DNA of 64,000 nt from Phenylobacterium sp. (lineage in GTDB: Bacteria > Pseudomonadota > Alphaproteobacteria > Caulobacterales > Caulobacteraceae): assembly GCF_016793285.1 (NCBI RefSeq), contig NZ_JAEUMO010000032.1:21249-85248 (forward strand), given 5' to 3'. Each line of letters begins with the position of its first letter. Position 1 is the first letter of the stretch. The position numbers and the translations under genes were made by a program. A model generated the notes under the pieces. It had not been told where the DNA came from. It did not search any database and saw only the letters and a list, made by a program, of their open reading frames with translations. Positions 1-64,000 of this stretch are shown here, piece after piece.

Positions 1-194
1 ATCGCTGACTGCCATTTTTGACCCCCTTATGGCGGAGCGCCCGGCCCCGCCCGCTCGTGCCCGGCCGACCTTAGCCGCGAAATTCCTACGGGCCAGGGCT
101 ATTCGCGGACGCAGCGCCGCCTGGGCGCTTTCAGGCTTCACAAGTCGCCGTAATTTGCGACAACAGTTCGCCATAAGGGCGGTGGGGGTGTGCG
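1..194. other. Upstream region, possible start of a divergent gene
   Basis: No complete gene lies here. On the minus strand an ATG at 15..13 is preceded by AAGGGGG about nine bases upstream, so a divergent gene could begin here and run off the window edge. Only five codons are visible, so this cannot be confirmed. The rest is presumably the leader and promoter of the acetolactate-synthase-like gene; no clear promoter was recognised. Confidence 0.3.
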
Positions 195-1844
195 ATGGCT
201 ACGAAGGCGTCCGATCTGTTCGTTCAATGCCTGGAAGAGGAAGGCTGCGAATACGTCTTCGGGGTCCCGGGCGAAGAGAACCTCGACTTCCTGGACAGCC
301 TGAGCCGCTCCAAAAAGATCAAGCTGATCCTCACTCGCCACGAACAGGGCGCGGGCTTCATGGCCGCGACCTACGGACGCCACACCGGCAAGGCCGGCGT
401 CTGCGTCGCCACCCTGGGTCCGGGCGCCACGAACTTCGTGACCGCGGCGGCCTACGCGACGCTGGGCGGAATGCCGATGATGATGCTGACCGGCCAGAAG
501 CCCATCAAAAAGTCGAAGCAGGGCCGGTTCCAGATCCTCGACGTGGTCGACATGATGAAGCCGATCACGAAGTACACGCACCAGCTCGCGTCGGCCGACA
601 ACATCCCTTCGCGGGTGCGCGAGGCCTTCCGCCTCGGCCAGGAAGAGAAGCCCGGCGCCGTTCACATCGAGTTCCCCGAGGACGTGGCCGACGAGCACAC
701 CGACTCGACGCCGCTTCCGAAGAGCAATGCGCGCCGTCCGGTCGCCGACGAGAAGTCGATCCGCGCCGCGGTAAAGCGCATCGAGCAGGCGAAGTCGCCC
801 ATCCTGGTCATCGGCGCGGGCGCGAACCGCACCATGACCAGCCGCATGCTGACCCAGTTCATCGAGAAGACGGGCATCCCGTTCGTCTCGACGCAGCTCG
901 GCAAGGGCGTGGTCGATGAGACCAACCCGAAGTTCATGGGCTGCGCGGCGCTCTCGGCCGGCGATTTCGTGCATCGCGCGATCGGCGCCGCCGACCTGAT
1001 CGTCAATATCGGCCACGACGTCATCGAGAAGCCGCCGTTCTTCATGCAGCGCGGCGGGACCGAGGTGATCCACATCAACTTCCGCTCGGCCGAGGTCGAT
1101 CCGGTCTACTTCCCGCAGTACGAGGTGATCGGCGACATCGGCAACGCCATCTGGCAGATCAAGGAAGACATCCTGCCCCAGGCCTCCTGGGACTTTGCGG
1201 CGATGCACAAGGCCCGGGCGGCCGAAGTGGAACACGCGGCGAAGTACGACACCGACCAGCGCTTCCCGATCTACCCGCAGTTCCTGGTGAAGCAGATCCG
1301 CGAGGCGATGCCGGACGACGGCATCATCTGCCTGGACAACGGCGTCTATAAGATCTGGTTCGCCCGCAACTATCCGGCGCGCCGGCCGAACACCGTCCTG
1401 CTCGACAACGCGCTCGCCACCATGGGCGCCGGCCTGCCGTCCGCCATGGCCTCCAACATGGTCTATCCGGACCGCAAGGTCATGGCGATCTGCGGCGACG
1501 GCGGCTTTATGATGAACAGCCAGGAGATGGAGACCGCGGTCCGCCTGAAGCTGAACATCACCGTCCTGATCCTGAACGACAACAGCTACGGCATGATCCG
1601 CTGGAAGCAGGCGAACATGGGGTTCAAGGACTGGGGCCTGACCTACGACAACCCGGACTTCGTGAAGTACGCCGAGAGCTACGGCGCCAAGGGCTACCGG
1701 GTCGACTCGGCCGCCGCGCTGCCGAAGATCCTGCGCGAGTGCCTGGATACCCCCGGGGTCAACCTCATCGATTGCCCGGTGGACTACTCGGACAACGACT
1801 CGATCCTGAACAAGCAGATCAAGGAACTGAGCGCGGCTCTCTGA
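195..1844 (+). CDS. Acetolactate synthase large-subunit-like TPP enzyme
   Basis: Predicted cytoplasmic thiamine-diphosphate enzyme of 549 residues, the usual length for acetohydroxyacid synthase catalytic subunits. The N-terminal PYR domain has GVPGEENLDFL with the TPP-activating Glu at residue 27. The C-terminal PP domain has the TPP/Mg motif GDGGFMMNSQE followed by LNDNSYG. No small regulatory subunit (ilvN) lies beside it and an aldehyde dehydrogenase follows after 22 bp. That suggests a catabolic acetolactate synthase or another 2-oxoacid-condensing enzyme rather than the biosynthetic IlvB. The exact substrate cannot be read from the sequence. The start is the ATG at 195, preceded by a G-rich stretch. 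Confidence 0.85.
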   Translation: MATKASDLFVQCLEEEGCEYVFGVPGEENLDFLDSLSRSKKIKLILTRHEQGAGFMAATYGRHTGKAGVCVATLGPGATNFVTAAAYATLGGMPMMMLTGQKPIKKSKQGRFQILDVVDMMKPITKYTHQLASADNIPSRVREAFRLGQEEKPGAVHIEFPEDVADEHTDSTPLPKSNARRPVADEKSIRAAVKRIEQAKSPILVIGAGANRTMTSRMLTQFIEKTGIPFVSTQLGKGVVDETNPKFMGCAALSAGDFVHRAIGAADLIVNIGHDVIEKPPFFMQRGGTEVIHINFRSAEVDPVYFPQYEVIGDIGNAIWQIKEDILPQASWDFAAMHKARAAEVEHAAKYDTDQRFPIYPQFLVKQIREAMPDDGIICLDNGVYKIWFARNYPARRPNTVLLDNALATMGAGLPSAMASNMVYPDRKVMAICGDGGFMMNSQEMETAVRLKLNITVLILNDNSYGMIRWKQANMGFKDWGLTYDNPDFVKYAESYGAKGYRVDSAAALPKILRECLDTPGVNLIDCPVDYSDNDSILNKQIKELSAAL

Positions 1845-1866
1845 GCGCCTAAGGACGGACACGGAC

Positions 1867-3300
1867 ATGGTCGCCCTCAGAGACTCCTACCCGCTGTACC
1901 TGGCCAACGAGGCCCAGACCCCGAATCTCGACCTCGAGGTGACGGACAAGTACACGGGCAAGGTCGCAACCCGCGTGGCGCTGGCCAACGCGGCGATCAT
2001 CGACGCAGGCATCGCCGCGACGGTGGAAGCCGCCGAACCGATGGCGCGGATGCCGGCCTATGAGCGCCAGGCGGTGCTGCAGCACTGCGTCAACCGCTTC
2101 CACGAGCGGTTCGACGAACTCAGCTATGCCCTCTGCGTCGAGGCGGGCAAGCCGATCCGCGATTCCCGCGGCGAGGTCACCCGTCTCATCGACACCTTCC
2201 GCATCGCCGCGGAAGAGTCGGTGCGGATGACCGGCGAGGTGCAGCCGCTGGACATCTCGCCCCGCGCCAGGGGCTACCAGGGCATGTGGAAGCGCGTGCC
2301 GATCGGCCCCTGCTCGTTCATCAGCCCCTTCAACTTCCCGCTGAACCTGGCGGCCCACAAGATCGCGCCGGCGATCGCCGTCGGCTGCCCGTTCGTGATG
2401 AAGCCCGCCTCGCGCACCCCGCTGGGCGCCATCATCATGGGCGAGATTCTGGCCGAGACGAACCTGCCCAAGGGGGCGTTCTCGATCCTTCCGGCGCAGC
2501 GCGACGGGGCCGACCTCTTCACCACCGACGACCGGTTGAAACTGCTCTCGTTCACCGGCTCGCCCGGCGTCGGCTGGGACCTGAAGGCCAAGGCCGGCAA
2601 GAAGAAGGTGGTGCTGGAGCTGGGCGGCAACGCCGCGGTGATCGTGGACGCCGACACCGACCTCGACGACGCGGTCGAGCGCATCATCTTCGGCGCCTTC
2701 TACCAGTCGGGCCAGAGCTGCATCGGCGTCCAGCGGATCATCATCCACGCCGACATCTACGACACCCTGCGCGACCGCCTGGTGGCCAAGACCAGGACGC
2801 TGATCGCCGGCGACCCGCACAAGGAAGAGACCTTCGTGGGTCCGATGATCGACGTGAAGGAAGCCTCGCGCCTGGATAGCTGGATCCAGGCCGCGGTCGC
2901 CGAGGGCGCCAGGCTGCTCTGCGGCGGCAGGCGCGACGGCGCCATGCTGGAGGCCACCCTGCTGGAGGGCGTCGGGCGCAAGGCGGCGCTCTATGCCGAG
3001 GAGGCGTTCGGCCCGGTGGCGATCCTGTCGAAGTTCACCGACTTCAAGGACGCGCTCGCCGAGGTGAACGATTCAAAGTTCGGTCTCCAGACAGGCGTCT
3101 TTACGCGCGACCTCTACAAGATGCTCGAAGCGTGGGACCATCTGGATGTGGGCGGAGTCGTCATCGGCGACGTCCCCAGCTACCGGGTCGACAACATGCC
3201 TTACGGCGGTGTGAAGGACTCGGGGCTCGGTCGAGAGGGCGTCAGGTTTGCGATGGAGGACATGACGGAAATTCGCAACCTGGTCATCCGCCGGCGTTAA
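1867..3300 (+). CDS. NAD(P)-dependent aldehyde dehydrogenase
   Basis: Aldehyde dehydrogenase superfamily, 477 residues, full length. It oxidises an aldehyde to the acid or acyl-CoA. The catalytic Cys is residue 285 in SGQSCIG and the general-base Glu is residue 251 in LELGGN. The Rossmann region with FNFPLNL and MKPASRTPL and the late EEAFGPVA motif are all present. It lies 22 bp after the acetolactate-synthase-like gene and is almost certainly co-transcribed. The pair may therefore work on one carbon route, with the TPP enzyme producing or consuming a compound connected to this aldehyde. Overall it resembles semialdehyde or lactaldehyde dehydrogenases, but the substrate is not determinable here. 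Confidence 0.88.
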   Translation: MVALRDSYPLYLANEAQTPNLDLEVTDKYTGKVATRVALANAAIIDAGIAATVEAAEPMARMPAYERQAVLQHCVNRFHERFDELSYALCVEAGKPIRDSRGEVTRLIDTFRIAAEESVRMTGEVQPLDISPRARGYQGMWKRVPIGPCSFISPFNFPLNLAAHKIAPAIAVGCPFVMKPASRTPLGAIIMGEILAETNLPKGAFSILPAQRDGADLFTTDDRLKLLSFTGSPGVGWDLKAKAGKKKVVLELGGNAAVIVDADTDLDDAVERIIFGAFYQSGQSCIGVQRIIIHADIYDTLRDRLVAKTRTLIAGDPHKEETFVGPMIDVKEASRLDSWIQAAVAEGARLLCGGRRDGAMLEATLLEGVGRKAALYAEEAFGPVAILSKFTDFKDALAEVNDSKFGLQTGVFTRDLYKMLEAWDHLDVGGVVIGDVPSYRVDNMPYGGVKDSGLGREGVRFAMEDMTEIRNLVIRRR

Positions 3301-3353
3301 GCCTGCGTATCTGAGTTCGGGACAGTGTGCGCGCTGCTTGGGGAGGCGGCTTC

Positions 3354-4187
3354 GTGTTGACGGTAGCGCAGATCACCGATCTGCATGTCACCACCGAGAA
3401 GGATCCGCTTAACCAGAAGCGGAACGAAGATCGTCTGCGCCAGACGATGAAGACGATTCATGCCCTGCGCCCGCGCCCGGTGGCCATCATCGCCAGCGGC
3501 GACCTCGTCGACCGGGGCGAGATCGAGGAATACTACGAACTCAAGCGTCTGATGGATGAGAGCGAGATCCCCATCTACTACGCGCTCGGCAACCACGACG
3601 GCCGCGAGGCCTTCCTGCAGGTGTTCTCGGGCCCCGGCGCCCAGACAGACGAAAATGGCTATGTGCAGTATGCTGTCGATTTCGGCCCATTCCGCATGGT
3701 GGTCATGGACACCCTGGAGGGCCCGAACCACGGCGAGTACGACGAGAAGCGCGCCGCCTGGCTCGCCAGGACGCTCGACGAGGCGCCGGACCAGCCCACC
3801 GCGATCATCCTGCACCATCCGCCCATCCCGAGCGGGATCCGCTGGATGGATCCCGATCCGAAGTCGCCCTGGATCGTGCGCCTCGAAGGCGTGCTGAAGG
3901 GCCGTGACCAGATCCAGGTCATGATGTGCGGCCACATCCACCGGGCGTTCAACGGCCTCTTCGCGGGCCACATGGTCGCCTCGGCGCCCGCGACGTCCAT
4001 CCAGCTCACCCTCGACCTCACCGAGGTCGACATGCATGTGCCCGACGGCCGCGAGATCCTCGTGGAGGAGCCGCCGGGCTTCCAGCTCCTGATGGCGCAC
4101 GAGGGCCACCTGACGACGCATTGCTGCCTCGCCGGCGACTTCACGCCCGCCGTCACCTACAATTTCCCCTTCCGGAAGCTCGCCTGA
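3354..4187 (+). CDS. CpdA-like metallophosphoesterase (cyclic nucleotide phosphodiesterase)
   Basis: Calcineurin-like metallophosphoesterase with the complete metal-binding set in order: TDLH near the N-terminus, SGDLVDRG, GNHD, LHHPP and GHIHR. This order and the length (277 residues) fit class III 3',5'-cAMP phosphodiesterases such as CpdA. An in-frame GTG exists at 3327. I prefer the GTG at 3354 because GGGAGG sits seven bases before it and the protein then opens directly with the first beta strand and TDLH. Three bases after its stop begins a CHASE2 adenylate/guanylate cyclase-type gene, so synthesis and breakdown of a cyclic nucleotide may be encoded together. Substrate is inferred from family and context. 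Confidence 0.85.
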   Translation: MLTVAQITDLHVTTEKDPLNQKRNEDRLRQTMKTIHALRPRPVAIIASGDLVDRGEIEEYYELKRLMDESEIPIYYALGNHDGREAFLQVFSGPGAQTDENGYVQYAVDFGPFRMVVMDTLEGPNHGEYDEKRAAWLARTLDEAPDQPTAIILHHPPIPSGIRWMDPDPKSPWIVRLEGVLKGRDQIQVMMCGHIHRAFNGLFAGHMVASAPATSIQLTLDLTEVDMHVPDGREILVEEPPGFQLLMAHEGHLTTHCCLAGDFTPAVTYNFPFRKLA

Positions 4188-4190
4188 CCC

Positions 4191-6068
4191 ATGCCGGGAA
4201 CGGTCAAGCGCCGCGGTCCGATGGGATGGTTGCTCGCGCGGCTCGATCAGGTGCGCGCGAAGGGCGGCAAGGGCCTGGCCGACGCCGTGGTGCTCCTGGG
4301 GGTCACCGTCGTCGCCGCCGTGGCGGCGCTGCTGCTCAACACCGCGACGCCCATCGTCGTGGTGGAGAACCTCACCTACGACATGCGCATGGCCCTGGGC
4401 GTGCCGCCGGCCCAGCCGAAGACCTTCGCCATCATCAAGGTCGACGACATGGCGCTGGAGGCGATGCGCAACTCGACGCCGTGCCGTTGCCTGTCGCCGA
4501 TCGACAAGCTGTGGCTGGCCGACGTGATGGTCGCGCTCGACAAGAAGGGCGTTAAGGCGATCGGCGTCGACTATCTGCTCGACACCTGGGCCTCGGACGA
4601 GGAGTTCAAGGCCTTCCAGGACCGCATCAAGGACGTGAAGGCGCCGATCGTGGCGGTGGTCGATCCGGCGATGACGCCGGGCGTCGACTTCCCCGTCGAC
4701 CCGAAGATCCACTATTCGGACGCCCGCGCCCTGATCGTGTCGGACTACGACAGCTTCGTGCGCCGCTACGACCCGCGGCCCGGCAAGACGCTGGCCCTGG
4801 CCACCGAGGTCGGCGTCCAGGCCGTGGGGCTGAAGCCGCCGACCAAGCCGTTCAACCTCCGCTACCGCGCGCCGGACCCCAACGTGGAGGGCGAGAACGC
4901 GGGCGCCATCGCACCGTCCTACTCGGCCGCCCTCGTCGACTTCGTGCCGCCCGAGCAGTTGAAGGACCGGATCGTCTTCATCGGCCGCACGACCCGCTCG
5001 GCCAGCGCCGACGCGGACACGCCGGTCGAAGACATGCACATGACGCCGCTCAGGTTCCTGAGCGGCCACTTCCGCGGCACGCCGGGCGTGGAGGTCCACG
5101 TCCACGCCCTCTCGCAGATGATGGCGGGCGACAAGGTGCGTATCCCCGCCGCCGGCTGGACCGCCGTGATCGCCCTGTTCTCAGCCTTCTGCGGCGCGCT
5201 GATCGGGCGGTCCACACAGAGCTGGTGGGTATCGGTCGGCATCGTCCTGCTCGGGATGGGCGCGGGCGCGGTCGGCGCGTGGGCGCTCTACGCGTTCGCC
5301 GCGCTCATGGTCCCGATGACCGCGCCGGCGATTTCCTTCGCGTTCGGCTTCTTCATCCTCTCGCGCCTATCGGCGGCCGAGTTGCAGAACCAACGCGCCT
5401 TCTATTCGTCGACGCTGGAGCGCTATCTCGCCCCGCAGGTCATCGACCGGATGGTGGGCGGCCAGGAGCAGGTGAAGATCGGCGCGGAGGAGCGCGAGAT
5501 CACCGTGATGATCTCCGACCTGGAGAACTTCTCGAACCTCGTCGCCAGCCTGCCGCTCGAGACTTTCGAGGGCGTGATCAACGAGTACTTCGACGGCGTG
5601 ATCGACATCCTCTGGAAGCACGAGGCGATGATCGACAAGATGACCGGCGACGGCATCATCGCGATCTTCGGCGCCCCCGTGCCGTCCGACGACCACGCGG
5701 ACCGCGCCATCGCCTGCTGCCGCGAGATCGACACCTACGCGCTGGCGATCCGCGAGAAGATGATCGAGCGCGGCATCAAGTTCGGCTACACCCGCATGGG
5801 CGTATCGAGCGGCATCGGCCTGGTGGGCAACTTCGGCGGCGAGCGCCGGTTCAACTACACGGCCTACGGCGAGGTGGTGGTGATCGCCGCGCGGCTGGAG
5901 GCGGCCAACAAGACCTTCGGCACGCGCATCCTGTTCTCGGGCGACACCCTGAAGCTCGCCAGGATCAACGTCCCGATCGAGGCGGTCGGCGAGATCGACC
6001 TCAAGGGCGTGCCGGTGCCGATCCCCGCCTACACGACGCCCACGACGGCCGACGTTCCGCGGGCGTAG
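4191..6068 (+). CDS. CHASE2-domain class III nucleotidyl cyclase, atypical active site
   Basis: Membrane protein of 625 residues. Order: one N-terminal transmembrane helix, an extracytoplasmic CHASE2 sensor (about residues 55-320), two or three transmembrane helices (about 325-400), then a cytoplasmic class III cyclase domain (about 430-610). Metal-binding Asp443 and Asp487, the purine-recognising Lys483 and Thr557 (a class IIIb-type pairing for ATP) and the transition-state Arg568 are present. The transition-state Asn expected four residues before that Arg is Val564, so catalysis may be weak or lost. It starts three bases after the CpdA-like gene and is surely in the same operon. An extracellular signal probably acts through CHASE2; the ligand is unknown. 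Confidence 0.88.
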   Translation: MPGTVKRRGPMGWLLARLDQVRAKGGKGLADAVVLLGVTVVAAVAALLLNTATPIVVVENLTYDMRMALGVPPAQPKTFAIIKVDDMALEAMRNSTPCRCLSPIDKLWLADVMVALDKKGVKAIGVDYLLDTWASDEEFKAFQDRIKDVKAPIVAVVDPAMTPGVDFPVDPKIHYSDARALIVSDYDSFVRRYDPRPGKTLALATEVGVQAVGLKPPTKPFNLRYRAPDPNVEGENAGAIAPSYSAALVDFVPPEQLKDRIVFIGRTTRSASADADTPVEDMHMTPLRFLSGHFRGTPGVEVHVHALSQMMAGDKVRIPAAGWTAVIALFSAFCGALIGRSTQSWWVSVGIVLLGMGAGAVGAWALYAFAALMVPMTAPAISFAFGFFILSRLSAAELQNQRAFYSSTLERYLAPQVIDRMVGGQEQVKIGAEEREITVMISDLENFSNLVASLPLETFEGVINEYFDGVIDILWKHEAMIDKMTGDGIIAIFGAPVPSDDHADRAIACCREIDTYALAIREKMIERGIKFGYTRMGVSSGIGLVGNFGGERRFNYTAYGEVVVIAARLEAANKTFGTRILFSGDTLKLARINVPIEAVGEIDLKGVPVPIPAYTTPTTADVPRA

Positions 6069-6090
6069 CCCAACCCCGCCTCCACCCGCC

Positions 6091-6134
6091 TCGATCCTTC
6101 GAACCGCTCATGCGCGTGCATGCGAGGATGAACG
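6091..6134. repeat. Weak palindromic intergenic element
   Basis: An imperfect inverted arrangement, ATCCTTCG against CGAGGATGA, surrounds CTCATGCGCGTGCATGCGAG. It resembles the dispersed ATCCTTCG...AGGATGA palindromes seen in alphaproteobacterial intergenic regions. It lies between two convergent genes and could help end transcription. Confidence 0.3.
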
Positions 6135-6206
6135 GTATTGCGGGCTGCGGGCCTCCGGCTCCGACCCGGCTGAGCCGAGCGCCCGGGCGCGACGGCGAGG
6201 CCGGGC

Positions 6207-9200
6207 TCAGCGGTCGGCGTTGGCGCGGTTCACGGGGACGCCGAGCCAGGCGGTCATGTCGGGCTCGTCGGTGACGCGGTAGGGGCGGCCCCAGCGGTCG
6301 GTGAAGAAGCGCTCCATCTCGGCCCGGTTGAACGGCCGCGAGCCGAGGCGTCCGAAGATCGCCATCTGCCCGCCGGTCTCGTCCACCGCGCGGTCACGGT
6401 CGAGGCCCTTGGAGAGCGCGAGCGCGGCGCCGTCCGTCTTCGCCCAGGCGATGAGCTCGGGCATCGGCTTCGGCGAGAAACCGTAGAAGTTCGGCTGGCT
6501 GGACGGGCTGGTGAGTTGCAGCACCTTCAGGCCGTTCCGCCCGTCGGCGACGTAGGCGAAGAGCGAGGCGTTCGTGGAGCCCACGACCACGTCCTCGGCG
6601 TCGTTCAACTGGCCGTCGGCATCGAACTTCCGATAGAGGCGCGGCCGTTCCGGGCTGGTCACGTCGACGATGACCAGGCCGTCCTTCTTGGCCGCCACGT
6701 AGGCGTAGGTCCGGGCCACATAGACGCGCCGCGCATCGACCAGCGGGATGGTCGCGCCCTCCACCAGCCGGGGCTGGTCGAGCTTCGTGACGTCCAGCAC
6801 TTCCAAGCCGCGCTGGGTCGTGACCCAGAGGTAGCGGAACTGAAGCGCCGAGGCGCGCACGTCGGGCAGCGGCACGGTCGTCAGGTGGCGCGGCTTCAGG
6901 GGATCGGTCAGGTCGACCACGACCAGGCCCGCATCGGCGGCGATGTAGGCGATGCTGCCGCCCAGCGTGATGTGGCGCGCGCCCTTGAGCACCCCGCCCT
7001 CGTTCCAGGTGACCGCGCGCTTCAGCATGTTGTTGCGCGGATCGCCGTCGGCCAGCGTGTTCACGTTGACGAGGATGAGCCCCTCCTCGGCGTCGGTGAT
7101 CACTGCGTAGGAGTAGATCGGGTGGAACTTCTGCTCCTGGTTGGCCTGGAGCAGCGTGGTGTCCTGGCCGGTGACGGCGTCCTTCACCTTCATCTGCTGC
7201 ATGTGCTCGTTGCGCAGCGGCGCGATGTTCTGGTTCGTCGGCAGCGCCATGCAGGTGGCGTTCTTCGACGCGACCCGCGTGTCATGGCCCAGCGCCGAGA
7301 ACGGCGCGGTGATGATCGGCTGCGAGACGCTCTTGTTGGCGATCGAGGCCACGTCGTAGGCGCGGAAGCCGCCCTTCCCTTCGGCGACGAACATGTACTC
7401 GCCGCGCAACTGGAGGCAGCGGGCCGCGCCGCCGGACTTGTGGCTGACCTTGCGGATCCACTCGGCCGACTCTTCTTCCTGGTGGCCCGTCACGCCGTTG
7501 GGGAACGGGCCGCCGCGGACGCGGTCCCTGATCTCGCGGCCGTTCTTCTCGACATGGTCCTTGTAGTAGTCGGGATAGGCGTACTTCTGGAGGTACGACC
7601 CGAAGACGGCCTGCGGCTCGCTCCACTCGCTGACCCGGACCGCCTCGATGGCGCCATCCAGGCCCACCCAGGCGTTCTGGCCGACGAAGTTCACGTAGTT
7701 GGTCCCGAGCAGCAGCAACTGGGCCATGATGGCGTTGTTGTCGTTCGCCGCCGAGACGTGGCAGTCCGAGCAGGTCTTGGTCTCGGTCTTGCGCACCGTA
7801 TGCGGGAAGTGCGGCGCAAACGCCTGGCTGGAGTAGCCGGAGGCGGCGATCGGCGGCTGCTGGGTGTAGATCCGCTCGCGGTTGACGTTCGTCGACGACA
7901 GGACGAGCGCCGACGAGGAGCGGACCGGGGCGATGGTGTTGCCCTTCACGGTCGAGTGGACGCCCAACTGGTACATGTCGTCGCGCGCAACCTGCGGGTT
8001 GTAGGTCGCATAGTTGCGGGTCTCGATGCCCTCGAACTTGTGGGTCGTCGTCTTCCAGTTGGCCTCGATGGGCAGGTGGCAGCCCGCGCACGCCGTCGTC
8101 CACGACGAGTGGCAGGCGAAGCACTCCATTTCCTCGTCCTTGTGGGCGCGGTCTCCGGCGGCGACGCCGGGGCCCCAGGCGAACGGGCGCCCGTCCTGGC
8201 TGATGCGGCTCATCAGCTTGGCGCGGGCCGACCTGGCGTTGAAGTCGGGGCTGGTGCGGTCGACCGAGTCCTTGGTCAGGTGTATGCGCCACTCGAGCTT
8301 GGGATCCAGCAGCGACCGCTGGACCAGCACGCGGCGGCCGTCCTGCTCGACCCACTCGAAGCGGCGCTGGCCGTCGGGGTTGCGCAGCAGGCTCAGGTCG
8401 TTGCCCTTCACGTCGGCCGCCGGGCCCGAGGTGCGCAGCGTCGGATAGGCGTCGGCGGTGCCGTGGCAGTCCTTGCAGCGGATTTCGACCGAGTTGGCGA
8501 CCTCGCCCATGATGAGGCCCGAGCCATGGCTGTCCTGGGCGAAGTGGCAGTCGGCGCACTGCATGCCCTTCTCGGCGTGGATGTCCATCATGTGGACGGC
8601 CTTGCCCGGCTGCTTGCCCACCTCGGGGAACTGGGGCTCGCCCTTCCGGCGCCACTTCTCGGGGTCGTCGTTGGCGACGATCTTGCCTTCGGCGTCCAGC
8701 AGGTTGCCTTCGCGGTCGCGCTTGAAGATGCCGCGGAAGTTCCAGCCGTGGCCGTGGTAGTCGGCGAACTGGGTGTCCTTCAGCTTGGCGTTCAGGTCGA
8801 AGACGTTGCGCAGGAAGTCGAGGTCGGCCCACAGCCCGCGGGGCGCGGCGCCCTCGGGGTTGCGGTCGAGGACGTGGCGGATCTCCTCGGACGTCGGGTA
8901 CTTCTGCCGCTCGGGCCACATGAAGGGCGCGTCGGACTCGTAGTCCCACATCGTGTAGCCGAGGTAGGTGTTCATGAACATGTTCGGCTGGTGCATGTGG
9001 CAATTCATGCACTGGGCCGTCGGGATCGCGCGCGTGAAGTAGTGCTTGATCGGGTGGCCCGACTGGTCCTTCGGGATCGTCGGGTCGACCTGGGCCGAGG
9101 CGCCGTCGCGGCCGTACTTCGCCCAGGTGAGGCTGGCCTGCTGCTGGCGGTTGTTCGCATAGACCACATGGCAGGACGCGCAGCCCGACGAGCGGTAGTC

Positions 9201-10184
9201 GCCCGGCTGGTCGTTGGTGCCCAGGAACCAGGTGAAGGGGTCGTTCAGGCGGGTCTTGTGGATGTTCAGCAGCGGGATCGCGACCCGCAGGCCGGTGCCC
9301 GGGCCACGGTTCGACTGCTTCAGGTCGGGCCGGCCCGGCTCCTCGAGGCGCTGCAGCGCGCCGTTGGCGTTGGGCAGGCCCACTTCGGCGAACTGGGTGT
9401 TGATGTTGCGGCCGCCGCGCTCGAACACGCGGAAGATGTCGCCGGGCGGCGTCACATGCCAGGTCGGCGGCGGATAGAGCGCGCCGACCGCCCCGCGCTT
9501 GGCCTGTTCGGGCGTCACCGCGCCGGGCGGATTGCCGGGCGACAGGAGCTTCGCCGGCTCGCCGTGGGCCGTGTAGGCCTCCCCGAGGACGTAGTTCTTG
9601 AAGGGCAGGATGCCGTTGTTGTACGAGGCGCCGCCGAAGAACATGGCGCCCGTCGCCATCAGCGAGCGCTCGGCCCTCTCGATCAGCTCCATGTGGCAGG
9701 CGCCGCAGGCCAGGCGGGCCACGCGGTAGTCCGACGGGTTCACGAAGCGGACGTACTCGGGGCTCTCCTTGTTGAGCAGGGTGAAGCTGTGCTTCGGATT
9801 GGCCGAACTGGGCCAGTTCCACGTCTTCGGGTACTTCGGCAGCACATGGCTCTTGTCGCGCAGGCGAACGTACTCGGGCGAGGTCATCGCCAGGCCCGCC
9901 GGCGCGATGACGTTCGGATCGCCGCCGTGGCAGGACGCGCACCCCAGCCGGACCGCCTCGGAGACGTGCATCGACTTGGCGTCGCTGTCGGTGTGGCACG
10001 ACACGCAGCCCTTGCTGGCGGCGTCCACCTCGGCGTCGGACATCCCGAGCTTGGCCGGCGCGGCCATGACATAGCTGCGCTTGACCGGCTTTTCCGCCTC
10101 GCTGGCCTTGAGCGAGATGGGCGCGAGCACGGTCAGCGCCGCCAGCGCTCCCAGTCTCAGCCATTTCCGCCCGAATTTCAGCAT
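6207..10184 (-). CDS. Exported decahaem c-type cytochrome fused to LVIVD repeats
   Basis: A 1325-residue exported protein. The Sec signal peptide starts at the ATG at 10184 (MLKFGRKW then a hydrophobic stretch ending near SLKASEA); upstream codons are open but not protein-like. Ten CXXCH haem c motifs follow: CVSCH at residue 60, then CASCH, CGACH, CASCH, CMNCH, CADCH, CKDCH, CFACH, CAGCH and CSDCH. Numerous other His residues could be distal ligands. The C-terminal third carries at least four LVIVD-type beta repeats, for example LVVVDLTDPLKPR and LVIVDVTSPERPR, expected to form a propeller. There is no lipobox, so it is periplasmic or secreted across the outer membrane. It is the last gene of a leftward operon, 7 bp after a predicted outer-membrane barrel. 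An electron-transfer role is inferred. Confidence 0.88.
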   Translation of the reverse strand: MLKFGRKWLRLGALAALTVLAPISLKASEAEKPVKRSYVMAAPAKLGMSDAEVDAASKGCVSCHTDSDAKSMHVSEAVRLGCASCHGGDPNVIAPAGLAMTSPEYVRLRDKSHVLPKYPKTWNWPSSANPKHSFTLLNKESPEYVRFVNPSDYRVARLACGACHMELIERAERSLMATGAMFFGGASYNNGILPFKNYVLGEAYTAHGEPAKLLSPGNPPGAVTPEQAKRGAVGALYPPPTWHVTPPGDIFRVFERGGRNINTQFAEVGLPNANGALQRLEEPGRPDLKQSNRGPGTGLRVAIPLLNIHKTRLNDPFTWFLGTNDQPGDYRSSGCASCHVVYANNRQQQASLTWAKYGRDGASAQVDPTIPKDQSGHPIKHYFTRAIPTAQCMNCHMHQPNMFMNTYLGYTMWDYESDAPFMWPERQKYPTSEEIRHVLDRNPEGAAPRGLWADLDFLRNVFDLNAKLKDTQFADYHGHGWNFRGIFKRDREGNLLDAEGKIVANDDPEKWRRKGEPQFPEVGKQPGKAVHMMDIHAEKGMQCADCHFAQDSHGSGLIMGEVANSVEIRCKDCHGTADAYPTLRTSGPAADVKGNDLSLLRNPDGQRRFEWVEQDGRRVLVQRSLLDPKLEWRIHLTKDSVDRTSPDFNARSARAKLMSRISQDGRPFAWGPGVAAGDRAHKDEEMECFACHSSWTTACAGCHLPIEANWKTTTHKFEGIETRNYATYNPQVARDDMYQLGVHSTVKGNTIAPVRSSSALVLSSTNVNRERIYTQQPPIAASGYSSQAFAPHFPHTVRKTETKTCSDCHVSAANDNNAIMAQLLLLGTNYVNFVGQNAWVGLDGAIEAVRVSEWSEPQAVFGSYLQKYAYPDYYKDHVEKNGREIRDRVRGGPFPNGVTGHQEEESAEWIRKVSHKSGGAARCLQLRGEYMFVAEGKGGFRAYDVASIANKSVSQPIITAPFSALGHDTRVASKNATCMALPTNQNIAPLRNEHMQQMKVKDAVTGQDTTLLQANQEQKFHPIYSYAVITDAEEGLILVNVNTLADGDPRNNMLKRAVTWNEGGVLKGARHITLGGSIAYIAADAGLVVVDLTDPLKPRHLTTVPLPDVRASALQFRYLWVTTQRGLEVLDVTKLDQPRLVEGATIPLVDARRVYVARTYAYVAAKKDGLVIVDVTSPERPRLYRKFDADGQLNDAEDVVVGSTNASLFAYVADGRNGLKVLQLTSPSSQPNFYGFSPKPMPELIAWAKTDGAALALSKGLDRDRAVDETGGQMAIFGRLGSRPFNRAEMERFFTDRWGRPYRVTDEPDMTAWLGVPVNRANADR

Positions 10185-10191
10185 CTTGCCC

Positions 10192-12195
10192 CTAGAAGGT
10201 GAGAATGGCGTTGAGCAACACGGAGTAGTACTGGTCGTGCCGGCCGCGGTTGGCGAACAGGTCCTTGAAGCCCGCGCCCGCATCGAACACCGCACCCGAG
10301 GCCCGGAACACGATGTTCTGGGTCATGTGCGGACGCCAGATCGCGGCGACCGAGGCGTCCCAGCCCAGCGACTTCGGGATCGAGCCCTCCTGGCGCAGGT
10401 TCTCCAGGATCGTCGTGTCCACGAAGCCCAGGTGGTTCACGTTGACCGAAAGCCGCAGTTCGGGCGTCACGTCGAAGTCGGCGCCGCCGCCGACGAGCGT
10501 GGTGCCGGGATTATTGAAGTTGGACTGGCCCTCTTCCTTCGACGGCCGCAGCGAGTTCAGGACCCCGTTGCGCGCGTTGATCCCGATCACGCGGCCGCCG
10601 CCGGCGAACGGGATGGTCTGGCGGATCCAGTAGCTGGTGTCCGAGCCGGCGAACTGCGGGTTCTCGAAGATCGAGTCGAAGCCGCGCTCGGTGTTGTCGT
10701 AAGGGTTCTTGTCGCCCGAGGCGTAGAGCAGCGAGCCCCGGACCCGGATCCAGTCGAAGTCGACCGACGGCTCGGCGGCCAGGAAGTAGCTGCGGATCTT
10801 CGCCTTGCGGTCGGTGAAGATCGAATTGCGGTCCTCGCCGAGGGCGTAATAGGCCGAAGCCGTCAGGTTGTAGCGGCCCCAGTGGCCGTCGGCGTTGTAG
10901 CCCAGGTAGACGACGTCGTAGTCGCGGCCGCGAAGGGTCCCGATGAGCGCCGGGCGCTGCGGGAAGCCGTTCTTGTCGACGTAGATCTCGTTGCCTTCGC
11001 GGTTGCGGTTGTAGGCCACCGTCACCTGCGAGGTGAGCCCGGGCACGGGAAGGTCCTGCCGATACAGGTTGCCGATGAAGACCCAGTCGTCGCGGATGCG
11101 CTGGGTCACGTCGTTCAGGCCCGAGTTCGTGTCCTTCTCCAGGCGCCAGAAGGCCGCGAGGTTGTACTGGAACCGGTTGTTGTCGCGGTTGCCGAACAGG
11201 CGGACGCCGAGCTGGTTGTCCTGGAACAGGAAGCCCCGGAACTCCGAGGAGAACGGTTGGATGCCGACGCGGACGCTGTCGAAGTCGTAGCGGTCGGAGA
11301 CGTTGCGCAGGTGGTAGTCGAGGAACAGTTCCTGGACGCCGATGAACGCGTCGCTGCGGTGCGACTTCTTGCTGGGCTCGACGAAGAGCACCCGGCGCTC
11401 GGGCACGTCGACGTAGTTGTACTGGCCGGCCAGCACGACGCGCAGTTCGTACTCGGGCGGCTTGAAGGCGGTCGACCCCTTGATGAGCGAGGCGCCGGCG
11501 ATGAAGGTCTGCGCCACCACCAGGCTGCTCGAACGGCCGAAGACGTCCAGGCTGCCCGGACGCGCCGTCGTCTGCACGCCGACCGGGATCGGGAAGGTGC
11601 GCGGCTCGACCACGGTGTCGGAGATTCCCGTCAGCGCCAGGAACAGGTCCTCGACGCCCTTGATCGGGATGTCGCCCTTCCAGAAGTTCTGGTTGTAGGG
11701 ATCGTACCAGCGGGGCTTGGAGACGCCCAGGGCGCCGGCCAGGCGCCAGCGGTCCGGAATCGGCGCCTCGTCGTGAGGGAAGGCTTCCGGCGGCGGGGCG
11801 CGCACGGCCCCGGGGTTGGTCTGCTGGATCTCCGGCTCGTAGGTCTCGATCCGGCCGGGCGGCCGGCGTCCTTCGAGCGGCGCCGCGTCCGTGGGGGCCG
11901 GCTCGGAGTCCGGCGGCGGCGCGGTGGCCTCAGCCTCGGCCGGCGGCTGGGCGGCGGGGGGCGCCTGCTCCTGGGCCGAAGCATCGACGGCGGCCAGCAT
12001 GGCCGCGGCGGGCGCACCGGCCACGCCGCAGTCGGCCAGGATGTCGTCGATGCTGCGGTCCGCCCCGCGCGACGGCGAGCCCTGGGCGTCGCCGTTCAGG
12101 ATGCCGTCGATCGTCAGCCCGCCGCCCGTCGACGCCCTGGCCTGGCCGGCCAGGGCGGCAAGGGCGACGAACGCGAGGAGCGAGGCTTTGCGCAT
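10192..12195 (-). CDS. Large outer-membrane beta-barrel protein
   Basis: A 667-residue protein with a clear signal peptide (MRKASLLAFVALAALAGQARA). A Pro/Ala-rich, probably disordered periplasmic segment covers about residues 65-130. Then comes a long stretch of alternating hydrophobic/aromatic strands with Asp/Asn-rich turns, ending in Phe, the outer-membrane assembly signal. I do not recognise a named porin family. Placed between a haem-binding lipoprotein and a decahaem cytochrome, it could be the barrel of a porin-cytochrome conduit (MtrB-like by role, not by visible homology). The start is ATG at 12195, 3 bp after the stop of the upstream gene, so it is tightly co-translated. The function is inferred from topology and context. 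Confidence 0.8.
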   Translation of the reverse strand: MRKASLLAFVALAALAGQARASTGGGLTIDGILNGDAQGSPSRGADRSIDDILADCGVAGAPAAAMLAAVDASAQEQAPPAAQPPAEAEATAPPPDSEPAPTDAAPLEGRRPPGRIETYEPEIQQTNPGAVRAPPPEAFPHDEAPIPDRWRLAGALGVSKPRWYDPYNQNFWKGDIPIKGVEDLFLALTGISDTVVEPRTFPIPVGVQTTARPGSLDVFGRSSSLVVAQTFIAGASLIKGSTAFKPPEYELRVVLAGQYNYVDVPERRVLFVEPSKKSHRSDAFIGVQELFLDYHLRNVSDRYDFDSVRVGIQPFSSEFRGFLFQDNQLGVRLFGNRDNNRFQYNLAAFWRLEKDTNSGLNDVTQRIRDDWVFIGNLYRQDLPVPGLTSQVTVAYNRNREGNEIYVDKNGFPQRPALIGTLRGRDYDVVYLGYNADGHWGRYNLTASAYYALGEDRNSIFTDRKAKIRSYFLAAEPSVDFDWIRVRGSLLYASGDKNPYDNTERGFDSIFENPQFAGSDTSYWIRQTIPFAGGGRVIGINARNGVLNSLRPSKEEGQSNFNNPGTTLVGGGADFDVTPELRLSVNVNHLGFVDTTILENLRQEGSIPKSLGWDASVAAIWRPHMTQNIVFRASGAVFDAGAGFKDLFANRGRHDQYYSVLLNAILTF

Positions 12196-12198
12196 GCC

Positions 12199-14169
12199 CT
12201 ATTTCCCCTGGCACACGTTCTGTTCGTTCGAGTCCAGGAAAGGCGCGAACGGACAGCCGACGTAGCGCAGGCGCGTCTGAGTAGGTCCGACCAGCAGGGT
12301 GTCGGCGCGAATCGCTACCGGAGCGTTACCGATCGCGCCGCCCAGGCGGGCGCCGGCGTTGTGCGCGCCCAGGAACGAGATCATGTCGTCCTGGTCGATG
12401 CCGTCGCCAGACACGCCGATCGCGCCCACGAGGCGCGCGCCGCGGTAGACCGGCACCGAGCCCGAGAAGATCTGCAGGCCGTTCTGCAGCGGGTTCTGCC
12501 CGGTGGCGACGTCGGGCAGCGACGTGCAGCGGGCGGGCGTGTCCGTCGCCGAGGCGCCGCCCACGAAGCCCAGGTGCTGGCCCAGGTTGCCGAACACGAG
12601 CGCCGACTGCAGCCCGGTGGACAGCGGACTCCACAGATTGATCGGGCGCGAAAGCGGGCCGTTCGCGCGTCCCACCTCGCCGTCCGGGAAGTAGGGGCGC
12701 GACATGTTGCCGATCGCCTTGGCCGCGAAGGCGGTGCGGCCGGTCAGGGCGGTGGCGTCGCCGAGGAAGTCCCGCGTCTTCTGCACGAAGCCCCGGACGT
12801 CGGCGCTGGGGTCGCCCGCCAGTTCCGCCGCGGCGCGCTGGCCCGACAGCAGGGCCACGGTCCGCGCCTTCTGCGCCGAGACGTCGATGCCGAAGACCGG
12901 CGCGTCGGGCGCCCGCACGATGCCCAGGATCTGGCCGCGGCTGTCCACGACGGTGATCGAGACCTCGGCGCGGCTGTCGAGCGGACGCCGGATCTGGCCG
13001 CGGGCGCGGCTCATGACCGTGAAGGCTTCCTCCAGCAGCGCCCGCACCTCGGCCGCGCTCAGCGGCGTCAGGCCGTCGGCGGCGTCTGTGCCGCCGCGGA
13101 TCGGGAAGCGGTTGTTGCCCGCCCCGTCGGACAGGACCATGGCGCCGGCGATCGCGAAGTCCGCCGTGGTGGCCAGCCGCAGGCCGGACGCCTCGGTCCC
13201 GTAGGCCTGGCCCGCGAGCGCGCCGCCGCCGGCGTAGTAGCCGTTCACCGGCGTGAACCCGCCCGCCGCCGCGCCGAGCGTCGAGAAGGCCGGCGCACTG
13301 GTCGGCGTGGTCCGTAGCGTGCCCGTCGAGGCGTCGGAATAGCGGAGCGCCGTTCCGTCGACCGTGATCCGGTCGGCGCGCTGGTCGGTCGGGGCGTCGA
13401 AGCCCACCGTGGCGGCGTAGGCGATGTTCTCCTCGTCGTCGGCGTCGACGTCGAGGATGTTCTTGTCGAAGCCGTAGTCGTTGTCGCCCACGATGCCGAC
13501 GCCGCCGACCAGCGTGCCGTTCTTGTAGAGCGGGAAGCCGCCGGGATCGGCCGAGAGGCCCAGCGGCGTGCGCCGCGGCCCCACCGCGACGTTCGCCGTC
13601 CGGGTGGTCACGTCCGAGCAGGGCAGCGACGAGAACTGCACGCCGAAGAGCGGGCCGCCTTCCAGACCCACGGTCGACGGCGCCGGCGGGAAGTGTTCCT
13701 GCACGATCTGGCTGGCCGTGCGGGTCGAGAACGAGTTGCCCCCGGACGACGACAGGTAGGCCCCGGTCACCGCCTTGGCGATCGCCGCGGCAGCCGCGGG
13801 CACAGTCAGGCCCTGGGCGTCGGTGCTGACCCCCGCGGGGCCCGCCCGGGTGACGGTCGTGGCCCGCGCGCCGGTCATCGAATAGACGGCCAGCACGTTG
13901 CCGACGCGGTCGGTCACCGCGATCACCACCGGCAGGTTGCGCGCGCGCGCCTCGGCCACCGCCTGGGCGATCACCTGCTGGACGTCGGCCGTCGTCAGCG
14001 CCACGGCGGCCGGGAGCGTGAAGACGCCCGCGGGCGTCGGTCCGGGCGTGCCGGGCGTCGTCGGCGCGGTGGGCGTTCCACCGCCGTTTCCGCCCCCTCC
14101 TCCGCCGCCGCCGCAGGACGCGAGCGCCAAAGCGGCCAATGACACGGCCCAGCGCATTGTCGATCTCAT
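12199..14169 (-). CDS. Lipoprotein with two GlcG/HbpS-type haem-binding domains
   Basis: A 656-residue lipoprotein whose lipobox LALASC is followed by a Gly run and a Thr/Pro-rich linker. Two regions resemble the GlcG/HbpS (haem-degrading, DUF336) fold. The first opens at about residue 55 with TTADVQQVIAQAVAEA and VIAVTDRVGNVLAVYSM. The second, in the C-terminal half, has LSAAEVRALLEEAF and ITVVDSRGQILGIVR. The family binds haem or acts as a small-ligand sensor. The ATG at 14169 overlaps the upstream cytochrome stop as ATGA, showing translational coupling. Its place between cytochrome genes suggests haem delivery, haem scavenging or a structural role on the outer membrane. The longer upstream reading frame is antisense noise inside the cytochrome gene. 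Confidence 0.82.
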   Translation of the reverse strand: MRSTMRWAVSLAALALASCGGGGGGGGNGGGTPTAPTTPGTPGPTPAGVFTLPAAVALTTADVQQVIAQAVAEARARNLPVVIAVTDRVGNVLAVYSMTGARATTVTRAGPAGVSTDAQGLTVPAAAAAIAKAVTGAYLSSSGGNSFSTRTASQIVQEHFPPAPSTVGLEGGPLFGVQFSSLPCSDVTTRTANVAVGPRRTPLGLSADPGGFPLYKNGTLVGGVGIVGDNDYGFDKNILDVDADDEENIAYAATVGFDAPTDQRADRITVDGTALRYSDASTGTLRTTPTSAPAFSTLGAAAGGFTPVNGYYAGGGALAGQAYGTEASGLRLATTADFAIAGAMVLSDGAGNNRFPIRGGTDAADGLTPLSAAEVRALLEEAFTVMSRARGQIRRPLDSRAEVSITVVDSRGQILGIVRAPDAPVFGIDVSAQKARTVALLSGQRAAAELAGDPSADVRGFVQKTRDFLGDATALTGRTAFAAKAIGNMSRPYFPDGEVGRANGPLSRPINLWSPLSTGLQSALVFGNLGQHLGFVGGASATDTPARCTSLPDVATGQNPLQNGLQIFSGSVPVYRGARLVGAIGVSGDGIDQDDMISFLGAHNAGARLGGAIGNAPVAIRADTLLVGPTQTRLRYVGCPFAPFLDSNEQNVCQGK

Positions 14170-15548
14170 CTGAGCGACCTCGCCGCCTGGGCGACCTGGG
14201 TCAGCGCGCTCCGGAAGGCGTCCGGGCTGTACCGGTTGGGATCGCGCACCTGCGCGTAGGCCCGATCGAGCTGCGGACGCACGCGGGCCGCCACGCCGCG
14301 GTCGACCTGGCCGGACGCCACGAGGGCGTTCAGCAGCGTATCGGCCGCCATGACCGCCTGCGCGCTGCCCGAGTAGTCGGTGTAGCGGCGCGAAAGCTCC
14401 GTCGACAGGACGGTGTCGAGCATCGCCAGCGTGTCGGCGCGCGAGAACCCGCGGGCGGCGAACGCATCGGCCAGCGCGCGGGCGGTGCCGGCCAGCCTCA
14501 GGGCGGCGCGCTGCGATTCGCCACGGTCGCGGGCCATCGCCGCGTGGAAGGCGCGCGAGTCGGCCTCGAGCCGCTGGGCCAGCGCCGGCGAGGCCACCCG
14601 GGCCGCCGCCTGCAGCATGATCATGTTCTCGTCGTTGAACGGCGGCTGGCCCGAGGGGATCGGACGGCCGGGGTTCGCCTCCCACTTCGGCCGCGCCTTC
14701 GGATCGTCCGAGATCTCGCGGTGGCAGCTATGGCAGTCGAAGAAATAGAGTTCGGGGAAGGCCCCGCCGCCACGGCCGCCCTCGCCGTAGAGCGAGAGCG
14801 AGCGATCCAGCGCCATGGCCTGGCCGACCGCCCAGGTCTTCACGCCGCCCGCGTAGCCCTTGCGCTTCACGTAGTCGGCGTCGACATCCCAGTGGTTGAT
14901 CATGCTCGAGAACAGATCGAGCTCGAAGGCGACGCGCGGGTGGCCAGCAGCCATCATCTGGTGGGTCACGAACTGGCCCGAGCGCGAGCTGCCGAAGTGG
15001 CAGTCCAGGCAGACGCCGGCGCGCACCTTCGGGTTCTCCAGGGGCCGCAGGCCGTTGGCGACGTTCGCCGCGTGAGTGCCGCCGACCGCGCGGTGGCTGG
15101 CCAGCCAGCCCGAGGCGCCGCCGTGGCAGGCTTCGCAACCGACCCCGTCGCTGAGCTGGAACTTGCCGCCGCGCATGGGGCCCGGATCGGCGTGGCAGCC
15201 CAGGCATTCCTTGGCGGTCTGCGCGGGGCCGATGCCCATCTTGCGCGTGATCGCCTGCGCGCGGGGTTCGGTCAGCACCCGCCAGGCGCGGCTGTGGGCG
15301 CCGGCGGCGCTGGAGGCGCTCTGCCAGGTGATCAGTTCGTTCTGGCGGACGTTCACGCCCGAATCGACCTGGCGGCTGTGACAACTGGAGCCCGCGCACG
15401 AGGCGACCCCCTCATGCACGCCCTTCACAGGCGCGGATTCGGTCGCGGCCGTGGCGGACGGACCGCTCACGACGACGAACGCGCCGACGACGGCGGCTGC
15501 GGCGACGCAAAGCGCGCCCACAACTCGCGACGCTCGTGCTCCCCCCAT
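14166..15548 (-). CDS. Periplasmic multihaem c-type cytochrome
   Basis: A 460-residue exported cytochrome of the cytochrome c554-like multihaem type. The N-terminal hydrophobic segment (VVGALCVAAAAVVGAFVVV) is a signal peptide or anchor. Four canonical haem sites are seen: CLGCH, CEACH, CLDCH and CHSCH. A fifth, CAGSSCH near residue 52, has four residues between the cysteines (CX4CH). The ATG at 15548 has GGGAGGG just upstream, a strong ribosome-binding site that fixes the start. It is the first gene of the leftward unit, overlapping the next gene by four bases. It may be the periplasmic electron donor or acceptor for the outer-membrane components encoded after it. Confidence 0.87.
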   Translation of the reverse strand: MGGARASRVVGALCVAAAAVVGAFVVVSGPSATAATESAPVKGVHEGVASCAGSSCHSRQVDSGVNVRQNELITWQSASSAAGAHSRAWRVLTEPRAQAITRKMGIGPAQTAKECLGCHADPGPMRGGKFQLSDGVGCEACHGGASGWLASHRAVGGTHAANVANGLRPLENPKVRAGVCLDCHFGSSRSGQFVTHQMMAAGHPRVAFELDLFSSMINHWDVDADYVKRKGYAGGVKTWAVGQAMALDRSLSLYGEGGRGGGAFPELYFFDCHSCHREISDDPKARPKWEANPGRPIPSGQPPFNDENMIMLQAAARVASPALAQRLEADSRAFHAAMARDRGESQRAALRLAGTARALADAFAARGFSRADTLAMLDTVLSTELSRRYTDYSGSAQAVMAADTLLNALVASGQVDRGVAARVRPQLDRAYAQVRDPNRYSPDAFRSALTQVAQAARSLR

Positions 15549-15773
15549 CGTCCCTCCCCCGGGCGCGCACAACTGACCGCCGAGTCTTAGCGGTCTCGGC
15601 TCAGCTTCGGTAGCCCGAATACGCGACAATGGGACCAAATCCGTGGGCCGGCGCCTAGCCTCCGAACGCGCGACTCCCCCCCTTTTCGAGGGTTCGCGTG
15701 CCAAGAGTCTCCGCTTAACAACGTGTTCGACGAACTGTAAGACGGACTGGTGTCGGGTGCTTGGGGGTATGGC
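15549..15773. promoter_or_regulatory. Shared divergent intergenic region
   Basis: A 225-bp region from which the cytochrome unit (leftward) and the two-partner secretion unit (rightward) diverge. It must hold both promoters, but I cannot assign confident -35/-10 boxes. A TTAAC half-site lies near 15716. The divergence suggests joint control of the two units. Confidence 0.4.
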
Positions 15774-17516
15774 ATGGAGGGGCTTCGCCATCGGGCGCTG
15801 CGTATGGGCCGCAAGGCCCGCTGGTGTCTGCTCGCCCTGGCGACCACGGCGCTCTCGCCGACCGGCCTGACATGGGCCCAGCCCGCGCCGCAGGCGGCCG
15901 TCCCCGGCACCAGCGCCGCGGAAGTGAACCCGTCCAGCCGCATCACCCGTCCGCCGCCCCGCCGTTCCAGCGGCGCGTTCACGCCTGAGCCGCCCGGCCC
16001 CTGCCCGCTCGAGAGCTCCGACGTGCAGGTCACGCTGAACGCGGTGACGTTCCAGGGCGCGACGGCGGTGAGCCCGGACGACCTGCGCGCGGCCTACGCC
16101 GACGTCCTGGGCAAGCCGCAGCCCGTCTCCGTGATCTGCCAGATCCGCGACCGCGCGGCGCGCATCGTGTTCGACTCCGGCGTCCTGGCCCGGGTGGAGA
16201 TCCCGGAACAGCGCATCGCCGGCGGCTCGCTGGTGCTCGAGGTGATCGAGGCACACGTCGTCAACGTCCGCGTCCGCGGCGACGTGGGCCCGGCCCAGGC
16301 CGCCGTCGAGCGCTATGCCGAGAAGCTGCGCGGCATGAAGCCGTTCGACATGGCCAGGGCCCAGCGCTACCTGCTGCTGGCGTCCGACGTCCCGGGCATC
16401 CGCGCCCGCGCGGCCGTGCGGCCCTCCACCAGCGCCGAGCGCGGCGCGGTCGACATCGACATCACGGTGGCCAAAGAAGGCCCCGACGTCTTCGCCAACG
16501 TGCAGAACACCGGCTCGAAGCAGGTGGGCCGCTGGGGCGGCCTCGTGCGCGGGGAGTTCTCGGGGTACACCGAGTACGGGGAGTCCACCGCGCTCACCGC
16601 CTTCCACACCCTGGACTCCAACGAGCAGTGGCTGGTGCAGATCGCCGAGACCGCCCGCTTCGGCGGCGAGGGCCTGGTCGGCCGCGGGTCGTTCACCTAC
16701 GGGGAGAGCCGCCCCGGCGACTTCCTCAAGCCGCTGGACCTGAAGAGCAGGTCGGTGGTCGGCAACCTCGAGGCCGCCTACCCGGTCATCCGCTCGCGCA
16801 GCCAGAACCTGAACGTCGCCGGCGGCTTCGACCTGATCGACCAGAAGACCCGCCCCTCTGGCGCGGCGCTGCTCAGCCACGACAAGCTGCGCATCGTCTA
16901 CGCGCGCATGGACGGCGACTACCGCACCGAGATCGCAGGGCGGCCCGTGCTGACCAGCGGCGCGTTCAGCGTGCGCAAGGGACTCGACGTCTTCGGCGCC
17001 AGCGACGCGGGCGACCTGTTGCTGACCCGCGGGCTCGGCAAGCCCGAGGCCTGGGTGGTGCGCGCCCAGGGCGGCAGCGACATCGCGCTCACCGACCGCC
17101 TCACCGGCCAGGTGCGCATGCAGGCGCAGTACGCCGGCAGCACGCTGATGCCCTACGAGCAGATCTCGCTGGGCGGCCTCACGGTCGGCCGCGGCTACGA
17201 CCCGGCGGCGCTGCTGGGCGACAAGGGGATCTCCGCCGCGGCCGAGGTGCGCTACGGCCCCGTGCAGTTGCATCCCAAGATAGCGGCGGCGCCGTATGCT
17301 TTCTTCGACGCCGGCTGGGTCTCCAACAACAACGCCGCGGTGTCCGGGGTGCAGAAGGACAGAAGCCTGAAGTCGATCGGCGCGGGGGTCGTGTTCCGGC
17401 TGTTCAGCCGCGCCAACCTGGAAGTCACCTACGCCCATCCACTCGACGCCACCCGGACGGGGGGTTCGCGTCCTAGCGACCGTGTGCTGATCCAGCTCAC
17501 GGCGAGCCTGCTATGA
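15774..17516 (+). CDS. Two-partner secretion transporter (ShlB/FhaC/HecB family)
   Basis: Outer-membrane TpsB transporter. The signal peptide is long, with a basic n-region (MEGLRHRALRMGRKARW) and a cut near LTWAQP. A Pro-rich linker follows, then POTRA-type domains (about residues 75-240, including VTFQGATAVSPDDLRAAY). The C-terminal 16-strand-type barrel carries the conserved GGLTVGRGYDPAALLGDKG segment (the VRGY motif region) and ends in a hydrophobic residue. Start candidates are GTG 15750, ATG 15774 and ATG 15804. I chose 15774 because GGGGG lies six bases upstream and the signal peptide is complete. It is followed after 16 bp by its likely cargo exoprotein. It recognises the TPS domain in the periplasm and moves the exoprotein to the surface. 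Confidence 0.9.
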   Translation: MEGLRHRALRMGRKARWCLLALATTALSPTGLTWAQPAPQAAVPGTSAAEVNPSSRITRPPPRRSSGAFTPEPPGPCPLESSDVQVTLNAVTFQGATAVSPDDLRAAYADVLGKPQPVSVICQIRDRAARIVFDSGVLARVEIPEQRIAGGSLVLEVIEAHVVNVRVRGDVGPAQAAVERYAEKLRGMKPFDMARAQRYLLLASDVPGIRARAAVRPSTSAERGAVDIDITVAKEGPDVFANVQNTGSKQVGRWGGLVRGEFSGYTEYGESTALTAFHTLDSNEQWLVQIAETARFGGEGLVGRGSFTYGESRPGDFLKPLDLKSRSVVGNLEAAYPVIRSRSQNLNVAGGFDLIDQKTRPSGAALLSHDKLRIVYARMDGDYRTEIAGRPVLTSGAFSVRKGLDVFGASDAGDLLLTRGLGKPEAWVVRAQGGSDIALTDRLTGQVRMQAQYAGSTLMPYEQISLGGLTVGRGYDPAALLGDKGISAAAEVRYGPVQLHPKIAAAPYAFFDAGWVSNNNAAVSGVQKDRSLKSIGAGVVFRLFSRANLEVTYAHPLDATRTGGSRPSDRVLIQLTASLL

Positions 17517-17532
17517 TGCGGAAAGAGTAAGC

Positions 17533-20500
17533 ATGCCGACGTTCATCATGACGCCCGAGGCCCGCCGCCGGCTCTTGTACGCGCGGACGGCGCTGTGCGG
17601 GGCGCTGGCCGGCTTCCATGCGTTCACGCCCGCCACCTCGTTCGCGCTTCCCGTGGGCGGCATCCCCGAGGTCAACGCCGGCGGCGGCAATCCGACGATC
17701 ACGACCTCGACCGACCGGACGGATGTCCGGCTGAACGCGCCGCGCACCGTCCTGTCGTGGACGACCTTCAACGTCGGCCCCGAAGAGACCGTCAGCTTCC
17801 AGTTCAACGACAAGAGCTGGATCGTCTTGAACAAGGTCACCGGCCTCACGCCGTCGAAGATCGAAGGCGTGGTCGAAGGCAAGGTCGGCTCGGCCTACGG
17901 CGGCAACGTCTGGTTCTCGTCGCAGAACAGCATCATCTTCGGCAAGGGCTCGCAGGTCGACGCGGGCAGCCTGTTCGTCGCCATCGGCACCCCCAACACC
18001 GCCGACTTCCTGAACCCCGCCAACACCCTCTTCTCGTTCAACGGCAGCGACGCGCTGCCGAACTCGCGGATCATGGTGCTGTCCAACGCCACGGTGACGG
18101 CGCACGGCGGCATGGTCGCCATGATGGGGCCGACCATCCAGACCCGGGCCAACGCCCTGGTCAGCGCCACCAGCGGCAGCGTCCTCTACGGCTCGGCCAA
18201 GAACTTCCAGATCCGCCTCGCGCCCGGCGCGGGCGGCGACTTCGATCTGGTCGACTTCATCGTCCCCAACGCCAGCGACGGCGCCGAAAGCCAGGTGGCG
18301 ATCGACCTGGGCGGCGACACGCGCGGCGACACCGTCTTCCTGGCGGCGGTCTCGAAGTCGGCGATCGGCAGCGCGGTCATCAACCTCGAAGGCATGGTCA
18401 CGGCCCAGGCGGCGAAGGCCGACGGCGGCGACATCGTGCTGTCGGGCGGCGCAGGCATCGCCAACCGCACGGCCGGCCCCTCGCTGGACGGCGCGGCGAC
18501 CACCGACATCTACCTGAACAAGGCCGTGGCCTCCCGCGACCTGCAGATCCGCAACGTGGGCCGCATCTTCGGCCGCCCGTGGGTCCGCCCCCTCGAGGAG
18601 ACCCGGGACCCGCCGACCATCGCGGACGACAACACCCCGCCCGAGTGCGACGACCACTACTGCGACAACGGCGGCGGCAATGGAAACGGCAACGGAAACG
18701 GGAACGGGAACGGGAACGGCAACGGAAACGGGAATGGCAACGGGAACGGGATGTTCCCGAACATCGTCGAGTCCGTCGTCCTCGACCGCGCGCTGGTCTC
18801 GGCGCTGTTCGACCCGACTGCGATCGCGGCGATCAACGTCGGCCGAGACGCCCGGATCCAGGCCACCGCGTCGATCGAGCTCGGCCGCATCGTGGCCGCA
18901 CGCGACGTCACGGTCACCGGTCCGCAGATCAAGGCCAACAGCCTCATCGCCAGCGGCAACCTGACCGCGACCTCCACCCAGGGCGACGTGCTGCTCGCGG
19001 GCGTCGGCGTCATGCGCGAAGGCGTGATCAGCGGGCGGCAGGACGTGAAGATCGACGCCATCTCGGCGCCGACCAGGCTCACCGTCACCTCGGGCCGCGA
19101 CATCACCATCGGCGACGGCGTCTCATCCGTCGCCGGCGTGATCAACCTGTCGGCGCCGCAGAACGTCTCGCTCGATCTCGCCGACGCCAAGGTCGACACC
19201 ATCACCGCCGGCGGCAGCGTGAACCTCCGGGGCGGCGCGATCGAGGCCAACACGGTCACCGCGCCGCGCGTGTTCGGGATGGCGCAGAGCCTGAAGCTGG
19301 GCACGGTCACCTCCACCGGCGACCTCTACGTCGTCGCCACCAGCGGTGATGCGATCGTCGGCAAGGCGACCGCCGGCGACGACATCTACGTCATCGCCAA
19401 TCACGGGACCGCCTCGCTCGGCGACGCGACCCTCACCGGCGGCGCGCCGGACGCAGTGCAGATCGAGTTCGTCGGCAGCCCCGACGCGGCGGGCAACGGC
19501 CGCGTCGTCCGGGTCGAATCGATCGACCTCGACGCCAGGCTGGGCCTGGGCACGGGCGGCGTCACCGGCGCGACGCGGGTCGATGTGCGGGCCGGCCGCG
19601 ACGCCATCGTCGACGTGCTGCGCGAGACGCCTGGCGCGGTCTCGGTGATCGCCTCGCGCGACGCGACGCTCAAGGCGCCGACCGTCCGCCTCGACAACGT
19701 CTCGGCCGGCCGCGACCTGACGGTCGGCTCGACCACCGGCGACTTCACCCTCGCCAACTCGCTCACGGCGACGCGGAACATCACGATCACCGCGGCGGGC
19801 GCGCTGCGCGTGACCGACGTGCGGGCCGACTCCGGCTCGGTGTCCCTGGTCGGCGGCACGGTCACGGCCGGCGCGGTCAGCGCCAGCGAGGACCTGACGC
19901 TGCGGGCCACCAGCGCCAACGGCTCGGTCACGACCACCAGCTACCGCACGGGCCGCGACCTGATCATCCAGGGCACGACGCTCAGCCTCGGCTCCGCGAT
20001 CGGGCCGGTTACGCGCGATCTTTCCATCACGTCGCTCGGAAACTTCACGTCCGCCACAGCGCTCAGCGCCGGCCGGGACCTGACCATCGACGTGGCGGGC
20101 ACGGCCCGGGTCGCGGCGCTGACCGCCGCCGGAACGCTGCGCATCGCCGCCGGGGACCTGGACCTCACCGGTCCGGCTACCGCGGCCAACGCCCAGATCG
20201 AGTCCAAGACCGGGGCGCTGCGGGTCGGCGGCGCGGCCGGAGGCTCGGGCGCGCTGATCCTCGACAACACCGAGTTCGGCCAGCTCCGCGTGGCGGGCAA
20301 CCTGCGCCTGTTCGCCGGCTCCCCGACGGGCGGCACGCGCGGCGATCTCTTCCTGCAGACACTGTCGATCAATCCGGCGAACACGCCGAACGTCGCGTTC
20401 CTCGTGGGCTCCAACAACAACGCCCAGGTCACGGGCATCGTCGCGCCGAGCGCCAGCGGCGGGATCCTCCGGATCGGCGACGCGACCGACCTCTCCTGGC

Positions 20501-21360
20501 GCCCGAACTCGATCCTCGTCTCCGGCGCGCTCGGCGCGGCGACCTTCAACGGCGGCCAGTACACCGACGTGCGCGCCTTCACCGAGGTGCGGCTGGCGTC
20601 CCGCAACGACATCCTCCTGGGCTCGCAGCGGTTCATCACCCTCGTCCAGGGCACGGCGGTCGGCGCCATCGACGGCCTCGCCGGCAAGGGTCCGACCGGC
20701 GACGAGACCAACAAGGTCTTCATCTCGGCCGGCAAGCTCGAGGTCTCGTCCGACCAGAAGGTGGTCAGCCAGAACACCTCGGCGATCCAGCTCGGGCAGG
20801 CGGTGGGCGTTTTCTTGACCGGACAGTCGAACCCGGCCCTCGTCATCGACCCGCCGAAGATCGTGGAGCTCTGGGGCGCGTTCTCGGGCGCGAACGGCCA
20901 GGTCGTGGGCGGAACCAGCGCGGGGACCGCGGTGAGCTTCACGATCGTCGACGCCAACGGCGCGCCGGTCAGCAAGCCCGCCGACGCCAACTACCGCTTC
21001 AACAGTTGCGACGTGGGCACCCAGAACTGCTCGCCGGCCTTCGTGTCCGGCGGCGGCGGCGGGACCGGCGGCGGTTCGGGCAGCGACAACGTCGTGACCT
21101 CGCAGCTCAGCGCCGGCGTGCTCGCAGCCCGTGACCAGCTCGGCAGCACCGGCTCGATCCTGGGCAACGACTCCTCGAACTCCAACGACTCGAAGAGCTC
21201 CGAAGAGGCCGGAGAGGCGCAGGTCTCGTCCGAAAGCCTGATCGCTCCCAATGTCGTCCTGGGCGTGGCGCCCCCGGCGACCGACGAAATCGTCACCGAT
21301 CCGGTCACCACCGGCACCGGCAGCGAAGAGATCTGGCGCCAGCGCAGGCAGCAGAAATGA
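17533..21360 (+). CDS. Two-partner secretion exoprotein (filamentous haemagglutinin-like)
   Basis: A 1275-residue TpsA protein. It has an extended signal region (to about residue 37) and an N-terminal TPS/haemagglutination-activity domain (about 38-300). That domain contains SWTTFNVGPEETVSFQF, NKVTGLTPSKIEG and NVWFSSQNSIIFGKGSQVDAGSL. A Gly-Asn repeat linker lies near residues 379-406. A long right-handed beta-helix of repeated GRDLTI/GNLTA-type strands follows (about 430-1100). The C-terminal tail is low-complexity Gly/Ser/Asn with a Cys pair. It is expected to be exported through the upstream TpsB and displayed as an adhesin or surface fibre. GAAAGAG precedes the ATG at 17533. Its TGA overlaps the ATG of the CHAT gene. 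Confidence 0.9.
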   Translation: MPTFIMTPEARRRLLYARTALCGALAGFHAFTPATSFALPVGGIPEVNAGGGNPTITTSTDRTDVRLNAPRTVLSWTTFNVGPEETVSFQFNDKSWIVLNKVTGLTPSKIEGVVEGKVGSAYGGNVWFSSQNSIIFGKGSQVDAGSLFVAIGTPNTADFLNPANTLFSFNGSDALPNSRIMVLSNATVTAHGGMVAMMGPTIQTRANALVSATSGSVLYGSAKNFQIRLAPGAGGDFDLVDFIVPNASDGAESQVAIDLGGDTRGDTVFLAAVSKSAIGSAVINLEGMVTAQAAKADGGDIVLSGGAGIANRTAGPSLDGAATTDIYLNKAVASRDLQIRNVGRIFGRPWVRPLEETRDPPTIADDNTPPECDDHYCDNGGGNGNGNGNGNGNGNGNGNGNGNGNGMFPNIVESVVLDRALVSALFDPTAIAAINVGRDARIQATASIELGRIVAARDVTVTGPQIKANSLIASGNLTATSTQGDVLLAGVGVMREGVISGRQDVKIDAISAPTRLTVTSGRDITIGDGVSSVAGVINLSAPQNVSLDLADAKVDTITAGGSVNLRGGAIEANTVTAPRVFGMAQSLKLGTVTSTGDLYVVATSGDAIVGKATAGDDIYVIANHGTASLGDATLTGGAPDAVQIEFVGSPDAAGNGRVVRVESIDLDARLGLGTGGVTGATRVDVRAGRDAIVDVLRETPGAVSVIASRDATLKAPTVRLDNVSAGRDLTVGSTTGDFTLANSLTATRNITITAAGALRVTDVRADSGSVSLVGGTVTAGAVSASEDLTLRATSANGSVTTTSYRTGRDLIIQGTTLSLGSAIGPVTRDLSITSLGNFTSATALSAGRDLTIDVAGTARVAALTAAGTLRIAAGDLDLTGPATAANAQIESKTGALRVGGAAGGSGALILDNTEFGQLRVAGNLRLFAGSPTGGTRGDLFLQTLSINPANTPNVAFLVGSNNNAQVTGIVAPSASGGILRIGDATDLSWRPNSILVSGALGAATFNGGQYTDVRAFTEVRLASRNDILLGSQRFITLVQGTAVGAIDGLAGKGPTGDETNKVFISAGKLEVSSDQKVVSQNTSAIQLGQAVGVFLTGQSNPALVIDPPKIVELWGAFSGANGQVVGGTSAGTAVSFTIVDANGAPVSKPADANYRFNSCDVGTQNCSPAFVSGGGGGTGGGSGSDNVVTSQLSAGVLAARDQLGSTGSILGNDSSNSNDSKSSEEAGEAQVSSESLIAPNVVLGVAPPATDEIVTDPVTTGTGSEEIWRQRRQQK
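18669..18750 (+). repeat. In-frame GGNAAY hexanucleotide repeat (Gly-Asn)n
   Basis: About thirteen tandem copies of a six-base unit (GGC/GGA/GGG followed by AAC or AAT) encode alternating Gly-Asn inside the exoprotein, right after a Cys pair (CDDHYC). Copy changes by slippage would stay in frame and only alter linker length. This can be a hypervariable spacer between the secretion domain and the fibre. Confidence 0.9.
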
Positions 21361-24300
21361 TCGTGAAGCGTCTCCTCCTCGCGCTTTCGGGCGCGCTCGT
21401 CCTGGCGTCGCCGGCCGGAGCCCAGACCCGCGCCGACCTGATCCCGCTGGGCCAGAGCGCCGCCTCCGGGGCCGTCTGCACCGCCGTGCGCGACTACGAC
21501 GACCCGGTCGTCCAGGGTCCGGGCCGCCGCGGCTGGAACATCCGCTGCCGCGGCTGGGAGGGCAGCCTGGGGCGGCTCTACACCTTCGAGAAGGGCGACG
21601 TCGGCCCCTGGGAGACGGCGCTCACGGGCCGCGCCCAGTGCTCCGAGCAGAAGACGGAGAGCATCGCCGGCCTCGGCGCCGCCAACCGCCGCGCCTGCCG
21701 CAGCGCCCGGGGCAGCGCGCCGTACCTCGCCTACACCACCAGGCGCGGCGGCGGGACGTTCACGGCCGAAGGGCCCGCGCAGATCGCCGATGTCCTTGAG
21801 ACCGGGCTCAAGGTGGTCTCCGGCGCGATGAAGGCGCCGGCCGCCAACGACGTACAGACCTCGGCCGCCAGCGCCGAGATCGCCGCCGACTTCGGCGGCG
21901 CCACCGGCGGGCTCGCCCGCTCGCAGGCCGCCGCCGCGGCGGACCCGGCCCGCCTGCGCGCCCGCGCTTACGTCCAGAACAACGAGTGGCGGTTCGAACA
22001 GGCCGAGACCGACTTCCAGGCGCTCGTCGCCGACGCCGAGGCGCGCCGCGCGCCGCCGGCCGAGATGGGCGAGGCGCTGCTGAACCTGGCGCTCAACGTG
22101 TCCAACAACGGCCGCTTCGCCGAGGCCGACCGCCTGTTCCGCGACGCCGACGTACAGGTGGCCGCCGCCAACGATCCCTTCCTGTCGTCGCAGGCCCGCG
22201 TCTATCGCGCGCTGCATCTGCGCAACGCCGGCCGCTTCGCCGAGGCCGCGCAGGCGGCGCAGGCCGCCTTGCGCGCCAGCGAGCAGGTCCGCGCCTCGCA
22301 GGGACTCGGCATGACCGGGCCGCAGGTGACCAGGACGGCCGACGGCGCCGTCGCCATCGGCGGCGACCTCTCGACCGCGCTCAACAGCCGCCCTGCCGGC
22401 CGTGACGTGCTGGGCGGCTCCAAGGTGTCACTCTCCGACCGCCTGATCGTGCAGGACGCCCAGGCCCTCGAAGTGGCGGGCTCCTCGCTCGCCGCCCAGG
22501 GCGACGCCGCGGCCGGTCGCGAGGCGCTGGTTCGCGCGCAACGGCTGCTGACCAACGCCGAGGCCAACGGGGCCCTGAACGTGTGGCTGCGCGCTCGCAT
22601 CGAGGCCGACCTGGCCGAGATCGACCTGGACCAGGGCCAGGCCGCTGCGGCCATCGCCAAGTACCAGACCGCGGTGCGCACCATCCGCCTGCGTCACGCG
22701 GGCACGGCCGCCGAGGGCGGCCTGCTGCTCGATCTCGGCCGCGCGCAGGTCGCCGCAGGCCAGGAGGACGCTGCGCTCGACACCTATGCCCACGCCTTCG
22801 AGCTGTTCCAGGCCCAGCGGGGCGCGCTCGGCGCGTCGGCCGATGACGCGGCCCCCTACTTCGACCTGCTGATCAAGCGCATCGCCGGCGATCCCGCCCG
22901 GGCGGCGGACTACAAGGCCCGCTTCTTCTCCGCCGCGGCCAGCGTGATCTCGAACGCCACGGCCCAGACGGTCTCGAAGCTGGCGGCCCGCGTCGCCTCG
23001 GGCGACAGTGCGACCACCGGCCTCGTCCGGGCGCTCGAGGACACCCGCCGCGAACTGCGCGCCGCCGAGGCGCAGGCCGCCCAGTTGCAGGCCGCCAACG
23101 CCTATGCCGGCGCCGAGCGGACCGACATCGAGACCCGCCTGAAGGCGCTGCAGACCCAGGCCGACGGCCTGGAGGCCCAGCTCCTGTCCGCCAACCCGCG
23201 CTATTCCCAGCTCGTCTCGTCGACCGCGACCCTCGCCGACCTCCAGAAGGCCCTCGGCCCCGACGAGGTCTACGTGAAGGTGCTGACGCTCAACACGAAG
23301 AGCTACGGCATGTTCGTGTCGAAGACCGACGCCAGGGCCTACGGGATCGCCGCCAGCCGCGGCGTGATCGCCGCCGACGTGCGCCGCCTGCGCTCGGTGT
23401 TCGAGGACGACGAGAGCCTGCCGCCCTTCGACGTGGCCCGCTCGTACGGCCTCTACAAGCAACTGTTCGGTCCCGTCGCGGCCGAGGTCGCCGCCGCCAG
23501 GCATCTGATCTACGAGCCGGACGGCGCGCTGATCTCGCTGCCGGTAGCCACCATGGTCACCGCCGATCCGGCCGCCCTGGTGGCCGCGGCCGGCCCCGGC
23601 AAGGACGTCGACTACCGCAAGGTCGCCTGGCTGGGCGCCAAGACCGACTCGGCGCTGGTCCTTTCGGCGGCGAGCTTCCTGCAATCGCGGGCGTTCGCGC
23701 CGTCGCGGGCCAAGCAGAGCTTCCTGGCCTTCGCCGACCCGACGACGCCGATGAAGAGCGACCCGAACGCCTATTCGTCGGTCGTGCGCCGCTCGGTCAG
23801 CCTGCGCAGCACGTCGAGCCGCGACAACGCCACGAACGTCTGCGAGAGCACGCGCCTGGCGCTGCTCCAGATGCCGCCGCTCCCCGACACCGCCGACGAG
23901 GTCCGCGCGGTGGCCGCCAGCGTCGGCGGCGCCTCGCCCAGCGACATCATCATCGGCGCGCCCTTCACCGACAACGCCGTGAAAGCCCGGAGCGACCTCG
24001 CCGACTACAAGGTCCTCTACTTCGCGACCCACGGCCTGCTGCCGCAGCCGTCGGCCTGCCTGCCCGAGCCGGCGCTGATGACCTCCGTGGGCGTCGACGG
24101 CTCGGACGGCCTGCTCGACACCAGCGAGATCCTGGACCTGAAGCTCGACGCCGACTTGGTCGTGCTGTCGGCCTGCGACACCGGCGGCGCCGGCGGCGAC
24201 TCCTCGACCACCGGCCTTCAGGGCGGCGGCGAGGCGCTGGGCGGCCTGACGCGCGCGGTCATCTACGCCGGCGGACGCAGCCTGATCGTCTCGCACTGGT

Positions 24301-24515
24301 CGGTGGACTCGGTGGCGACGGTGCGGCTGATGACCGGCATGTTCTCGGCGGGCGCACCCAGCAAGGCCGAGTCGCTGACCGTCTCGCAGCGGGCGCTACA
24401 GCAGAACGAGCAGTTCTCGCATCCCTACTTCTGGGCTCCCTTCACCATCGTGGGCGACGGCTCCAAGCCGCTGCCCGCGGCGACGGGCTCCACCCGCACG
24501 GCCTCCTCGAACTAG
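21357..24515 (+). CDS. Exported TPR-CHAT caspase-like protein
   Basis: A 1052-residue protein with a Sec signal peptide (MIVKRLLLALSGALVLASPAGAQ). Order: a small N-terminal domain with paired Cys (about 25-130), TPR-like helices (about 190-520), a coiled coil (about 555-620), then a CHAT domain (about 640-1040). The caspase-type dyad is visible as His892 in FATHG and Cys940 in LSACDTGG, with the EALGGLTRAVIYAGGRSLIVSHW segment region after it. The gene overlaps the exoprotein stop as ATGA, so the two are co-translated. A protease acting in the periplasm or at the surface on the exoprotein is a reasonable inference. CHAT proteins are more often described as cytoplasmic. Confidence 0.9.
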   Translation: MIVKRLLLALSGALVLASPAGAQTRADLIPLGQSAASGAVCTAVRDYDDPVVQGPGRRGWNIRCRGWEGSLGRLYTFEKGDVGPWETALTGRAQCSEQKTESIAGLGAANRRACRSARGSAPYLAYTTRRGGGTFTAEGPAQIADVLETGLKVVSGAMKAPAANDVQTSAASAEIAADFGGATGGLARSQAAAAADPARLRARAYVQNNEWRFEQAETDFQALVADAEARRAPPAEMGEALLNLALNVSNNGRFAEADRLFRDADVQVAAANDPFLSSQARVYRALHLRNAGRFAEAAQAAQAALRASEQVRASQGLGMTGPQVTRTADGAVAIGGDLSTALNSRPAGRDVLGGSKVSLSDRLIVQDAQALEVAGSSLAAQGDAAAGREALVRAQRLLTNAEANGALNVWLRARIEADLAEIDLDQGQAAAAIAKYQTAVRTIRLRHAGTAAEGGLLLDLGRAQVAAGQEDAALDTYAHAFELFQAQRGALGASADDAAPYFDLLIKRIAGDPARAADYKARFFSAAASVISNATAQTVSKLAARVASGDSATTGLVRALEDTRRELRAAEAQAAQLQAANAYAGAERTDIETRLKALQTQADGLEAQLLSANPRYSQLVSSTATLADLQKALGPDEVYVKVLTLNTKSYGMFVSKTDARAYGIAASRGVIAADVRRLRSVFEDDESLPPFDVARSYGLYKQLFGPVAAEVAAARHLIYEPDGALISLPVATMVTADPAALVAAAGPGKDVDYRKVAWLGAKTDSALVLSAASFLQSRAFAPSRAKQSFLAFADPTTPMKSDPNAYSSVVRRSVSLRSTSSRDNATNVCESTRLALLQMPPLPDTADEVRAVAASVGGASPSDIIIGAPFTDNAVKARSDLADYKVLYFATHGLLPQPSACLPEPALMTSVGVDGSDGLLDTSEILDLKLDADLVVLSACDTGGAGGDSSTTGLQGGGEALGGLTRAVIYAGGRSLIVSHWSVDSVATVRLMTGMFSAGAPSKAESLTVSQRALQQNEQFSHPYFWAPFTIVGDGSKPLPAATGSTRTASSN

Positions 24516-24551
24516 CGGCGGCGGCCGATCCGGCCGCCTCCGAAGGCCCGC

Positions 24552-26195
24552 ATGGCCAACGCCGCGATCCAGCTCAACACCGAGCCCTACGACGCCTCGA
24601 TTCCGCGGCCGATGGGCCGCAACTCGGCCGGCGAAGGCTTCCTGCGCGGGTTCCTGGCGCACGCCCGCGTCGACCGGTTCCATTTCTGGAACCTCCACGA
24701 CCAGTCGCGCGACGAGCTGGACGCCCTGCTGGCGCGGCTGGGCCCCGTCGACAAGCCGGTGACCTGGATCCCCAAGGCCGAGCGCGAGCGGCTGGCCGAG
24801 CCCGGCGCGGTCTACATCCCGAGCCCCGAGATGAAGTCCGAGGCCTGGGCGCGGCGCGCCCTGGGCGCTCACGCCTACTCGATCACCGGCGTCACCCACA
24901 CGATCGCCGAAACCTACATCATGGACGAGATCGCGGGCCTGCTGGCCGCCCCGCTCGAGCCCTGGGACGCCCTCGTCTGCACCTCGGAGCCCGGACGCAA
25001 GGCGGTGGAGTCGCTGCTGGAGGGCGTCGCCGGCTACTACCAGGAGCGCTTCGGCGCGACGCGGATGCCGCCGGCGCAACTGGTGACCATCCCCCTGGGG
25101 GTCCATGCGGACGACTTCCGGTTGGACGCCGGCGCGCGGCGGCGATGGCGCGCCGCGCTCGACATACCCGACGACGCGCCCGCCGCCCTGCATCTCGGGC
25201 GTTTCAGCCTGACCACCAAGATGCATCCCGGCCCGATGGGTGTGGCGCTCGCCGAGGCGGCGCGCCGGCTGGGACGGCCCGTCTACTTCATCCTCTTCGG
25301 CGGCGCGCGCCGGGACGCGGACGAGGAGGCGTTTCTGGCCGCGGCCGCGGCGCTCGCCGACGAGGGCGTGATCCTGAAGCCCGTGGGCGACACCTCGGCG
25401 ACGACCCGCGACGAGATCGTCTCGGCGGCCGACGTCTTCCTGTCGCTCAGCGACAATATCCAGGAGACCTTCGGCCTGACACCGCTGGAGGCCATGGCGG
25501 CCGGCCTGCCCTGCGTGGTCAGCGACTGGGACGGCTACAAGGACACCGTGCGCCATGGGGTGGACGGCTTCCGGGTGCGCACGCTGGCTCCGCGCCCGGG
25601 GCTGGGGCCGGACCTCGTCTACGCCTACGCCCAGCGGTTGACGAACTACGACAACTACGCCGGCTCGGCGGCCCTCTTCACGGCCCCCGACGTCGGCGAG
25701 GCCGCCGAGGCGCTCACGGCGCTGTTCGCCGACCCGGGGTTGCGGGCGCGGATGGGCGACGCGGGCCGCCGACGCGCGCGTGCGGTGTTCGACTGGCGCA
25801 TCGTGATCGGCCAGTACCAGGCGCTGTGGGCCGAACTCGCGCGCCGCCGCGCCGCGGCCCCGGAGCAGCCACCCACGGAGAACCCGTTCCGTCCCGACCC
25901 CTTCCGCATGTTCGCCGCCTATCCGAGCGCGGCGCTCTCCCACCGGACCGAGGTGTCGCTCGTCCGGCCGCTCACCGACGACGAGGCCGCCGAGCGCCTC
26001 ATGCGGCCGCATGTGCGCAATCCGGCGGCGCGTCTGCCCAGCGTGGAAGAAGCCGTCACGCTGATCGCCGTGCTGGCCGACGGCTCGCGCACGGTTGGCG
26101 CGATACTTGCTGAGACTCCGCCCGAGCGTCGTCCCTTTGTCGAAAGGGGAATCCTGTGGCTTGCGAAGTTCGGATTCTTGCGTCTGCGCGACTAA
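24552..26195 (+). CDS. Group 1 (GT4-type) glycosyltransferase with C-terminal extension
   Basis: A 547-residue cytoplasmic protein. The GT-B fold is seen from an N-terminal acceptor domain, then LHLGRFSLTTKMHPGP, and then the donor-binding motif of group 1 enzymes (SDNIQETFGLTPLEAMAAGLPCVVSDW), whose E-x7-E pattern is retained. After about residue 440 an extra domain of about 100 residues appears. It ends in a compact segment (SVEEAVTLIAVLADGSRTV through LWLAKFGFLRL) resembling a small winged-helix or PqqD-like fold. It lies 36 bp after the CHAT gene. It may glycosylate the exoprotein or a surface polymer; this is inferred only from position. Confidence 0.82.
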   Translation: MANAAIQLNTEPYDASIPRPMGRNSAGEGFLRGFLAHARVDRFHFWNLHDQSRDELDALLARLGPVDKPVTWIPKAERERLAEPGAVYIPSPEMKSEAWARRALGAHAYSITGVTHTIAETYIMDEIAGLLAAPLEPWDALVCTSEPGRKAVESLLEGVAGYYQERFGATRMPPAQLVTIPLGVHADDFRLDAGARRRWRAALDIPDDAPAALHLGRFSLTTKMHPGPMGVALAEAARRLGRPVYFILFGGARRDADEEAFLAAAAALADEGVILKPVGDTSATTRDEIVSAADVFLSLSDNIQETFGLTPLEAMAAGLPCVVSDWDGYKDTVRHGVDGFRVRTLAPRPGLGPDLVYAYAQRLTNYDNYAGSAALFTAPDVGEAAEALTALFADPGLRARMGDAGRRRARAVFDWRIVIGQYQALWAELARRRAAAPEQPPTENPFRPDPFRMFAAYPSAALSHRTEVSLVRPLTDDEAAERLMRPHVRNPAARLPSVEEAVTLIAVLADGSRTVGAILAETPPERRPFVERGILWLAKFGFLRLRD

Positions 26196-26309
26196 ACGCC
26201 ACGTACAAAGTCACGCAAGCGACCGGTTCATGTACCGTTCAGGGCCTCAATGTGGTACTCGGATGGACTGCGCACCATCGATCCAGACCGTCGTACGGGG
26301 GTGAATACC

Positions 26310-26780
26310 ATGCGTAAACTCATGATTGCAGCAGCCTTCTCGCTCGCCTTCGGCGGCGTTGCAGTGGCCAGCGACTATATCGTCGTGACGTCCAGCGACC
26401 CGGCCATCAAGCGCGGCCAGGCATTCGACGCCGGCGCCAAGGTGGCGCTGGGCGCCGGCAAGTCCCTCACGCTGATGCGGGCGTCGGGCGAACTGGTCAC
26501 GGTCCGCGGCGCGGCCGCAGGCGCCACGATCCCGGGCGCGAAGCTCGCCGCCGCCGACGCCGCGCGCTTCGAAGCCATCCGCTCGCTGGTCCAGCCGCCG
26601 CCGGAAGGCCGCACCTTCGGGGCGCGCCGGGGCGGCATCTGCCAGCCTGCCGAGACCCTCGTCACCCTGGATCAGATCGTCGCCGCGTCCGAGCAAAGCG
26701 GCTGCAAGTCGGTCGCTCGTCAGGCGCTCGAAGCCTACCTCGCCAAGAACGGCGCGGTGGCCGAGACGCAGCATAACTAG
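26310..26780 (+). CDS. Small exported protein of unknown function
   Basis: A 156-residue protein with a signal peptide (MRKLMIAAAFSLAFGGVAVA). The mature part has a short beta-rich region (GKSLTLMRASGELVTVRG) reminiscent of FecR-like or SH3-like sheets, then an Ala-rich helix and a tail with two cysteines. No family was recognised with certainty. The start is ATG at 26310 with GGGGGTG upstream. It lies 114 bp after the glycosyltransferase and just before a strong terminator, so it is probably the last gene of the secretion unit or has its own promoter. It may be an accessory of the surface system. Confidence 0.72.
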   Translation: MRKLMIAAAFSLAFGGVAVASDYIVVTSSDPAIKRGQAFDAGAKVALGAGKSLTLMRASGELVTVRGAAAGATIPGAKLAAADAARFEAIRSLVQPPPEGRTFGARRGGICQPAETLVTLDQIVAASEQSGCKSVARQALEAYLAKNGAVAETQHN

Positions 26781-26828
26781 GGCCCCAGGCCCGCCTGAGG
26801 ACTGACACACCCTCCGAAACGACACGAA

Positions 26829-26861
26829 GGGCCGGCCGGGACGTTCCCGCCGGCCCTTTTT
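26829..26861 (+). terminator. Rho-independent terminator
   Basis: The stem GGGCCGGC (26829-26836) pairs with GCCGGCCC (26849-26856). An inner GGGA/TCCC stem has a three-base loop, and five T follow. It closes the transcription unit ending with the small exported protein. Confidence 0.88.
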
Positions 26862-26948
26862 CGTATTGGGCGCTTTCACTTTCGCGCGGACCCCACTAGG
26901 TTCCGCGCCGCTTCGCCCGGGCGTCCCCCTACGGACCCTCGCGTCGAT

Positions 26949-27023
26949 GGGCCGGTAGCTCAGTGGTAGAGCATTCGACTTTTAATCGAATGGTCGTGAG
27001 TTCGAACCTCACCCGGCCTACCA
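26949..27023 (+). tRNA. tRNA-Lys (anticodon TTT)
   Basis: A full cloverleaf is visible. The acceptor stem is GGGCCGG/CCGGCCT, the D arm is GCTCAGTGGTAGAGC, the anticodon stem TTCGA/TCGAA encloses loop CTTTTAA (anticodon TTT, lysine) and the T arm is GTGAG-TTCGAAC-CTCAC. The discriminator is A and the CCA end is encoded at 27021-27023. The first acceptor pair is G-U. Confidence 0.97.
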
Positions 27024-27084
27024 AATTTCGCCGCCGCGCGCTTGCCGCCTTAACAGGGCCACGGCGCGGCGCCATGCTGGGGCC

Positions 27085-27831
27085 ATGCGCACGACCGTCC
27101 TCAGCCTGATCGTCGTCGCGGCGCTGGGCGGCGCCCTGGCCGCGGCCCCCGCCGCCGACGCACAAACCAAGAAGACGACGGCCGCGAAGGCGCCGGCGAA
27201 GGCCAAGGCGAAGCCGAGGAAGCCCGTCGAACCGCCGCCGCCCGAATACGTCCCGCAGGACCGGATGAAGACGTCCGACGAGGTGAAGCGCAGCGGCGTC
27301 GAAGGCGCGGCCACGACGCCGCTGCGCGACCTGGGCGTCCAGAAGACCGATATCCCGGAGGTTCTGCTGGCGGCACTGACCGATCCCTATGCGCGGCCGC
27401 CGCGCAACTATGGGTGCAACTACCTCACCGCCCTGGTGAAGCCGCTGGACGACGTCCTGGGGCCGGACATCGACCTGTCGCCGGTCGGCGACGAGAACCT
27501 GGTGAGCCGCGGCAGGGCGCTCGGGATCGCCGCCGACGTCGCCTCCAGCGCGCTGATCCCCTTCCGCGGCGTGGTGCGCAAGGTCTCGGGCGCCGAGGCG
27601 CACGATCGGCTGGTGCAGTCGGCCTACGTCGCCGGCAGCGTGCGCCGCGCGTACCTGAAGGGCCTGGGCGAGGCCAAGGGCTGCAACCCGCCCGCGACGC
27701 CCAGCCACGAGCGCGCGGGATCCGAGCCCGCCGCGGACAAGCGGCGGATCCCTATTCCGAAGTATCCGACCCGGACCTCTGACGCGCAGCAAACGACCGA
27801 CGGAACGCCTCCATCCGACCGTCAGAAATAG
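27085..27831 (+). CDS. Exported hypothetical protein
   Basis: A 248-residue protein with a signal peptide ([21 protein letters not shown]) and a Lys/Ala/Pro-rich linker (about residues 29-58). A globular region of about 150 residues follows, with two cysteines (near YGCNYL and KGCNPP) that could form a disulphide. No enzymatic motif is recognised. A segment with [20 protein letters not shown] suggests helices near a membrane surface. Its 3' end overlaps the 3' end of tgt on the other strand by 80 bp. The last ~40 residues are polar and may be only a loosely constrained tail. Confidence 0.75.
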
Positions 27832-28882
27832 CGCCGCGCATCTCGGCCATCAGGGCCTGGAAGAAGGCCAGGTTGTGCCAGGACAGCAGCACCTGTCCCA
27901 GGATCTCGTTCGCCTTCACCAGGTGGTGCAGATAGGCCTTCGAGTAGTCGCGGCTGGCGGGGACGTCGCTTGCCGGATCCAGCGGCGCCTCGTCCTCTGC
28001 GAACCGCGCGTTCTTCAGGTTGATCGGCCCGTCCCAGGTCCAGGCCTGGCCGTGGCGGCCCGAGCGCGTGGGCAGCACGCAGTCGAACATGTCGACGCCG
28101 CGGGCCACCGCCTCGACGATGTCGATGGGCTTGCCGACCCCCATGAGGTAGCGGGGGCGATCGGCGGGCAGCATGGACGGCGCGAAGTCCAGCACCTCGA
28201 CCATCGCCTGGTGCCCCTCGCCCACCGCCAGGCCGCCGATGGCGTAGCCGTCGAAGCCGGTCTCCAGCATCCGTTCCGCGCTTTCGCGGCGCAACGCCTC
28301 GTCGGTGCCCCCCTGCTGGATGCCGAACAGCGCCTGGGCGTCGCGCATGCCGAACGCGGCCCGGGATCGCGCGCCCCAGCGGGCCGAGCGGCGCATCGCC
28401 TCGGCCGCGCGCTCCGGCGTGGCGGGCAGAGCCACCAGCTCGTCCAGTTGCATGACGATGTCCGAACCCAGGAGGTCGGCCTGGATCTCCATCGACCGCT
28501 CGGGCGAGAGCCTGTGGCGGCTGCCGTCGAGGTGGCTCTGGAACGTCACCGCCTCCTCCGTGACCTTGGAGATCTTCGACAGCGACATGACCTGGAAGCC
28601 GCCGGAGTCGGTCAGGATCGGCCGCTCCCAGCGCATGAACCTGTGCAGCCCGCCCAGCCGGCGCACCCGCTCGGCCGTGGGCCGCAGCATCAGGTGGTAG
28701 GTGTTGCCGAGAATGATGTCGGCGCCGGTGGCGGCGACCTGCTCGACCGTCAGCGCCTTCACCGTGCCCGCCGTGCCGACGGGCATGAAGGCCGGCGTGC
28801 GGATGCCGCCGCGCGGCGTCGCGAGCACGCCGGTGCGCGCCTTGCCGTCTGTCGCGCCGATCGTGAACGGGAACGCGGCCAT
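27752..28882 (-). CDS. tgt: tRNA-guanine transglycosylase (queuine/preQ1), zinc cysteines missing
   Basis: A 376-residue tRNA-guanine transglycosylase that exchanges guanine-34 for preQ1 in tRNAs with GUN anticodons. Core motifs are intact: [11 protein letters not shown] with the catalytic Asp, the substrate pocket FGIQQGG and [10 protein letters not shown], and the nucleophile region [14 protein letters not shown]. The usual CXCXXC zinc site is replaced by Ser305-Asp-Val307-Pro-Ala-Ser310, although the fourth ligand His336 remains. The zinc ion is therefore probably absent or bound differently. The ATG at 28882 overlaps the queA stop (TGATG), so queA-tgt is a coupled pair in one pathway. The 3' end overlaps a convergent gene. 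Confidence 0.93.
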
Positions 28883-29970
28883 CAGGCGGCCCTCCAGAGC
28901 AGGCTGGCGTCGCCATAGGAGTAGAACCGATAACCGGTCTCGACGGCGTGGGCGTAGGCGGCCCGCATCGTCTCCAGGCCCGCGAAGGCCGACACCAGCA
29001 TGAACAGCGTCGACTTCGGCAGGTGGAAGTTGGTCATCAGGCCGTCGGCGGCGCGGAAGCGGTAACCGGGCGTAATGAAGATCGCCGTCTCGTCGCGGAA
29101 CGGCTGTACGACGCCGTCCTCGCCGGTCGCGCTCTCCAGCAGACGCAGCGACGTGGTCCCGACGCAGACGATGCGCCCGCCCGCCGCGCGGGCCGCGTTC
29201 AGCCGCCCGGCGGTCGCGGCGTCCACTTCGCCCCATTCGGCGTGCATCCGGTGCTCGGCCAGGTTCTCGGTCTTCACCGGCAGGAAGGTCCCGGCCCCGA
29301 CGTGCAGCGTCACCCGCTCGACGCGCACGCCCATGTCCTCAAGGCGCGCCAGCAGCTCAGGCGTGAAGTGCAGGCCGGCGGTCGGCGCGGCGACCGAACC
29401 CTCCTCGTCGGCGTAGACGGTCTGGTAGTCGGCGCGGTCGCGGGCATCCTCCTCCCGCCGCGCAGCGATGTAGGGCGGCAGCGGCATCATCCCGCGCTCG
29501 GCGATCGCGGCCATCAGGTCGGGGCCCGCCAGGTCGAAGGCCAGCGTCACCTCGCCGCCCTCGCCTTTCCCGCGCACTGTGGCGTCGAGCGCGGCCAGGA
29601 GGCAGGCACGGTCGCCCTCCCCACGGGACGCCTCGCCGAAGACGATGCGGTCGCCGACGGCGAGCTTCTTTCCCGGCCGCATGAAGGCGGTCCAGACGTG
29701 GCCGGACCTCTGCTGGTGCAGCGTGGCCTCGACCGCGATCCGGCTCTCGCCGCGCACGCGATGGCCCTTCAGCCGCGCCGGGATCACGCGGGTGTCGTTG
29801 ACGACGAGCACGTCGCCGGCGCGCAGCAGGCCGGGCAGGTCATGGACGTGGAGATCGCGCAGCGGCGAGGCCGGCTCGACCAGCAGCAGGCGGGCCGAAT
29901 CCCGCGGGCTCGCGGGGCGAAGCGCGATCCGGTCCTGCGGCAGGTGGAAATCGAAGTCGGCTAGCTGCAT
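28882..29970 (-). CDS. queA: S-adenosylmethionine:tRNA ribosyltransferase-isomerase
   Basis: QueA, 362 residues, converts preQ1-34 in tRNA to epoxyqueuosine using the ribosyl part of S-adenosylmethionine. Family signatures are present: [19 protein letters not shown] at the start, [34 protein letters not shown] and [11 protein letters not shown] start at ATG 29970, which matches the canonical N-terminus; an in-frame GTG at 29991 would add seven residues. The stop overlaps the start of tgt, giving biosynthetic order in one transcript. Confidence 0.95.
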
Positions 29971-30024
29971 GAAGGGCGAGGTGAAGGCCACGCGGGGCGC
30001 CTCACGTCAAGCTCGGGGACACCA

Positions 30025-30960
30025 TTGCGGCGGTTCGTCGGAGGCGTGAATGCGGTCTTCACCGGGCTGGTCGCGGCGGCGGCGCTGGCGGCGGGCGGCG
30101 GGCTGCTGGCCGGTCAGGTCCCTGCGCTCGACGTCCTGACCCACCTCGCGCCGGTCTACGGCGTCATCGGGGTGGTCGGCCTGGCGTGGACGGCGCTGGC
30201 CGGCCGCGGGCCCGTCGCGGCCGTCGCGCTGCTGGCCGTCGTGGCGAGCGTGGCGCTGATCCTCCCCGAACTGCGCCGCGACACCGGCCCGGCCGCGCCG
30301 CCCGACGCCCCGGGACAGGTCAAAGTCATCCAGGTCAACGCGCTCAGGACCAACGCCGACGTGGACCGCGTCGCCCGGTGGCTTATCGCCCAACAACCCG
30401 ACTTCGTGATGGTCGCAGAGGCCCGGGCAGACCTGCGCGACGCGCTGCGACGCGCCGGCTGGAAGACCGCCGGGGCCGGCGGCACGCAGATGATCTTCAC
30501 GCGTGAGCGGTATCTGACGATGAACCGCCCGCCACGGCGGGCGGGCGCGCTCACCTTCGTCAACGCCACCTATGCGACCACGTCGGGCCCGGCCGAGGCG
30601 CTGACCACGCACGTCGGCTGGCCCACCCGACGCACGGTCGGGGCCGAATTGTCGCGCCTCGAAGAGGTGGTGGGCCAGCTCCCGCGCGAGCGCATGATCC
30701 TGGCCGGCGACTTCAATGCCGCGGGCTGGTCGCGCGAGATGCATCGCCTGGACCGAAGCCTCGGCCTCGTCCGCCGCGACCGCGCCGTCGCCACCTGGCC
30801 CGCCGAGGTGCTCGGCGTGCGCTGGCCCTTGCCCTTCGCGCCGATCGACCACGTCTACGCCGGCCCCGGCTGGGCCACCGTGAAGGTCGAGCGCGGCCCG
30901 TGGCTGGGGTCCGACCACTACCCGCTGATCGTCACCCTGGCGCCTGTCCCGGAACGCTGA
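30025..30960 (+). CDS. Membrane-anchored endonuclease/exonuclease/phosphatase-fold protein
   Basis: A 311-residue protein with two or three N-terminal transmembrane helices (about residues 8-95) and a C-terminal EEP domain (about 105-305). Conserved pieces are KVIQVNALR, VMVAEA with the metal-binding Glu, ILAGDFNAA and the terminal IDHV...GSDHYPLIV with the catalytic Asp-His. The annotated start is TTG 30025; GTG 30046 is an alternative but has a ribosome-binding site too close. The family covers nucleases, phospholipases and inositol phosphatases. In membrane-attached members a lipid or extracytoplasmic substrate is common, but the substrate here is unknown. It converges with and slightly overlaps the HD protein gene. 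Confidence 0.82.
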   Translation: MRRFVGGVNAVFTGLVAAAALAAGGGLLAGQVPALDVLTHLAPVYGVIGVVGLAWTALAGRGPVAAVALLAVVASVALILPELRRDTGPAAPPDAPGQVKVIQVNALRTNADVDRVARWLIAQQPDFVMVAEARADLRDALRRAGWKTAGAGGTQMIFTRERYLTMNRPPRRAGALTFVNATYATTSGPAEALTTHVGWPTRRTVGAELSRLEEVVGQLPRERMILAGDFNAAGWSREMHRLDRSLGLVRRDRAVATWPAEVLGVRWPLPFAPIDHVYAGPGWATVKVERGPWLGSDHYPLIVTLAPVPER

Positions 30961-31519
30961 GCGACCGCAGCGACGCGAGCTCCCGCGCCAGGTTGGCGCG
31001 CGCATCGGCCTCGTGGGCCGCCGCGAAGCCCGGGTCGGCGAAGATCGCCGGCGCGTCCAGGAACCTCCGCAGCACCGCCGCGCGTCCCCGCCGCCAGGCG
31101 TCCTGCGGAACGTGGGCGTATTCGGCCCGCACGGCCTGCGCATAGGCGTCGTAGGCCGCTGGGTCGGCGGCCAGGATCGACAGGTCGATCGAGACCAGCA
31201 CCGCCCCCAGCCTGTCGCCTGCGGGCACATGATGGCCGGCCGTCAGCAGGATCAGCCGGACCACCTCTTCCACGTCGGCCGGCGCCGCGCCCAACCTCGG
31301 CAGGTCGGCGCGGGCGAGATCGGCGCTGCGGGCTTCGTTGTCCGCCGCCTTCGGGTCGTAGACCGCATCGTGCCACCAGATCGCCCACGTCAGCAGGCGG
31401 ACCTCACGCCCGGTGAGATCCGGCCAGGCCGCCAGCCTGGTGAGGCAGTCGTCGATGTGCCGGCGCGTGTGGTAGCGCCGGTGAGGTTCGTCGTAGGCCC
31501 GCTCGAGCTGCGGGATCAC
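30932..31519 (-). CDS. HD-domain family protein
   Basis: A 195-residue soluble protein. It shows the metal-dependent HD phosphohydrolase-like arrangement: YHTRRHIDDCL near the start, WAIWWHDAVYD with the His-Asp pair, and LILLTAGHH further on, then helical sequence. Proteins of this type are often annotated as predicted metal-dependent HD phosphohydrolases with no known substrate. The ATG at 31519 overlaps the stop of the upstream cyclophilin (ATGA), so it is the last gene of a coupled coaD-cyclophilin-cyclophilin-HD unit. Confidence 0.8.
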   Translation of the reverse strand: MIPQLERAYDEPHRRYHTRRHIDDCLTRLAAWPDLTGREVRLLTWAIWWHDAVYDPKAADNEARSADLARADLPRLGAAPADVEEVVRLILLTAGHHVPAGDRLGAVLVSIDLSILAADPAAYDAYAQAVRAEYAHVPQDAWRRGRAAVLRRFLDAPAIFADPGFAAAHEADARANLARELASLRSLSVPGQAPG

Positions 31520-31980
31520 GCGTCGGTGGCCACCTTCATCGAGATGATCTTGCCGGGCGCGCGCGGCGGCTCGCCGACCGGCAGCGCATCGACGTGCTCC
31601 ATGCCGTCGGTCACCTCGCCCCAGACGGTGTATTGGCCGTCCAGGAAGCGGGCGTCGGCGTTGCAGATGAAGAACTGGCTGTTGGCCGAGTTCGGGTTGG
31701 CGGTGCGCGCCATCGAGCAGGCGCCCTTCACGTGCGGCTGCGTCGAGAATTCCGCCGGCAGGTTCGGCTTGTCCGAGCCGCCCATGCCCGAGCCGGTCGG
31801 GTCGCCGCCCTGGGCCATGAAGTTCTGGATCACGCGGTGGAAGACCACGCCGTCGTAGAAGCCTTCGCGCGCCAGCTCCTTGATGCGCTCGACATGCTTC
31901 GGCGCCAGGTCTGGGCGGAGCTTGATCGTCACGGGGCCGCCTTCCAGCTCCATGATCAGGGTGTTTTCGGCGTCCATCAT
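31516..31980 (-). CDS. Cytoplasmic cyclophilin-type peptidyl-prolyl isomerase
   Basis: A 154-residue single-domain cyclophilin without a signal peptide, close to PpiB in length. Active-site motifs are seen: VFHRVIQNFMAQGGDPTGSG, FSTQPHVKGACSMAR, and NSANSQFFIC with WGEVTDGM. It catalyses cis-trans isomerisation of prolyl bonds during folding. It overlaps both neighbours by four bases, so translation is coupled with the exported cyclophilin before it and the HD protein after it. Confidence 0.95.
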   Translation of the reverse strand: MMDAENTLIMELEGGPVTIKLRPDLAPKHVERIKELAREGFYDGVVFHRVIQNFMAQGGDPTGSGMGGSDKPNLPAEFSTQPHVKGACSMARTANPNSANSQFFICNADARFLDGQYTVWGEVTDGMEHVDALPVGEPPRAPGKIISMKVATDA

Positions 31981-32852
31981 TTCACCTCGGCTGGGATGTT
32001 CACGTCACAGGCCGTGAAGTTCGCGCCGCCGGCCGCGATGGCCCGCGCGATCTCGGCCTTGAACCAGGCGCCGGCCGGATTGATCACGCGGATCTTCGGC
32101 CGTTCGTTCTCGGGAATGTCGCTCAGGATACGCACCCGTTCCATGCGGTCCTGCGGATCGGGCACCGGCTCGCCCACCTTGATCGAGGTGACGACGTCCT
32201 GGCCCGAGATCACCCGGCCAAAGGCGGTATAGCGGCGCTCCAGCTTCGGGAAGGCGGCGCGCATCAGGAAGAACTGGCTGTTGGCGCTGTTCTCGTCCTC
32301 GCCCCGCGCCGCGCCCGCGACGCCCGGGCAGTAGAGGACGTAGCCGTTGACCTTCCCGTCGCGGGTCATGGGCGCCAGCATCATCGACTGGGTCGAGACC
32401 GGAACCGACTTGATGAAGCCCACCTCGGCGACGCTCTGGTCCTGCGCCATCGCGAAGGGCAGATCGGCGCCCCGGCGGAACAGGAACTCGGCCTTCAGTT
32501 CCGGCTTCGAAGACCCGCCGGTGCCGCGGTTCTCCGGGTCGCCGGTCTGGTCCATGAAGTCCTCGATCACCCGGAAGAAGGTGTGCCCGTCGTAGAAGTG
32601 CTCCTTGGCCAGCTCGCGCACGCGGGCCGTGAACAGCGGCGCGACCTCCGGAACCAGCTCGACGATGATCCGGCCCTTGTTGGTGTCGATCACCAGGATG
32701 TCGTCGGGATCGGGCGTGCGCCAGTCGGCCGCGGTCGGACCGCCCGGCTTCGCCGCCGCCGGGGCTGGAGCCGCGGGCCGCTTCTGCGCTGTGGCGGGCG
32801 ATGCCAGGGCCAGCGCCAGTGCGGCGGCCGAGGCGAGGGTCACGAACTTCAT
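31977..32852 (-). CDS. Periplasmic cyclophilin-type peptidyl-prolyl isomerase
   Basis: A 291-residue exported cyclophilin. The signal peptide (MKFVTLASAAALALALASPATAQ) and an Ala/Pro linker are followed by the isomerase domain (about residues 50-250). Motifs include FFRVIEDFMDQTGDP, NSANSQFFLM and FGRVISGQDVV. A short C-terminal extension with one Cys follows. The loop around PFAMAQDQSVAEVGF is longer than in the cytoplasmic paralogue next door. The pair probably serves folding on both sides of the inner membrane. It lies 33 bp after coaD. Confidence 0.93.
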   Translation of the reverse strand: MKFVTLASAAALALALASPATAQKRPAAPAPAAAKPGGPTAADWRTPDPDDILVIDTNKGRIIVELVPEVAPLFTARVRELAKEHFYDGHTFFRVIEDFMDQTGDPENRGTGGSSKPELKAEFLFRRGADLPFAMAQDQSVAEVGFIKSVPVSTQSMMLAPMTRDGKVNGYVLYCPGVAGAARGEDENSANSQFFLMRAAFPKLERRYTAFGRVISGQDVVTSIKVGEPVPDPQDRMERVRILSDIPENERPKIRVINPAGAWFKAEIARAIAAGGANFTACDVNIPAEVK

Positions 32853-32885
32853 AGCCGCTCTCGTAGCTGCCGATTGGGGCGGCGG

Positions 32886-33380
32886 CTAGGCCCGGCCCAC
32901 CTTCTCCAGCAACCGGTCCCTGACCGCAGGGCTGACGAACTTGTCGATCTCGCCGCCGAGCTGGGCGATCTCCTTCACCAGCTTCGAGGCGATGGCCAGG
33001 TGCCGCGGGTCGGCCATGAAGAACACCGTCTCGATCTCGCGGTCGAGCTGCTGGTTCATCGCGGTCATCTGGAACTCGAACTCGAAGTCGGCCACGGCGC
33101 GCAGGCCGCGGACGATGACGCTGGCGCCCAGCTCGCGGGCGAAGTGCATCGTCAGGCCCTCGTAGGGCTGGACGACGATCTCGGTCTTGGCGCGCAGCGG
33201 CGCCACGGCCTGCTCCACGATGTCGACCCGTTCCTCGAGCGAGAACAGCGGCCCCTTGCCGGCGTTGATCGCCACGCCGATGACGAGGCGGTCCACCAGC
33301 TTCGCGGCCCGCCCCATGATGTCGAGGTGGCCGTTGTGGATGGGATCGAAGGTGCCCGGATAGAAGCCGACGCGGGTCAT
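32886..33380 (-). CDS. coaD: Pantetheine-phosphate adenylyltransferase
   Basis: CoaD, 164 residues, transfers AMP to 4'-phosphopantetheine in the penultimate step of CoA synthesis. The nucleotidyltransferase motifs are complete: GFYPGTFDPIHNGHLDI at the N-terminus and VIVRGLRAVADFEFE. The conserved tail region has ASKLVKEIAQLGG. The ATG at 33380 gives the canonical N-terminus; the longer reading frame upstream is not conserved-looking. It is the first gene of the leftward folding/HD unit and diverges from a TPR-glycosyltransferase gene. Confidence 0.96.
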   Translation of the reverse strand: MTRVGFYPGTFDPIHNGHLDIMGRAAKLVDRLVIGVAINAGKGPLFSLEERVDIVEQAVAPLRAKTEIVVQPYEGLTMHFARELGASVIVRGLRAVADFEFEFQMTAMNQQLDREIETVFFMADPRHLAIASKLVKEIAQLGGEIDKFVSPAVRDRLLEKVGRA

Positions 33381-33486
33381 GCGCTTAGAGGTCCCCCAAC
33401 ACGACCTTCGCCCTTTCGCCGCAGTGCAGCGATCTGGCAAGGGCAAAGTTTGCGTCGCGGGTGGCGGCGACGCTCCGGCGGGTGGT

Positions 33487-34574
33487 ATGGCCGGCCCCAT
33501 GAGCGACCTTGAACAGCGGTTCGCGCAGGCGCTGTCGCTGCAGGCGGCGGGACGGTTCCGCGAGGCGCTGGAGGGCTATCTGGCGCTCTCGCGTCAGGTG
33601 CTGACGGCCAATCTCGCCTGCAACATCTGCGACTGCCACCTGCGGCTGGGCGAGCTCGACGCGGCGCAGGCCGCGCTGTCGAACGCCGCGGGGCAGCGCC
33701 CCGGCCACACGGGCGTCCAGGCGGCCGGCCTGCGGCTCGGCGCGGCGCTGCTGGCGGATGGCCGCTATGCCGAGGGATGGCCCTGGATGGAGGCTCGCGC
33801 GGGGCTGCATCCCGAGGCGGCGGCGCCCGTGAACCTCGGCATCCCCGAGTGGACCGGACAGCCGCTCGCGGGCAAGTCGATCCTGGTCTGGGTCGAGCAG
33901 GGCTTCGGCGACCAGATCATGTTCGCACGCTTCGCCGGCCAGCTCGCGGCGCTGGGCGCGCGGGTGACGCTGGCGGCGCGGCCCGCGCTCGCCGCCCTGC
34001 TGGCCGCGATGCCGGCGGCGGACGCGGTGGTCCCGGTCGCGCTGGGCGAGACCGTGCGGGTGGCGCCCCACGACTACTGGTCGCGCTACGCGTCCCTGCC
34101 CTACCGCCTGGGCGTGACGCTGGAGACCCTTTCCGGCGCGCCCTACCTGCGGGCGCCTGCCGACCGCCTGGGGCGCTGGGCCGGCCGCCGCGGGGTCGGG
34201 CTGATGTGGCGGACCAGCGCGACCGGCTTCAACGCCGCGGCGAAGGCGCTGCCGGAGGCGCGGGCCCGGCGGCTACTGGACCGCGGGCTGGTCAGCCTGC
34301 AGCCCGAGGATACCGGGGCCGGCGACTTCGCCGACACCGCGGCGATCGTCGAGGGCCTCGATCTCGTGGTCAGCGTGGACACCGCCGTGGCGCACCTGGC
34401 GGGCGCGATGGGCAAGCCCTGCTGGACGCTCCTGCCCCGCCAGGGCCTCGACTGGCGCTGGCTGAAGGGCCGCGCCGACAGCCCCTGGTACGACTCGATG
34501 CGGCTGTTCCGCCAGACCGAGGCCGGAGGCTGGAGCGCCGTCGCCGATGAGGTCGAGGCGGCGCTCGACGCGCG

Positions 34575-34578
<4 letters not shown>
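33487..34578 (+). CDS. TPR plus glycosyltransferase-9-like protein
   Basis: A 363-residue protein. Residues 5-110 form TPR-like helices (EQRFAQALSLQAAGRFREALEGYLAL and a second pair). The rest resembles the C-terminal half of GT9/heptosyltransferase-like or OGT-like GT-B enzymes: LVWVEQGFGDQIMFARFAGQLAALG, VGLMWRTS, and the donor-site region VVSVDTAVAHLAGAMGKPCWTLL. The same architecture is found in the larger FlmG-like protein at 51857-53641, so it may be a paralogue that modifies a protein. The start is ATG 33487; ATG 33499 is possible. Its stop overlaps the stop of the convergent gyrA. Confidence 0.8.
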
Positions 34579-37373
<2,795 letters not shown>

Positions 37374-37559
37374 GGGAGGGAAACGCCGTTCGAATCGTGA
37401 GGCTTATGTAGGTGTCCCTGTTAGCACCCTGAAGGCCCTGGGGCCACCTCGCGCAGGCGCACGCACGCGTACACGCGTGTGCGCGCGAAGCTTGATGGCC
37501 TGGACGCGGCGAAGCTGCGGTATTGGAACCACGCTGGGCAAAGTTGTCGAACGTGAAGC

Positions 37560-37766
37560 TCAGCGGGGTGGTCTGGGGTTGGCGGGGCCGCCGGGTTTCC
37601 CGCGTAGGTGCGAGACGAGGCGGACGGCCATGCCGAGCACGGAGAGGGCCATGCCGGCGATCAGCGCGCCCCGCAGGGTCGGGTCGTCCTGGGCGCCGTC
37701 CCAGGCCACCAGCCCCAGGAGCACGACGCTGACCGTCGAGAAGAGGTAGCCACAGGCCTTCAACAT
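37560..37766 (-). CDS. Small two-helix membrane protein
   Basis: A 68-residue protein with two hydrophobic segments (YLFSTVSVVLLGLVAW and LIAGMALSVLGMAVRLVSHL) and a basic, Pro-rich tail, likely an inner-membrane protein with both ends on one side. No family name was recognised. It lies between the SDR gene and gyrA on the same strand and could be the first part of the gyrA transcript. The 186 bases between it and gyrA hold a run of alternating ACGCGT-type palindromes near 37460-37490 and no gene. Confidence 0.62.
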   Translation of the reverse strand: MLKACGYLFSTVSVVLLGLVAWDGAQDDPTLRGALIAGMALSVLGMAVRLVSHLRGKPGGPANPRPPR

Positions 37767-37793
37767 GATGCGACGCGGCGGTCGACCGGCGCT

Positions 37794-38789
37794 TCAGTAG
37801 CCGCCGATGATCGGCAGGACTTCACCGGTGATGTAGCTGGAGGTCTGGGGCGAGGCGAGGAAGACGAAGGCGGGCGCGATCTCCTCCGGCTGGGCGGGTC
37901 GGCCCATCGGGGTCTTCGCCCCGAACTGCGCCAGCGCCTTGCCGCGCTTGTCGGCCGGGTTCAGCGGCGTCCAGACCGGCCCGGGCGCGACGGCGTTCAC
38001 GCGGATACCCTTCTTCAGCACCGAGCCCGCCAGCGAGCGGGTGAAGGCGTGGATGCCGCCCTTCGTCAGCGAATAGTCGAGCAGCGACTTCTGCCCTTCC
38101 AGGCCGGTGACCGAGCCGGTGTTGATGATCGCCGAGCCCGGCTTCATGTGCGGGATCGCCGCCTTCGACATGTTGAAGAGGCCGTAGAGGTTGGTCTTCA
38201 GCGTGCGGTCGAAATGGTCGTCCGTGAGATCCTCGATCGCTTCGGCATGCTCCTGGAAGGCGGCGTTGTTCACCAGCACGTCCAGGCCGCCCAGTTCCCG
38301 CACCGTCCGCGCGACGGCGGCCGTCGCATAGTCCGGGTCGGCGATGTCGCCGGGAATGAGGATGGCGCGGCGGCCCTCCTTCTCGACGGCGGCCTGCGTC
38401 GCCTTCGCATCCTCGACCTCCTCCAGGTAGGCGATCGCCACGTCGGCGCCCTCGCGGGCGAACAGCACGGCCACGGAACGGCCGATCCCGGAGTCGCCGC
38501 CCGTCACCAGCGCCACCTTGCCTTCAAGCTTGCCGGAGCCCCTGTAGAAGGGCGCGTCCCACAGGGGCTGCAGATCGAGGTCAGCCTCGACGCCTGGCTT
38601 CTCCAGCGGCTCCTCGTCGAACGGCGGCACGGGATAGCGCCGCGCTCCGGTCTGCGGCGGCGGCGGCTTCTCCTCGCCCTTCGGCTTGAACGACCTGGCT
38701 TCACGCGCCTCCAACTCGTCCTGGATCGCGCGCCCGTCGTCGGCGACGCGCCGGGCGTTCTGGGCGAACCGGTCGTCTGGCGTGCTCAT
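37794..38789 (-). CDS. SDR family oxidoreductase (YghA/general stress type)
   Basis: A 331-residue classical short-chain dehydrogenase with a polar N-terminal extension of about 90 residues. The extension is rich in Lys, Glu and Pro and ends in PLWDAPFYRGSGKLEGKVALVTGG. The NAD(P) motif is TGGDSGIGRS, then NNAA, the catalytic Ser in INTGSVTG and the YSLTKGG Tyr-Lys pair. This extension and sequence type match the YghA/GSP39 group of NADP-dependent aldehyde or stress-linked reductases. The substrate is unknown. It is divergently placed from the tandem oxygenase genes. Confidence 0.9.
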   Translation of the reverse strand: MSTPDDRFAQNARRVADDGRAIQDELEAREARSFKPKGEEKPPPPQTGARRYPVPPFDEEPLEKPGVEADLDLQPLWDAPFYRGSGKLEGKVALVTGGDSGIGRSVAVLFAREGADVAIAYLEEVEDAKATQAAVEKEGRRAILIPGDIADPDYATAAVARTVRELGGLDVLVNNAAFQEHAEAIEDLTDDHFDRTLKTNLYGLFNMSKAAIPHMKPGSAIINTGSVTGLEGQKSLLDYSLTKGGIHAFTRSLAGSVLKKGIRVNAVAPGPVWTPLNPADKRGKALAQFGAKTPMGRPAQPEEIAPAFVFLASPQTSSYITGEVLPIIGGY

Positions 38790-38894
38790 GGGTCATCTCC
38801 TGCCCCTGCCTCAGCGTCGCAGGCGCGGGCCGGTTCCCGGCGCGGCGCCAGCGCCCCGCGTGACATTCCGGGCGAACGGACTAGGTTCCGCGCC

Positions 38895-39926
38895 ATGCTC
38901 GCGCCCGGCCAGGCGGCCCCGTACTTCATCGCGCCCTCGGCATCGCAGCCGGAGTTCGTCTTCGACACGGCGGGCGGGCGCTATGTGCTGATGCTGTTCC
39001 TCCCCCCGGCGGAGGCGGCGCACGGGCCGCTGAGCGCGCTGTCGCGGAATCAGCCGCTGTTCGACGACGCCAAGCTTTCGGCGTTCGTGGTCCTGCGCGA
39101 TCCCAAGGCGCTGCAGGGCGCGAAGGACATGCGCGGCCTGCGCTGGGTGCATGACGGCCCGGGCAACATCAGCGACCGCTACGGGCCCGAGCCGCACTGG
39201 CTGTTGCTCGACCCGACGCTGCGGGCCATGGCGACGTGGCCGATCGGGGCGGAGGCCGAGGTGTTCGCCCGCCTCGCCGCCCTGCCGCCGGTCGCCGAGC
39301 ACGCGGGCGTGCCGCTGCATGCGCCCGTGCTGATCGCCCCGCGCATCTTCGAGCCCGAGCTGTGCGACGCGCTGATCGCGCTGCACCGCGAGACCGGCGG
39401 CGAGCCCACGGGCGTCATGCGCGACGTCGGCGACCGCACCGTCGCGGTCATGGACGAGCTGAAGAAGCGCCGCGACATCTGGCTGCCCGACGGCGAGCTC
39501 AAGGACGCCGTCCAGGCCCGCCTGGAACGCCGGCTCTACCCGGTGATCAAGCTCGCCCTCGGCTTCCGGGTGACCCACATCGAGCGGTTCCTGGTGAGCT
39601 GCTACGACGCCGGCGACGGCGGCGTCTTCCACGCGCACCGGGACAACACCACCCAGTCCACGGCGCACCGGCAGTTCGCCTGCTCGCTCAACCTCAACGA
39701 CGACTTCGACGGCGGGGAGCTGCGGTTTCCGGAGTTCGGCCCCGCCACCTACCGCTCGCCGCGCGGCGGCGCGGTGGTGTTCTCGTGCGGGCTGATGCAC
39801 GAAGCGTTGCGCGTCAGCCGCGGCCGCCGCTACGCCTTCCTGCCGTTCTTCTACGACGACGCCAGCGCCGAGACGCTGGCCGCCTACCAGGCCCGCGTGG
39901 CCGCCAGCGAGGCCGCTTCGGCATGA
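38895..39926 (+). CDS. 2-oxoglutarate/Fe(II) oxygenase with thioredoxin-like N-domain (copy 1)
   Basis: A 343-residue protein. The N-terminal 140 residues look like a peroxiredoxin/thioredoxin fold (LAPGQAAPYFIAPSAS, YVLMLFLPP, WLLLDPTLR) without a peroxidatic Cys. The C-terminal half (about 150-335) is a prolyl-4-hydroxylase-type dioxygenase with the iron ligands HRD (in FHAHRDN) and the distal His in GLMHEAL. The 2-oxoglutarate-binding Arg follows in SRGRRY. The start ATG 38895 was chosen because the longer upstream frame is antisense to the SDR gene. The stop overlaps the second copy (ATGA), so the two are co-translated. The substrate is unknown; protein or peptide hydroxylation is possible. 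Confidence 0.87.
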   Translation: MLAPGQAAPYFIAPSASQPEFVFDTAGGRYVLMLFLPPAEAAHGPLSALSRNQPLFDDAKLSAFVVLRDPKALQGAKDMRGLRWVHDGPGNISDRYGPEPHWLLLDPTLRAMATWPIGAEAEVFARLAALPPVAEHAGVPLHAPVLIAPRIFEPELCDALIALHRETGGEPTGVMRDVGDRTVAVMDELKKRRDIWLPDGELKDAVQARLERRLYPVIKLALGFRVTHIERFLVSCYDAGDGGVFHAHRDNTTQSTAHRQFACSLNLNDDFDGGELRFPEFGPATYRSPRGGAVVFSCGLMHEALRVSRGRRYAFLPFFYDDASAETLAAYQARVAASEAASA

Positions 39927-41008
39927 GCACGACCTGGGCCCTGCCGCCCCTTTCCGTGGGCGAGTTCGCGCCGGACTTCACGGCGGCCACCAGCTTCAAC
40001 CCACGGTTCCATTTCAGCACCGTGGCGGGCCGCTACGTCGTGCTGGCCATCCTGCCGCGCGATCCGGCCGCGCACGCCGCCGCCCTCGGCGCCTGGGAGG
40101 CGGTGCGGGGCCGTTTCGACGACCACAACCTGACCGGCTTCTTCGTGATCCCGGCGCCCTTCGGCGAGGGCGCGCCGGCCGACCGGATTCCCGGCCTGCG
40201 CTGGTTCTTCGACGCCGAGGGCGCGGTGCGCCGCAGGTACGAGATCACCGAGGACGACGGCGCCTGGTTCCTGCTCGACCCGTCGCTCAGGGTTCTGGCG
40301 CGCGCGCCGCTGGACCAGCCGCAGGCGGTGCTGGACCGCACGGCCGCGCTGCCCCCGCTGGGGGCCCATGCGGGCGTGCCGCTGGTGGCGCCGGTGCTGA
40401 TCGTCCCGCGGGTGTTCGAGCCCGAACTCTGCCGGCGGCTGATCGACTACTACGAGGCGCGCGGCGGCCTGCGCTCGGGCGTGATGCGCGACATCGACGG
40501 CAAGACCGTGGGCGTGCTCGATCCGATGAAGGTCCGCCGCGACGTTCCCGTCGAGGAGCCGGCGTTCCGCAGCGAACTGCTGCGCACCCTCGACCGGACC
40601 CTGATCCCGGCGATCCGCCGCGGCCTGCAGTTCTCCGCCACGCGCCTCGAACGCTATCTCGTCGCCTGCTACGACGCCGAGGAAGGCGGATATTTCCGCG
40701 CCCACCGCGACAACGAGACCATGGGCACCGCGCACCGGCGGTTCGCCTGCTCGATCAACCTGAACGCCGAGGAATTCGAGGGCGGCGACGTGCGCTTCCC
40801 CGAGTTCGGCCCGCGCACCTATCGGCCCCCGACGGGCGGCGCGGTGGTGTTCTGCTGCAGCCTCCTGCACGAGGCGACGCCGGTGACCCGGGGCCGTCGC
40901 TACGCCTTCCTGCCCTTCCTCTACGACGAGGAGGGCCAGGCGATCCGGGAGAAGAACCACGCGTTGATCGACAACAGCGCGGCCAAGGCCGCCGCGCTGG
41001 GCGGCTAA
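39923..41008 (+). CDS. 2-oxoglutarate/Fe(II) oxygenase with thioredoxin-like N-domain (copy 2)
   Basis: A 361-residue tandem paralogue of the preceding gene. The N-terminal domain starts with LSVGEFAPDFTAATSFN, a clear AhpC/TSA-like opening, but the position after VLAILP has no Cys. The dioxygenase domain has FRAHRDN for iron, LLHEATPVTRGRRY for the distal His and 2-oxoglutarate Arg, and an RFACSINLNAEEFEGGDVRF core. The ATG at 39923 overlaps the previous stop. The two copies may form a heterodimer or act on related substrates. Confidence 0.88.
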   Translation: MSTTWALPPLSVGEFAPDFTAATSFNPRFHFSTVAGRYVVLAILPRDPAAHAAALGAWEAVRGRFDDHNLTGFFVIPAPFGEGAPADRIPGLRWFFDAEGAVRRRYEITEDDGAWFLLDPSLRVLARAPLDQPQAVLDRTAALPPLGAHAGVPLVAPVLIVPRVFEPELCRRLIDYYEARGGLRSGVMRDIDGKTVGVLDPMKVRRDVPVEEPAFRSELLRTLDRTLIPAIRRGLQFSATRLERYLVACYDAEEGGYFRAHRDNETMGTAHRRFACSINLNAEEFEGGDVRFPEFGPRTYRPPTGGAVVFCCSLLHEATPVTRGRRYAFLPFLYDEEGQAIREKNHALIDNSAAKAAALGG

Positions 41009-41068
41009 GCCGCCGTTCATCCGCGCCACGCCAGATTGCGCGCCCGGAACCGCCCGAGAGCCCGACCG

Positions 41069-41521
41069 ATGAAAGCCCTCCCCGCCCTCCTCCTCCTGGC
41101 CCTGGCCGCGCCCGCGGCCCACGCGGCGCCCACGATCACCCCCGGCTACTGGGAATCCACCAACCGGCTCCTGTCGCCCATCCGGCAGAGCAAGACCGAG
41201 CGGCGCTGCATCACGCCCGCCGACGTGGACAAGTTCCTGTCCGGCCCCTCCAACCGCCACTACGCCTGCACCTATCCGACGAAGGTGTTCGCCGGCGGCC
41301 AGATCCGGCTGAAGGGGACCTGCGTCTCCAAGAAGGGCCGCAAGGTGGCCGTGCAGGGCGCCGGCTCCTACGCGCCGAACAGCTTCAGCCTGACCGCCGA
41401 GATCGCCACCGAGTTCCTGGGGCTCGACATCGCCGGAAGGGCCTCGACCGAGGCGCGGCGGATCGGCGACACCTGCCCCTCGCCGGCCGAGATCGAGGCC
41501 CAGAACAAGGCGGCGCAATGA
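41069..41521 (+). CDS. DUF3617-like exported protein
   Basis: A 150-residue exported protein. The signal peptide starts at ATG 41069 (MKALPALLLLALAAPAAHA), followed by the typical DUF3617 opening PGYWESTNRLL. Four cysteines (RRCITP, YACTYP, GTCVSK, DTCPSP) probably form two disulphides. The family function is unknown. The stop overlaps the start of kynA by four bases, so both are on one transcript; a direct link to tryptophan breakdown is not evident. Confidence 0.8.
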   Translation: MKALPALLLLALAAPAAHAAPTITPGYWESTNRLLSPIRQSKTERRCITPADVDKFLSGPSNRHYACTYPTKVFAGGQIRLKGTCVSKKGRKVAVQGAGSYAPNSFSLTAEIATEFLGLDIAGRASTEARRIGDTCPSPAEIEAQNKAAQ

Positions 41522-42309
41522 GCGAACGGGTCACCTACGCCAGCTACCTCGGCCTCGACACGCTGCTCGCCTCTCAGCATCCGACCACCGAGCGCCACGA
41601 CGAGCTGCTGTTCATCGTCATCCACCAGACGAAGGAGCTGTGGCTGAAGGAGATCGTCCACGAGGTGCGGCTGGCGAAGCGCCTGATCCGCTCGGGCGAG
41701 GCGGAGCCGGCCTACAAGGCGCTCGCGCGGGTCTCGCGGATCCAGACGATCATGACGCTGTCGTGGGACGTGCTGGCGACGATGACGCCGGCCGACTACC
41801 TGAGCTTCCGCGACGGCCTCGGGGCGAGTTCCGGCTTCCAGTCGGCGCAGTTCCGCACGCTGGAATACCTGCTGGGACTGAAGGACGCGGCGTTCCTGGC
41901 CTACCAGGACGAGGGTTCGCAGGCGCGGGCGGCCCTGGAGGCGGCGCTCGCGCAGCCCAGCCTCTACGACGACGCCATCTCGCGGCTGGCGGCGCAGGGG
42001 TTGCCGGTCCCGGCGGAGGTGCTGGAGCGCGACGTGACCCGGCCCTACGAACCCTCGGCCGCCGTCGAGGACGCGTGGCTCGAGGTCTATCGCGACACCG
42101 CCCGCTACTGGGAACTCTACCAGCTCGCCGAGAAGCTGGTGGACCTGGACGACGCGCTCCTGACCTGGCGGCACAAGCACGTGCTGACGGTGGAGCGCAT
42201 CATCGGCGGCAAGCGCGGCACCGGTGGCACCGAGGGCGCGAGCTACCTCGCCCGCACCTTGCAGCGGCGCTGCTTCCCCGAACTCTGGAGCCTCAGGACG
42301 CGGCTCTAG
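41518..42309 (+). CDS. kynA: Tryptophan 2,3-dioxygenase
   Basis: A 263-residue haem dioxygenase that opens the indole ring of L-tryptophan to N-formylkynurenine, the first step of the kynurenine route. Family signatures are present: the substrate region HPTTERHDELLFIVIHQTKELW, SSGFQSAQFR, and the haem-ligand segment WRHKHVLTVERIIGGKRGTGGTEG (in two overlapping parts). No other kynurenine-pathway gene (kynB, kynU) is in the window. Confidence 0.95.
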   Translation: MSERVTYASYLGLDTLLASQHPTTERHDELLFIVIHQTKELWLKEIVHEVRLAKRLIRSGEAEPAYKALARVSRIQTIMTLSWDVLATMTPADYLSFRDGLGASSGFQSAQFRTLEYLLGLKDAAFLAYQDEGSQARAALEAALAQPSLYDDAISRLAAQGLPVPAEVLERDVTRPYEPSAAVEDAWLEVYRDTARYWELYQLAEKLVDLDDALLTWRHKHVLTVERIIGGKRGTGGTEGASYLARTLQRRCFPELWSLRTRL

Positions 42310-42339
42310 ACGCTCCGCCCTTTGGGGGGGGCGGGGGAT

Positions 42340-42822
42340 TCAGAACGGGATTTCGTCGTCGAGGCTGGCCGAGTAGTCCTCGACCGGGCGCGAACCGCCG
42401 CCGTTGCGCGGGCCCGACGAGAAGCCGCCGCCGCCGTAGCCGCTGCTGTCCTCGGCGCCGCCGCCCTCGCCGCGGCCGCCCAGCATGGTGAGCTCGCCGC
42501 GGAATTTCTGCAGCACGATCTCGGTCGAGTAGCGCTCGGCGCCCGAGTTGTCCTGGTACTTGCGGGTCTGCAGCGCGCCCTCGATGTAGACCGTGGAGCC
42601 CTTGCGCAGATAGTTCTCGCAGACCTTCACGATGTTCTCGTTGAAGATCACCACGCGGTGCCACTCGGTCTTCTCCTTGCGCTCGCCGCTGCTGCGGTCG
42701 CGCCAGGTCTCGGAGGTGGCGACGCGGAGATTGGCGACGCGGTCGCCGGAGTTGAGGCTGCGGATCTCGGGGTCCGCCCCGAGATTTCCGACCAGAATGA
42801 CCTTGTTGACGCTGCCCGCCAT
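42340..42822 (-). CDS. ssb: Single-stranded DNA-binding protein
   Basis: SSB, 160 residues. The N-terminal OB fold (to about residue 110) contains [28 protein letters not shown] and [12 protein letters not shown] Gly-rich flexible linker follows, and the acidic tip DDEIPF recruits partner proteins. It protects and organises single-stranded DNA in replication and repair. It converges with kynA; the 30-bp gap has a small GC stem (CCGCCC/GGGCGG) with eight G in a row. Confidence 0.97.
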
Positions 42823-42960
42823 CGATCTGTCCTTGCTTTCCGTGTTTGCGGGCTCGCCGGCCCAGAGCGCACGCTAGCGCGCCAGGACGGCGTTAACAAG
42901 GCGATGTTCTTTTTTTGTTCCGATTCCCCTGGAACCGTCCACAACAGAATCGCGGGCGGC

Positions 42961-43335
42961 CTATTGCGGCATCGCGCCGGGGATCGCCAGGCGGCCGTCG
43001 CCGGTGCGCACCAGGGCCACGTAGCGCGGCCCCTCCAGCGAGGTGGAGGTCATGACGCCCTCCTTCACCAGGAACAGGAAGTTGGCCTGGTAGGCGCCGT
43101 AGATCTCCTGCTGGCTGCCGCCGAGGGTCAGGAACTTGATGCGCATGGCCTCGAGGTTGGCGGCGCACTTCTCCAGCGAGTCGGTCGAGACGAGCTTGTT
43201 GTACTTCAGCGAGCCGTCCTTCTGCGGGACGACGTGGAAGCAGACGCCCGTGTCGCCGGGCGGCGTGGTCTTCCTGGCGCAGGCGCCGAGGGCGAGGGCC
43301 GCGGCGGTCAGGGCGAGCAGCATTTTTACGGACAT
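42961..43335 (-). CDS. Small lipoprotein of unknown function
   Basis: A 124-residue protein with a lipoprotein signal (LLALTAAALALGAC, lipobox LGAC) and a mature part of about 105 residues. Two Cys in the mature part (GVCFHV and EKCAAN) may form a disulphide. No known domain was seen. The start is ATG 43335, with ATG 43323 as an equally good alternative because neither has a strong ribosome-binding site. It is 18 bp after the membrane-anchored protein gene on the same strand and is likely co-transcribed with it. Confidence 0.72.
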   Translation of the reverse strand: MSVKMLLALTAAALALGACARKTTPPGDTGVCFHVVPQKDGSLKYNKLVSTDSLEKCAANLEAMRIKFLTLGGSQQEIYGAYQANFLFLVKEGVMTSTSLEGPRYVALVRTGDGRLAIPGAMPQ

Positions 43336-43353
43336 AAGATCAGCGTATCAGGC

Positions 43354-44064
43354 TTAGCCCACCGGCGGAATGGCGCAGTCGGCGCCCTGCGGCGCCAGTG
43401 GCCGGAAGGTGCGGTTGTCGTCCGCGATCTCGACGCGGCCGGTGACGAGCCGCAGGGTCTGCGAGCCGTAGCGGCCGTAGAGCGCCTGTCCGCTCTTCTC
43501 GCAGGCGCCCGCGAACAACGCCTGGACGCAGGCGTTCAGGTCGCCGCCCTCCGACACCTTGCGCCAGCGGCCGCCGGCGTGGCGCTGGCAGGTCTGCGCC
43601 GCGGGCGCGGCCGCCGGCGGCGGGTCCGCCTGGACGTCGCCGGCCCCGTCCACGCCGGCGTCGGCCGCCTCGCCCGTCGGGTACGGCAGCGGCGTCAGCA
43701 TCTGGGCGGTCTGGTCGGCGGCGGCGAGCGCGCCGGTCTCGTCCACGCCCACGTCGAGGGCGTCGGTGGCGACGCCGTTGCGCTGGGCGCAGTCGGTCAG
43801 GCTGAGGTCGCCCACGAACCGGCCCTGCACGAAGCAGCGCAACGGCTTTCCGGGGTCGATCCGGCCCGCGTCCTCCGCGCCGCTGGCGTCGATGATGAGG
43901 CCGCCCTCCGACGCCGGCGGCGGCGGCGAGGGGTGATCGCCGCTCAGCAGCGCCCAGGCGATCGCGCCGCCCGCCACCACGGCGCCCAGCGCGCCCAGCA
44001 GGACGAGAGGCGGGCCGCCGCGGCGCGGCGCGGGCTGCTCGGATCGGTCCGGAGGCGTCTCCAT
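43354..44064 (-). CDS. Membrane-anchored hypothetical protein
   Basis: A 236-residue protein. Its short basic N-terminus is followed by one transmembrane helix (LVLLGALGAVVAGGAIAWALL) and a periplasmic part. That part has a Pro linker, a first Cys-containing segment (LRCFVQGRFVGDLSLTDC), an Asp/Ala/Pro-rich low-complexity middle and a second Cys-containing segment (TCQRHAGGRWRK through GACEK). No family was recognised. It lies just after the FlaEY-like gene on the same strand. Confidence 0.7.
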   Translation of the reverse strand: METPPDRSEQPAPRRGGPPLVLLGALGAVVAGGAIAWALLSGDHPSPPPPASEGGLIIDASGAEDAGRIDPGKPLRCFVQGRFVGDLSLTDCAQRNGVATDALDVGVDETGALAAADQTAQMLTPLPYPTGEAADAGVDGAGDVQADPPPAAAPAAQTCQRHAGGRWRKVSEGGDLNACVQALFAGACEKSGQALYGRYGSQTLRLVTGRVEIADDNRTFRPLAPQGADCAIPPVG

Positions 44065-44110
44065 GCGGTCTCGCTAGTCCTGCCGGAGCCCGCTTTCAAG
44101 CGCCGCCGCG

Positions 44111-46897
44111 TCAGCCGCCGCCGCCGAGCCGCGCCAGGGCGGCCTGATAGTTGGAGATCTGGTTGGTCAGGTAGGCCGGCACGGGGCCGCTGGCCGAGTT
44201 GTTGGTGGTCTGCGCCTGCTGCCGCTGCGGCGAAGCGGCCGACACGAGGTCGCGGTAGGCGGTGCGCAGCTTGGTCATGGCGGCGCTGATCTCGGCGAGC
44301 GCGTACTTGCGGTCGGTCTCTTTCTCGACGTTCAGCTTCCCGTCCAGCGCCAGGCCATAGATCATGCCCTTGCCGTCGGCGGGCACCACCTGGCCGTTCT
44401 CGGTGACGGTCTTGCGCACGATCCCCTCGGGGATGCCGAGCATGGCCAGGGCGTCCCGGTCGACCTTGCCGGCCGCGAATTCGAGGGTGGCGCGGTCGGT
44501 CGTGGGTTCGATGCGCAGGCTGCGCTTGTTTCCGTCGATGGTGACGATCGTGACCTTGGCCTGGAAGCCGCTGGCCCGCTTGATCTTGGTGGCCAGGGTG
44601 TCGAGCGTGTCCTTGTCGTCGATCGTCACCGTCGAGGTGCGGCCGAGGCCGGACTTGATCGTGAAGGTGTCGCCGGCGCGGAGGCTGGAGACGGCGGTCA
44701 GGCGCGAACTGTCGGTCAGGTCCAGCTCGCCCTTGGGCAGGCCGATGCGGTCCAGCACGCTGGCGCCCGTCGTATCGACGGCGATCGAGGTCGGGGTCGC
44801 GCGGCCGTCCTTGCCGGTGAAGCGGCGCGACCAGTCCACCGCGCCTGTGGCGATGTCGAGCTTGGCCAGGAAGCCGTCCTTGGTCCCGACGGCGGCGGGG
44901 TTGCCCGGCAGGTCGGTCCCGGCGCTGCCGGCGATCCAGACCTGGCCGCCCGAGACGGCCAGCGACGTGGCTTTGTCCTCGCCCGCGCCCCCGTAGTAGG
45001 CCACCTGGCCGCCCCCGCTGAGGCTGGCCGAGAGGCGCGCGGCGAAGGCGTCCGTACCGCCGGCGTTGGCGTTGGTGACGGTCAGGCCGTTCAGGCCGGC
45101 GTTGCTGGTCGAGCCGGCGACGATGATGTCGCTCCCGTCCAGCGCCAGACCGGTGATGGAGCCGCCCTGGAGGTCGCCGAGGTCCTGCGTGGACGTGAGA
45201 ACCGGCGTGCCGCCCGAGACGTCGTAGCGCCGCAGGACGCCGCGGCCGCTCTCGACGCTGGCGGTGACCACCGAGGTCCCGTCGACCACCAGGCCCGCGG
45301 GCTTGTCGATGCCGGCGGTCCCGAAGGCCGTGGTGAACAGGGTGTCCACCTTCCCGGTCGTGACGTTCTGCCTGAAAGCTTCGAGGTAGGCGTCTGACTG
45401 CCCTAGCGAAGTCGTGCCCGGCAACGCCGAGCTGGTGCGGCCCGAGACGTAGACCGTGCCGTCGGCGCCGAAGGCGACTTCGCTGGCCTCGTCGGCCTGG
45501 CGCGCACCGCGGCGCTGGGTCCACAGTTCCTGGCCGTCGGCGTCGTAGACGGTGACGAAGCTGTCGGTCAGGCCGTCGAACGCACCCGTCGAATTGAGCG
45601 CGCCCTCGGTCGCGCCGGAGAGCACGCCCTTCACCGAACCGGCCACGGCGATCTTGCCGTCGGCGGCGAGCGCGAGGCCGAGCCCGGACGCCTCCTCCGC
45701 GGCGCCCAGCGTGCGCGCGAAGACGAGCTGGCCCGAGGAGTCGTACTTGAGCAGCGCGACGTCCTGGTCGCCCTTGATGTCCTGGCCGGCCACCTTGTCG
45801 ACCACGTCGGCCAGCATGTAGACTGAGCCGTCGGCGCCGACCTTGGTCTCGCGGACCGTCTTCACCTCCGGGCCGAGCGTCTGGCCGAACACGCGGCCGT
45901 CCACGAAGTTGGCCTCCCCGGCCCGCTGCAGCGGCGGCGGGACCGCCACGTTGTCGGTCTGGAACTTGAGGAACTGGGCGGCCTCGGTGGAATCGGCCGT
46001 CTCGGTCTTGCCGTCGGGGTTCGGATTGCCGGCGTCCTGGGCGACGTAGACCGCGCCCGCCGTCGTCGTCGCGGAGAAGCTCACCGTCTCGCCGACGCTC
46101 GTCTTGACCTTCAGCGCCCACTGGTCGGGGTTCGTGCCGACCTTCACGTCCTTGCCGCCGACCTTGGCGAACTTGTCGCCGCCAGGGATGCGCTGGGTCT
46201 GGAAGCGGACCTCGGCCCCGGCCGCCTGGAGCTGCTGGTTGATGTAGGCCGAGACCGTCGCGACCGAACGGGTCCCGGTCATGCCCGACAGGTCGATCGG
46301 CACATTAACCGTCGTTCCGGACTTCTTGATCTGTATGTTGAATTGGACGTTCCCCTGGAACGCCTCGACCTCGCTGTTGCTGGTCCCGGTGACCAGCGGC
46401 GGGGTGGTGTATTCGGTCTTGGCCTTAGGCACGCCGAGCGCCGGTTTGGCGAAGGTGCTGACCTCGCCCTGGATCACCCGGAGCTGGTCGAGGTCGAGGT
46501 CTCCGACGTACTCGAGGATCTCGCTGAGCCCGCGGTCGAACACCTGGCCGATCCGGCTGCGCTCGGCCGCCAGGATGCCCTTGGCGCCTGCGGATTCGGC
46601 CACGCCGGTCAGCGTCGCCAGACCCTGGTAGAGCGCGAATATCTTGCGGTAGTCGGCGCTGGCGCCGGCGACGTCCAGCCTGGCCGAGCCTTCGTTGACG
46701 AACTTTCGGCCGGTCATCGCCGCCTTCACCGCGGCGGTCGTGGTGGCCGTGGCGGTGGCCGGTGCGTTCCACGGCGCGCTGGGCGTGGTCTTCTTGCCGG
46801 ACGTGGCGAGCGCGGACGACCCCGTCGTCGCCGCCGTGAGGCTGGCGCGCGACTGATACAGGCTCAGCAGCAGACTGGAGTCGATCCCGGTCACCAT
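44111..46897 (-). CDS. FlaEY-like flagellin-locus protein
   Basis: A 928-residue protein without a signal peptide. The N-terminus (MVTGIDSSLLLSLYQSRASL) and C-terminus (AYLTNQISNYQAALARLG) are short amphipathic segments. The centre (about residues 330-700) is a series of beta-propeller-like repeats with GADGSVY, LAADGKIAVAGS and FGADGTVYVSGR. A domain with flagellin-like DTLATKIKRASGF follows. The size, location beside flagellins and layout match Caulobacter FlaEY, a protein needed for normal filament assembly. I identify it by memory of that locus, not by alignment. It lies 237 bp after a flagellin gene on the same strand. Confidence 0.62.
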   Translation of the reverse strand: MVTGIDSSLLLSLYQSRASLTAATTGSSALATSGKKTTPSAPWNAPATATATTTAAVKAAMTGRKFVNEGSARLDVAGASADYRKIFALYQGLATLTGVAESAGAKGILAAERSRIGQVFDRGLSEILEYVGDLDLDQLRVIQGEVSTFAKPALGVPKAKTEYTTPPLVTGTSNSEVEAFQGNVQFNIQIKKSGTTVNVPIDLSGMTGTRSVATVSAYINQQLQAAGAEVRFQTQRIPGGDKFAKVGGKDVKVGTNPDQWALKVKTSVGETVSFSATTTAGAVYVAQDAGNPNPDGKTETADSTEAAQFLKFQTDNVAVPPPLQRAGEANFVDGRVFGQTLGPEVKTVRETKVGADGSVYMLADVVDKVAGQDIKGDQDVALLKYDSSGQLVFARTLGAAEEASGLGLALAADGKIAVAGSVKGVLSGATEGALNSTGAFDGLTDSFVTVYDADGQELWTQRRGARQADEASEVAFGADGTVYVSGRTSSALPGTTSLGQSDAYLEAFRQNVTTGKVDTLFTTAFGTAGIDKPAGLVVDGTSVVTASVESGRGVLRRYDVSGGTPVLTSTQDLGDLQGGSITGLALDGSDIIVAGSTSNAGLNGLTVTNANAGGTDAFAARLSASLSGGGQVAYYGGAGEDKATSLAVSGGQVWIAGSAGTDLPGNPAAVGTKDGFLAKLDIATGAVDWSRRFTGKDGRATPTSIAVDTTGASVLDRIGLPKGELDLTDSSRLTAVSSLRAGDTFTIKSGLGRTSTVTIDDKDTLDTLATKIKRASGFQAKVTIVTIDGNKRSLRIEPTTDRATLEFAAGKVDRDALAMLGIPEGIVRKTVTENGQVVPADGKGMIYGLALDGKLNVEKETDRKYALAEISAAMTKLRTAYRDLVSAASPQRQQAQTTNNSASGPVPAYLTNQISNYQAALARLGGGG

Positions 46898-47069
46898 CGC
46901 AGACAGCCTAGATCGGACAACCCTTACCGCCCGTTAACCGGGGGCCGGTTTCCGAGAGAAAATGGAGGACTGGGCGCCATACCCGGCCCCCTGCCGACGA
47001 CGTTGCCTCGCGGACCAGCCGGAAACGACGTCTCCTATGTTTTTCAGTGAGATGGCCGAACTTCCGGCC

Positions 47070-47105
47070 AAAAGAAAAGCCCCGGGCGCGCGCCGCGCCC
47101 AGGGC
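47070..47105 (-). terminator. Rho-independent terminator after flagellin
   Basis: On the minus strand a 12-bp stem (47094-47105 with 47079-47090, one G-U pair) with a three-base loop is followed by TTTTCTTTT. It lies 30 bases after the flagellin stop at 47135 and separates the flagellin transcript from the FlaEY-like gene. Confidence 0.88.
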
Positions 47106-47134
47106 CGTTCCTACGCCCCGACGGAAGCGGGATG

Positions 47135-47968
47135 TTAGCCGCCGCGGAAGAGCTGCAGGATGATTTGCGGCGCCGAGTTGGCGATGGAGAGCGCCTGCGC
47201 GCCCAACTGCTGCTGGACCTGGAGGGCCTGCAGCCGGGCGCTCTCCTTGGCGAGGTCGGCGTCCACCAGGTTGCCGACGCCGGCTTGCAGCACATCGGTG
47301 AGCTTGGAGACGAAGTCGAGGTGAGCGTCGATCTGCTTGAACTGCGAGCCGAGGTTGCCCAGGGACTGGTTCACGTTGCTGATCGAGGCTTCCAGCTTGG
47401 CCAGCACCGTGCCCGCGATCGTCGCCGTTGTGATGTTGGCGTTCGCCGTGATCGTGATGTTCGAGCCGCCCAGCGCCAGGGTGCGCGTGCTGAGCGTCAG
47501 CTTCGACGTCGCATCCGCGTTGGCCAGGAACTGGATGTTGCCGCCCGTGCCGGTGAAGAGGTTCGCGCCGTCGAAGGCCGCGTTCTGCACCACCTGGGTG
47601 ATCTGGCGCAGCAGCGCCTTGAAGTCGGAGTTGAGCGCAGTCCGCGACGAGGTGTCGAGCGAGGTGTCCATCGCCGAGACGACCTTCTCCTTCAACTGCA
47701 CCAGCAGGTCGGAGATAGTCTCACCCGCCGAGAGCGAGACCTCGGCGATCGAGCTGGCCCGCTCGAGGCTGATCCTCACCGCGCCCAGCGCCCCGATGTC
47801 GGCCCGCTGGCCCTGCGCGATCGCCCAGATCGCCGCGTTGTCCTTGGCGTTGCCGATCTTCAGGCCGGTGTTGACCCGATCCTGAGTCGTCGCGAGCTCG
47901 TCGTTGGTCTTGTTCAGGTTCTGCAGGGCCGTCAGCGCAGCCTTGTTCGTGTGGACGCTGATCGTCAT
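47135..47968 (-). CDS. Flagellin (divergent copy)
   Basis: A 277-residue flagellin. The D0/D1 N-terminal region (SVHTNKAALTALQNLNKTNDEL, then TGLKIGNAKDNAAIWAIAQGQR) and the C-terminal D0 region (LVDADLAKESARLQALQVQQQLGAQAL) are conserved. The central D2/D3 part is short, as in Caulobacter flagellins. It differs clearly from the two near-identical copies upstream, so it is a separate filament subunit (FljJ/FljL-like role). ATG 47968 with AGGAG six bases before it is the start. No sigma-54 element with correct spacing was found before it. Confidence 0.93.
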   Translation of the reverse strand: MTISVHTNKAALTALQNLNKTNDELATTQDRVNTGLKIGNAKDNAAIWAIAQGQRADIGALGAVRISLERASSIAEVSLSAGETISDLLVQLKEKVVSAMDTSLDTSSRTALNSDFKALLRQITQVVQNAAFDGANLFTGTGGNIQFLANADATSKLTLSTRTLALGGSNITITANANITTATIAGTVLAKLEASISNVNQSLGNLGSQFKQIDAHLDFVSKLTDVLQAGVGNLVDADLAKESARLQALQVQQQLGAQALSIANSAPQIILQLFRGG

Positions 47969-48143
47969 CACGCTCTCCTAGCGATCATCGGGCGCCGACT
48001 CGCGTCTTCGCCGTGGAGGCAAGCTAGGAAGCCGTGGTGTTCATATGGTTAACACGCATAAAGCATCGCGCCGCCGCCGGACCGGTCCGGGGCGGTGAGG
48101 ACAATCTGTCCCAGGGCAGCGCGCGGGGGATCGCGCCTCCCGA

Positions 48144-48431
48144 TCAGGCCGAGGTCTGAATGACCGCGCCCGGCTCGGACCCGCCTTCCCGCAACCTCAG
48201 GACCTCGGCCCTGGGCAACTGGCTGACGACTTCGCCGGTGAGACGGTTGATCGTCTTGTAGACGTAACCGCCGGTGGCCTGATCCAAATCGATGACCAGT
48301 CGCAGCGACACCGGATCCTGGGCGGGGACCGCCGGCGCTTCGGCGACCTTGCGGTCGACGGGAGCGGTCGGCTGGACCGTGTTTGCCTTCGGATCGGGCA
48401 CGGGCGCGATGGCCGTGGCCTTCGTTTCCAT
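48144..48431 (-). CDS. flaG: FlaG family flagellar protein
   Basis: A 95-residue protein. A Pro/Ala-rich N-terminal half is followed by the FlaG-type motif: LRLVIDLDQATGGYVYKTI then RLTGEVVSQLPRAEVLRL. FlaG proteins influence filament length and lie next to flagellin genes. It sits between two flagellins on the same strand with a sigma-54-like element 73 bases upstream of the ATG at 48431. AGGAG is two bases before the start, a short spacing. Confidence 0.88.
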   Translation of the reverse strand: METKATAIAPVPDPKANTVQPTAPVDRKVAEAPAVPAQDPVSLRLVIDLDQATGGYVYKTINRLTGEVVSQLPRAEVLRLREGGSEPGAVIQTSA

Positions 48432-48502
48432 TGCTCCTTCCGCTGTACGTGAGTGCAGCGCTCCTGAGGCGAACGGCGGACGGGGAAGCCCCGCCCGCCG
48501 GA

Positions 48503-48518
48503 CGCAATTGGTCGTCCG
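48503..48518 (-). promoter_or_regulatory. Sigma-54-like promoter before flaG
   Basis: The minus strand reads CGGACGACCAATTGCG: GG, ten bases, then GC, with TT before GC as at -12. The -24 box matches the TGGCACG consensus only partly. The GC lies 73 bases before the flaG ATG, the same distance as in the two flagellins. The element overlaps the hairpin that ends the upstream flagellin. Confidence 0.5.
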
Positions 48519-48543
48519 CGGAGGCTAAGGGCCTCCGCGGACG
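48513..48543 (-). terminator. Hairpin after flagellin gene
   Basis: A perfect 13-bp stem (48513-48525 with 48531-48543) with loop TAAGG lies eight bases after the flagellin stop. No real T run follows on the minus strand, so it may protect the mRNA end or act as a weak terminator. Confidence 0.7.
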
Positions 48544-48550
48544 CGCGGGC

Positions 48551-49369
48551 CTAGCGGAACAGACCCAGCAGGATCGAGGACGACTGGTTGGCGATCGAGA
48601 GCGCCTGGACCCCGAGCTGCTGCTTGGTCTGCAGTGCCTGGAGCTTGGCGCTTTCCTTGGCCAGGTCGGCGTCGACGAGGTTGCCCACCCCGGCGTCGAC
48701 CGTGTCCTGAAGCTTCTTGACGAAGGTCAGGTGGTTGCTCAGCGCCTTGGAGCCGGTGCCGAGGGCCGAGAGCTTGCTCGACACTTCGGTGATCGCGGCG
48801 TTGACGGCCGCGATCGCAAGCGACGCGGCAGCCGTGGTCCCCAGCGTGTTGGTGTTGATCGACAGAGCCGACAGGGTCAGCGTCTGCGCCTGCACCGTGA
48901 TGACCGAGGTGGCGTCGGAGTTCGCGATCGCCTTCACCGTGGTGCCCGCCTGCTTGATCAGGTTGGCGCCGTTGAAGTCGGCGTTCGTGACGGCCTTGGT
49001 GATCTGACCGAGGAGCGACTTGAACTCATCGTTCAGCGCCGTGCGGCTGGCGGTGTCGAGACCCGAGTCACGGGCGGCCAGAGCCTTTTCCTTGAGCTGG
49101 ACCAGCACGTCGGAAATGGTCTCGCCGGCCGAAATCGCGACCTCAACGGCCGACTGGTTCCGCTCCAGCGAGGAGATGACCGAGTTCAGGGCGTTGGAGC
49201 TGGCGCGCTGGTTCTGGGCGATGGCGTAGATGGCGCCATTGTCCTTGGCCGACGCGACCTTCTTGCCGGTGTTGATCCGGGACTGCACGGTCTGCAGTTC
49301 CGAATTCGTGGCGTTCAGGTTCTGGAGCGCAACGAGCGCGCCGATATTGGTGTTCACCGAATTAGGCAT
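48551..49369 (-). CDS. Flagellin, near-identical paralogue A
   Basis: A 272-residue flagellin (MPNSVNTNIGALVALQNLN). The N-terminal and C-terminal D0/D1 regions are canonical, for example RINTGKKVASAKDNGAIYAIAQNQR and LVDADLAKESAKLQALQTKQQLG (in parts). Its middle region has many Ser/Thr, likely glycan sites for the FlmG-like enzyme. It differs from the next copy by only about 15 residues. The start is ATG 49369 with AAGGAC upstream; a further ATG at 49384 overlaps this ribosome-binding site. It corresponds to the FljK/FljM/FljN/FljO-type major subunits of Caulobacter. Confidence 0.95.
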   Translation of the reverse strand: MPNSVNTNIGALVALQNLNATNSELQTVQSRINTGKKVASAKDNGAIYAIAQNQRASSNALNSVISSLERNQSAVEVAISAGETISDVLVQLKEKALAARDSGLDTASRTALNDEFKSLLGQITKAVTNADFNGANLIKQAGTTVKAIANSDATSVITVQAQTLTLSALSINTNTLGTTAAASLAIAAVNAAITEVSSKLSALGTGSKALSNHLTFVKKLQDTVDAGVGNLVDADLAKESAKLQALQTKQQLGVQALSIANQSSSILLGLFR

Positions 49370-49440
49370 CGGCTGGTCCTTCATTCAAAAGGGCCGGCTG
49401 TCGTTCTGACGGCCGGGGGCGTTTTGCCCACCCGCAACGC

Positions 49441-49456
49441 AGCAAGCTTCGGACCA
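49441..49456 (-). promoter_or_regulatory. Sigma-54 promoter of flagellin A
   Basis: The minus strand reads TGGTCCGAAGCTTGCT, a close match to TGGCACGN4TTGCT with the invariant GG-N10-GC. The GC is 73 bases before the ATG at 49369, leaving a leader of about 60 bases where FlbT-type post-transcriptional control could act. Confidence 0.8.
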
Positions 49457-49613
49457 GCGGAATCGTTACCGCATGGAGGGCTATCAATTTGAATTTATGG
49501 AATTAAGCCCGCATTAGGGTTGCTTTTGGCCGGCAAATTCTGCCGAGCGACCGGCCGGTGGGCATAAAATGCCGACCAGACCCGGCAATAATGTCCGGGC
49601 TGGCGAAAGGGAC

Positions 49614-49643
49614 CCGTCGGGCGGACCGAAGTCCGCCCGACGG
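49614..49643 (-). terminator. Hairpin after flagellin gene
   Basis: A perfect 13-bp stem (49614-49626 with 49631-49643) closes on a CGAA loop, nine bases beyond the flagellin stop at 49652. On the minus strand it is followed by GTCCCTTTCG, a poor T run, so termination may be partial. Confidence 0.72.
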
Positions 49644-49651
49644 CCGCACAC

Positions 49652-50470
49652 TTAGCGGAACAGACCCAGCAGGATCGACGTCGACTGGTTGGCGATCGAG
49701 AGCGCCTGGACCCCGAGTTGCTGCTTGGTCTGCAGCGCCTGGAGTTTCGCACTTTCCTTCGCCAGGTCGGCGTCGACGAGGTTGCCCACCCCGGCGTCGA
49801 TGGTGTCCTGAAGCTTCTTGACGAAGTTCAGGTGGTTGTTCAGCGCCTTGGCGCCCGTGCCGAGCGACGACAGCTTGCTCGACACTTCGGTGATCGCCGC
49901 GTTGACGGCCGCAATCGCGAGCGATGCGGCAGCCGTGGTCCCCAGCGTGTTGGTGTTGATCGACAGAGCCGACAGGGTCAGCGTCTGCGCCTGCACCGTG
50001 ATGACCGAGGTCGCGTCGGCGTTCGCAATCGCCTTCACCGTGGTGCCCGCCTGCTTGATCAGGTTGGAACCGTTGAAGTCGGCGTTGACGACCGCCTTGG
50101 TGATCTGACCGAGCAGCGACTTGAACTCGTCGTTCAGCGCCGTGCGGCTGGCGGTGTCGAGGCCCGAGTCACGAGCGGCCAGAGCCTTTTCCTTGAGCTG
50201 AACCAGCACGTCGGAAATGGTCTCGCCGGCCGAGATCGCGACTTCAACGGCCGACTGGTTCCGCTCCAGCGAGGAGATCACCGAGTTCAGGGCGTTGGAC
50301 GTCGCGCGTTGGTTCTGGGCAATAGCGAAGATAGCGCCATTGTCCTTGGCCGACGCGACTTTCTTGCCGGTGTTGATCCTGGTCTGAGTGGTTGAGAGCT
50401 CCGCGTTGGTGGCGTTGAGGTTCTGGAGCGCAACGAGCGCGCCAACATTCGTGTTGACCGAATTGGCCAT
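49652..50470 (-). CDS. Flagellin, near-identical paralogue B
   Basis: A 272-residue flagellin (MANSVNTNVGALVALQNLN), almost identical to paralogue A at both protein and DNA level. The differences cluster in the first 45 residues and at single positions in the C-terminal half. The start is ATG 50470 with AAGGA upstream; the longer open frame into the leader is not coding. It carries its own sigma-54 promoter. Together the two copies make recombination between them possible. Confidence 0.95.
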   Translation of the reverse strand: MANSVNTNVGALVALQNLNATNAELSTTQTRINTGKKVASAKDNGAIFAIAQNQRATSNALNSVISSLERNQSAVEVAISAGETISDVLVQLKEKALAARDSGLDTASRTALNDEFKSLLGQITKAVVNADFNGSNLIKQAGTTVKAIANADATSVITVQAQTLTLSALSINTNTLGTTAAASLAIAAVNAAITEVSSKLSSLGTGAKALNNHLNFVKKLQDTIDAGVGNLVDADLAKESAKLQALQTKQQLGVQALSIANQSTSILLGLFR

Positions 50471-50543
50471 TGGGTAGTCCTTCCATTCTGGAATGAGACG
50501 CCGGGCTTTGCCGGCAGGCGGATTTTCCGCCGCAGGACTCATC

Positions 50544-50558
50544 GCAAGCGGCAGGCCA
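50544..50558 (-). promoter_or_regulatory. Sigma-54 promoter of flagellin B
   Basis: The minus strand reads TGGCCTGCCGCTTGC, matching TGGCACGN4TTGC at TGGC, G and TTGC with correct GG-N10-GC spacing. The GC lies 74 bases before the ATG at 50470. Confidence 0.78.
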
Positions 50559-50726
50559 CGCGCGGGCCGCGCATGCCGGCGAAAATTCCTTTGTTTTAAC
50601 TACGTTTTTCCCGCGCCTCCGGCCGGCGCTGCGGCAGCCTGGCGCAGCGCGTTCCTGCCGGGCGGCACATCCTGCCGGATCGGCGGCGGGCCGTGAACGG
50701 TCGCGCGAGCCTGTCGGTTCCTGTGG

Positions 50727-50828
50727 CGCGGCAGCGCCGACTGTTCGACACCAAGCCCACCAAGGCCACAAAGGGGAAGGCGTCGGTCCTGGTGGGCTTG
50801 GTGGTTCGAAAAGCAGCGCCTGCGGCGC
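50727..50828. repeat. Imperfect ~100-bp palindrome between flagellin B and flaF
   Basis: The 419 bases between 50471 and 50889 contain no gene. Beyond the promoter they hold this palindrome: the left arm TTCGACACCAAGCCCACCAA (50744-50763) matches the reverse complement of 50789-50810. The symmetry continues outward through GCGCGGCAGCGCC against GCGCTGCGCCGC-like sequence. It looks like a mobile intergenic repeat of unknown family. Confidence 0.7.
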
Positions 50829-50850
50829 ACAGGCAGTCCGGGAGAAGTCT

Positions 50851-50874
50851 GGGTCCCCGCATGCGCGGGGATGA
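50851..50874. repeat. REP-like GC hairpin
   Basis: TCCCCGC (50854-50860) pairs with GCGGGGA (50865-50871) around ATGC. The surrounding GGGTCCCCGC...CGGGGATGA is typical of short dispersed palindromes in GC-rich proteobacteria. It lies 19 bases beyond the flaF stop (minus strand) and may also end the flbT-flaF transcript. Confidence 0.6.
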
Positions 50875-50889
50875 GCGGGGTTGGGGCGG

Positions 50890-51255
50890 TTAGGCGGCGG
50901 CCTGCTGGCCGCCGGCGAGGCCCTGCATGATCATGCGGTTGATCTCGATCAGGGGCTCGAACTCCTCCTGGTTGCGGATCACCAGGCTGGTGTGCTTGCC
51001 CACCCAGATGCTGAGCGAAATGATCGAGGCGCGCAGGGGCGTCGGCAGCCCGTTGTCGGTGCGGTTGCACTCGGCGGCCAGCGTGGACCACATGCGCTTG
51101 TTCCAGTCGAGCGCGTCCATGCGCTTGCCGAACTCGGCCTTGTCGAGTTGCGCCGCCTCCATGAGCGCCCGGGTCACCTGGGCGAAGAGGCGGTATTCCA
51201 TGTCGCGCGGGCTCTCAGCCCGCGTCGCCGCCTGCTGATACGCCTGAAGGGACAT
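50890..51255 (-). CDS. flaF: Flagellar biosynthesis regulator FlaF
   Basis: FlaF, 121 residues, all-helical, with the canonical start [24 protein letters not shown] (in parts) and the conserved [12 protein letters not shown] and [14 protein letters not shown]. In Caulobacter FlaF is needed for flagellin secretion and synthesis and balances FlbT. The gene overlaps the end of flbT by 41 bases, so both are on one message. An Ala/Gln-rich tail ends the protein. Confidence 0.95.
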
Positions 51256-51640
51256 GGCCCAGCCTTTCGTTCTCGTAGTCGATGAGCTTCCGGCAGAGCA
51301 TCAGCGCCTTATAGTACTCGCGCTCCATGCAGCACCGGGAGATGTCCACGCAGTCGGCGAGGACGTTGGGGTTGGAGATGACCGACATGAATTCGGTCAT
51401 GCGCGTGACGAAGTCGCCGTAGAACTTCTCGGCGCTGCCCTCGTCGAGGTACATCATCATCACCGGGAAGTAGATCCGACGCGCGGGCGTCTGGACGTCC
51501 TCCTCGTGCATGATGTCCTTCTCGCGCAGGACCGACGCCTTGTTCTGGAGGACCAGTACGGCCCGACGGTCGCCGTTCTGCACCACGGCGCCGTTCAGGA
51601 CGAACCTCTCACCCGGCTTCAGCGATAGTTTGAGTGGCAA
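51215..51640 (-). CDS. flbT: Flagellin mRNA-binding repressor FlbT
   Basis: FlbT, 141 residues, binds the 5' leader of flagellin mRNA in Caulobacter and lowers its translation until the hook is complete. The family sequence is clear: [46 protein letters not shown] and [16 protein letters not shown]. The start is TTG 51640, eight bases after an AGGGACGG ribosome-binding site; no ATG or GTG is available without losing the conserved N-terminus. Three adjacent Cys positions ([10 protein letters not shown]) are unusual. It overlaps flaF. Confidence 0.95.
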
Positions 51641-51743
51641 GTCCGTCCCTCGTCTGCGCCCACGATCGCAACAGCGCGAATCGAGCGAATCCATTCTCGC
51701 GCGAGCCACGACCGAACGCATCCCACGCTTAAGGGCCCATCCG

Positions 51744-51758
51744 TTAACGGCCGATTGC
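51744..51758. promoter_or_regulatory. Possible CtrA-type site
   Basis: TTAA, seven bases, TTGC lies in the 216-bp region between the divergent flbT and flmG-like genes. The CtrA consensus is TTAA-N7-TTAA, so six of eight bases match. A further TTAA lies nearby at 51791-51796. This is suggestive only. Confidence 0.3.
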
Positions 51759-51856
51759 CGCCCCGCCGGACAGCGCGGGTGCGACCGAATGGCGCTGCTT
51801 AGCGGCAGGTTAACCATAGCGCGCGAGGAAGGGGCGTCTTTCCGGAGTCCGCGAGA

Positions 51857-53641
51857 ATGGCCAAGACGGCGCTGAAGAGCGTTCCCCTCCCCGACGGCCC
51901 CCAGGTCGGCGCGGCGCCGAGCGTGCCCGAGTCGATGCGCGAGATGGGCGAGTCCGGCGGCAAGGATTCGCTGTCGCGCCTGGAATCGGCCGTCAGCGAG
52001 CTCAAGGCGGTGGCCGCCGCGCCGCTCCTGAAGCGCGCCATCGAGTTCCTGAACCGCGAGGACTTCGTCAACGGCGGCAAGTGGGCCGTCAAGGCGCTGG
52101 AGATCGACGAGCGTAGCGGCGTCGGCTGGTATCTGATGGGCATCGCGCGCGAACGCGCCGGCGACTTCGCCAACTCGGTCCAGGCCTACGAGGCGGCCCT
52201 CAAGCTGCTGCCCGACCACGCCGAAGTGGCCAACGACCTCGGCCGCCTCGCCTTCCGGATGGGGATGTACGAGCAGGCCGAAAAGCTCTTCACGCGCTAC
52301 ATCCAGCACGCGCCTGAGAAGGCCGACGGCGTCAACAACCTGGCCAGCGTCATGCGCGAGCAGGGCCGCGTCGACGAGACGATCGAGCTGCTGCGCAATG
52401 CGATCCAGGCGCATCCCGAGACGCCGATGCTCTGGAACACCCTGGGCTCGGTGGTGATGGACCAGGGCGACCTGCCCAACGCCGCGACCTTCTTCGGCGA
52501 GGCCGTGCGGCTGAACCCGAAGTTCGGCAAGGCGCGCTACAACCTGAGCCAGGTGAAGCACGGGCTGGGCGACAACGAAGGCGCCCTGAAGGACTGCGAC
52601 ACGGCGCTGAAGCGCATCAACACCGCCGAAGACAAGCAGATGATGCTGCTGGCGCGCTCCACCTACCAGCTCTGCCTCGGCAAAATCGGCGCGGGCTGGG
52701 ACGACTACGAGGCGCGGCTGTCGGCGCAGTTCGCCGGCGTCACGCACTTCTGGATCGACCGGCCGCGCTGGAAGCCGGGCGGCGAACTGAAGGGCAAGGA
52801 CTTCCTGGTCGTCGCCGAGCAAGGCCTGGGCGACGAGATCCTGTTCGCGGGCGTGCTGCCCGACATCGTCGAGCGGCTGGGGCCGACGGGGCGTCTGCGC
52901 ATCTCGGTCGAGCGGCGCCTGGTGGGCCTGTTCCAGCGCAGCTTCCCGGACGCCGAGGTCACGCGCCACATCACCAACGTGGTGGCCACGCAGGCGGTGC
53001 GCCGCTGCCCCGACACCGATCTCGAGACGGTCGACCTCTGGACTCCGATGGGCAGCCTGCTGCGCGAGTTTCGCCGCAGGCTGGACGCCTTCCCGGACCA
53101 CAAGGGCTACCTGACCCCCGATCCGGCGCGCGTGGCGCACTGGACGAAAGAGCTGCAGGCCCTGCCGGCGGGGCCCCGGGTGGGCCTGCTCTGGAAGAGC
53201 AACATCAGCAAGGGGCGCACCCGCTTCTTCTCGCAGTTCGAGCAGTGGAAGCCCGTGTTCGACGTTCCGGGCGTCTGCTTCGTGAACCTGCAGTACGGCG
53301 ACTGCGCCGAGGAGATCGCCCAGGCCGAGCGCGACTTCGGCGTGAAGATCTGGCAGCCGCCGGGCATAGACCTGAAGGACGACCTGGACGACGTCGCCGC
53401 CCTCTGCGCGGCGATGGACCTCGTCGTCGGCTTCTCGAACGCGACGTTCAACATCGCCTCGGCGGTAGGGACGCCCAGTTGGATGGTCTCCTCGATCAGC
53501 TCGTGGCCTCGGCTCGGGACCGATCGCTATCCCTGGTATCCGCAGACCCGCGTCTTCCTGCCCGACGCGTTCGGGCACTGGGACTCGGCCATGGCCCGGC
53601 TCTGCCAGGCGCTCGGCGAGTACGTCCGGGGCGAGGGCTGA
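51857..53641 (+). CDS. flmG: TPR-containing flagellin glycosyltransferase (FlmG-like)
   Basis: A 594-residue soluble protein. After a polar N-terminus, four to six TPRs occupy about residues 60-290 (such as GWYLMGIARERAGDFANSVQAYEAAL in parts). A GT-B domain of the OGT/GT9 type follows (about 300-590) with VVAEQGLGDEILFAGVLPD, VGLLWKSN and the donor site DLVVGFSNATFNIASAVGTPSWM. The architecture, length and position next to flbT-flaF and flagellins match Caulobacter FlmG, which attaches pseudaminic acid to flagellins through TPR-mediated binding. FlbA is the other name I recall for a TPR protein at this locus. The start is ATG 51857. Confidence 0.8.
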   Translation: MAKTALKSVPLPDGPQVGAAPSVPESMREMGESGGKDSLSRLESAVSELKAVAAAPLLKRAIEFLNREDFVNGGKWAVKALEIDERSGVGWYLMGIARERAGDFANSVQAYEAALKLLPDHAEVANDLGRLAFRMGMYEQAEKLFTRYIQHAPEKADGVNNLASVMREQGRVDETIELLRNAIQAHPETPMLWNTLGSVVMDQGDLPNAATFFGEAVRLNPKFGKARYNLSQVKHGLGDNEGALKDCDTALKRINTAEDKQMMLLARSTYQLCLGKIGAGWDDYEARLSAQFAGVTHFWIDRPRWKPGGELKGKDFLVVAEQGLGDEILFAGVLPDIVERLGPTGRLRISVERRLVGLFQRSFPDAEVTRHITNVVATQAVRRCPDTDLETVDLWTPMGSLLREFRRRLDAFPDHKGYLTPDPARVAHWTKELQALPAGPRVGLLWKSNISKGRTRFFSQFEQWKPVFDVPGVCFVNLQYGDCAEEIAQAERDFGVKIWQPPGIDLKDDLDDVAALCAAMDLVVGFSNATFNIASAVGTPSWMVSSISSWPRLGTDRYPWYPQTRVFLPDAFGHWDSAMARLCQALGEYVRGEG

Positions 53642-53813
53642 GCGCGAGGCGCCGGCCGCGCCGGGCCGATGCGCGCGCACCGTGAGGCGAGGCGCTTCGA
53701 AGCTGCGGTTCGCCCGGCGATGGAACCTGCTTGATCCTCGCGCGCGGCCCTATAGGCTGGCGCCGGACAAACAACTGTTCGAATGCGGGCCTTCGTCCGC
53801 ATGGGGAGCCTGA

Positions 53814-54683
53814 ATGAGCCAGCGTTTCGAAGGGACCGACAACTACGTCGCCACCGAAGACCTCAAGGTGGCGGTGAACGCCGCGATCGCCCTCGAGCGC
53901 CCGTTGCTCATCAAGGGCGAGCCCGGCACCGGCAAGACGGTCCTGGCGTACGAGATCGCCGCGGCGCTCGGCTCGGACCTGATCACCTGGCACATCAAGT
54001 CGACCACCAAGGCGGTGCAGGGCCTCTACGAGTACGACGCCGTGACGCGCCTGCGCGACAGCCAGCTCGGCGACGAGCGCGTCAAGGACGTCAAGAACTA
54101 CATCAAGAAGGGCAAGCTCTGGGAGGCGTTCGAGCACGCCGGCCGCCCTGTCCTGCTGATCGACGAGATCGACAAGGCCGACATCGAGTTCCCGAACGAC
54201 CTCCTGCAGGAGCTCGATCGGATGGAGTTCTACGTCTACGAGACGAACGAGACGATCAAGGCGGCCGTCCGGCCGATCGTGATCATCACCTCCAACAACG
54301 AGAAGGAACTGCCGGACGCGTTCCTGCGCCGCTGCTTCTTCCACTACATCCGCTTCCCGGACTCGGAGACGATGCAGGAGATCGTCGACGTCCACTATCC
54401 GGGCGTGAAGCAGAAGCTGGTCGCCGAGGCGCTGCGCATCTTCTACGACATGCGCAAGGTGCCGGGCCTGAAGAAGAAGCCGTCGACGTCGGAGCTGCTG
54501 GACTGGCTGAAGCTGCTGATGGTCGAGGACATCGACGGGGACGCGCTCGCCGAGAAGGATCCGACCAAGCTGATCCCGCCGCTGCACGGCGCCCTGCTGA
54601 AGAACGAGCAGGACGTGCATCTGTTCGAGCGCCTGGCCTTCCTCGCCCGGCGCGAGGGCGCGGCGCGTCCCGGACAGTCCTGA
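53814..54683 (+). CDS. MoxR-family AAA+ ATPase
   Basis: A 289-residue AAA+ ATPase. The Walker A is GEPGTGKT, the Walker B is LLIDEIDKAD, sensor 1 is IITSNNEKELPDAFLRRC and the arginine-finger region follows. MoxR ATPases act as chaperones that insert metals or cofactors, usually with a von Willebrand factor A (CoxE-type) partner encoded next door. No VWA gene follows here; the next gene is an unrelated lipoprotein 209 bp on. GGGGAGCC precedes the ATG at 53814. The intergenic region after it has an inverted GCCCGG/CCGGGC pair near 54690. Confidence 0.92.
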   Translation: MSQRFEGTDNYVATEDLKVAVNAAIALERPLLIKGEPGTGKTVLAYEIAAALGSDLITWHIKSTTKAVQGLYEYDAVTRLRDSQLGDERVKDVKNYIKKGKLWEAFEHAGRPVLLIDEIDKADIEFPNDLLQELDRMEFYVYETNETIKAAVRPIVIITSNNEKELPDAFLRRCFFHYIRFPDSETMQEIVDVHYPGVKQKLVAEALRIFYDMRKVPGLKKKPSTSELLDWLKLLMVEDIDGDALAEKDPTKLIPPLHGALLKNEQDVHLFERLAFLARREGAARPGQS

Positions 54684-54892
54684 ACAGGCGCCCGGCGTAA
54701 CACCCGGGCGTAACTTACCGCGAATTCACTCGCCTTTTAGAAGGGCTCCGGCCAGCCTTCGCGGGCCTTCATGCGAGGTGGACACCGGTTCGCCGCCCCG
54801 GAAGGCGCGCTGTCCAGAGCAGCGCGCCGCCGGACGCAGCACCGGACCGACCCTTGCTGACGGCGCGCGCAACAGGACGGAGCCCTTTTTCG

Positions 54893-55765
54893 ATGAAGCC
54901 GCTTTACCTCGCCGCCGCCTCGGCCCTCGCGCTGACCGCGGCCGCCTGCGGACCCAAGGTCCCCGCCGCGCGTGCGGCGCTGGAGTGCCCGATGAAGCAG
55001 GGCGAACTCACGCGCACCATGGCCACGTCCGACGGCAAGACCTGCATGTACGCCGCACCCGACGGCGCCGAGGTGACCCTGCAGCTCGTCTCGACCGCCG
55101 GCGGCGTCGACAGCGCCCTGGCCAACATCGAGACCACCCTGCTTGCCAATCGGACGGCCCCGTCGGCCGCGGCCGACGGCAAGGACGGCGAGAAGGCCGC
55201 CGAGCCCGACGCCGGGGCCAAGGGCGCCGCGGCGCGCGCCGAGGCCGAGGCCCGCGGCGACGCGAAGGGCGGCGTCGAACTGCACGCCGACGCCGATGGC
55301 AACGTGAAGGTCGACAGCAAGGTCAAGGTCGACGGCAAGGACACCGACGCGGTCAACGTCTCGGTCAAGGACGGCAAGACGGTCGTCACGGAGTCCGGCG
55401 ACGGCACGACCCGGGTGAACCTGCCCGGCATCCACATCGTCGCCAACGAGTCCGACGACACCGCGAAGGTCCAGGTCGGTCCGATCCGGATCGACGCCGG
55501 CGGCGACGGCGCGACCGTCCGCATGCGCCGCGACGTGCGCCTGCGCGGCGAGCAGTTGAACCCCGACAAGCGCGGGGTCCGCGCGACCTTCGTCTACACC
55601 GGAGAAGACCTGCCGGACGGCTACCGCTACGTCGGCTACGAAGCGGGCGGGCCCAAGCGCGGGCCGATCACCGTGGCGGTCGTGAAGTCGAAGTCCGAAC
55701 GGCACGACGGCGACGACGTCTACGACGACGTGAAGCGTCTGGTGCGCAAGAACGGCGGGGTCTAG
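54893..55765 (+). CDS. Acidic lipoprotein of unknown function
   Basis: A 290-residue lipoprotein. The signal peptide begins at ATG 54893 (MKPLYLAAASALALTAAAC, lipobox ending at the Cys). The mature part has a Cys pair region (LECPMK, KTCMYA), an Ala/Asp/Glu-rich low-complexity stretch (about residues 85-140), and Asp/Lys/Val strands with DGKD motifs. A C-terminal segment (TFVYTGEDLPDGYRYVGYEAGG) follows. No family was recognised. Its stop codon TAG at 55763 is the first base triplet of a dispersed palindrome, so the end of the gene may have been reset by that element. Confidence 0.75.
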   Translation: MKPLYLAAASALALTAAACGPKVPAARAALECPMKQGELTRTMATSDGKTCMYAAPDGAEVTLQLVSTAGGVDSALANIETTLLANRTAPSAAADGKDGEKAAEPDAGAKGAAARAEAEARGDAKGGVELHADADGNVKVDSKVKVDGKDTDAVNVSVKDGKTVVTESGDGTTRVNLPGIHIVANESDDTAKVQVGPIRIDAGGDGATVRMRRDVRLRGEQLNPDKRGVRATFVYTGEDLPDGYRYVGYEAGGPKRGPITVAVVKSKSERHDGDDVYDDVKRLVRKNGGV

Positions 55766-55839
55766 AGCGCGCTCCAGATTCTTGATTTCGCATCGTTATC
55801 GCCGAAAGCTGGCGGCCACTTTTCGGCACGATGCTCTAG
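55762..55839. repeat. Dispersed palindrome bounded by CTAGAGC/GCTCTAG
   Basis: This 78-bp element begins CTAGAGC and ends GCTCTAG, with an inner GCCGAAAGCTGG...CCACTTTTCGGC palindrome. It resembles the CTAGAGCATGATCCCGAAAAGTGG family of intergenic repeats common in Rhizobiales and relatives. It supplies the stop codon of the preceding gene. Confidence 0.75.
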
Positions 55840-55872
55840 GGCTGCGCCCGGACCCTCGCCGATCACGGCCGC

Positions 55873-56247
55873 TCAGGCCGCCGGCTGCACCTCGACCACC
55901 TTGTAGGTGAGCGGGCGGCCGTCCTCGTCGGTGACGGTGACGTATTCGCCGACAGCGAAGCGGTGCTGGCCCAGGCGATGGACGGGCTCGTCGTCGGACG
56001 GATCGTCCTCGTCGTAGTCGAAGAACCACTTCTGGCCCTTGCGCGCCAGGCGGCCGTCGGCGGCGTCCTCGTCCGGCGCGAAGCGGCGCACCGTGCAGGC
56101 GTCGCGCGCCTTCGAATAGGCGGCCTCGTCCAGCATGCCATCGGCCGTCAGCGGCGCAGTCAGGGCGTAGCCGCGGTGGTCGTCGCCGCCGGCGAATTCT
56201 GTTCCGGGGTTGCGGGCAAGCCGCATGACGATGCGCGACAGGGCCAT
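55873..56247 (-). CDS. Small acidic conserved protein of unknown function
   Basis: A 124-residue soluble protein, strongly acidic in the middle (DEDDPSDDEP). It has a C-terminal beta segment (FAVGEYVTVTDEDGRPLTYKVVEV) that looks like a small SH3-like or YopX-like barrel. No function is known to me. The ATG at 56247 has an excellent AGGAGG seven bases upstream. It lies 32 bp after the universal stress protein gene on the same strand, so both are likely expressed together under stress. Confidence 0.8.
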   Translation of the reverse strand: MALSRIVMRLARNPGTEFAGGDDHRGYALTAPLTADGMLDEAAYSKARDACTVRRFAPDEDAADGRLARKGQKWFFDYDEDDPSDDEPVHRLGQHRFAVGEYVTVTDEDGRPLTYKVVEVQPAA

Positions 56248-56279
56248 GACGTTACCTCCTGGCAGTTCAGATATGTACG

Positions 56280-57092
56280 CTAGTGGGACAGGAACAGGGA
56301 CGGGCCGTCCGAGTTCAGCAGCGTCCGCGTGGCGCCCCCGAAGATGAACTCCTGCAGGCGCGGATGTCCGAAGGCGCCGGCCACCAGGACATCGGCGTTG
56401 GCCGCCGCGGCGGCGTGCAGGATGGCGGGCGCAGCGTCGCCGGCGTCGTCCAGGATCTGGATCTCGGCGTCGATGCCGCGGGCGCCGTAGTAGGCCTTCA
56501 GGCGATCGGGATCGAACGACCGCGAACTCGCCTTCGGCGCGCCGACGATCACGATGCGCGACGCCTTCTCGAGGAGCGGCGTGGCGAGGCGCGCGGCGCG
56601 CGAGGCCTCCTTGCCGCCGTCCCAGGCGACCACCACCGTCCCGCCGACCCGAAGGCCCGGCTTGGCGATCAGGACGGGACGCTGCTCGTCGGCGACCATC
56701 TGCTGGAACGCCTCGGCCAGCGGGCCGCGCCCCTTCGACGGATCGCTGGTGAAGACCACGAGGTCCGAAAGGCGGCTCTCGGCCGAAAGCCCGGCCCAGA
56801 CCGGCGTCTGCAACGCCACGAACTGGGTCTTGGCGTAGCCGGCGGCGGCGGACGCCTTGCGCGCATTGCCCTCGCCGGCGGCCGTGGCCTCCTTGAGCGA
56901 CTCCAGGGCGGTCGTCTGCACGCCGCCCAGGAACCCCTCGCCCATCCAGGGCATGACGTCGGCGACGTCGGCGGGCGTGTAGACGCACGCAAGCTCGGCG
57001 CCGAACGGTTCGGCGACCAGTTTCGCGGCGGCGACGGCGGCGGCGTCCCCCTGCCCTCCGGACAGCGGCGCCATGATGCGAGCCCAGCTCAT
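56280..57092 (-). CDS. Universal stress protein (UspA family, two-domain)
   Basis: A 270-residue UspA-type protein. Residues 1-140 form a degenerate first domain. Residues 150-270 form a second domain with VVVAWDGGKEASRAAR and the nucleotide-binding signature G-X2-G-X9-G (GAFGHPRLQEFIFGG), ending in SGPSLFLSH-like DGPSLFLSH. Such proteins bind ATP or another nucleotide and help survival under stress. It starts at ATG 57092 and is followed by the small acidic protein. Confidence 0.9.
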   Translation of the reverse strand: MSWARIMAPLSGGQGDAAAVAAAKLVAEPFGAELACVYTPADVADVMPWMGEGFLGGVQTTALESLKEATAAGEGNARKASAAAGYAKTQFVALQTPVWAGLSAESRLSDLVVFTSDPSKGRGPLAEAFQQMVADEQRPVLIAKPGLRVGGTVVVAWDGGKEASRAARLATPLLEKASRIVIVGAPKASSRSFDPDRLKAYYGARGIDAEIQILDDAGDAAPAILHAAAAANADVLVAGAFGHPRLQEFIFGGATRTLLNSDGPSLFLSH

Positions 57093-57205
57093 CGGTGCAT
57101 CCTTCCTCTTTCCGGCTGGATACTTAGCCTGTTCCGTGCGGCCCGGATTGATCTTTCTCAGGTCCTGGGCCAGTTCACGACCTCGACTTTGAGAGGAATG
57201 CGCAG

Positions 57206-57850
57206 GTGAGAAAAGGGCTGCGTCGCACGCAAGGGGCGCCCCGGGCCTGGCAGCGGATGCTTTCCGGCCGCCGGCTGGACCTGCTCGACCCCTCGCCCAT
57301 GGACATCGAGATCGAGGACATCGCCCACGGCCTGGCCCGCGTGGCCCGCTGGAACGGCCAGACGGTCGGCGAGCACGCCTTCTCGGTCGCCCAGCATTCG
57401 GTGGTGGTCGAGGAGATCGTCGCCCACATCCAGCCCGACGTGGCGCCGCGCTGGCGGCTGGCGGCGCTGCTGCACGACGCCTCGGAATACGTGATCGGCG
57501 ACATGATCAGCCCGTTCAAGGCGGCCCTGGGTTACGACTACAAGCTGTTCGAGGAGCGGCTGGAGAACGCCATCCATGTGCGCTTCGGCCTGCCCGCCCG
57601 GACGCCGACGGCGGTCAAGAAGCTGATCAAGCAGGCCGACCGCGCCTGCGCGTTCTTCGAGGCGACGCAACTGGCGGGATTCGGCCACGAGGAATCGCTG
57701 GACTTCTTCGGCGCCCCCCCCGCCGGCTACCACCTGAAGATCGAGCCGCAGGCGCCGTTCGACGCGCAGGCGCACTACCTGCGCCGGTTCGAAGTGCTGT
57801 CCGAGGCCGCGGGCTATCAGCGCCACGATCAGGCGTTCGACACCGAATGA
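57206..57850 (+). CDS. HD-domain hydrolase (YfbR/5'-deoxynucleotidase-like)
   Basis: A 214-residue HD-superfamily enzyme. The metal-binding residues are seen in GEHAFSVAQHSVVV, LLHDASEYVIGD and KQADRACAFFEA, the pattern of the YfbR-type 5'-nucleotidases acting on deoxynucleoside monophosphates. The start is GTG 57206 with GAGAGGAA upstream. It lies 10 bp before the NrtR-like gene, so the two are co-transcribed and may both concern nucleotide balance. The substrate is inferred from the family. Confidence 0.83.
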   Translation: MRKGLRRTQGAPRAWQRMLSGRRLDLLDPSPMDIEIEDIAHGLARVARWNGQTVGEHAFSVAQHSVVVEEIVAHIQPDVAPRWRLAALLHDASEYVIGDMISPFKAALGYDYKLFEERLENAIHVRFGLPARTPTAVKKLIKQADRACAFFEATQLAGFGHEESLDFFGAPPAGYHLKIEPQAPFDAQAHYLRRFEVLSEAAGYQRHDQAFDTE

Positions 57851-57860
57851 CGCGGGCCCC

Positions 57861-58820
57861 ATGACCAGAGCCGTCGTCATCGGGCTGAGCGCCGTGGTCG
57901 TCGCCATCCGCGACGGCGAGGCGGTGGCGCTCACGGTGCGCCACGGCGGCGCAGGCGACCCCGCCGGCCTGCCCTTCGGCCCCTTCGACCCGGACGCTGA
58001 CCGCACGTTCGAGCTGGCGCTGCGGGCCTACGTGACCGCGCAGACGCGCTTCGACCTGGGCTACGTCGAGCAGCTCTACACCTTCGGCGACGCCGGCCGC
58101 GACGCGCCGCTGGCCGACCTGGGGGACGGCGCGGGCGCAAGCCGGGTCATTTCCGTGGGCTACCTGGCCCTGGCTCCGGCGGCGGTGGACACCCATTTCG
58201 CCGGCAGCGAATGGCGGCCCTGGTCGCGCATCTTCCCGTGGGAGGACTGGCGGACCGGCCGGCCGGACGCGCTGGACGCCGTCGAGGCCGCCCTGCGCGC
58301 CTGGGCGGGCGCCGACGCCCAGAAGCTGGCCCGCGCCCGGCTGCTCTTCGCGCTCGACGGCGCGCCGTGGAACGAGGAGCGCGTGCTCGACCGCTACGAG
58401 CTGCTCTACGAGGCCGGCCTGGTTCCCGAGGCCGCCCGCGACCGCAGCGAGGCCGCGCCGCTGCGGTCCGACGCCCTGACGATCGCCCTGGGCGAGCCGA
58501 TGATCTCCGACCACCGCCGCATCCTGGCCACGGCGCTGGGGCGGTTGCGGGGCAAGCTGAAGTACCGTCCGGTGGTGTTCGAGCTGATGCCGGACGCCTT
58601 CACGCTGTCGGCGCTGCAACGGACCGTCGAAGCCATCGCCGGCGTGCCCCTGCACAAGCAGAACTTCCGCCGCGCCCTGGAACGCGCCGATCTGCTCCAG
58701 GGCCTGGGCCGCCAGGACGTCGACACCGGCGGCAGGCCGGCGGAACTCTTCCGCTTCCGCCGCGAGATCCTCGGAGCCCGGCCGGTGGGCGGACTGAGCC
58801 TGCCGCTGCTGCGGGATTGA
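57861..58820 (+). CDS. NrtR-like NAD regulator with degenerate Nudix domain
   Basis: A 319-residue protein. The N-terminal half (to about residue 160) has a Nudix-like fold, but the Nudix box is degenerate (the FELALRAYVTAQTRFDLGYVEQLY region lacks the REXXEE Glu cluster), so no hydrolase activity is expected. The C-terminal half has a winged-helix like that of NrtR repressors (ILATALGRLRGKLKYRPVVFELMPDAFTLSALQ in parts, then PLHKQNFRRALERADLL). NrtR-type regulators sense ADP-ribose and control NAD synthesis. No NAD biosynthesis genes are in the window. Confidence 0.78.
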   Translation: MTRAVVIGLSAVVVAIRDGEAVALTVRHGGAGDPAGLPFGPFDPDADRTFELALRAYVTAQTRFDLGYVEQLYTFGDAGRDAPLADLGDGAGASRVISVGYLALAPAAVDTHFAGSEWRPWSRIFPWEDWRTGRPDALDAVEAALRAWAGADAQKLARARLLFALDGAPWNEERVLDRYELLYEAGLVPEAARDRSEAAPLRSDALTIALGEPMISDHRRILATALGRLRGKLKYRPVVFELMPDAFTLSALQRTVEAIAGVPLHKQNFRRALERADLLQGLGRQDVDTGGRPAELFRFRREILGARPVGGLSLPLLRD

Positions 58821-58920
58821 TGTTCGCGGTCTGCATCATGACGAGCGAGCGGAACTGGACCCTCCAGATCAGAGACACAGGAACCGCGGTCATCCCCGCG
58901 AGCGGAAGAAGGGGCTGAAG

Positions 58921-59853
58921 CTATGCCGCCGCGTCCAGCCGTTCCGTCGCAGGTTTCGCCTCTGCCGCCCGCGCCTTGATCATGGCGCTGGTTTCGCGGC
59001 TGCCGTCGTGGCTCCAGCCGGGGGGGCCGAAGAGGTAGCCGAGGGCGTGGCGCGGGTGGCGCACGATGTCCTGGGCGGTGGCGATCCACTCGTGGAAGGC
59101 GACGCGGACGATGTTGAAGGTGGCGAGGTTCTTCACGAGGCCGTAGCGGCAGGGCTCGTCGTCCAGTTCGGGCTGGAAGGTGCCGAACAGCCGGTCCCAC
59201 ACGATCAGGATGCCGGCGTAGTTGCGGTCGAGGTAGACCGGGTTCCTGGCGTGATGCACGCGGTGATGCGAGGGCGTGTTGAAGACCGCCTCGAACCAGG
59301 CCGGCATCCGCCGGATCGCCTCGGTGTGGATCCAGTACTGATAGACGAGGCTGACCCCCTTCTGGATCGCCACCATCGCCGGCGGGAAGCCCAGCAGGGA
59401 CAGGATCACGTAGAGCGCCCAACTGCCGTTCAGCGCGCCGGTCCAGGTCTGCCGGAGCGCCGTGGAGAGATTGTAGTGCTGGCTGGAGTGGTGGTTCACA
59501 TGGCTGAGCCACCAGACCCGGCGCTCGTGGCTGAGCCGGTGGAACCAGTAGTAGGTCAGGTCCTCCGCCAGGAAGACGGCGATCCACGCCCACCACGCCG
59601 TCATCGGGATGTCGAAGATGCGGTGGTTCTGCCAGACCCACACCACCGCCGTGAACCCGAGCGCGCCGAAGAGCACGCCCGCCACGCTGGACCCCAGGCC
59701 CATGCCGAGCGACACGGCGGTGTCCCTGGCCTCGTAGCGCGCGTCGGCCTTGCCGAAGCGCGCCAGCACGATCTCCAGGATGACGGTGAGGATGAAGAAC
59801 GGCGTGGCGTAGGCGACCGGGTCGAACGCCGCGTGGATCGGATCGGGGATCAA
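58921..59853 (-). CDS. Sterol desaturase/fatty acid hydroxylase family protein
   Basis: A 310-residue integral membrane di-iron enzyme with four or more transmembrane helices. Three His clusters are seen: WFHRLSHE, HVNHHSSQHYN and HHRVHHARN. The family hydroxylates or desaturates sterols, carotenoids or fatty acyl chains. The likely start is TTG 59853, because no ATG or GTG precedes the first helix and the codon overlaps the stop of the upstream gene as TTGA. The lipid substrate is unknown. Confidence 0.88.
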   Translation of the reverse strand: MIPDPIHAAFDPVAYATPFFILTVILEIVLARFGKADARYEARDTAVSLGMGLGSSVAGVLFGALGFTAVVWVWQNHRIFDIPMTAWWAWIAVFLAEDLTYYWFHRLSHERRVWWLSHVNHHSSQHYNLSTALRQTWTGALNGSWALYVILSLLGFPPAMVAIQKGVSLVYQYWIHTEAIRRMPAWFEAVFNTPSHHRVHHARNPVYLDRNYAGILIVWDRLFGTFQPELDDEPCRYGLVKNLATFNIVRVAFHEWIATAQDIVRHPRHALGYLFGPPGWSHDGSRETSAMIKARAAEAKPATERLDAAA

Positions 59854-60251
59854 GCGGCGAGGTCCCCGTTGAAGCTCTTCGGCGGCCAGGCGGGCAGCGC
59901 GATCACGGCGCGCGGCGCGGCGATATCGGAGAGGTCGATGGAGAGGCGGCCGTTCCTGAACGTCGCCGAGACCGCCTGCGGCCACGGGATCTGGCGCGCC
60001 GCGAAGCCGTCGCCCACGCGGCAGATCACCAGCGCAAGGCCGCCGGACTTGGCCAGCGCGCCGGCTCCGTCGGAAGAGATCCAGACGGCGTCGACCGCTC
60101 GCGCGGGAAACTCCTCGGCGAGGAGCGCACGCGCCTTGTGCTCGTCCAGCGGGCCGACGGGCCGCGCGATCTTGGCCCAGGCCGCGATTCCCACCAGCAC
60201 GGCGACCGCCGCCGCCGAAGCGGCCAGTTGAACGAAGAACGCCTCGTCCAT
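59850..60251 (-). CDS. Single-pass membrane hypothetical protein
   Basis: A 133-residue protein with one N-terminal transmembrane helix (FFVQLAASAAAVAVLVGIAAWA) and a cytoplasmic or periplasmic alpha/beta domain of about 100 residues. No known family was recognised. The gene overlaps the start of the sterol desaturase family gene (TTGA), which suggests joint expression and perhaps a complex. Confidence 0.72.
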   Translation of the reverse strand: MDEAFFVQLAASAAAVAVLVGIAAWAKIARPVGPLDEHKARALLAEEFPARAVDAVWISSDGAGALAKSGGLALVICRVGDGFAARQIPWPQAVSATFRNGRLSIDLSDIAAPRAVIALPAWPPKSFNGDLAA

Positions 60252-60308
60252 GCGCTCCTCCCCTCATTGAGCGCCGGAGCGTGGGCGCGAGGGGGGCGAC
60301 GGTCAAGG

Positions 60309-60338
60309 AAAAGGCCACCGCTGCGACGCGGTGGCCTT
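60309..60338 (-). terminator. Terminator after outer-membrane barrel gene
   Basis: An 11-bp stem (60311-60321 with 60328-60338) with a six-base loop is followed on the minus strand by TTTTCC. It lies about 65 bases beyond the stop at 60403. Confidence 0.8.
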
Positions 60339-60402
60339 CCCTGCGGTACGCAGGCATCCTCGAGAGGACCGGGAACGCGCCTGCGCCCGCCAGCCCGGTC
60401 TC

Positions 60403-60948
60403 CTAGAACTTGCGCGTGTAGCCGACGGTCCAGACGTTGGCGTGGCCACCGCCGTTGTTGAACTCCTGGCGCGTGAAGTCGGCGCGGACACCGTTCACGC
60501 CGTCGAAGCGGTGCTGGGCGCCGACGCCGTAGTTAAACGACTCGTTCGAGTCCGAGGCCGAGACGCCCGCGGCGCTGACCTTGGCCTTGGTCGTGCCGTA
60601 GCCGACGCGGGCGATCAGGTCGGTGTTGGCGGCGATCGGCGCGAAGCCCACCAGGTAGGCGGCCGCCTCGTGCTTGAGCGTCTGCTTCACGCGCACGCCC
60701 GAGATCGTGTCCTTGTCGCTGTCGAGGCCCGTGGCGAGCTCGCCTTCGACGCCGATCCAGTCGTTGAAGCGGTAGCCCGCGCGCCCCTGGATCACCTTCA
60801 CGTCGGCCGAGCCGTAGCTGCCGATGCCGAGGTTGAGGTTCACGTAGGCGCCGGCGTTGGTGGTGGCGGCGTCCTGGGCCTGCGCGGCGGCAGGGACGGC
60901 GGCGGCGATCGCGGCCAGCGAGGCCGCGGCGATGAGAGCGTTTTTCAT
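60403..60948 (-). CDS. Small outer-membrane beta-barrel protein
   Basis: A 181-residue protein with a signal peptide (MKNALIAAASLAAIAAAVPAAAQA). It has about eight alternating strands typical of the OmpA-like/OmpW-like porin family barrel (YVNLNLGIGSYGSADV, GYRFNDWIGVEGELATG, LIARVGYGTTKAKV, FNYGVGAQHRFDG) and ends in Phe (VGYTRKF). The start is ATG 60948; no good ribosome-binding site is seen. Such proteins are abundant surface proteins of unclear role. Confidence 0.87.
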   Translation of the reverse strand: MKNALIAAASLAAIAAAVPAAAQAQDAATTNAGAYVNLNLGIGSYGSADVKVIQGRAGYRFNDWIGVEGELATGLDSDKDTISGVRVKQTLKHEAAAYLVGFAPIAANTDLIARVGYGTTKAKVSAAGVSASDSNESFNYGVGAQHRFDGVNGVRADFTRQEFNNGGGHANVWTVGYTRKF

Positions 60949-61154
60949 TTTGGGGAGGAACTCCGTACTCTGGTCGCTGAACAGCCCGCCCAGCCGTCGC
61001 TGGATCGTCGCCAAACGCGGCCCCCGCCGGACGGTTCTATGGCGAAGGGTTGTTCGTTCCGTATCTGTGGCTGAGGGGCCACAATCGGCGCTGACGGCCC
61101 GCCGCGACGTGCTAATCAGGGCAAACAGCGTGCCCGGGGGCAGGAGTTACTCGA

Positions 61155-62270
61155 ATGACCGAAGCGGTGATCGCGGCCACGGGCCTCTACACGCCGCCCC
61201 ACAGCCTCTCGAACGCCGAGCTGGTCGAGACCTTCAACGCCTACGTCGAACGCTTCAACGCCGCCAATGCCGACGCCATCGCAGCGGGCGAAGTCGCCGC
61301 GCTCGCCCCCTCCTCGCCCGAGTTCATCGAGAAGGCGTCGGGCATCAAGTCGCGGTTCGTCATCGACAAGACCGGCCTGGTCGACCCCGAGCGCATGGCG
61401 CCGAACATCCCCGAGCGCTCCAACGACGAGATCTCGGTGCTGGCCGAGATCGCGGTGGAGGCGGCGAGGCAGGCCATCGCGGGGTGGGGCAAGGACGCCT
61501 CGCAGATCGACGCGGTGATCTGCGCCGCCTCGAACATGCAGCGGGCCTATCCGGCCATGGCGATCGAGGTGCAGCAGGCGCTGGGGATCGAGGGCTTCGC
61601 CTTCGACATGAACGTGGCGTGCTCGTCGGCCACCTTCGGTATCAAGACGGCGGCCGATTTCGTGACCGGCGGCTCGGCGCGGGCCGTCCTCATGGTCAAT
61701 CCGGAGATCTGCTCTGGCCACCTCAACTTCCGCGACCGCGACAGCCACTTCATCTTCGGCGACGTGGCGACCGCGGTGATCGTGGAGCGGGCCGACCAGG
61801 CGCAGGGCGGCTGGGACATCGTCGGCACGCGGCTGAAGACTCAGTTCTCGAACAACATCCGCAACAACTTCGGCTTCCTGAACCGCGCCGCGCCGGAAGG
61901 CGTCGGGGCGAACGACAAGCTCTTCGTGCAGGAGGGCCGCAAGGTGTTCCGCGAAGTGGTGCCGATGGTCTCGGAGATGATCGTCGGACACGCGAACGAC
62001 CTCGGCATCGACCCGCACGGCCTGAAGCGCATGTGGCTGCACCAGGCCAACATCAACATGAACGAGCTGATCGGGAAGCGCGTGCTGGGCCGCGAGCCTA
62101 CGGCGGCCGAGAACGTGATCATCCTGGACGAGTACGCCAACACCTCCTCCGCCGGCTCGATCATCGCCTTCCACAAGGCCAACGACGACTTCGCCGCCGG
62201 CGAGACCGGCCTGATCTGCTCGTTCGGTGCGGGCTATTCGGCGGGGACGGTGTTCGTCCGGAAGCGGTAG
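61155..62270 (+). CDS. 3-oxoacyl-ACP synthase III-type enzyme
   Basis: A 371-residue thiolase-fold KAS III enzyme. The catalytic triad is seen as Cys in MNVACSSATFG, His in WLHQANINMN and Asn in EYANTSSAGS. It is slightly longer than FabH (about 320) because of an insertion around residues 35-60 (FNAANADAIAAGEVAAL). FabH-type enzymes start fatty acid chains by joining acyl-CoA to malonyl-ACP; a specialised role or a second copy is likely, as no other fab genes are near. The start is ATG 61155. Confidence 0.9.
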   Translation: MTEAVIAATGLYTPPHSLSNAELVETFNAYVERFNAANADAIAAGEVAALAPSSPEFIEKASGIKSRFVIDKTGLVDPERMAPNIPERSNDEISVLAEIAVEAARQAIAGWGKDASQIDAVICAASNMQRAYPAMAIEVQQALGIEGFAFDMNVACSSATFGIKTAADFVTGGSARAVLMVNPEICSGHLNFRDRDSHFIFGDVATAVIVERADQAQGGWDIVGTRLKTQFSNNIRNNFGFLNRAAPEGVGANDKLFVQEGRKVFREVVPMVSEMIVGHANDLGIDPHGLKRMWLHQANINMNELIGKRVLGREPTAAENVIILDEYANTSSAGSIIAFHKANDDFAAGETGLICSFGAGYSAGTVFVRKR

Positions 62271-62293
62271 TCGCCTTCCTTCGCCCTCCTTTT

Positions 62294-62424
62294 GAACGTC
62301 GTGGCCGGGCTTGTCCCGGCCATCCAGACACGCGGGCGCTTCGGGTTGTGTCCGGCAGGCGCCGCTGCGAACCTGCCGAGATCGGTGTCTATGGATGGCC
62401 GGGACAAGCCCGGCCATGACGTTC
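62294..62424. repeat. Paired inverted copies of a dispersed palindrome
   Basis: A unit of about 38 bp (62294-62331, GAACGTCGTGGCCGGGCTTG onward) recurs as an inverted copy at 62385-62424 with only two or three changes. Each unit is itself a palindrome (GGCCGGG...CCCGGCC). This matches the GTCATGGCCGGGCTTGTCCC family common in Bradyrhizobium and other alphaproteobacteria. The whole pair sits between the KAS III gene and the amidohydrolase gene and could form a large hairpin. Confidence 0.85.
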
Positions 62425-62444
62425 CGTGGGGTGGGGTGGCGAGA

Positions 62445-64000
62445 ATGAAGCTTCGACTGGTTCTGGCTGCGACGGCGGCCCTGCTCGCTTCATCCGCTCA
62501 GGGTCAGGCGCCCGCCTACGACCTCATCATCCGCGGCGGGACGATCTACGACGGCTCCGGCGGCCCCGCGTTCAAGGGCGACGTGGGCGTGAAGGGGCAG
62601 CGGATCGTCTGTGTCGGGTCCTGCCCGGCCGGGGCGGCGAAGAAGACCGTCGACGCCGCCGGCAAGGCCGTCGCGCCGGGGTTCATCAACATGCTGTCGT
62701 GGTCGACCGAGAGCCTGATCCACGACGGCCGCGGGCTCTCGGAACTGAAGCAGGGCGTGACCCTGGAGGTGATGGGCGAAGGCGATTCGATGGGGCCGCT
62801 GAACCCGCAGATGAAGGCCCTGGCGATCCAGCGGCAGGGCGACATCAAGTACGCGATCCCCTGGACCTCGCTCGACGAATACCTTCGGTTCCTGGAGAAG
62901 AAGGGCGTCTCGGTGAACGTAGCCTCGTTCGTGGGCGCCGCGACCGTGCGCATCCACGTGCTGGGCGAAGGCGACGTCGATCCGACGCCGGCGCAGCTCG
63001 ACGCGATGCGGGCGCTGGTGAAGCAGGCGATGGAGGACGGCGCGATGGGCGTGGGCTCGTCGCTGATCTATGCGCCGGGGACGTTCGCCGAGACCGACGA
63101 GCTGGCGGCGCTGGTCACCGAAGCCGGCAAGTGCGGCGGCTTCTACATCAGCCACATGCGCTCGGAGGAGAAGCGCCTGCTGGAGGCGGTCGACGAACTG
63201 ATCGAGATCTCGCGGCGCTCGGGGGCTCCGGCCGAGATCTACCACCTGAAGCAGTCGGGCCGGCCCAACTGGGGCAAGCTGGACGCGGTGATCGCCAAGG
63301 TGGAGGCCGCGCGCGCCGCCGGCCAGCGGATCACCGCCGACATGTACACCTACACCGCGGGCTCGACGGGCCTGGACGCGGCGATGCCCACGTGGGTGCA
63401 GGCCGGCGGCGTCGAGCAGTGGATCGCGCGCCTGAAGGACCCGGCCACGCGGGCGAAGGTGAAGGCCGAGATGGACCTGGAGGACGGCGGGTTCGCGAAC
63501 CTGATGCGCTACGCCGGGCCCGAGGGCACGCTGCTGGTCGGCTTCAAGAACCCCAAGCTGAAGGGGCTGACGGGCAAGACACTGGCGCAGGTAGGGAAGG
63601 ATCGGGGCGTCGACGCGCGCGACGCCGCCATCGACCTCGTCATTGAGGACGGCAGCCGCGTGCAGGTGGTCTACTTCCTGATGGACGAGGCCAACGTCGC
63701 CCGCCAGACCGCCCTGCCCTGGGTCAGCTTCGGCTCCGACGCCGAGGGCCAGGCGCCCGAAGGGCCGTTCCTGCTCTCCTCCACCCACCCCCGCGCCTAC
63801 GGCAACTTCAGCCGCCTGCTGGCCAAGTACGTGCGCGACGAGAAGCGCCTCACGCTGGCCGAGGCGGTGCGCAAGCTCAGCGCCCTGCCCGCCCACAACC
63901 TGGGCCTCCACGACCGCGGCACGCTGAAGGTTGGCAACTACGCCGACGTGGTCGTCTTCGACCCGGACAAGATCCAGGACCACGCCACCTTCGAGAAGCC
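62445..64000 (+). CDS. Exported amidohydrolase / D-aminoacylase-like protein (truncated by window end)
   Basis: The first 518 residues of an amidohydrolase-superfamily protein that runs off the window. It has a signal peptide (MKLRLVLAATAALLASSAQG) followed by YDLIIRGGTIYDGSGGP, the standard opening. It resembles N-acyl-D-amino-acid deacylases (D-aminoacylase), including GVGSSLIYAPGTFAETDEL, YISHMRSE, VSFGSDAEG and LPAHNLGLHDRGTL. The usual HXH/HXD metal site after PGFI is replaced by NMLSWSTES, so metal binding must differ from classical members. It is expected to be periplasmic and to act on N-acylated amino acids or peptides. It starts at ATG 62445. Confidence 0.88.
   Translation, partial: MKLRLVLAATAALLASSAQGQAPAYDLIIRGGTIYDGSGGPAFKGDVGVKGQRIVCVGSCPAGAAKKTVDAAGKAVAPGFINMLSWSTESLIHDGRGLSELKQGVTLEVMGEGDSMGPLNPQMKALAIQRQGDIKYAIPWTSLDEYLRFLEKKGVSVNVASFVGAATVRIHVLGEGDVDPTPAQLDAMRALVKQAMEDGAMGVGSSLIYAPGTFAETDELAALVTEAGKCGGFYISHMRSEEKRLLEAVDELIEISRRSGAPAEIYHLKQSGRPNWGKLDAVIAKVEAARAAGQRITADMYTYTAGSTGLDAAMPTWVQAGGVEQWIARLKDPATRAKVKAEMDLEDGGFANLMRYAGPEGTLLVGFKNPKLKGLTGKTLAQVGKDRGVDARDAAIDLVIEDGSRVQVVYFLMDEANVARQTALPWVSFGSDAEGQAPEGPFLLSSTHPRAYGNFSRLLAKYVRDEKRLTLAEAVRKLSALPAHNLGLHDRGTLKVGNYADVVVFDPDKIQDHATFEK

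Follow-up and report, generated by a model that had tools for sequence, protein, structure and literature searches.

A conserved four-gene cytochrome and barrel operon of Phenylobacterium as the candidate outer part of an electron-export line across two membranes

The porin-cytochrome conduits PCC3 and PCC4, which are putative, carry a signature in their inner-membrane protein, namely an SGxxG motif and two WX3HX13H motifs, and for PCC4 five transmembrane helices are stated for this protein in the relevant passages of He et al. (2017, PMC5566968). In the same passages PCC4 is drawn as a route that begins at a donor outside the cell and ends in the quinone pool, and one of the named carriers of PCC3 is a Mn(II)-oxidising Erythrobacter. 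The accessible portion of a further article (PMC13264449) cites PCC4 once, for other bacteria. In Geobacter, a porin-like protein named ExtI is encoded among cytochromes, and its loss impairs the reduction of selenite and tellurite and not that of Fe(III) citrate, according to the excerpted text of PMC5877670. For the MtrCAB system, the barrel protein MtrB is described with 28 transmembrane regions. Among the titles and abstract beginnings listed from the open PubMed Central literature, supplements excluded, none describes the gene set reported here, and a term search of the available text of PMC6344600, PMC11475568 and PMC4245776 gave no match for the alphaproteobacterial names queried.

We analysed a stretch of 64,000 nt from Phenylobacterium sp., called the window below, in which ORF calling confirmed four genes, all on the minus strand. 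They are separated, in the order from gene 1 to gene 4, by a 4-base overlap, 3 bases and 7 bases, and thus the tight packing claimed in a preliminary description of this DNA holds, as does its list of parts (a multihaem cytochrome, a GlcG/HbpS lipoprotein, a predicted barrel and a 1325-residue decahaem protein), which agrees with motifs, Pfam families and relatives. That description made no mention of the minus strand, of the LVIVD repeats or of an inner-membrane half lying beyond the edge of the window. The plus strand opposite genes 1-4 also has long ORFs in the window's ORF list, and these are taken for high-GC shadows because the families and the relatives belong to the minus-strand proteins. 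We consider it rather probable that the four genes form the outer-membrane part of a line that is fed by NAD(P)H and exports electrons across two membranes, a reading based on what was observed of the gene set, its motifs and domains, its conservation, its co-occurrence among genomes and the exchange of outer modules.

Gene 1 (14166..15548, minus strand) encodes an exported pentahaem cytochrome c of 460 aa with four CxxCH motifs and one CX4CH motif, a pattern kept in 66/66 extracted relatives; its Pfam match is Cytochrome_C554, and among PDB sequences it matches cytochrome c-554 (1bvb) at E 9e-6. The product of gene 2 (12199..14169, minus strand) is a two-domain HbpS/GlcG-like lipoprotein of 656 aa, which matches PF03928 (HbpS-like) over three stretches at E 2e-23, with 83.3 bits against that family's own cut-off of 25. 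Its lipobox is found in 63 of 64 relatives, the exception having a masked residue (X) at that site.

Gene 4 (6207..10184, minus strand) encodes a decahaem cytochrome c of 1325 aa that combines Pfam matches to Cytochrome_C7/c3 with C-terminal LVIVD repeats (E 7e-17). Exactly ten CxxCH motifs are present in all 78 extracted relatives, and 17 further histidines before residue 910 are conserved over 34 alignment rows; near the start of the window's protein there is no lipobox-like cysteine, and the protein may lie in the periplasm, in the barrel or at the surface. PDB sequences gave weak matches only with a single query (E 0.23 or worse) and no match in a profile search up to E 1, and a structure prediction of residues 28-905 from a 40-row alignment reached a pLDDT of 37, so that the model was discarded. 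Against the NCBIfam family ExtM, the protein scores 79.9 bits where the cut-off is 800, and it was rejected as an ExtM equivalog; in our judgement this similarity is largely driven by the CxxCH motifs.

Gene 3 (10192..12195, minus strand) encodes 667 aa predicted to form an outer-membrane barrel of about 18 strands, according to a structure model of moderate confidence (mean pLDDT 64), and its final residue is aromatic, F or Y, in 71/71 relatives. It matches no Pfam family up to E 0.1, no NCBIfam family and no PDB sequence, the latter including a profile search up to E 5. In a Foldseek search, the best match of the model is the alginate porin AlgE (E 3e-16, about 12% identity), a barrel of 18 strands, the likeness being one of fold only, since neither the Pfam nor the PDB profile search linked gene 3 to the AlgE sequence family. 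As modelled, the barrel looks AlgE-like and of ordinary porin width. Within its strands, conservation is 0.82 for inward-facing residues vs 0.69 for outward-facing ones, with the inward side higher in 15 of 18 strands, while the loops (0.79) are nearly as conserved as the lumen side and segment 493-564 reaches 0.85, all these values being read without a control barrel for comparison.

The conservation of the whole set was assessed in 80 loci retained from one scan. Genes 1-4 are all present, in order and on one strand, in 67 of them; another 11 are interrupted by contig ends, in one (L064) the sequence before gene 3 is too short for genes 1 and 2 to be judged, and one (L098) has genes 3 and 4 without genes 1 and 2 beside them. 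As a set, the four genes go far beyond chance, and the gene order, the loss of which elsewhere had been named beforehand as refuting the proposal, is kept. Downstream, on the plus strand and convergent with the operon, lie genes for a calcineurin-like metallophosphoesterase (3327..4187) and for a protein with CHASE2 and adenylate/guanylate cyclase domains (4191..6068), with tblastn matches in 56/79 and 29/79 loci, respectively. The divergent neighbours, also on the plus strand, are assigned by domain matches to a ShlB/FhaC-type two-partner secretion transporter (15750..17516) and a two-partner secretion exoprotein with a TPS domain and no CxxCH (17533..21360). As two-partner secretion matches were found upstream of gene 1 in only 14 of 57 testable loci by tblastn, the sensitivity of which is poor here, these genes were rejected as core parts.

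In the genome of the window itself, an inner-membrane module is found 1.7 kb beyond the window edge and about 8 kb from the operon. It consists of genes for an oxidoreductase with FAD/NAD(P), cNMP and 4Fe4S domains, a b-haem-type membrane protein and a decahaem cytochrome with an FHA domain and a transmembrane segment. The first of these matches PF13247 at E 1.7e-10 and is encoded directly upstream of the membrane protein, which has both the two WX3HX13H motifs, found in 52/52 membrane proteins compared, and the SGxxG motif, found in 50/52. The preliminary description had suggested an undescribed way to move electrons; with a membrane protein that bears the published PCC3/PCC4 signature, this does not stand as worded.

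Among 385 genomes of the host's class, the barrel is found in 29 and the membrane protein, counted above 300 bits, in 37, and all 29 barrel genomes have the membrane protein too (Fisher p 1e-36, kinship ignored), which ties the gene set as a conserved unit to the inner-membrane electron-entry module. The inner-module genes are near the operon in 43/61 testable loci, and for the other 18 the membrane protein is encoded elsewhere in the genome in every case. From the 38 distinct genomes with the barrel we also chose 12 far ones, of which two lie outside the host's class, and there the inner module and genes 2-3-4 share one strand and keep their order: genes 2-3-4 are present in 11/12, the contig of the remaining one coming to an end, and the three inner genes likewise in 11/12, two of which extend past the end of the stretch analysed, while in the twelfth that end cuts the module. 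Compared with the window, these far relatives show about 50-65% identity for the barrel and 56-69% for gene 4, vs 45-51% for the FAD protein and 24-32% for the FHA cytochrome, and thus the barrel and gene 4 are the best-conserved parts of the system. In the far genomes, gene 2 and the FHA cytochrome gene flank a gene for a small exported protein; this protein was rejected as a fifth core part, five queries having given no match in the window, in loci L102 and L138 or in the 80 loci.

The 37 genomes with the membrane protein are divided into 27 with the window-type barrel alone, 7 with a PCC4-type porin alone, 2 with both and 1 with neither, in which a contig breaks inside gene 2. In other words, of the eight without the barrel, seven have the other porin, and a 5-haem cytochrome adjoins this porin in the six loci read whole; these PCC4-like loci were assigned by the published description and not by the paper's own sequences. 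By hhalign, the barrel aligns with two sets of PCC4-like porins (4 and 2 rows) at probabilities of only 0.1% and 0.2%, whereas the two sets align with each other at 99.9%; gene 4 and the 5-haem set of these loci (8 rows) reach 9%. It seems that, in the course of evolution, the electron line acquired outer ends of two kinds that are not related to each other.

In the line proposed here, the FAD-cNMP-4Fe4S protein would oxidise NAD(P)H in the cytoplasm, two b haems held by the WX3HX13H motifs of the membrane protein would take the electrons across the inner membrane, and the anchored decahaem FHA cytochrome would receive them. The pentahaem product of gene 1 may then relay them over the periplasm to the outer-membrane module, where the decahaem product of gene 4 would dock on or in the gene 3 barrel, with the gene 2 lipoprotein as a putative accessory at the membrane, and the electrons would exit to an acceptor at the surface or outside the cell. 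We infer the donor, the direction, the binding of haem b, the order of transfer, the contact of barrel and cytochrome and the acceptor. The cyclic-nucleotide-binding domain, together with the neighbouring CHASE2-cyclase and phosphoesterase genes, suggests that cyclic nucleotides may control the line. The hosts include many known aerobes, for which extracellular respiration is no obvious need, and this counts against export.

A different view is that no electrons cross the outer membrane at all: the barrel would admit a soluble substrate such as an oxyanion, a humic compound or a quinone, and the gene 4 protein would reduce it in the periplasm with electrons from the inner module. The AlgE-like, 18-stranded model of ordinary porin width would suit such a porin-fed reductase, ExtI in the reduction of selenite and tellurite by Geobacter offers a precedent (PMC5877670, in the text excerpted), and gene 4 is weakly ExtM-like; but the ExtM score, far under its cut-off, owes most to the CxxCH motifs as we judge it, and the good conservation of the barrel, including its lumen side and segment 493-564, is easier to reconcile with a fixed protein partner than with a generic pore, as far as values lacking a control barrel can tell. 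We regard this explanation as unlikely, though worth keeping in mind. Electrons might also run the other way, the surface module taking them from an extracellular donor, e.g. Fe(II) or Mn(II), and delivering them inwards, as PCC4 is drawn and as the Mn(II)-oxidising Erythrobacter with PCC3 may hint (the passages cited from He et al. 2017, PMC5566968); this appears improbable to us, in that the cytoplasmic partner, an FAD/NAD(P) oxidoreductase with 4Fe-4S clusters, would rather be expected to feed electrons of NAD(P)H into the line.

Very improbable, in our estimate, is that the cytochromes and the HbpS lipoprotein handle haem or peroxide in the periplasm, next to a barrel which is unrelated or a haem-uptake porin. 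Pfam does describe the HbpS-like family as haem-degrading, but such a role fits poorly with the strict co-occurrence of barrel and inner-membrane protein and with the presence of the other porin in seven of the eight genomes that have this protein and no barrel, a 5-haem cytochrome adjoining it in the six loci read whole.

If the export reading is right, many Sphingomonadales and Caulobacterales, and some other Pseudomonadota, would encode a candidate route that is complete from NAD(P)H in the cytoplasm to the surface of the cell. To our knowledge, these carriers, bacteria common in soil and water, belong to groups that are seldom regarded as electroactive. An ordinary-width porin barrel would then become central to how electrons can cross the outer membrane, and the exchange of outer modules over a common inner module would be a natural experiment on what the outer end decides, be it the substrate or the mode of crossing. 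Going further, we tentatively propose that a line of this sort, driven by NAD(P)H and spanning both membranes, may be widespread, with cyclic nucleotides and a phosphopeptide-binding (FHA) cytochrome as its gates and with outer heads that are interchangeable and non-homologous. The head in the window, made of HbpS lipoprotein, 18-stranded barrel and decahaem-LVIVD protein, might then form a separate class of conduit; its bearers are not known to respire metals, and it might have replaced, or been replaced by, the PCC4-type head on several occasions.

In view of the known systems, AlgE is the closest fold to the modelled barrel, also with 18 strands, but gene 3 shares only about 12% identity with it, has no Pfam match and sits in a cytochrome operon. 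In the Geobacter extHIJKLMNOPQS cluster, too, a porin-like protein is encoded along with cytochromes, both multihaem ones and one of b type (PMC5877670, in part), and gene 4 is weakly similar to ExtM, ExtN and ExtO, although it stays far below all three cut-offs and has 10 haems where ExtM has 12. The likeness to MtrCAB, PioAB and MtoAB is one of role, in that a barrel and a decahaem protein are connected with a source of electrons in the inner membrane, while the entry module here is presumably of the NAD(P)H type and theirs of the quinol type. The preliminary description was right in seeing no obvious MtrABC-type sequence: membership of gene 3 in MtrB/PioB was rejected on the Pfam result, and a PF11854 search of the host's own genome found none (0/1), the control genomes also giving none above the cut-off and hence no positive control. 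Its parallel with MtrA/MtrB/MtrC survives in the part list by role; a very wide MtrAB-style barrel sheathing a decahaem wire is doubtful with about 18 strands in our moderate-confidence model vs the 28 transmembrane regions of MtrB. From PCC4 as described in the passages available (PMC5566968), the locus differs in haem numbers (4, 5 and 10 there; 5, 10 and 10 here, the five being four CxxCH and one CX4CH), in the fusion of FAD/NAD(P), cNMP and 4Fe-4S in a single protein, in the HbpS lipoprotein and LVIVD repeats, absent from that description, and in its barrel and gene 4, which have no detectable homology to the porin and 5-haem proteins of PCC4-like loci in the small sets compared (4, 2 and 8 rows). 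Both the locus and PCC4 have several multihaem cytochromes together with a barrel, and a membrane protein that bears SGxxG and, twice, WX3HX13H; upstream of it lies, as in subgroup II, an Fe-S redox protein of PF13247 type. We read the outer module as a new form of the PCC4 kind of conduit, which is itself putative.

The four tightly packed genes of the preliminary description are present on the minus strand, where genes 1 and 2 overlap by 4 bases and the next two intergenic gaps measure 3 and 7 bases. Gene 1 (15548-14166) encodes a pentahaem cytochrome of Pfam Cytochrome_C554 with four CxxCH motifs and one CX4CH, gene 2 (14169-12199) a lipoprotein of Pfam HbpS-like, gene 3 (12195-10192) the barrel, for which no Pfam family was found, and gene 4 (10184-6207) a protein of Pfam Cytochrome_C7/c3 plus LVIVD repeats, whose ten CxxCH motifs lie at residues 60, 82, 160, 335, 392, 543, 570, 688, 699 and 805. 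Extraction of open reading frames from the named loci yielded 78 gene-4, 71 gene-3, 66 gene-1 and 64 gene-2 proteins, and the proposed haem proteins keep their motifs throughout, i.e. ten CxxCH in 78 of 78 relatives of gene 4 and the four plus one in 66 of 66 relatives of gene 1. All ten haem-binding histidines of gene 4 are invariant in a 34-row alignment, in which 17 other histidines, all located before residue 910, reach 90% conservation or more, and judging from these sequences the conserved histidines would suffice to give every haem a second ligand.

A contig scan with gene 4 matched 527 stretches, 514 of them encoding relatives. The best 80 of these, from which the locus figures are drawn, are for the most part from Phenylobacterium and further Caulobacterales, from Sphingomonadales and, in a few cases, from other Alphaproteobacteria; the closest named relative among them (Phenylobacterium sp. 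ACE_PRO15) is 96% identical in gene 4. The same gene order, which was to be sought in other genomes, was indeed recovered by tblastn, with the complete four-gene series collinear on a single strand in 67 of the 80 loci. Eleven of the remaining 13 are interrupted by a contig end; at locus L064 just about 0.6 kb precedes the gene-3 match, too little to show genes 1 and 2, and locus L098 has genes 3 and 4 without genes 1 and 2 beside them. In genome samples with one genome per species, searched within Pseudomonadota, gene 4 occurs in 17 of 149 genomes of the family (own genome counted), and the barrel profile is positive in 12 of 398 phylum genomes, of which two do not belong to the class, and in 29 of 385 class genomes, giving 38 distinct barrel genomes. 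Its matches exceed 600 bits without a grey zone, except for fragments of split genes.

Structure prediction agrees with an outer-membrane barrel: the model of gene 3 (49 rows; mean pLDDT 64) has 18 long strands, and all 71 extracted proteins end in an aromatic residue (F or Y). The best fold match is AlgE, whose chains rank first in Foldseek (E 3e-16) with a sequence identity of just about 12%, and the name MtrB is absent among the best 50 of 265 matches (E up to 0.001). When the more hydrophobic face of each strand is taken as outward, conservation is 0.82 inward versus 0.69 outward (p 4e-6; 15 of 18 strands), 0.79 in the loops and 0.85 in the segment 493-564, all four figures being without a control barrel.

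Clustering of the operon's neighbours, with identification of representatives, revealed in many loci a metallophosphoesterase, a multihaem cytochrome, a small membrane protein and a large FAD-cNMP-4Fe4S protein, and in some loci cytochrome c maturation genes as well. On the own contig (C112 numbering, in which the window begins at 21249) an inner module lies left of the window and consists of the FAD-cNMP-4Fe4S protein (C112:14312-16801; Pfam pyridine-nucleotide oxidoreductase, two cNMP-binding stretches and several 4Fe-4S domains), the membrane protein (C112:16803-17684; no Pfam family at E 0.001) and an FHA-decahaem protein (C112:17689-19539; Pfam FHA domain and multihaem domains); relatives of CcmF, CcmH and CcmI adjoin it, just left of the window. 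For 61 of 79 named loci at least 8.5 kb downstream made the inner module testable; it is at least partly near the operon in 43 of them and complete in 36, and all 18 genomes without a nearby inner module carry the membrane protein at another site. The membrane-protein profile matches 37 of the 385 class genomes strongly (>300 bits) and 18 more weakly (<70 bits), and 29 of 29 barrel genomes lie within the 37 strong ones (Fisher p 1e-36, no true probability because the genomes are kin).

Far relatives were represented by stretches of 12 of the 38 barrel genomes, hand-picked and mostly distant, where one strand carries the FAD protein, the membrane protein, the FHA cytochrome and then the outer module, genes 2-3-4. 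The outer genes are present in 11 of 12 (the contig of genome G299 stops after gene 3), as are all three inner genes, although the FAD gene extends beyond the stretch in G611 and G645; that of G514 holds the FHA cytochrome and a partial membrane protein before it ends, and there a gene-1 relative and a glutamate dehydrogenase relative separate the two modules. Gene 1 lies inside the stretch in six of 12. Since both modules form one cluster in the far genomes, their wider separation in the lineage of the window probably arose when that single cluster was rearranged. At five far loci (L130, L131, L132, L134 and L137) the FHA cytochrome and gene 2 are separated by a small exported protein (about 140-180 aa), which has a G-aromatic-W-x-x-W core at four of the five; it found no match in the named Caulobacterales and Sphingomonadales loci.

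We read the loci of all eight strong genomes without the barrel and of nine of the 18 weak ones. In G588, G876 and G628 one stretch holds the inner module and a gene-1 relative together with a 5-haem protein of 604-641 aa and a further protein of 533-538 aa whose last residue is F. The G639 stretch combines the membrane protein with a 10-haem protein of FHA type, a 5-haem one and a porin-like protein of 526 aa; in it a 4-haem protein replaces gene 1 and no FAD-protein match occurs. The G734 fragment, 4.8 kb long, encodes a 4-haem protein. Among weak genomes, 4-, 5- and 10-haem cytochromes share one stretch at L179, L181, L182 and L184, 4- and 10-haem ones occur at L178 and L180, and 10- and 5-haem ones at L183, L185 being a short contig; porin-like proteins of 457-459 aa are found in L182 and L184, a cNMP-4Fe4S protein in L178 and an FAD/NAD/2Fe-2S reductase in L182. 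The two PCC4-like porin sets, taken from loci recognised by the published description and not from He et al.'s own porins, are mutually homologous (hhalign probability 99.9%, E 2.6e-32), and no homology was detected of the barrel to them (0.1% and 0.2%; sets of 4 and 2 rows) or of gene 4 to the 5-haem proteins (9%; 8 rows), sets so small that very remote kinship may have been missed.

The PCC4-like porin profile is positive in 32 of the 385 class genomes (9 of 37 strong, 14 of 18 weak and 9 without a membrane-protein match). The strong genomes comprise 27 with the barrel alone, seven with the porin alone, two with both (G675, and G542, whose assembly is fragmented and 7% contaminated) and one with neither (G558, contig broken within gene 2). 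The porin set and the inner module are on separate contigs in G675, G765 and G580; G675 (L186 versus L126/L127) has a single membrane-protein match and both outer modules, which are accompanied by separate gene-1 relatives. A tree was built from 52 membrane proteins, of which 32 come from the 37 strong genomes, 9 from weak ones and 11 from named loci. On it the seven porin-only genomes require five state changes, three or more of them imposed by branches with good support, a count that is rough because of the quick tree, open forks and long rows. The groups were defined by searches, a preliminary FastTree having been inspected before the test; label shuffling gave a mean of 6.7 changes and as few as observed in 23 of 500, and a single clade of porin-only genomes is rejected (p-AU 1.4e-7). 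The same inner module was therefore probably coupled more than once to two unrelated outer modules.

As for function, the likeliest reading of the sequences is that electrons from NAD(P)H would be exported to the cell exterior. A terminus at the outer membrane is proposed because of the co-occurrence, the exchange of outer modules and the barrel adjoining the decahaem protein, and these same three lines fit both a wire through the barrel and a porin feeding a periplasmic reductase. Such a porin, which we consider rather unlikely, is favoured by the modelled barrel's ordinary width and, by analogy, by the precedent of ExtI in passages of PMC5877670. Electron export may further be under cyclic-nucleotide control, a suggestion based on domains and neighbour genes, since by tblastn a phosphoesterase is near the operon in 56 of 79 loci, a CHASE2-cyclase in 29 and both in 27.

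In the window this frequent companion pair of CHASE2-cyclase and metallophosphoesterase occupies 3327-6068 and possibly makes and breaks a cyclic nucleotide. An acetolactate-synthase-type enzyme and an aldehyde dehydrogenase (195-3300) give tblastn matches flanking the operon, on one side or the other, in 30 and 29 of the 79 loci, where some matches may be paralogues because both families are large. A divergent two-partner secretion pair (ShlB/FhaC transporter and TPS-domain exoprotein) followed by a CHAT-domain protein spans 15750-24515, and 37608-39926 encodes a protein of 772 aa that carries a 2OG-Fe(II) oxygenase domain at its C-terminal end; the Sphingobium locus described next also has a 2OG oxygenase nearby, a shorter one. 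The barrel is on 13 plasmid records, exclusively of Sphingobium or Sphingopyxis. Sphingobium herbicidovorans pMSHV (L138, NZ_CP020539.1), a large plasmid typed conjugative with genes annotated like both modules, carries in one direction Crp/Fnr, CHAT, CHASE2, a hypothetical protein, ShlB/FhaC, a large hypothetical protein and genes 1-4.

Regarding known systems, two WX3HX13H motifs occur in 52 of 52 membrane proteins and SGxxG in 50, a combination given in passages of He et al. 2017 (PMC5566968), a genome comparison, as characteristic of the inner-membrane proteins in the putative porin-cytochrome conduits PCC3 and PCC4, for which two b haems are suggested there. A later paper (PMC13264449), in its passages on PCC4, names it as a conduit and compares clusters of other bacteria with it; the titles and abstract openings listed by a literature search for PCC4 mention no experiment on it. 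The gene content of the barrel-less loci agrees with the published description of PCC4 in the passages concerned, except that L177 (weak genome G748), where the weak membrane-protein relative has a 21-haem protein and genes for cytochrome c maturation as neighbours, is closer to PCC3. The earlier supposition of an undescribed conduit is partly supported: no homology to the PCC4-like proteins was detected for the barrel or gene 4, and the inner membrane protein bears the published signature. With this inner signature shared and the outer proteins unlike, we class the inner end of the window's system, on its sequences, as a putative PCC4 variant and its outer end as something other than PCC4.
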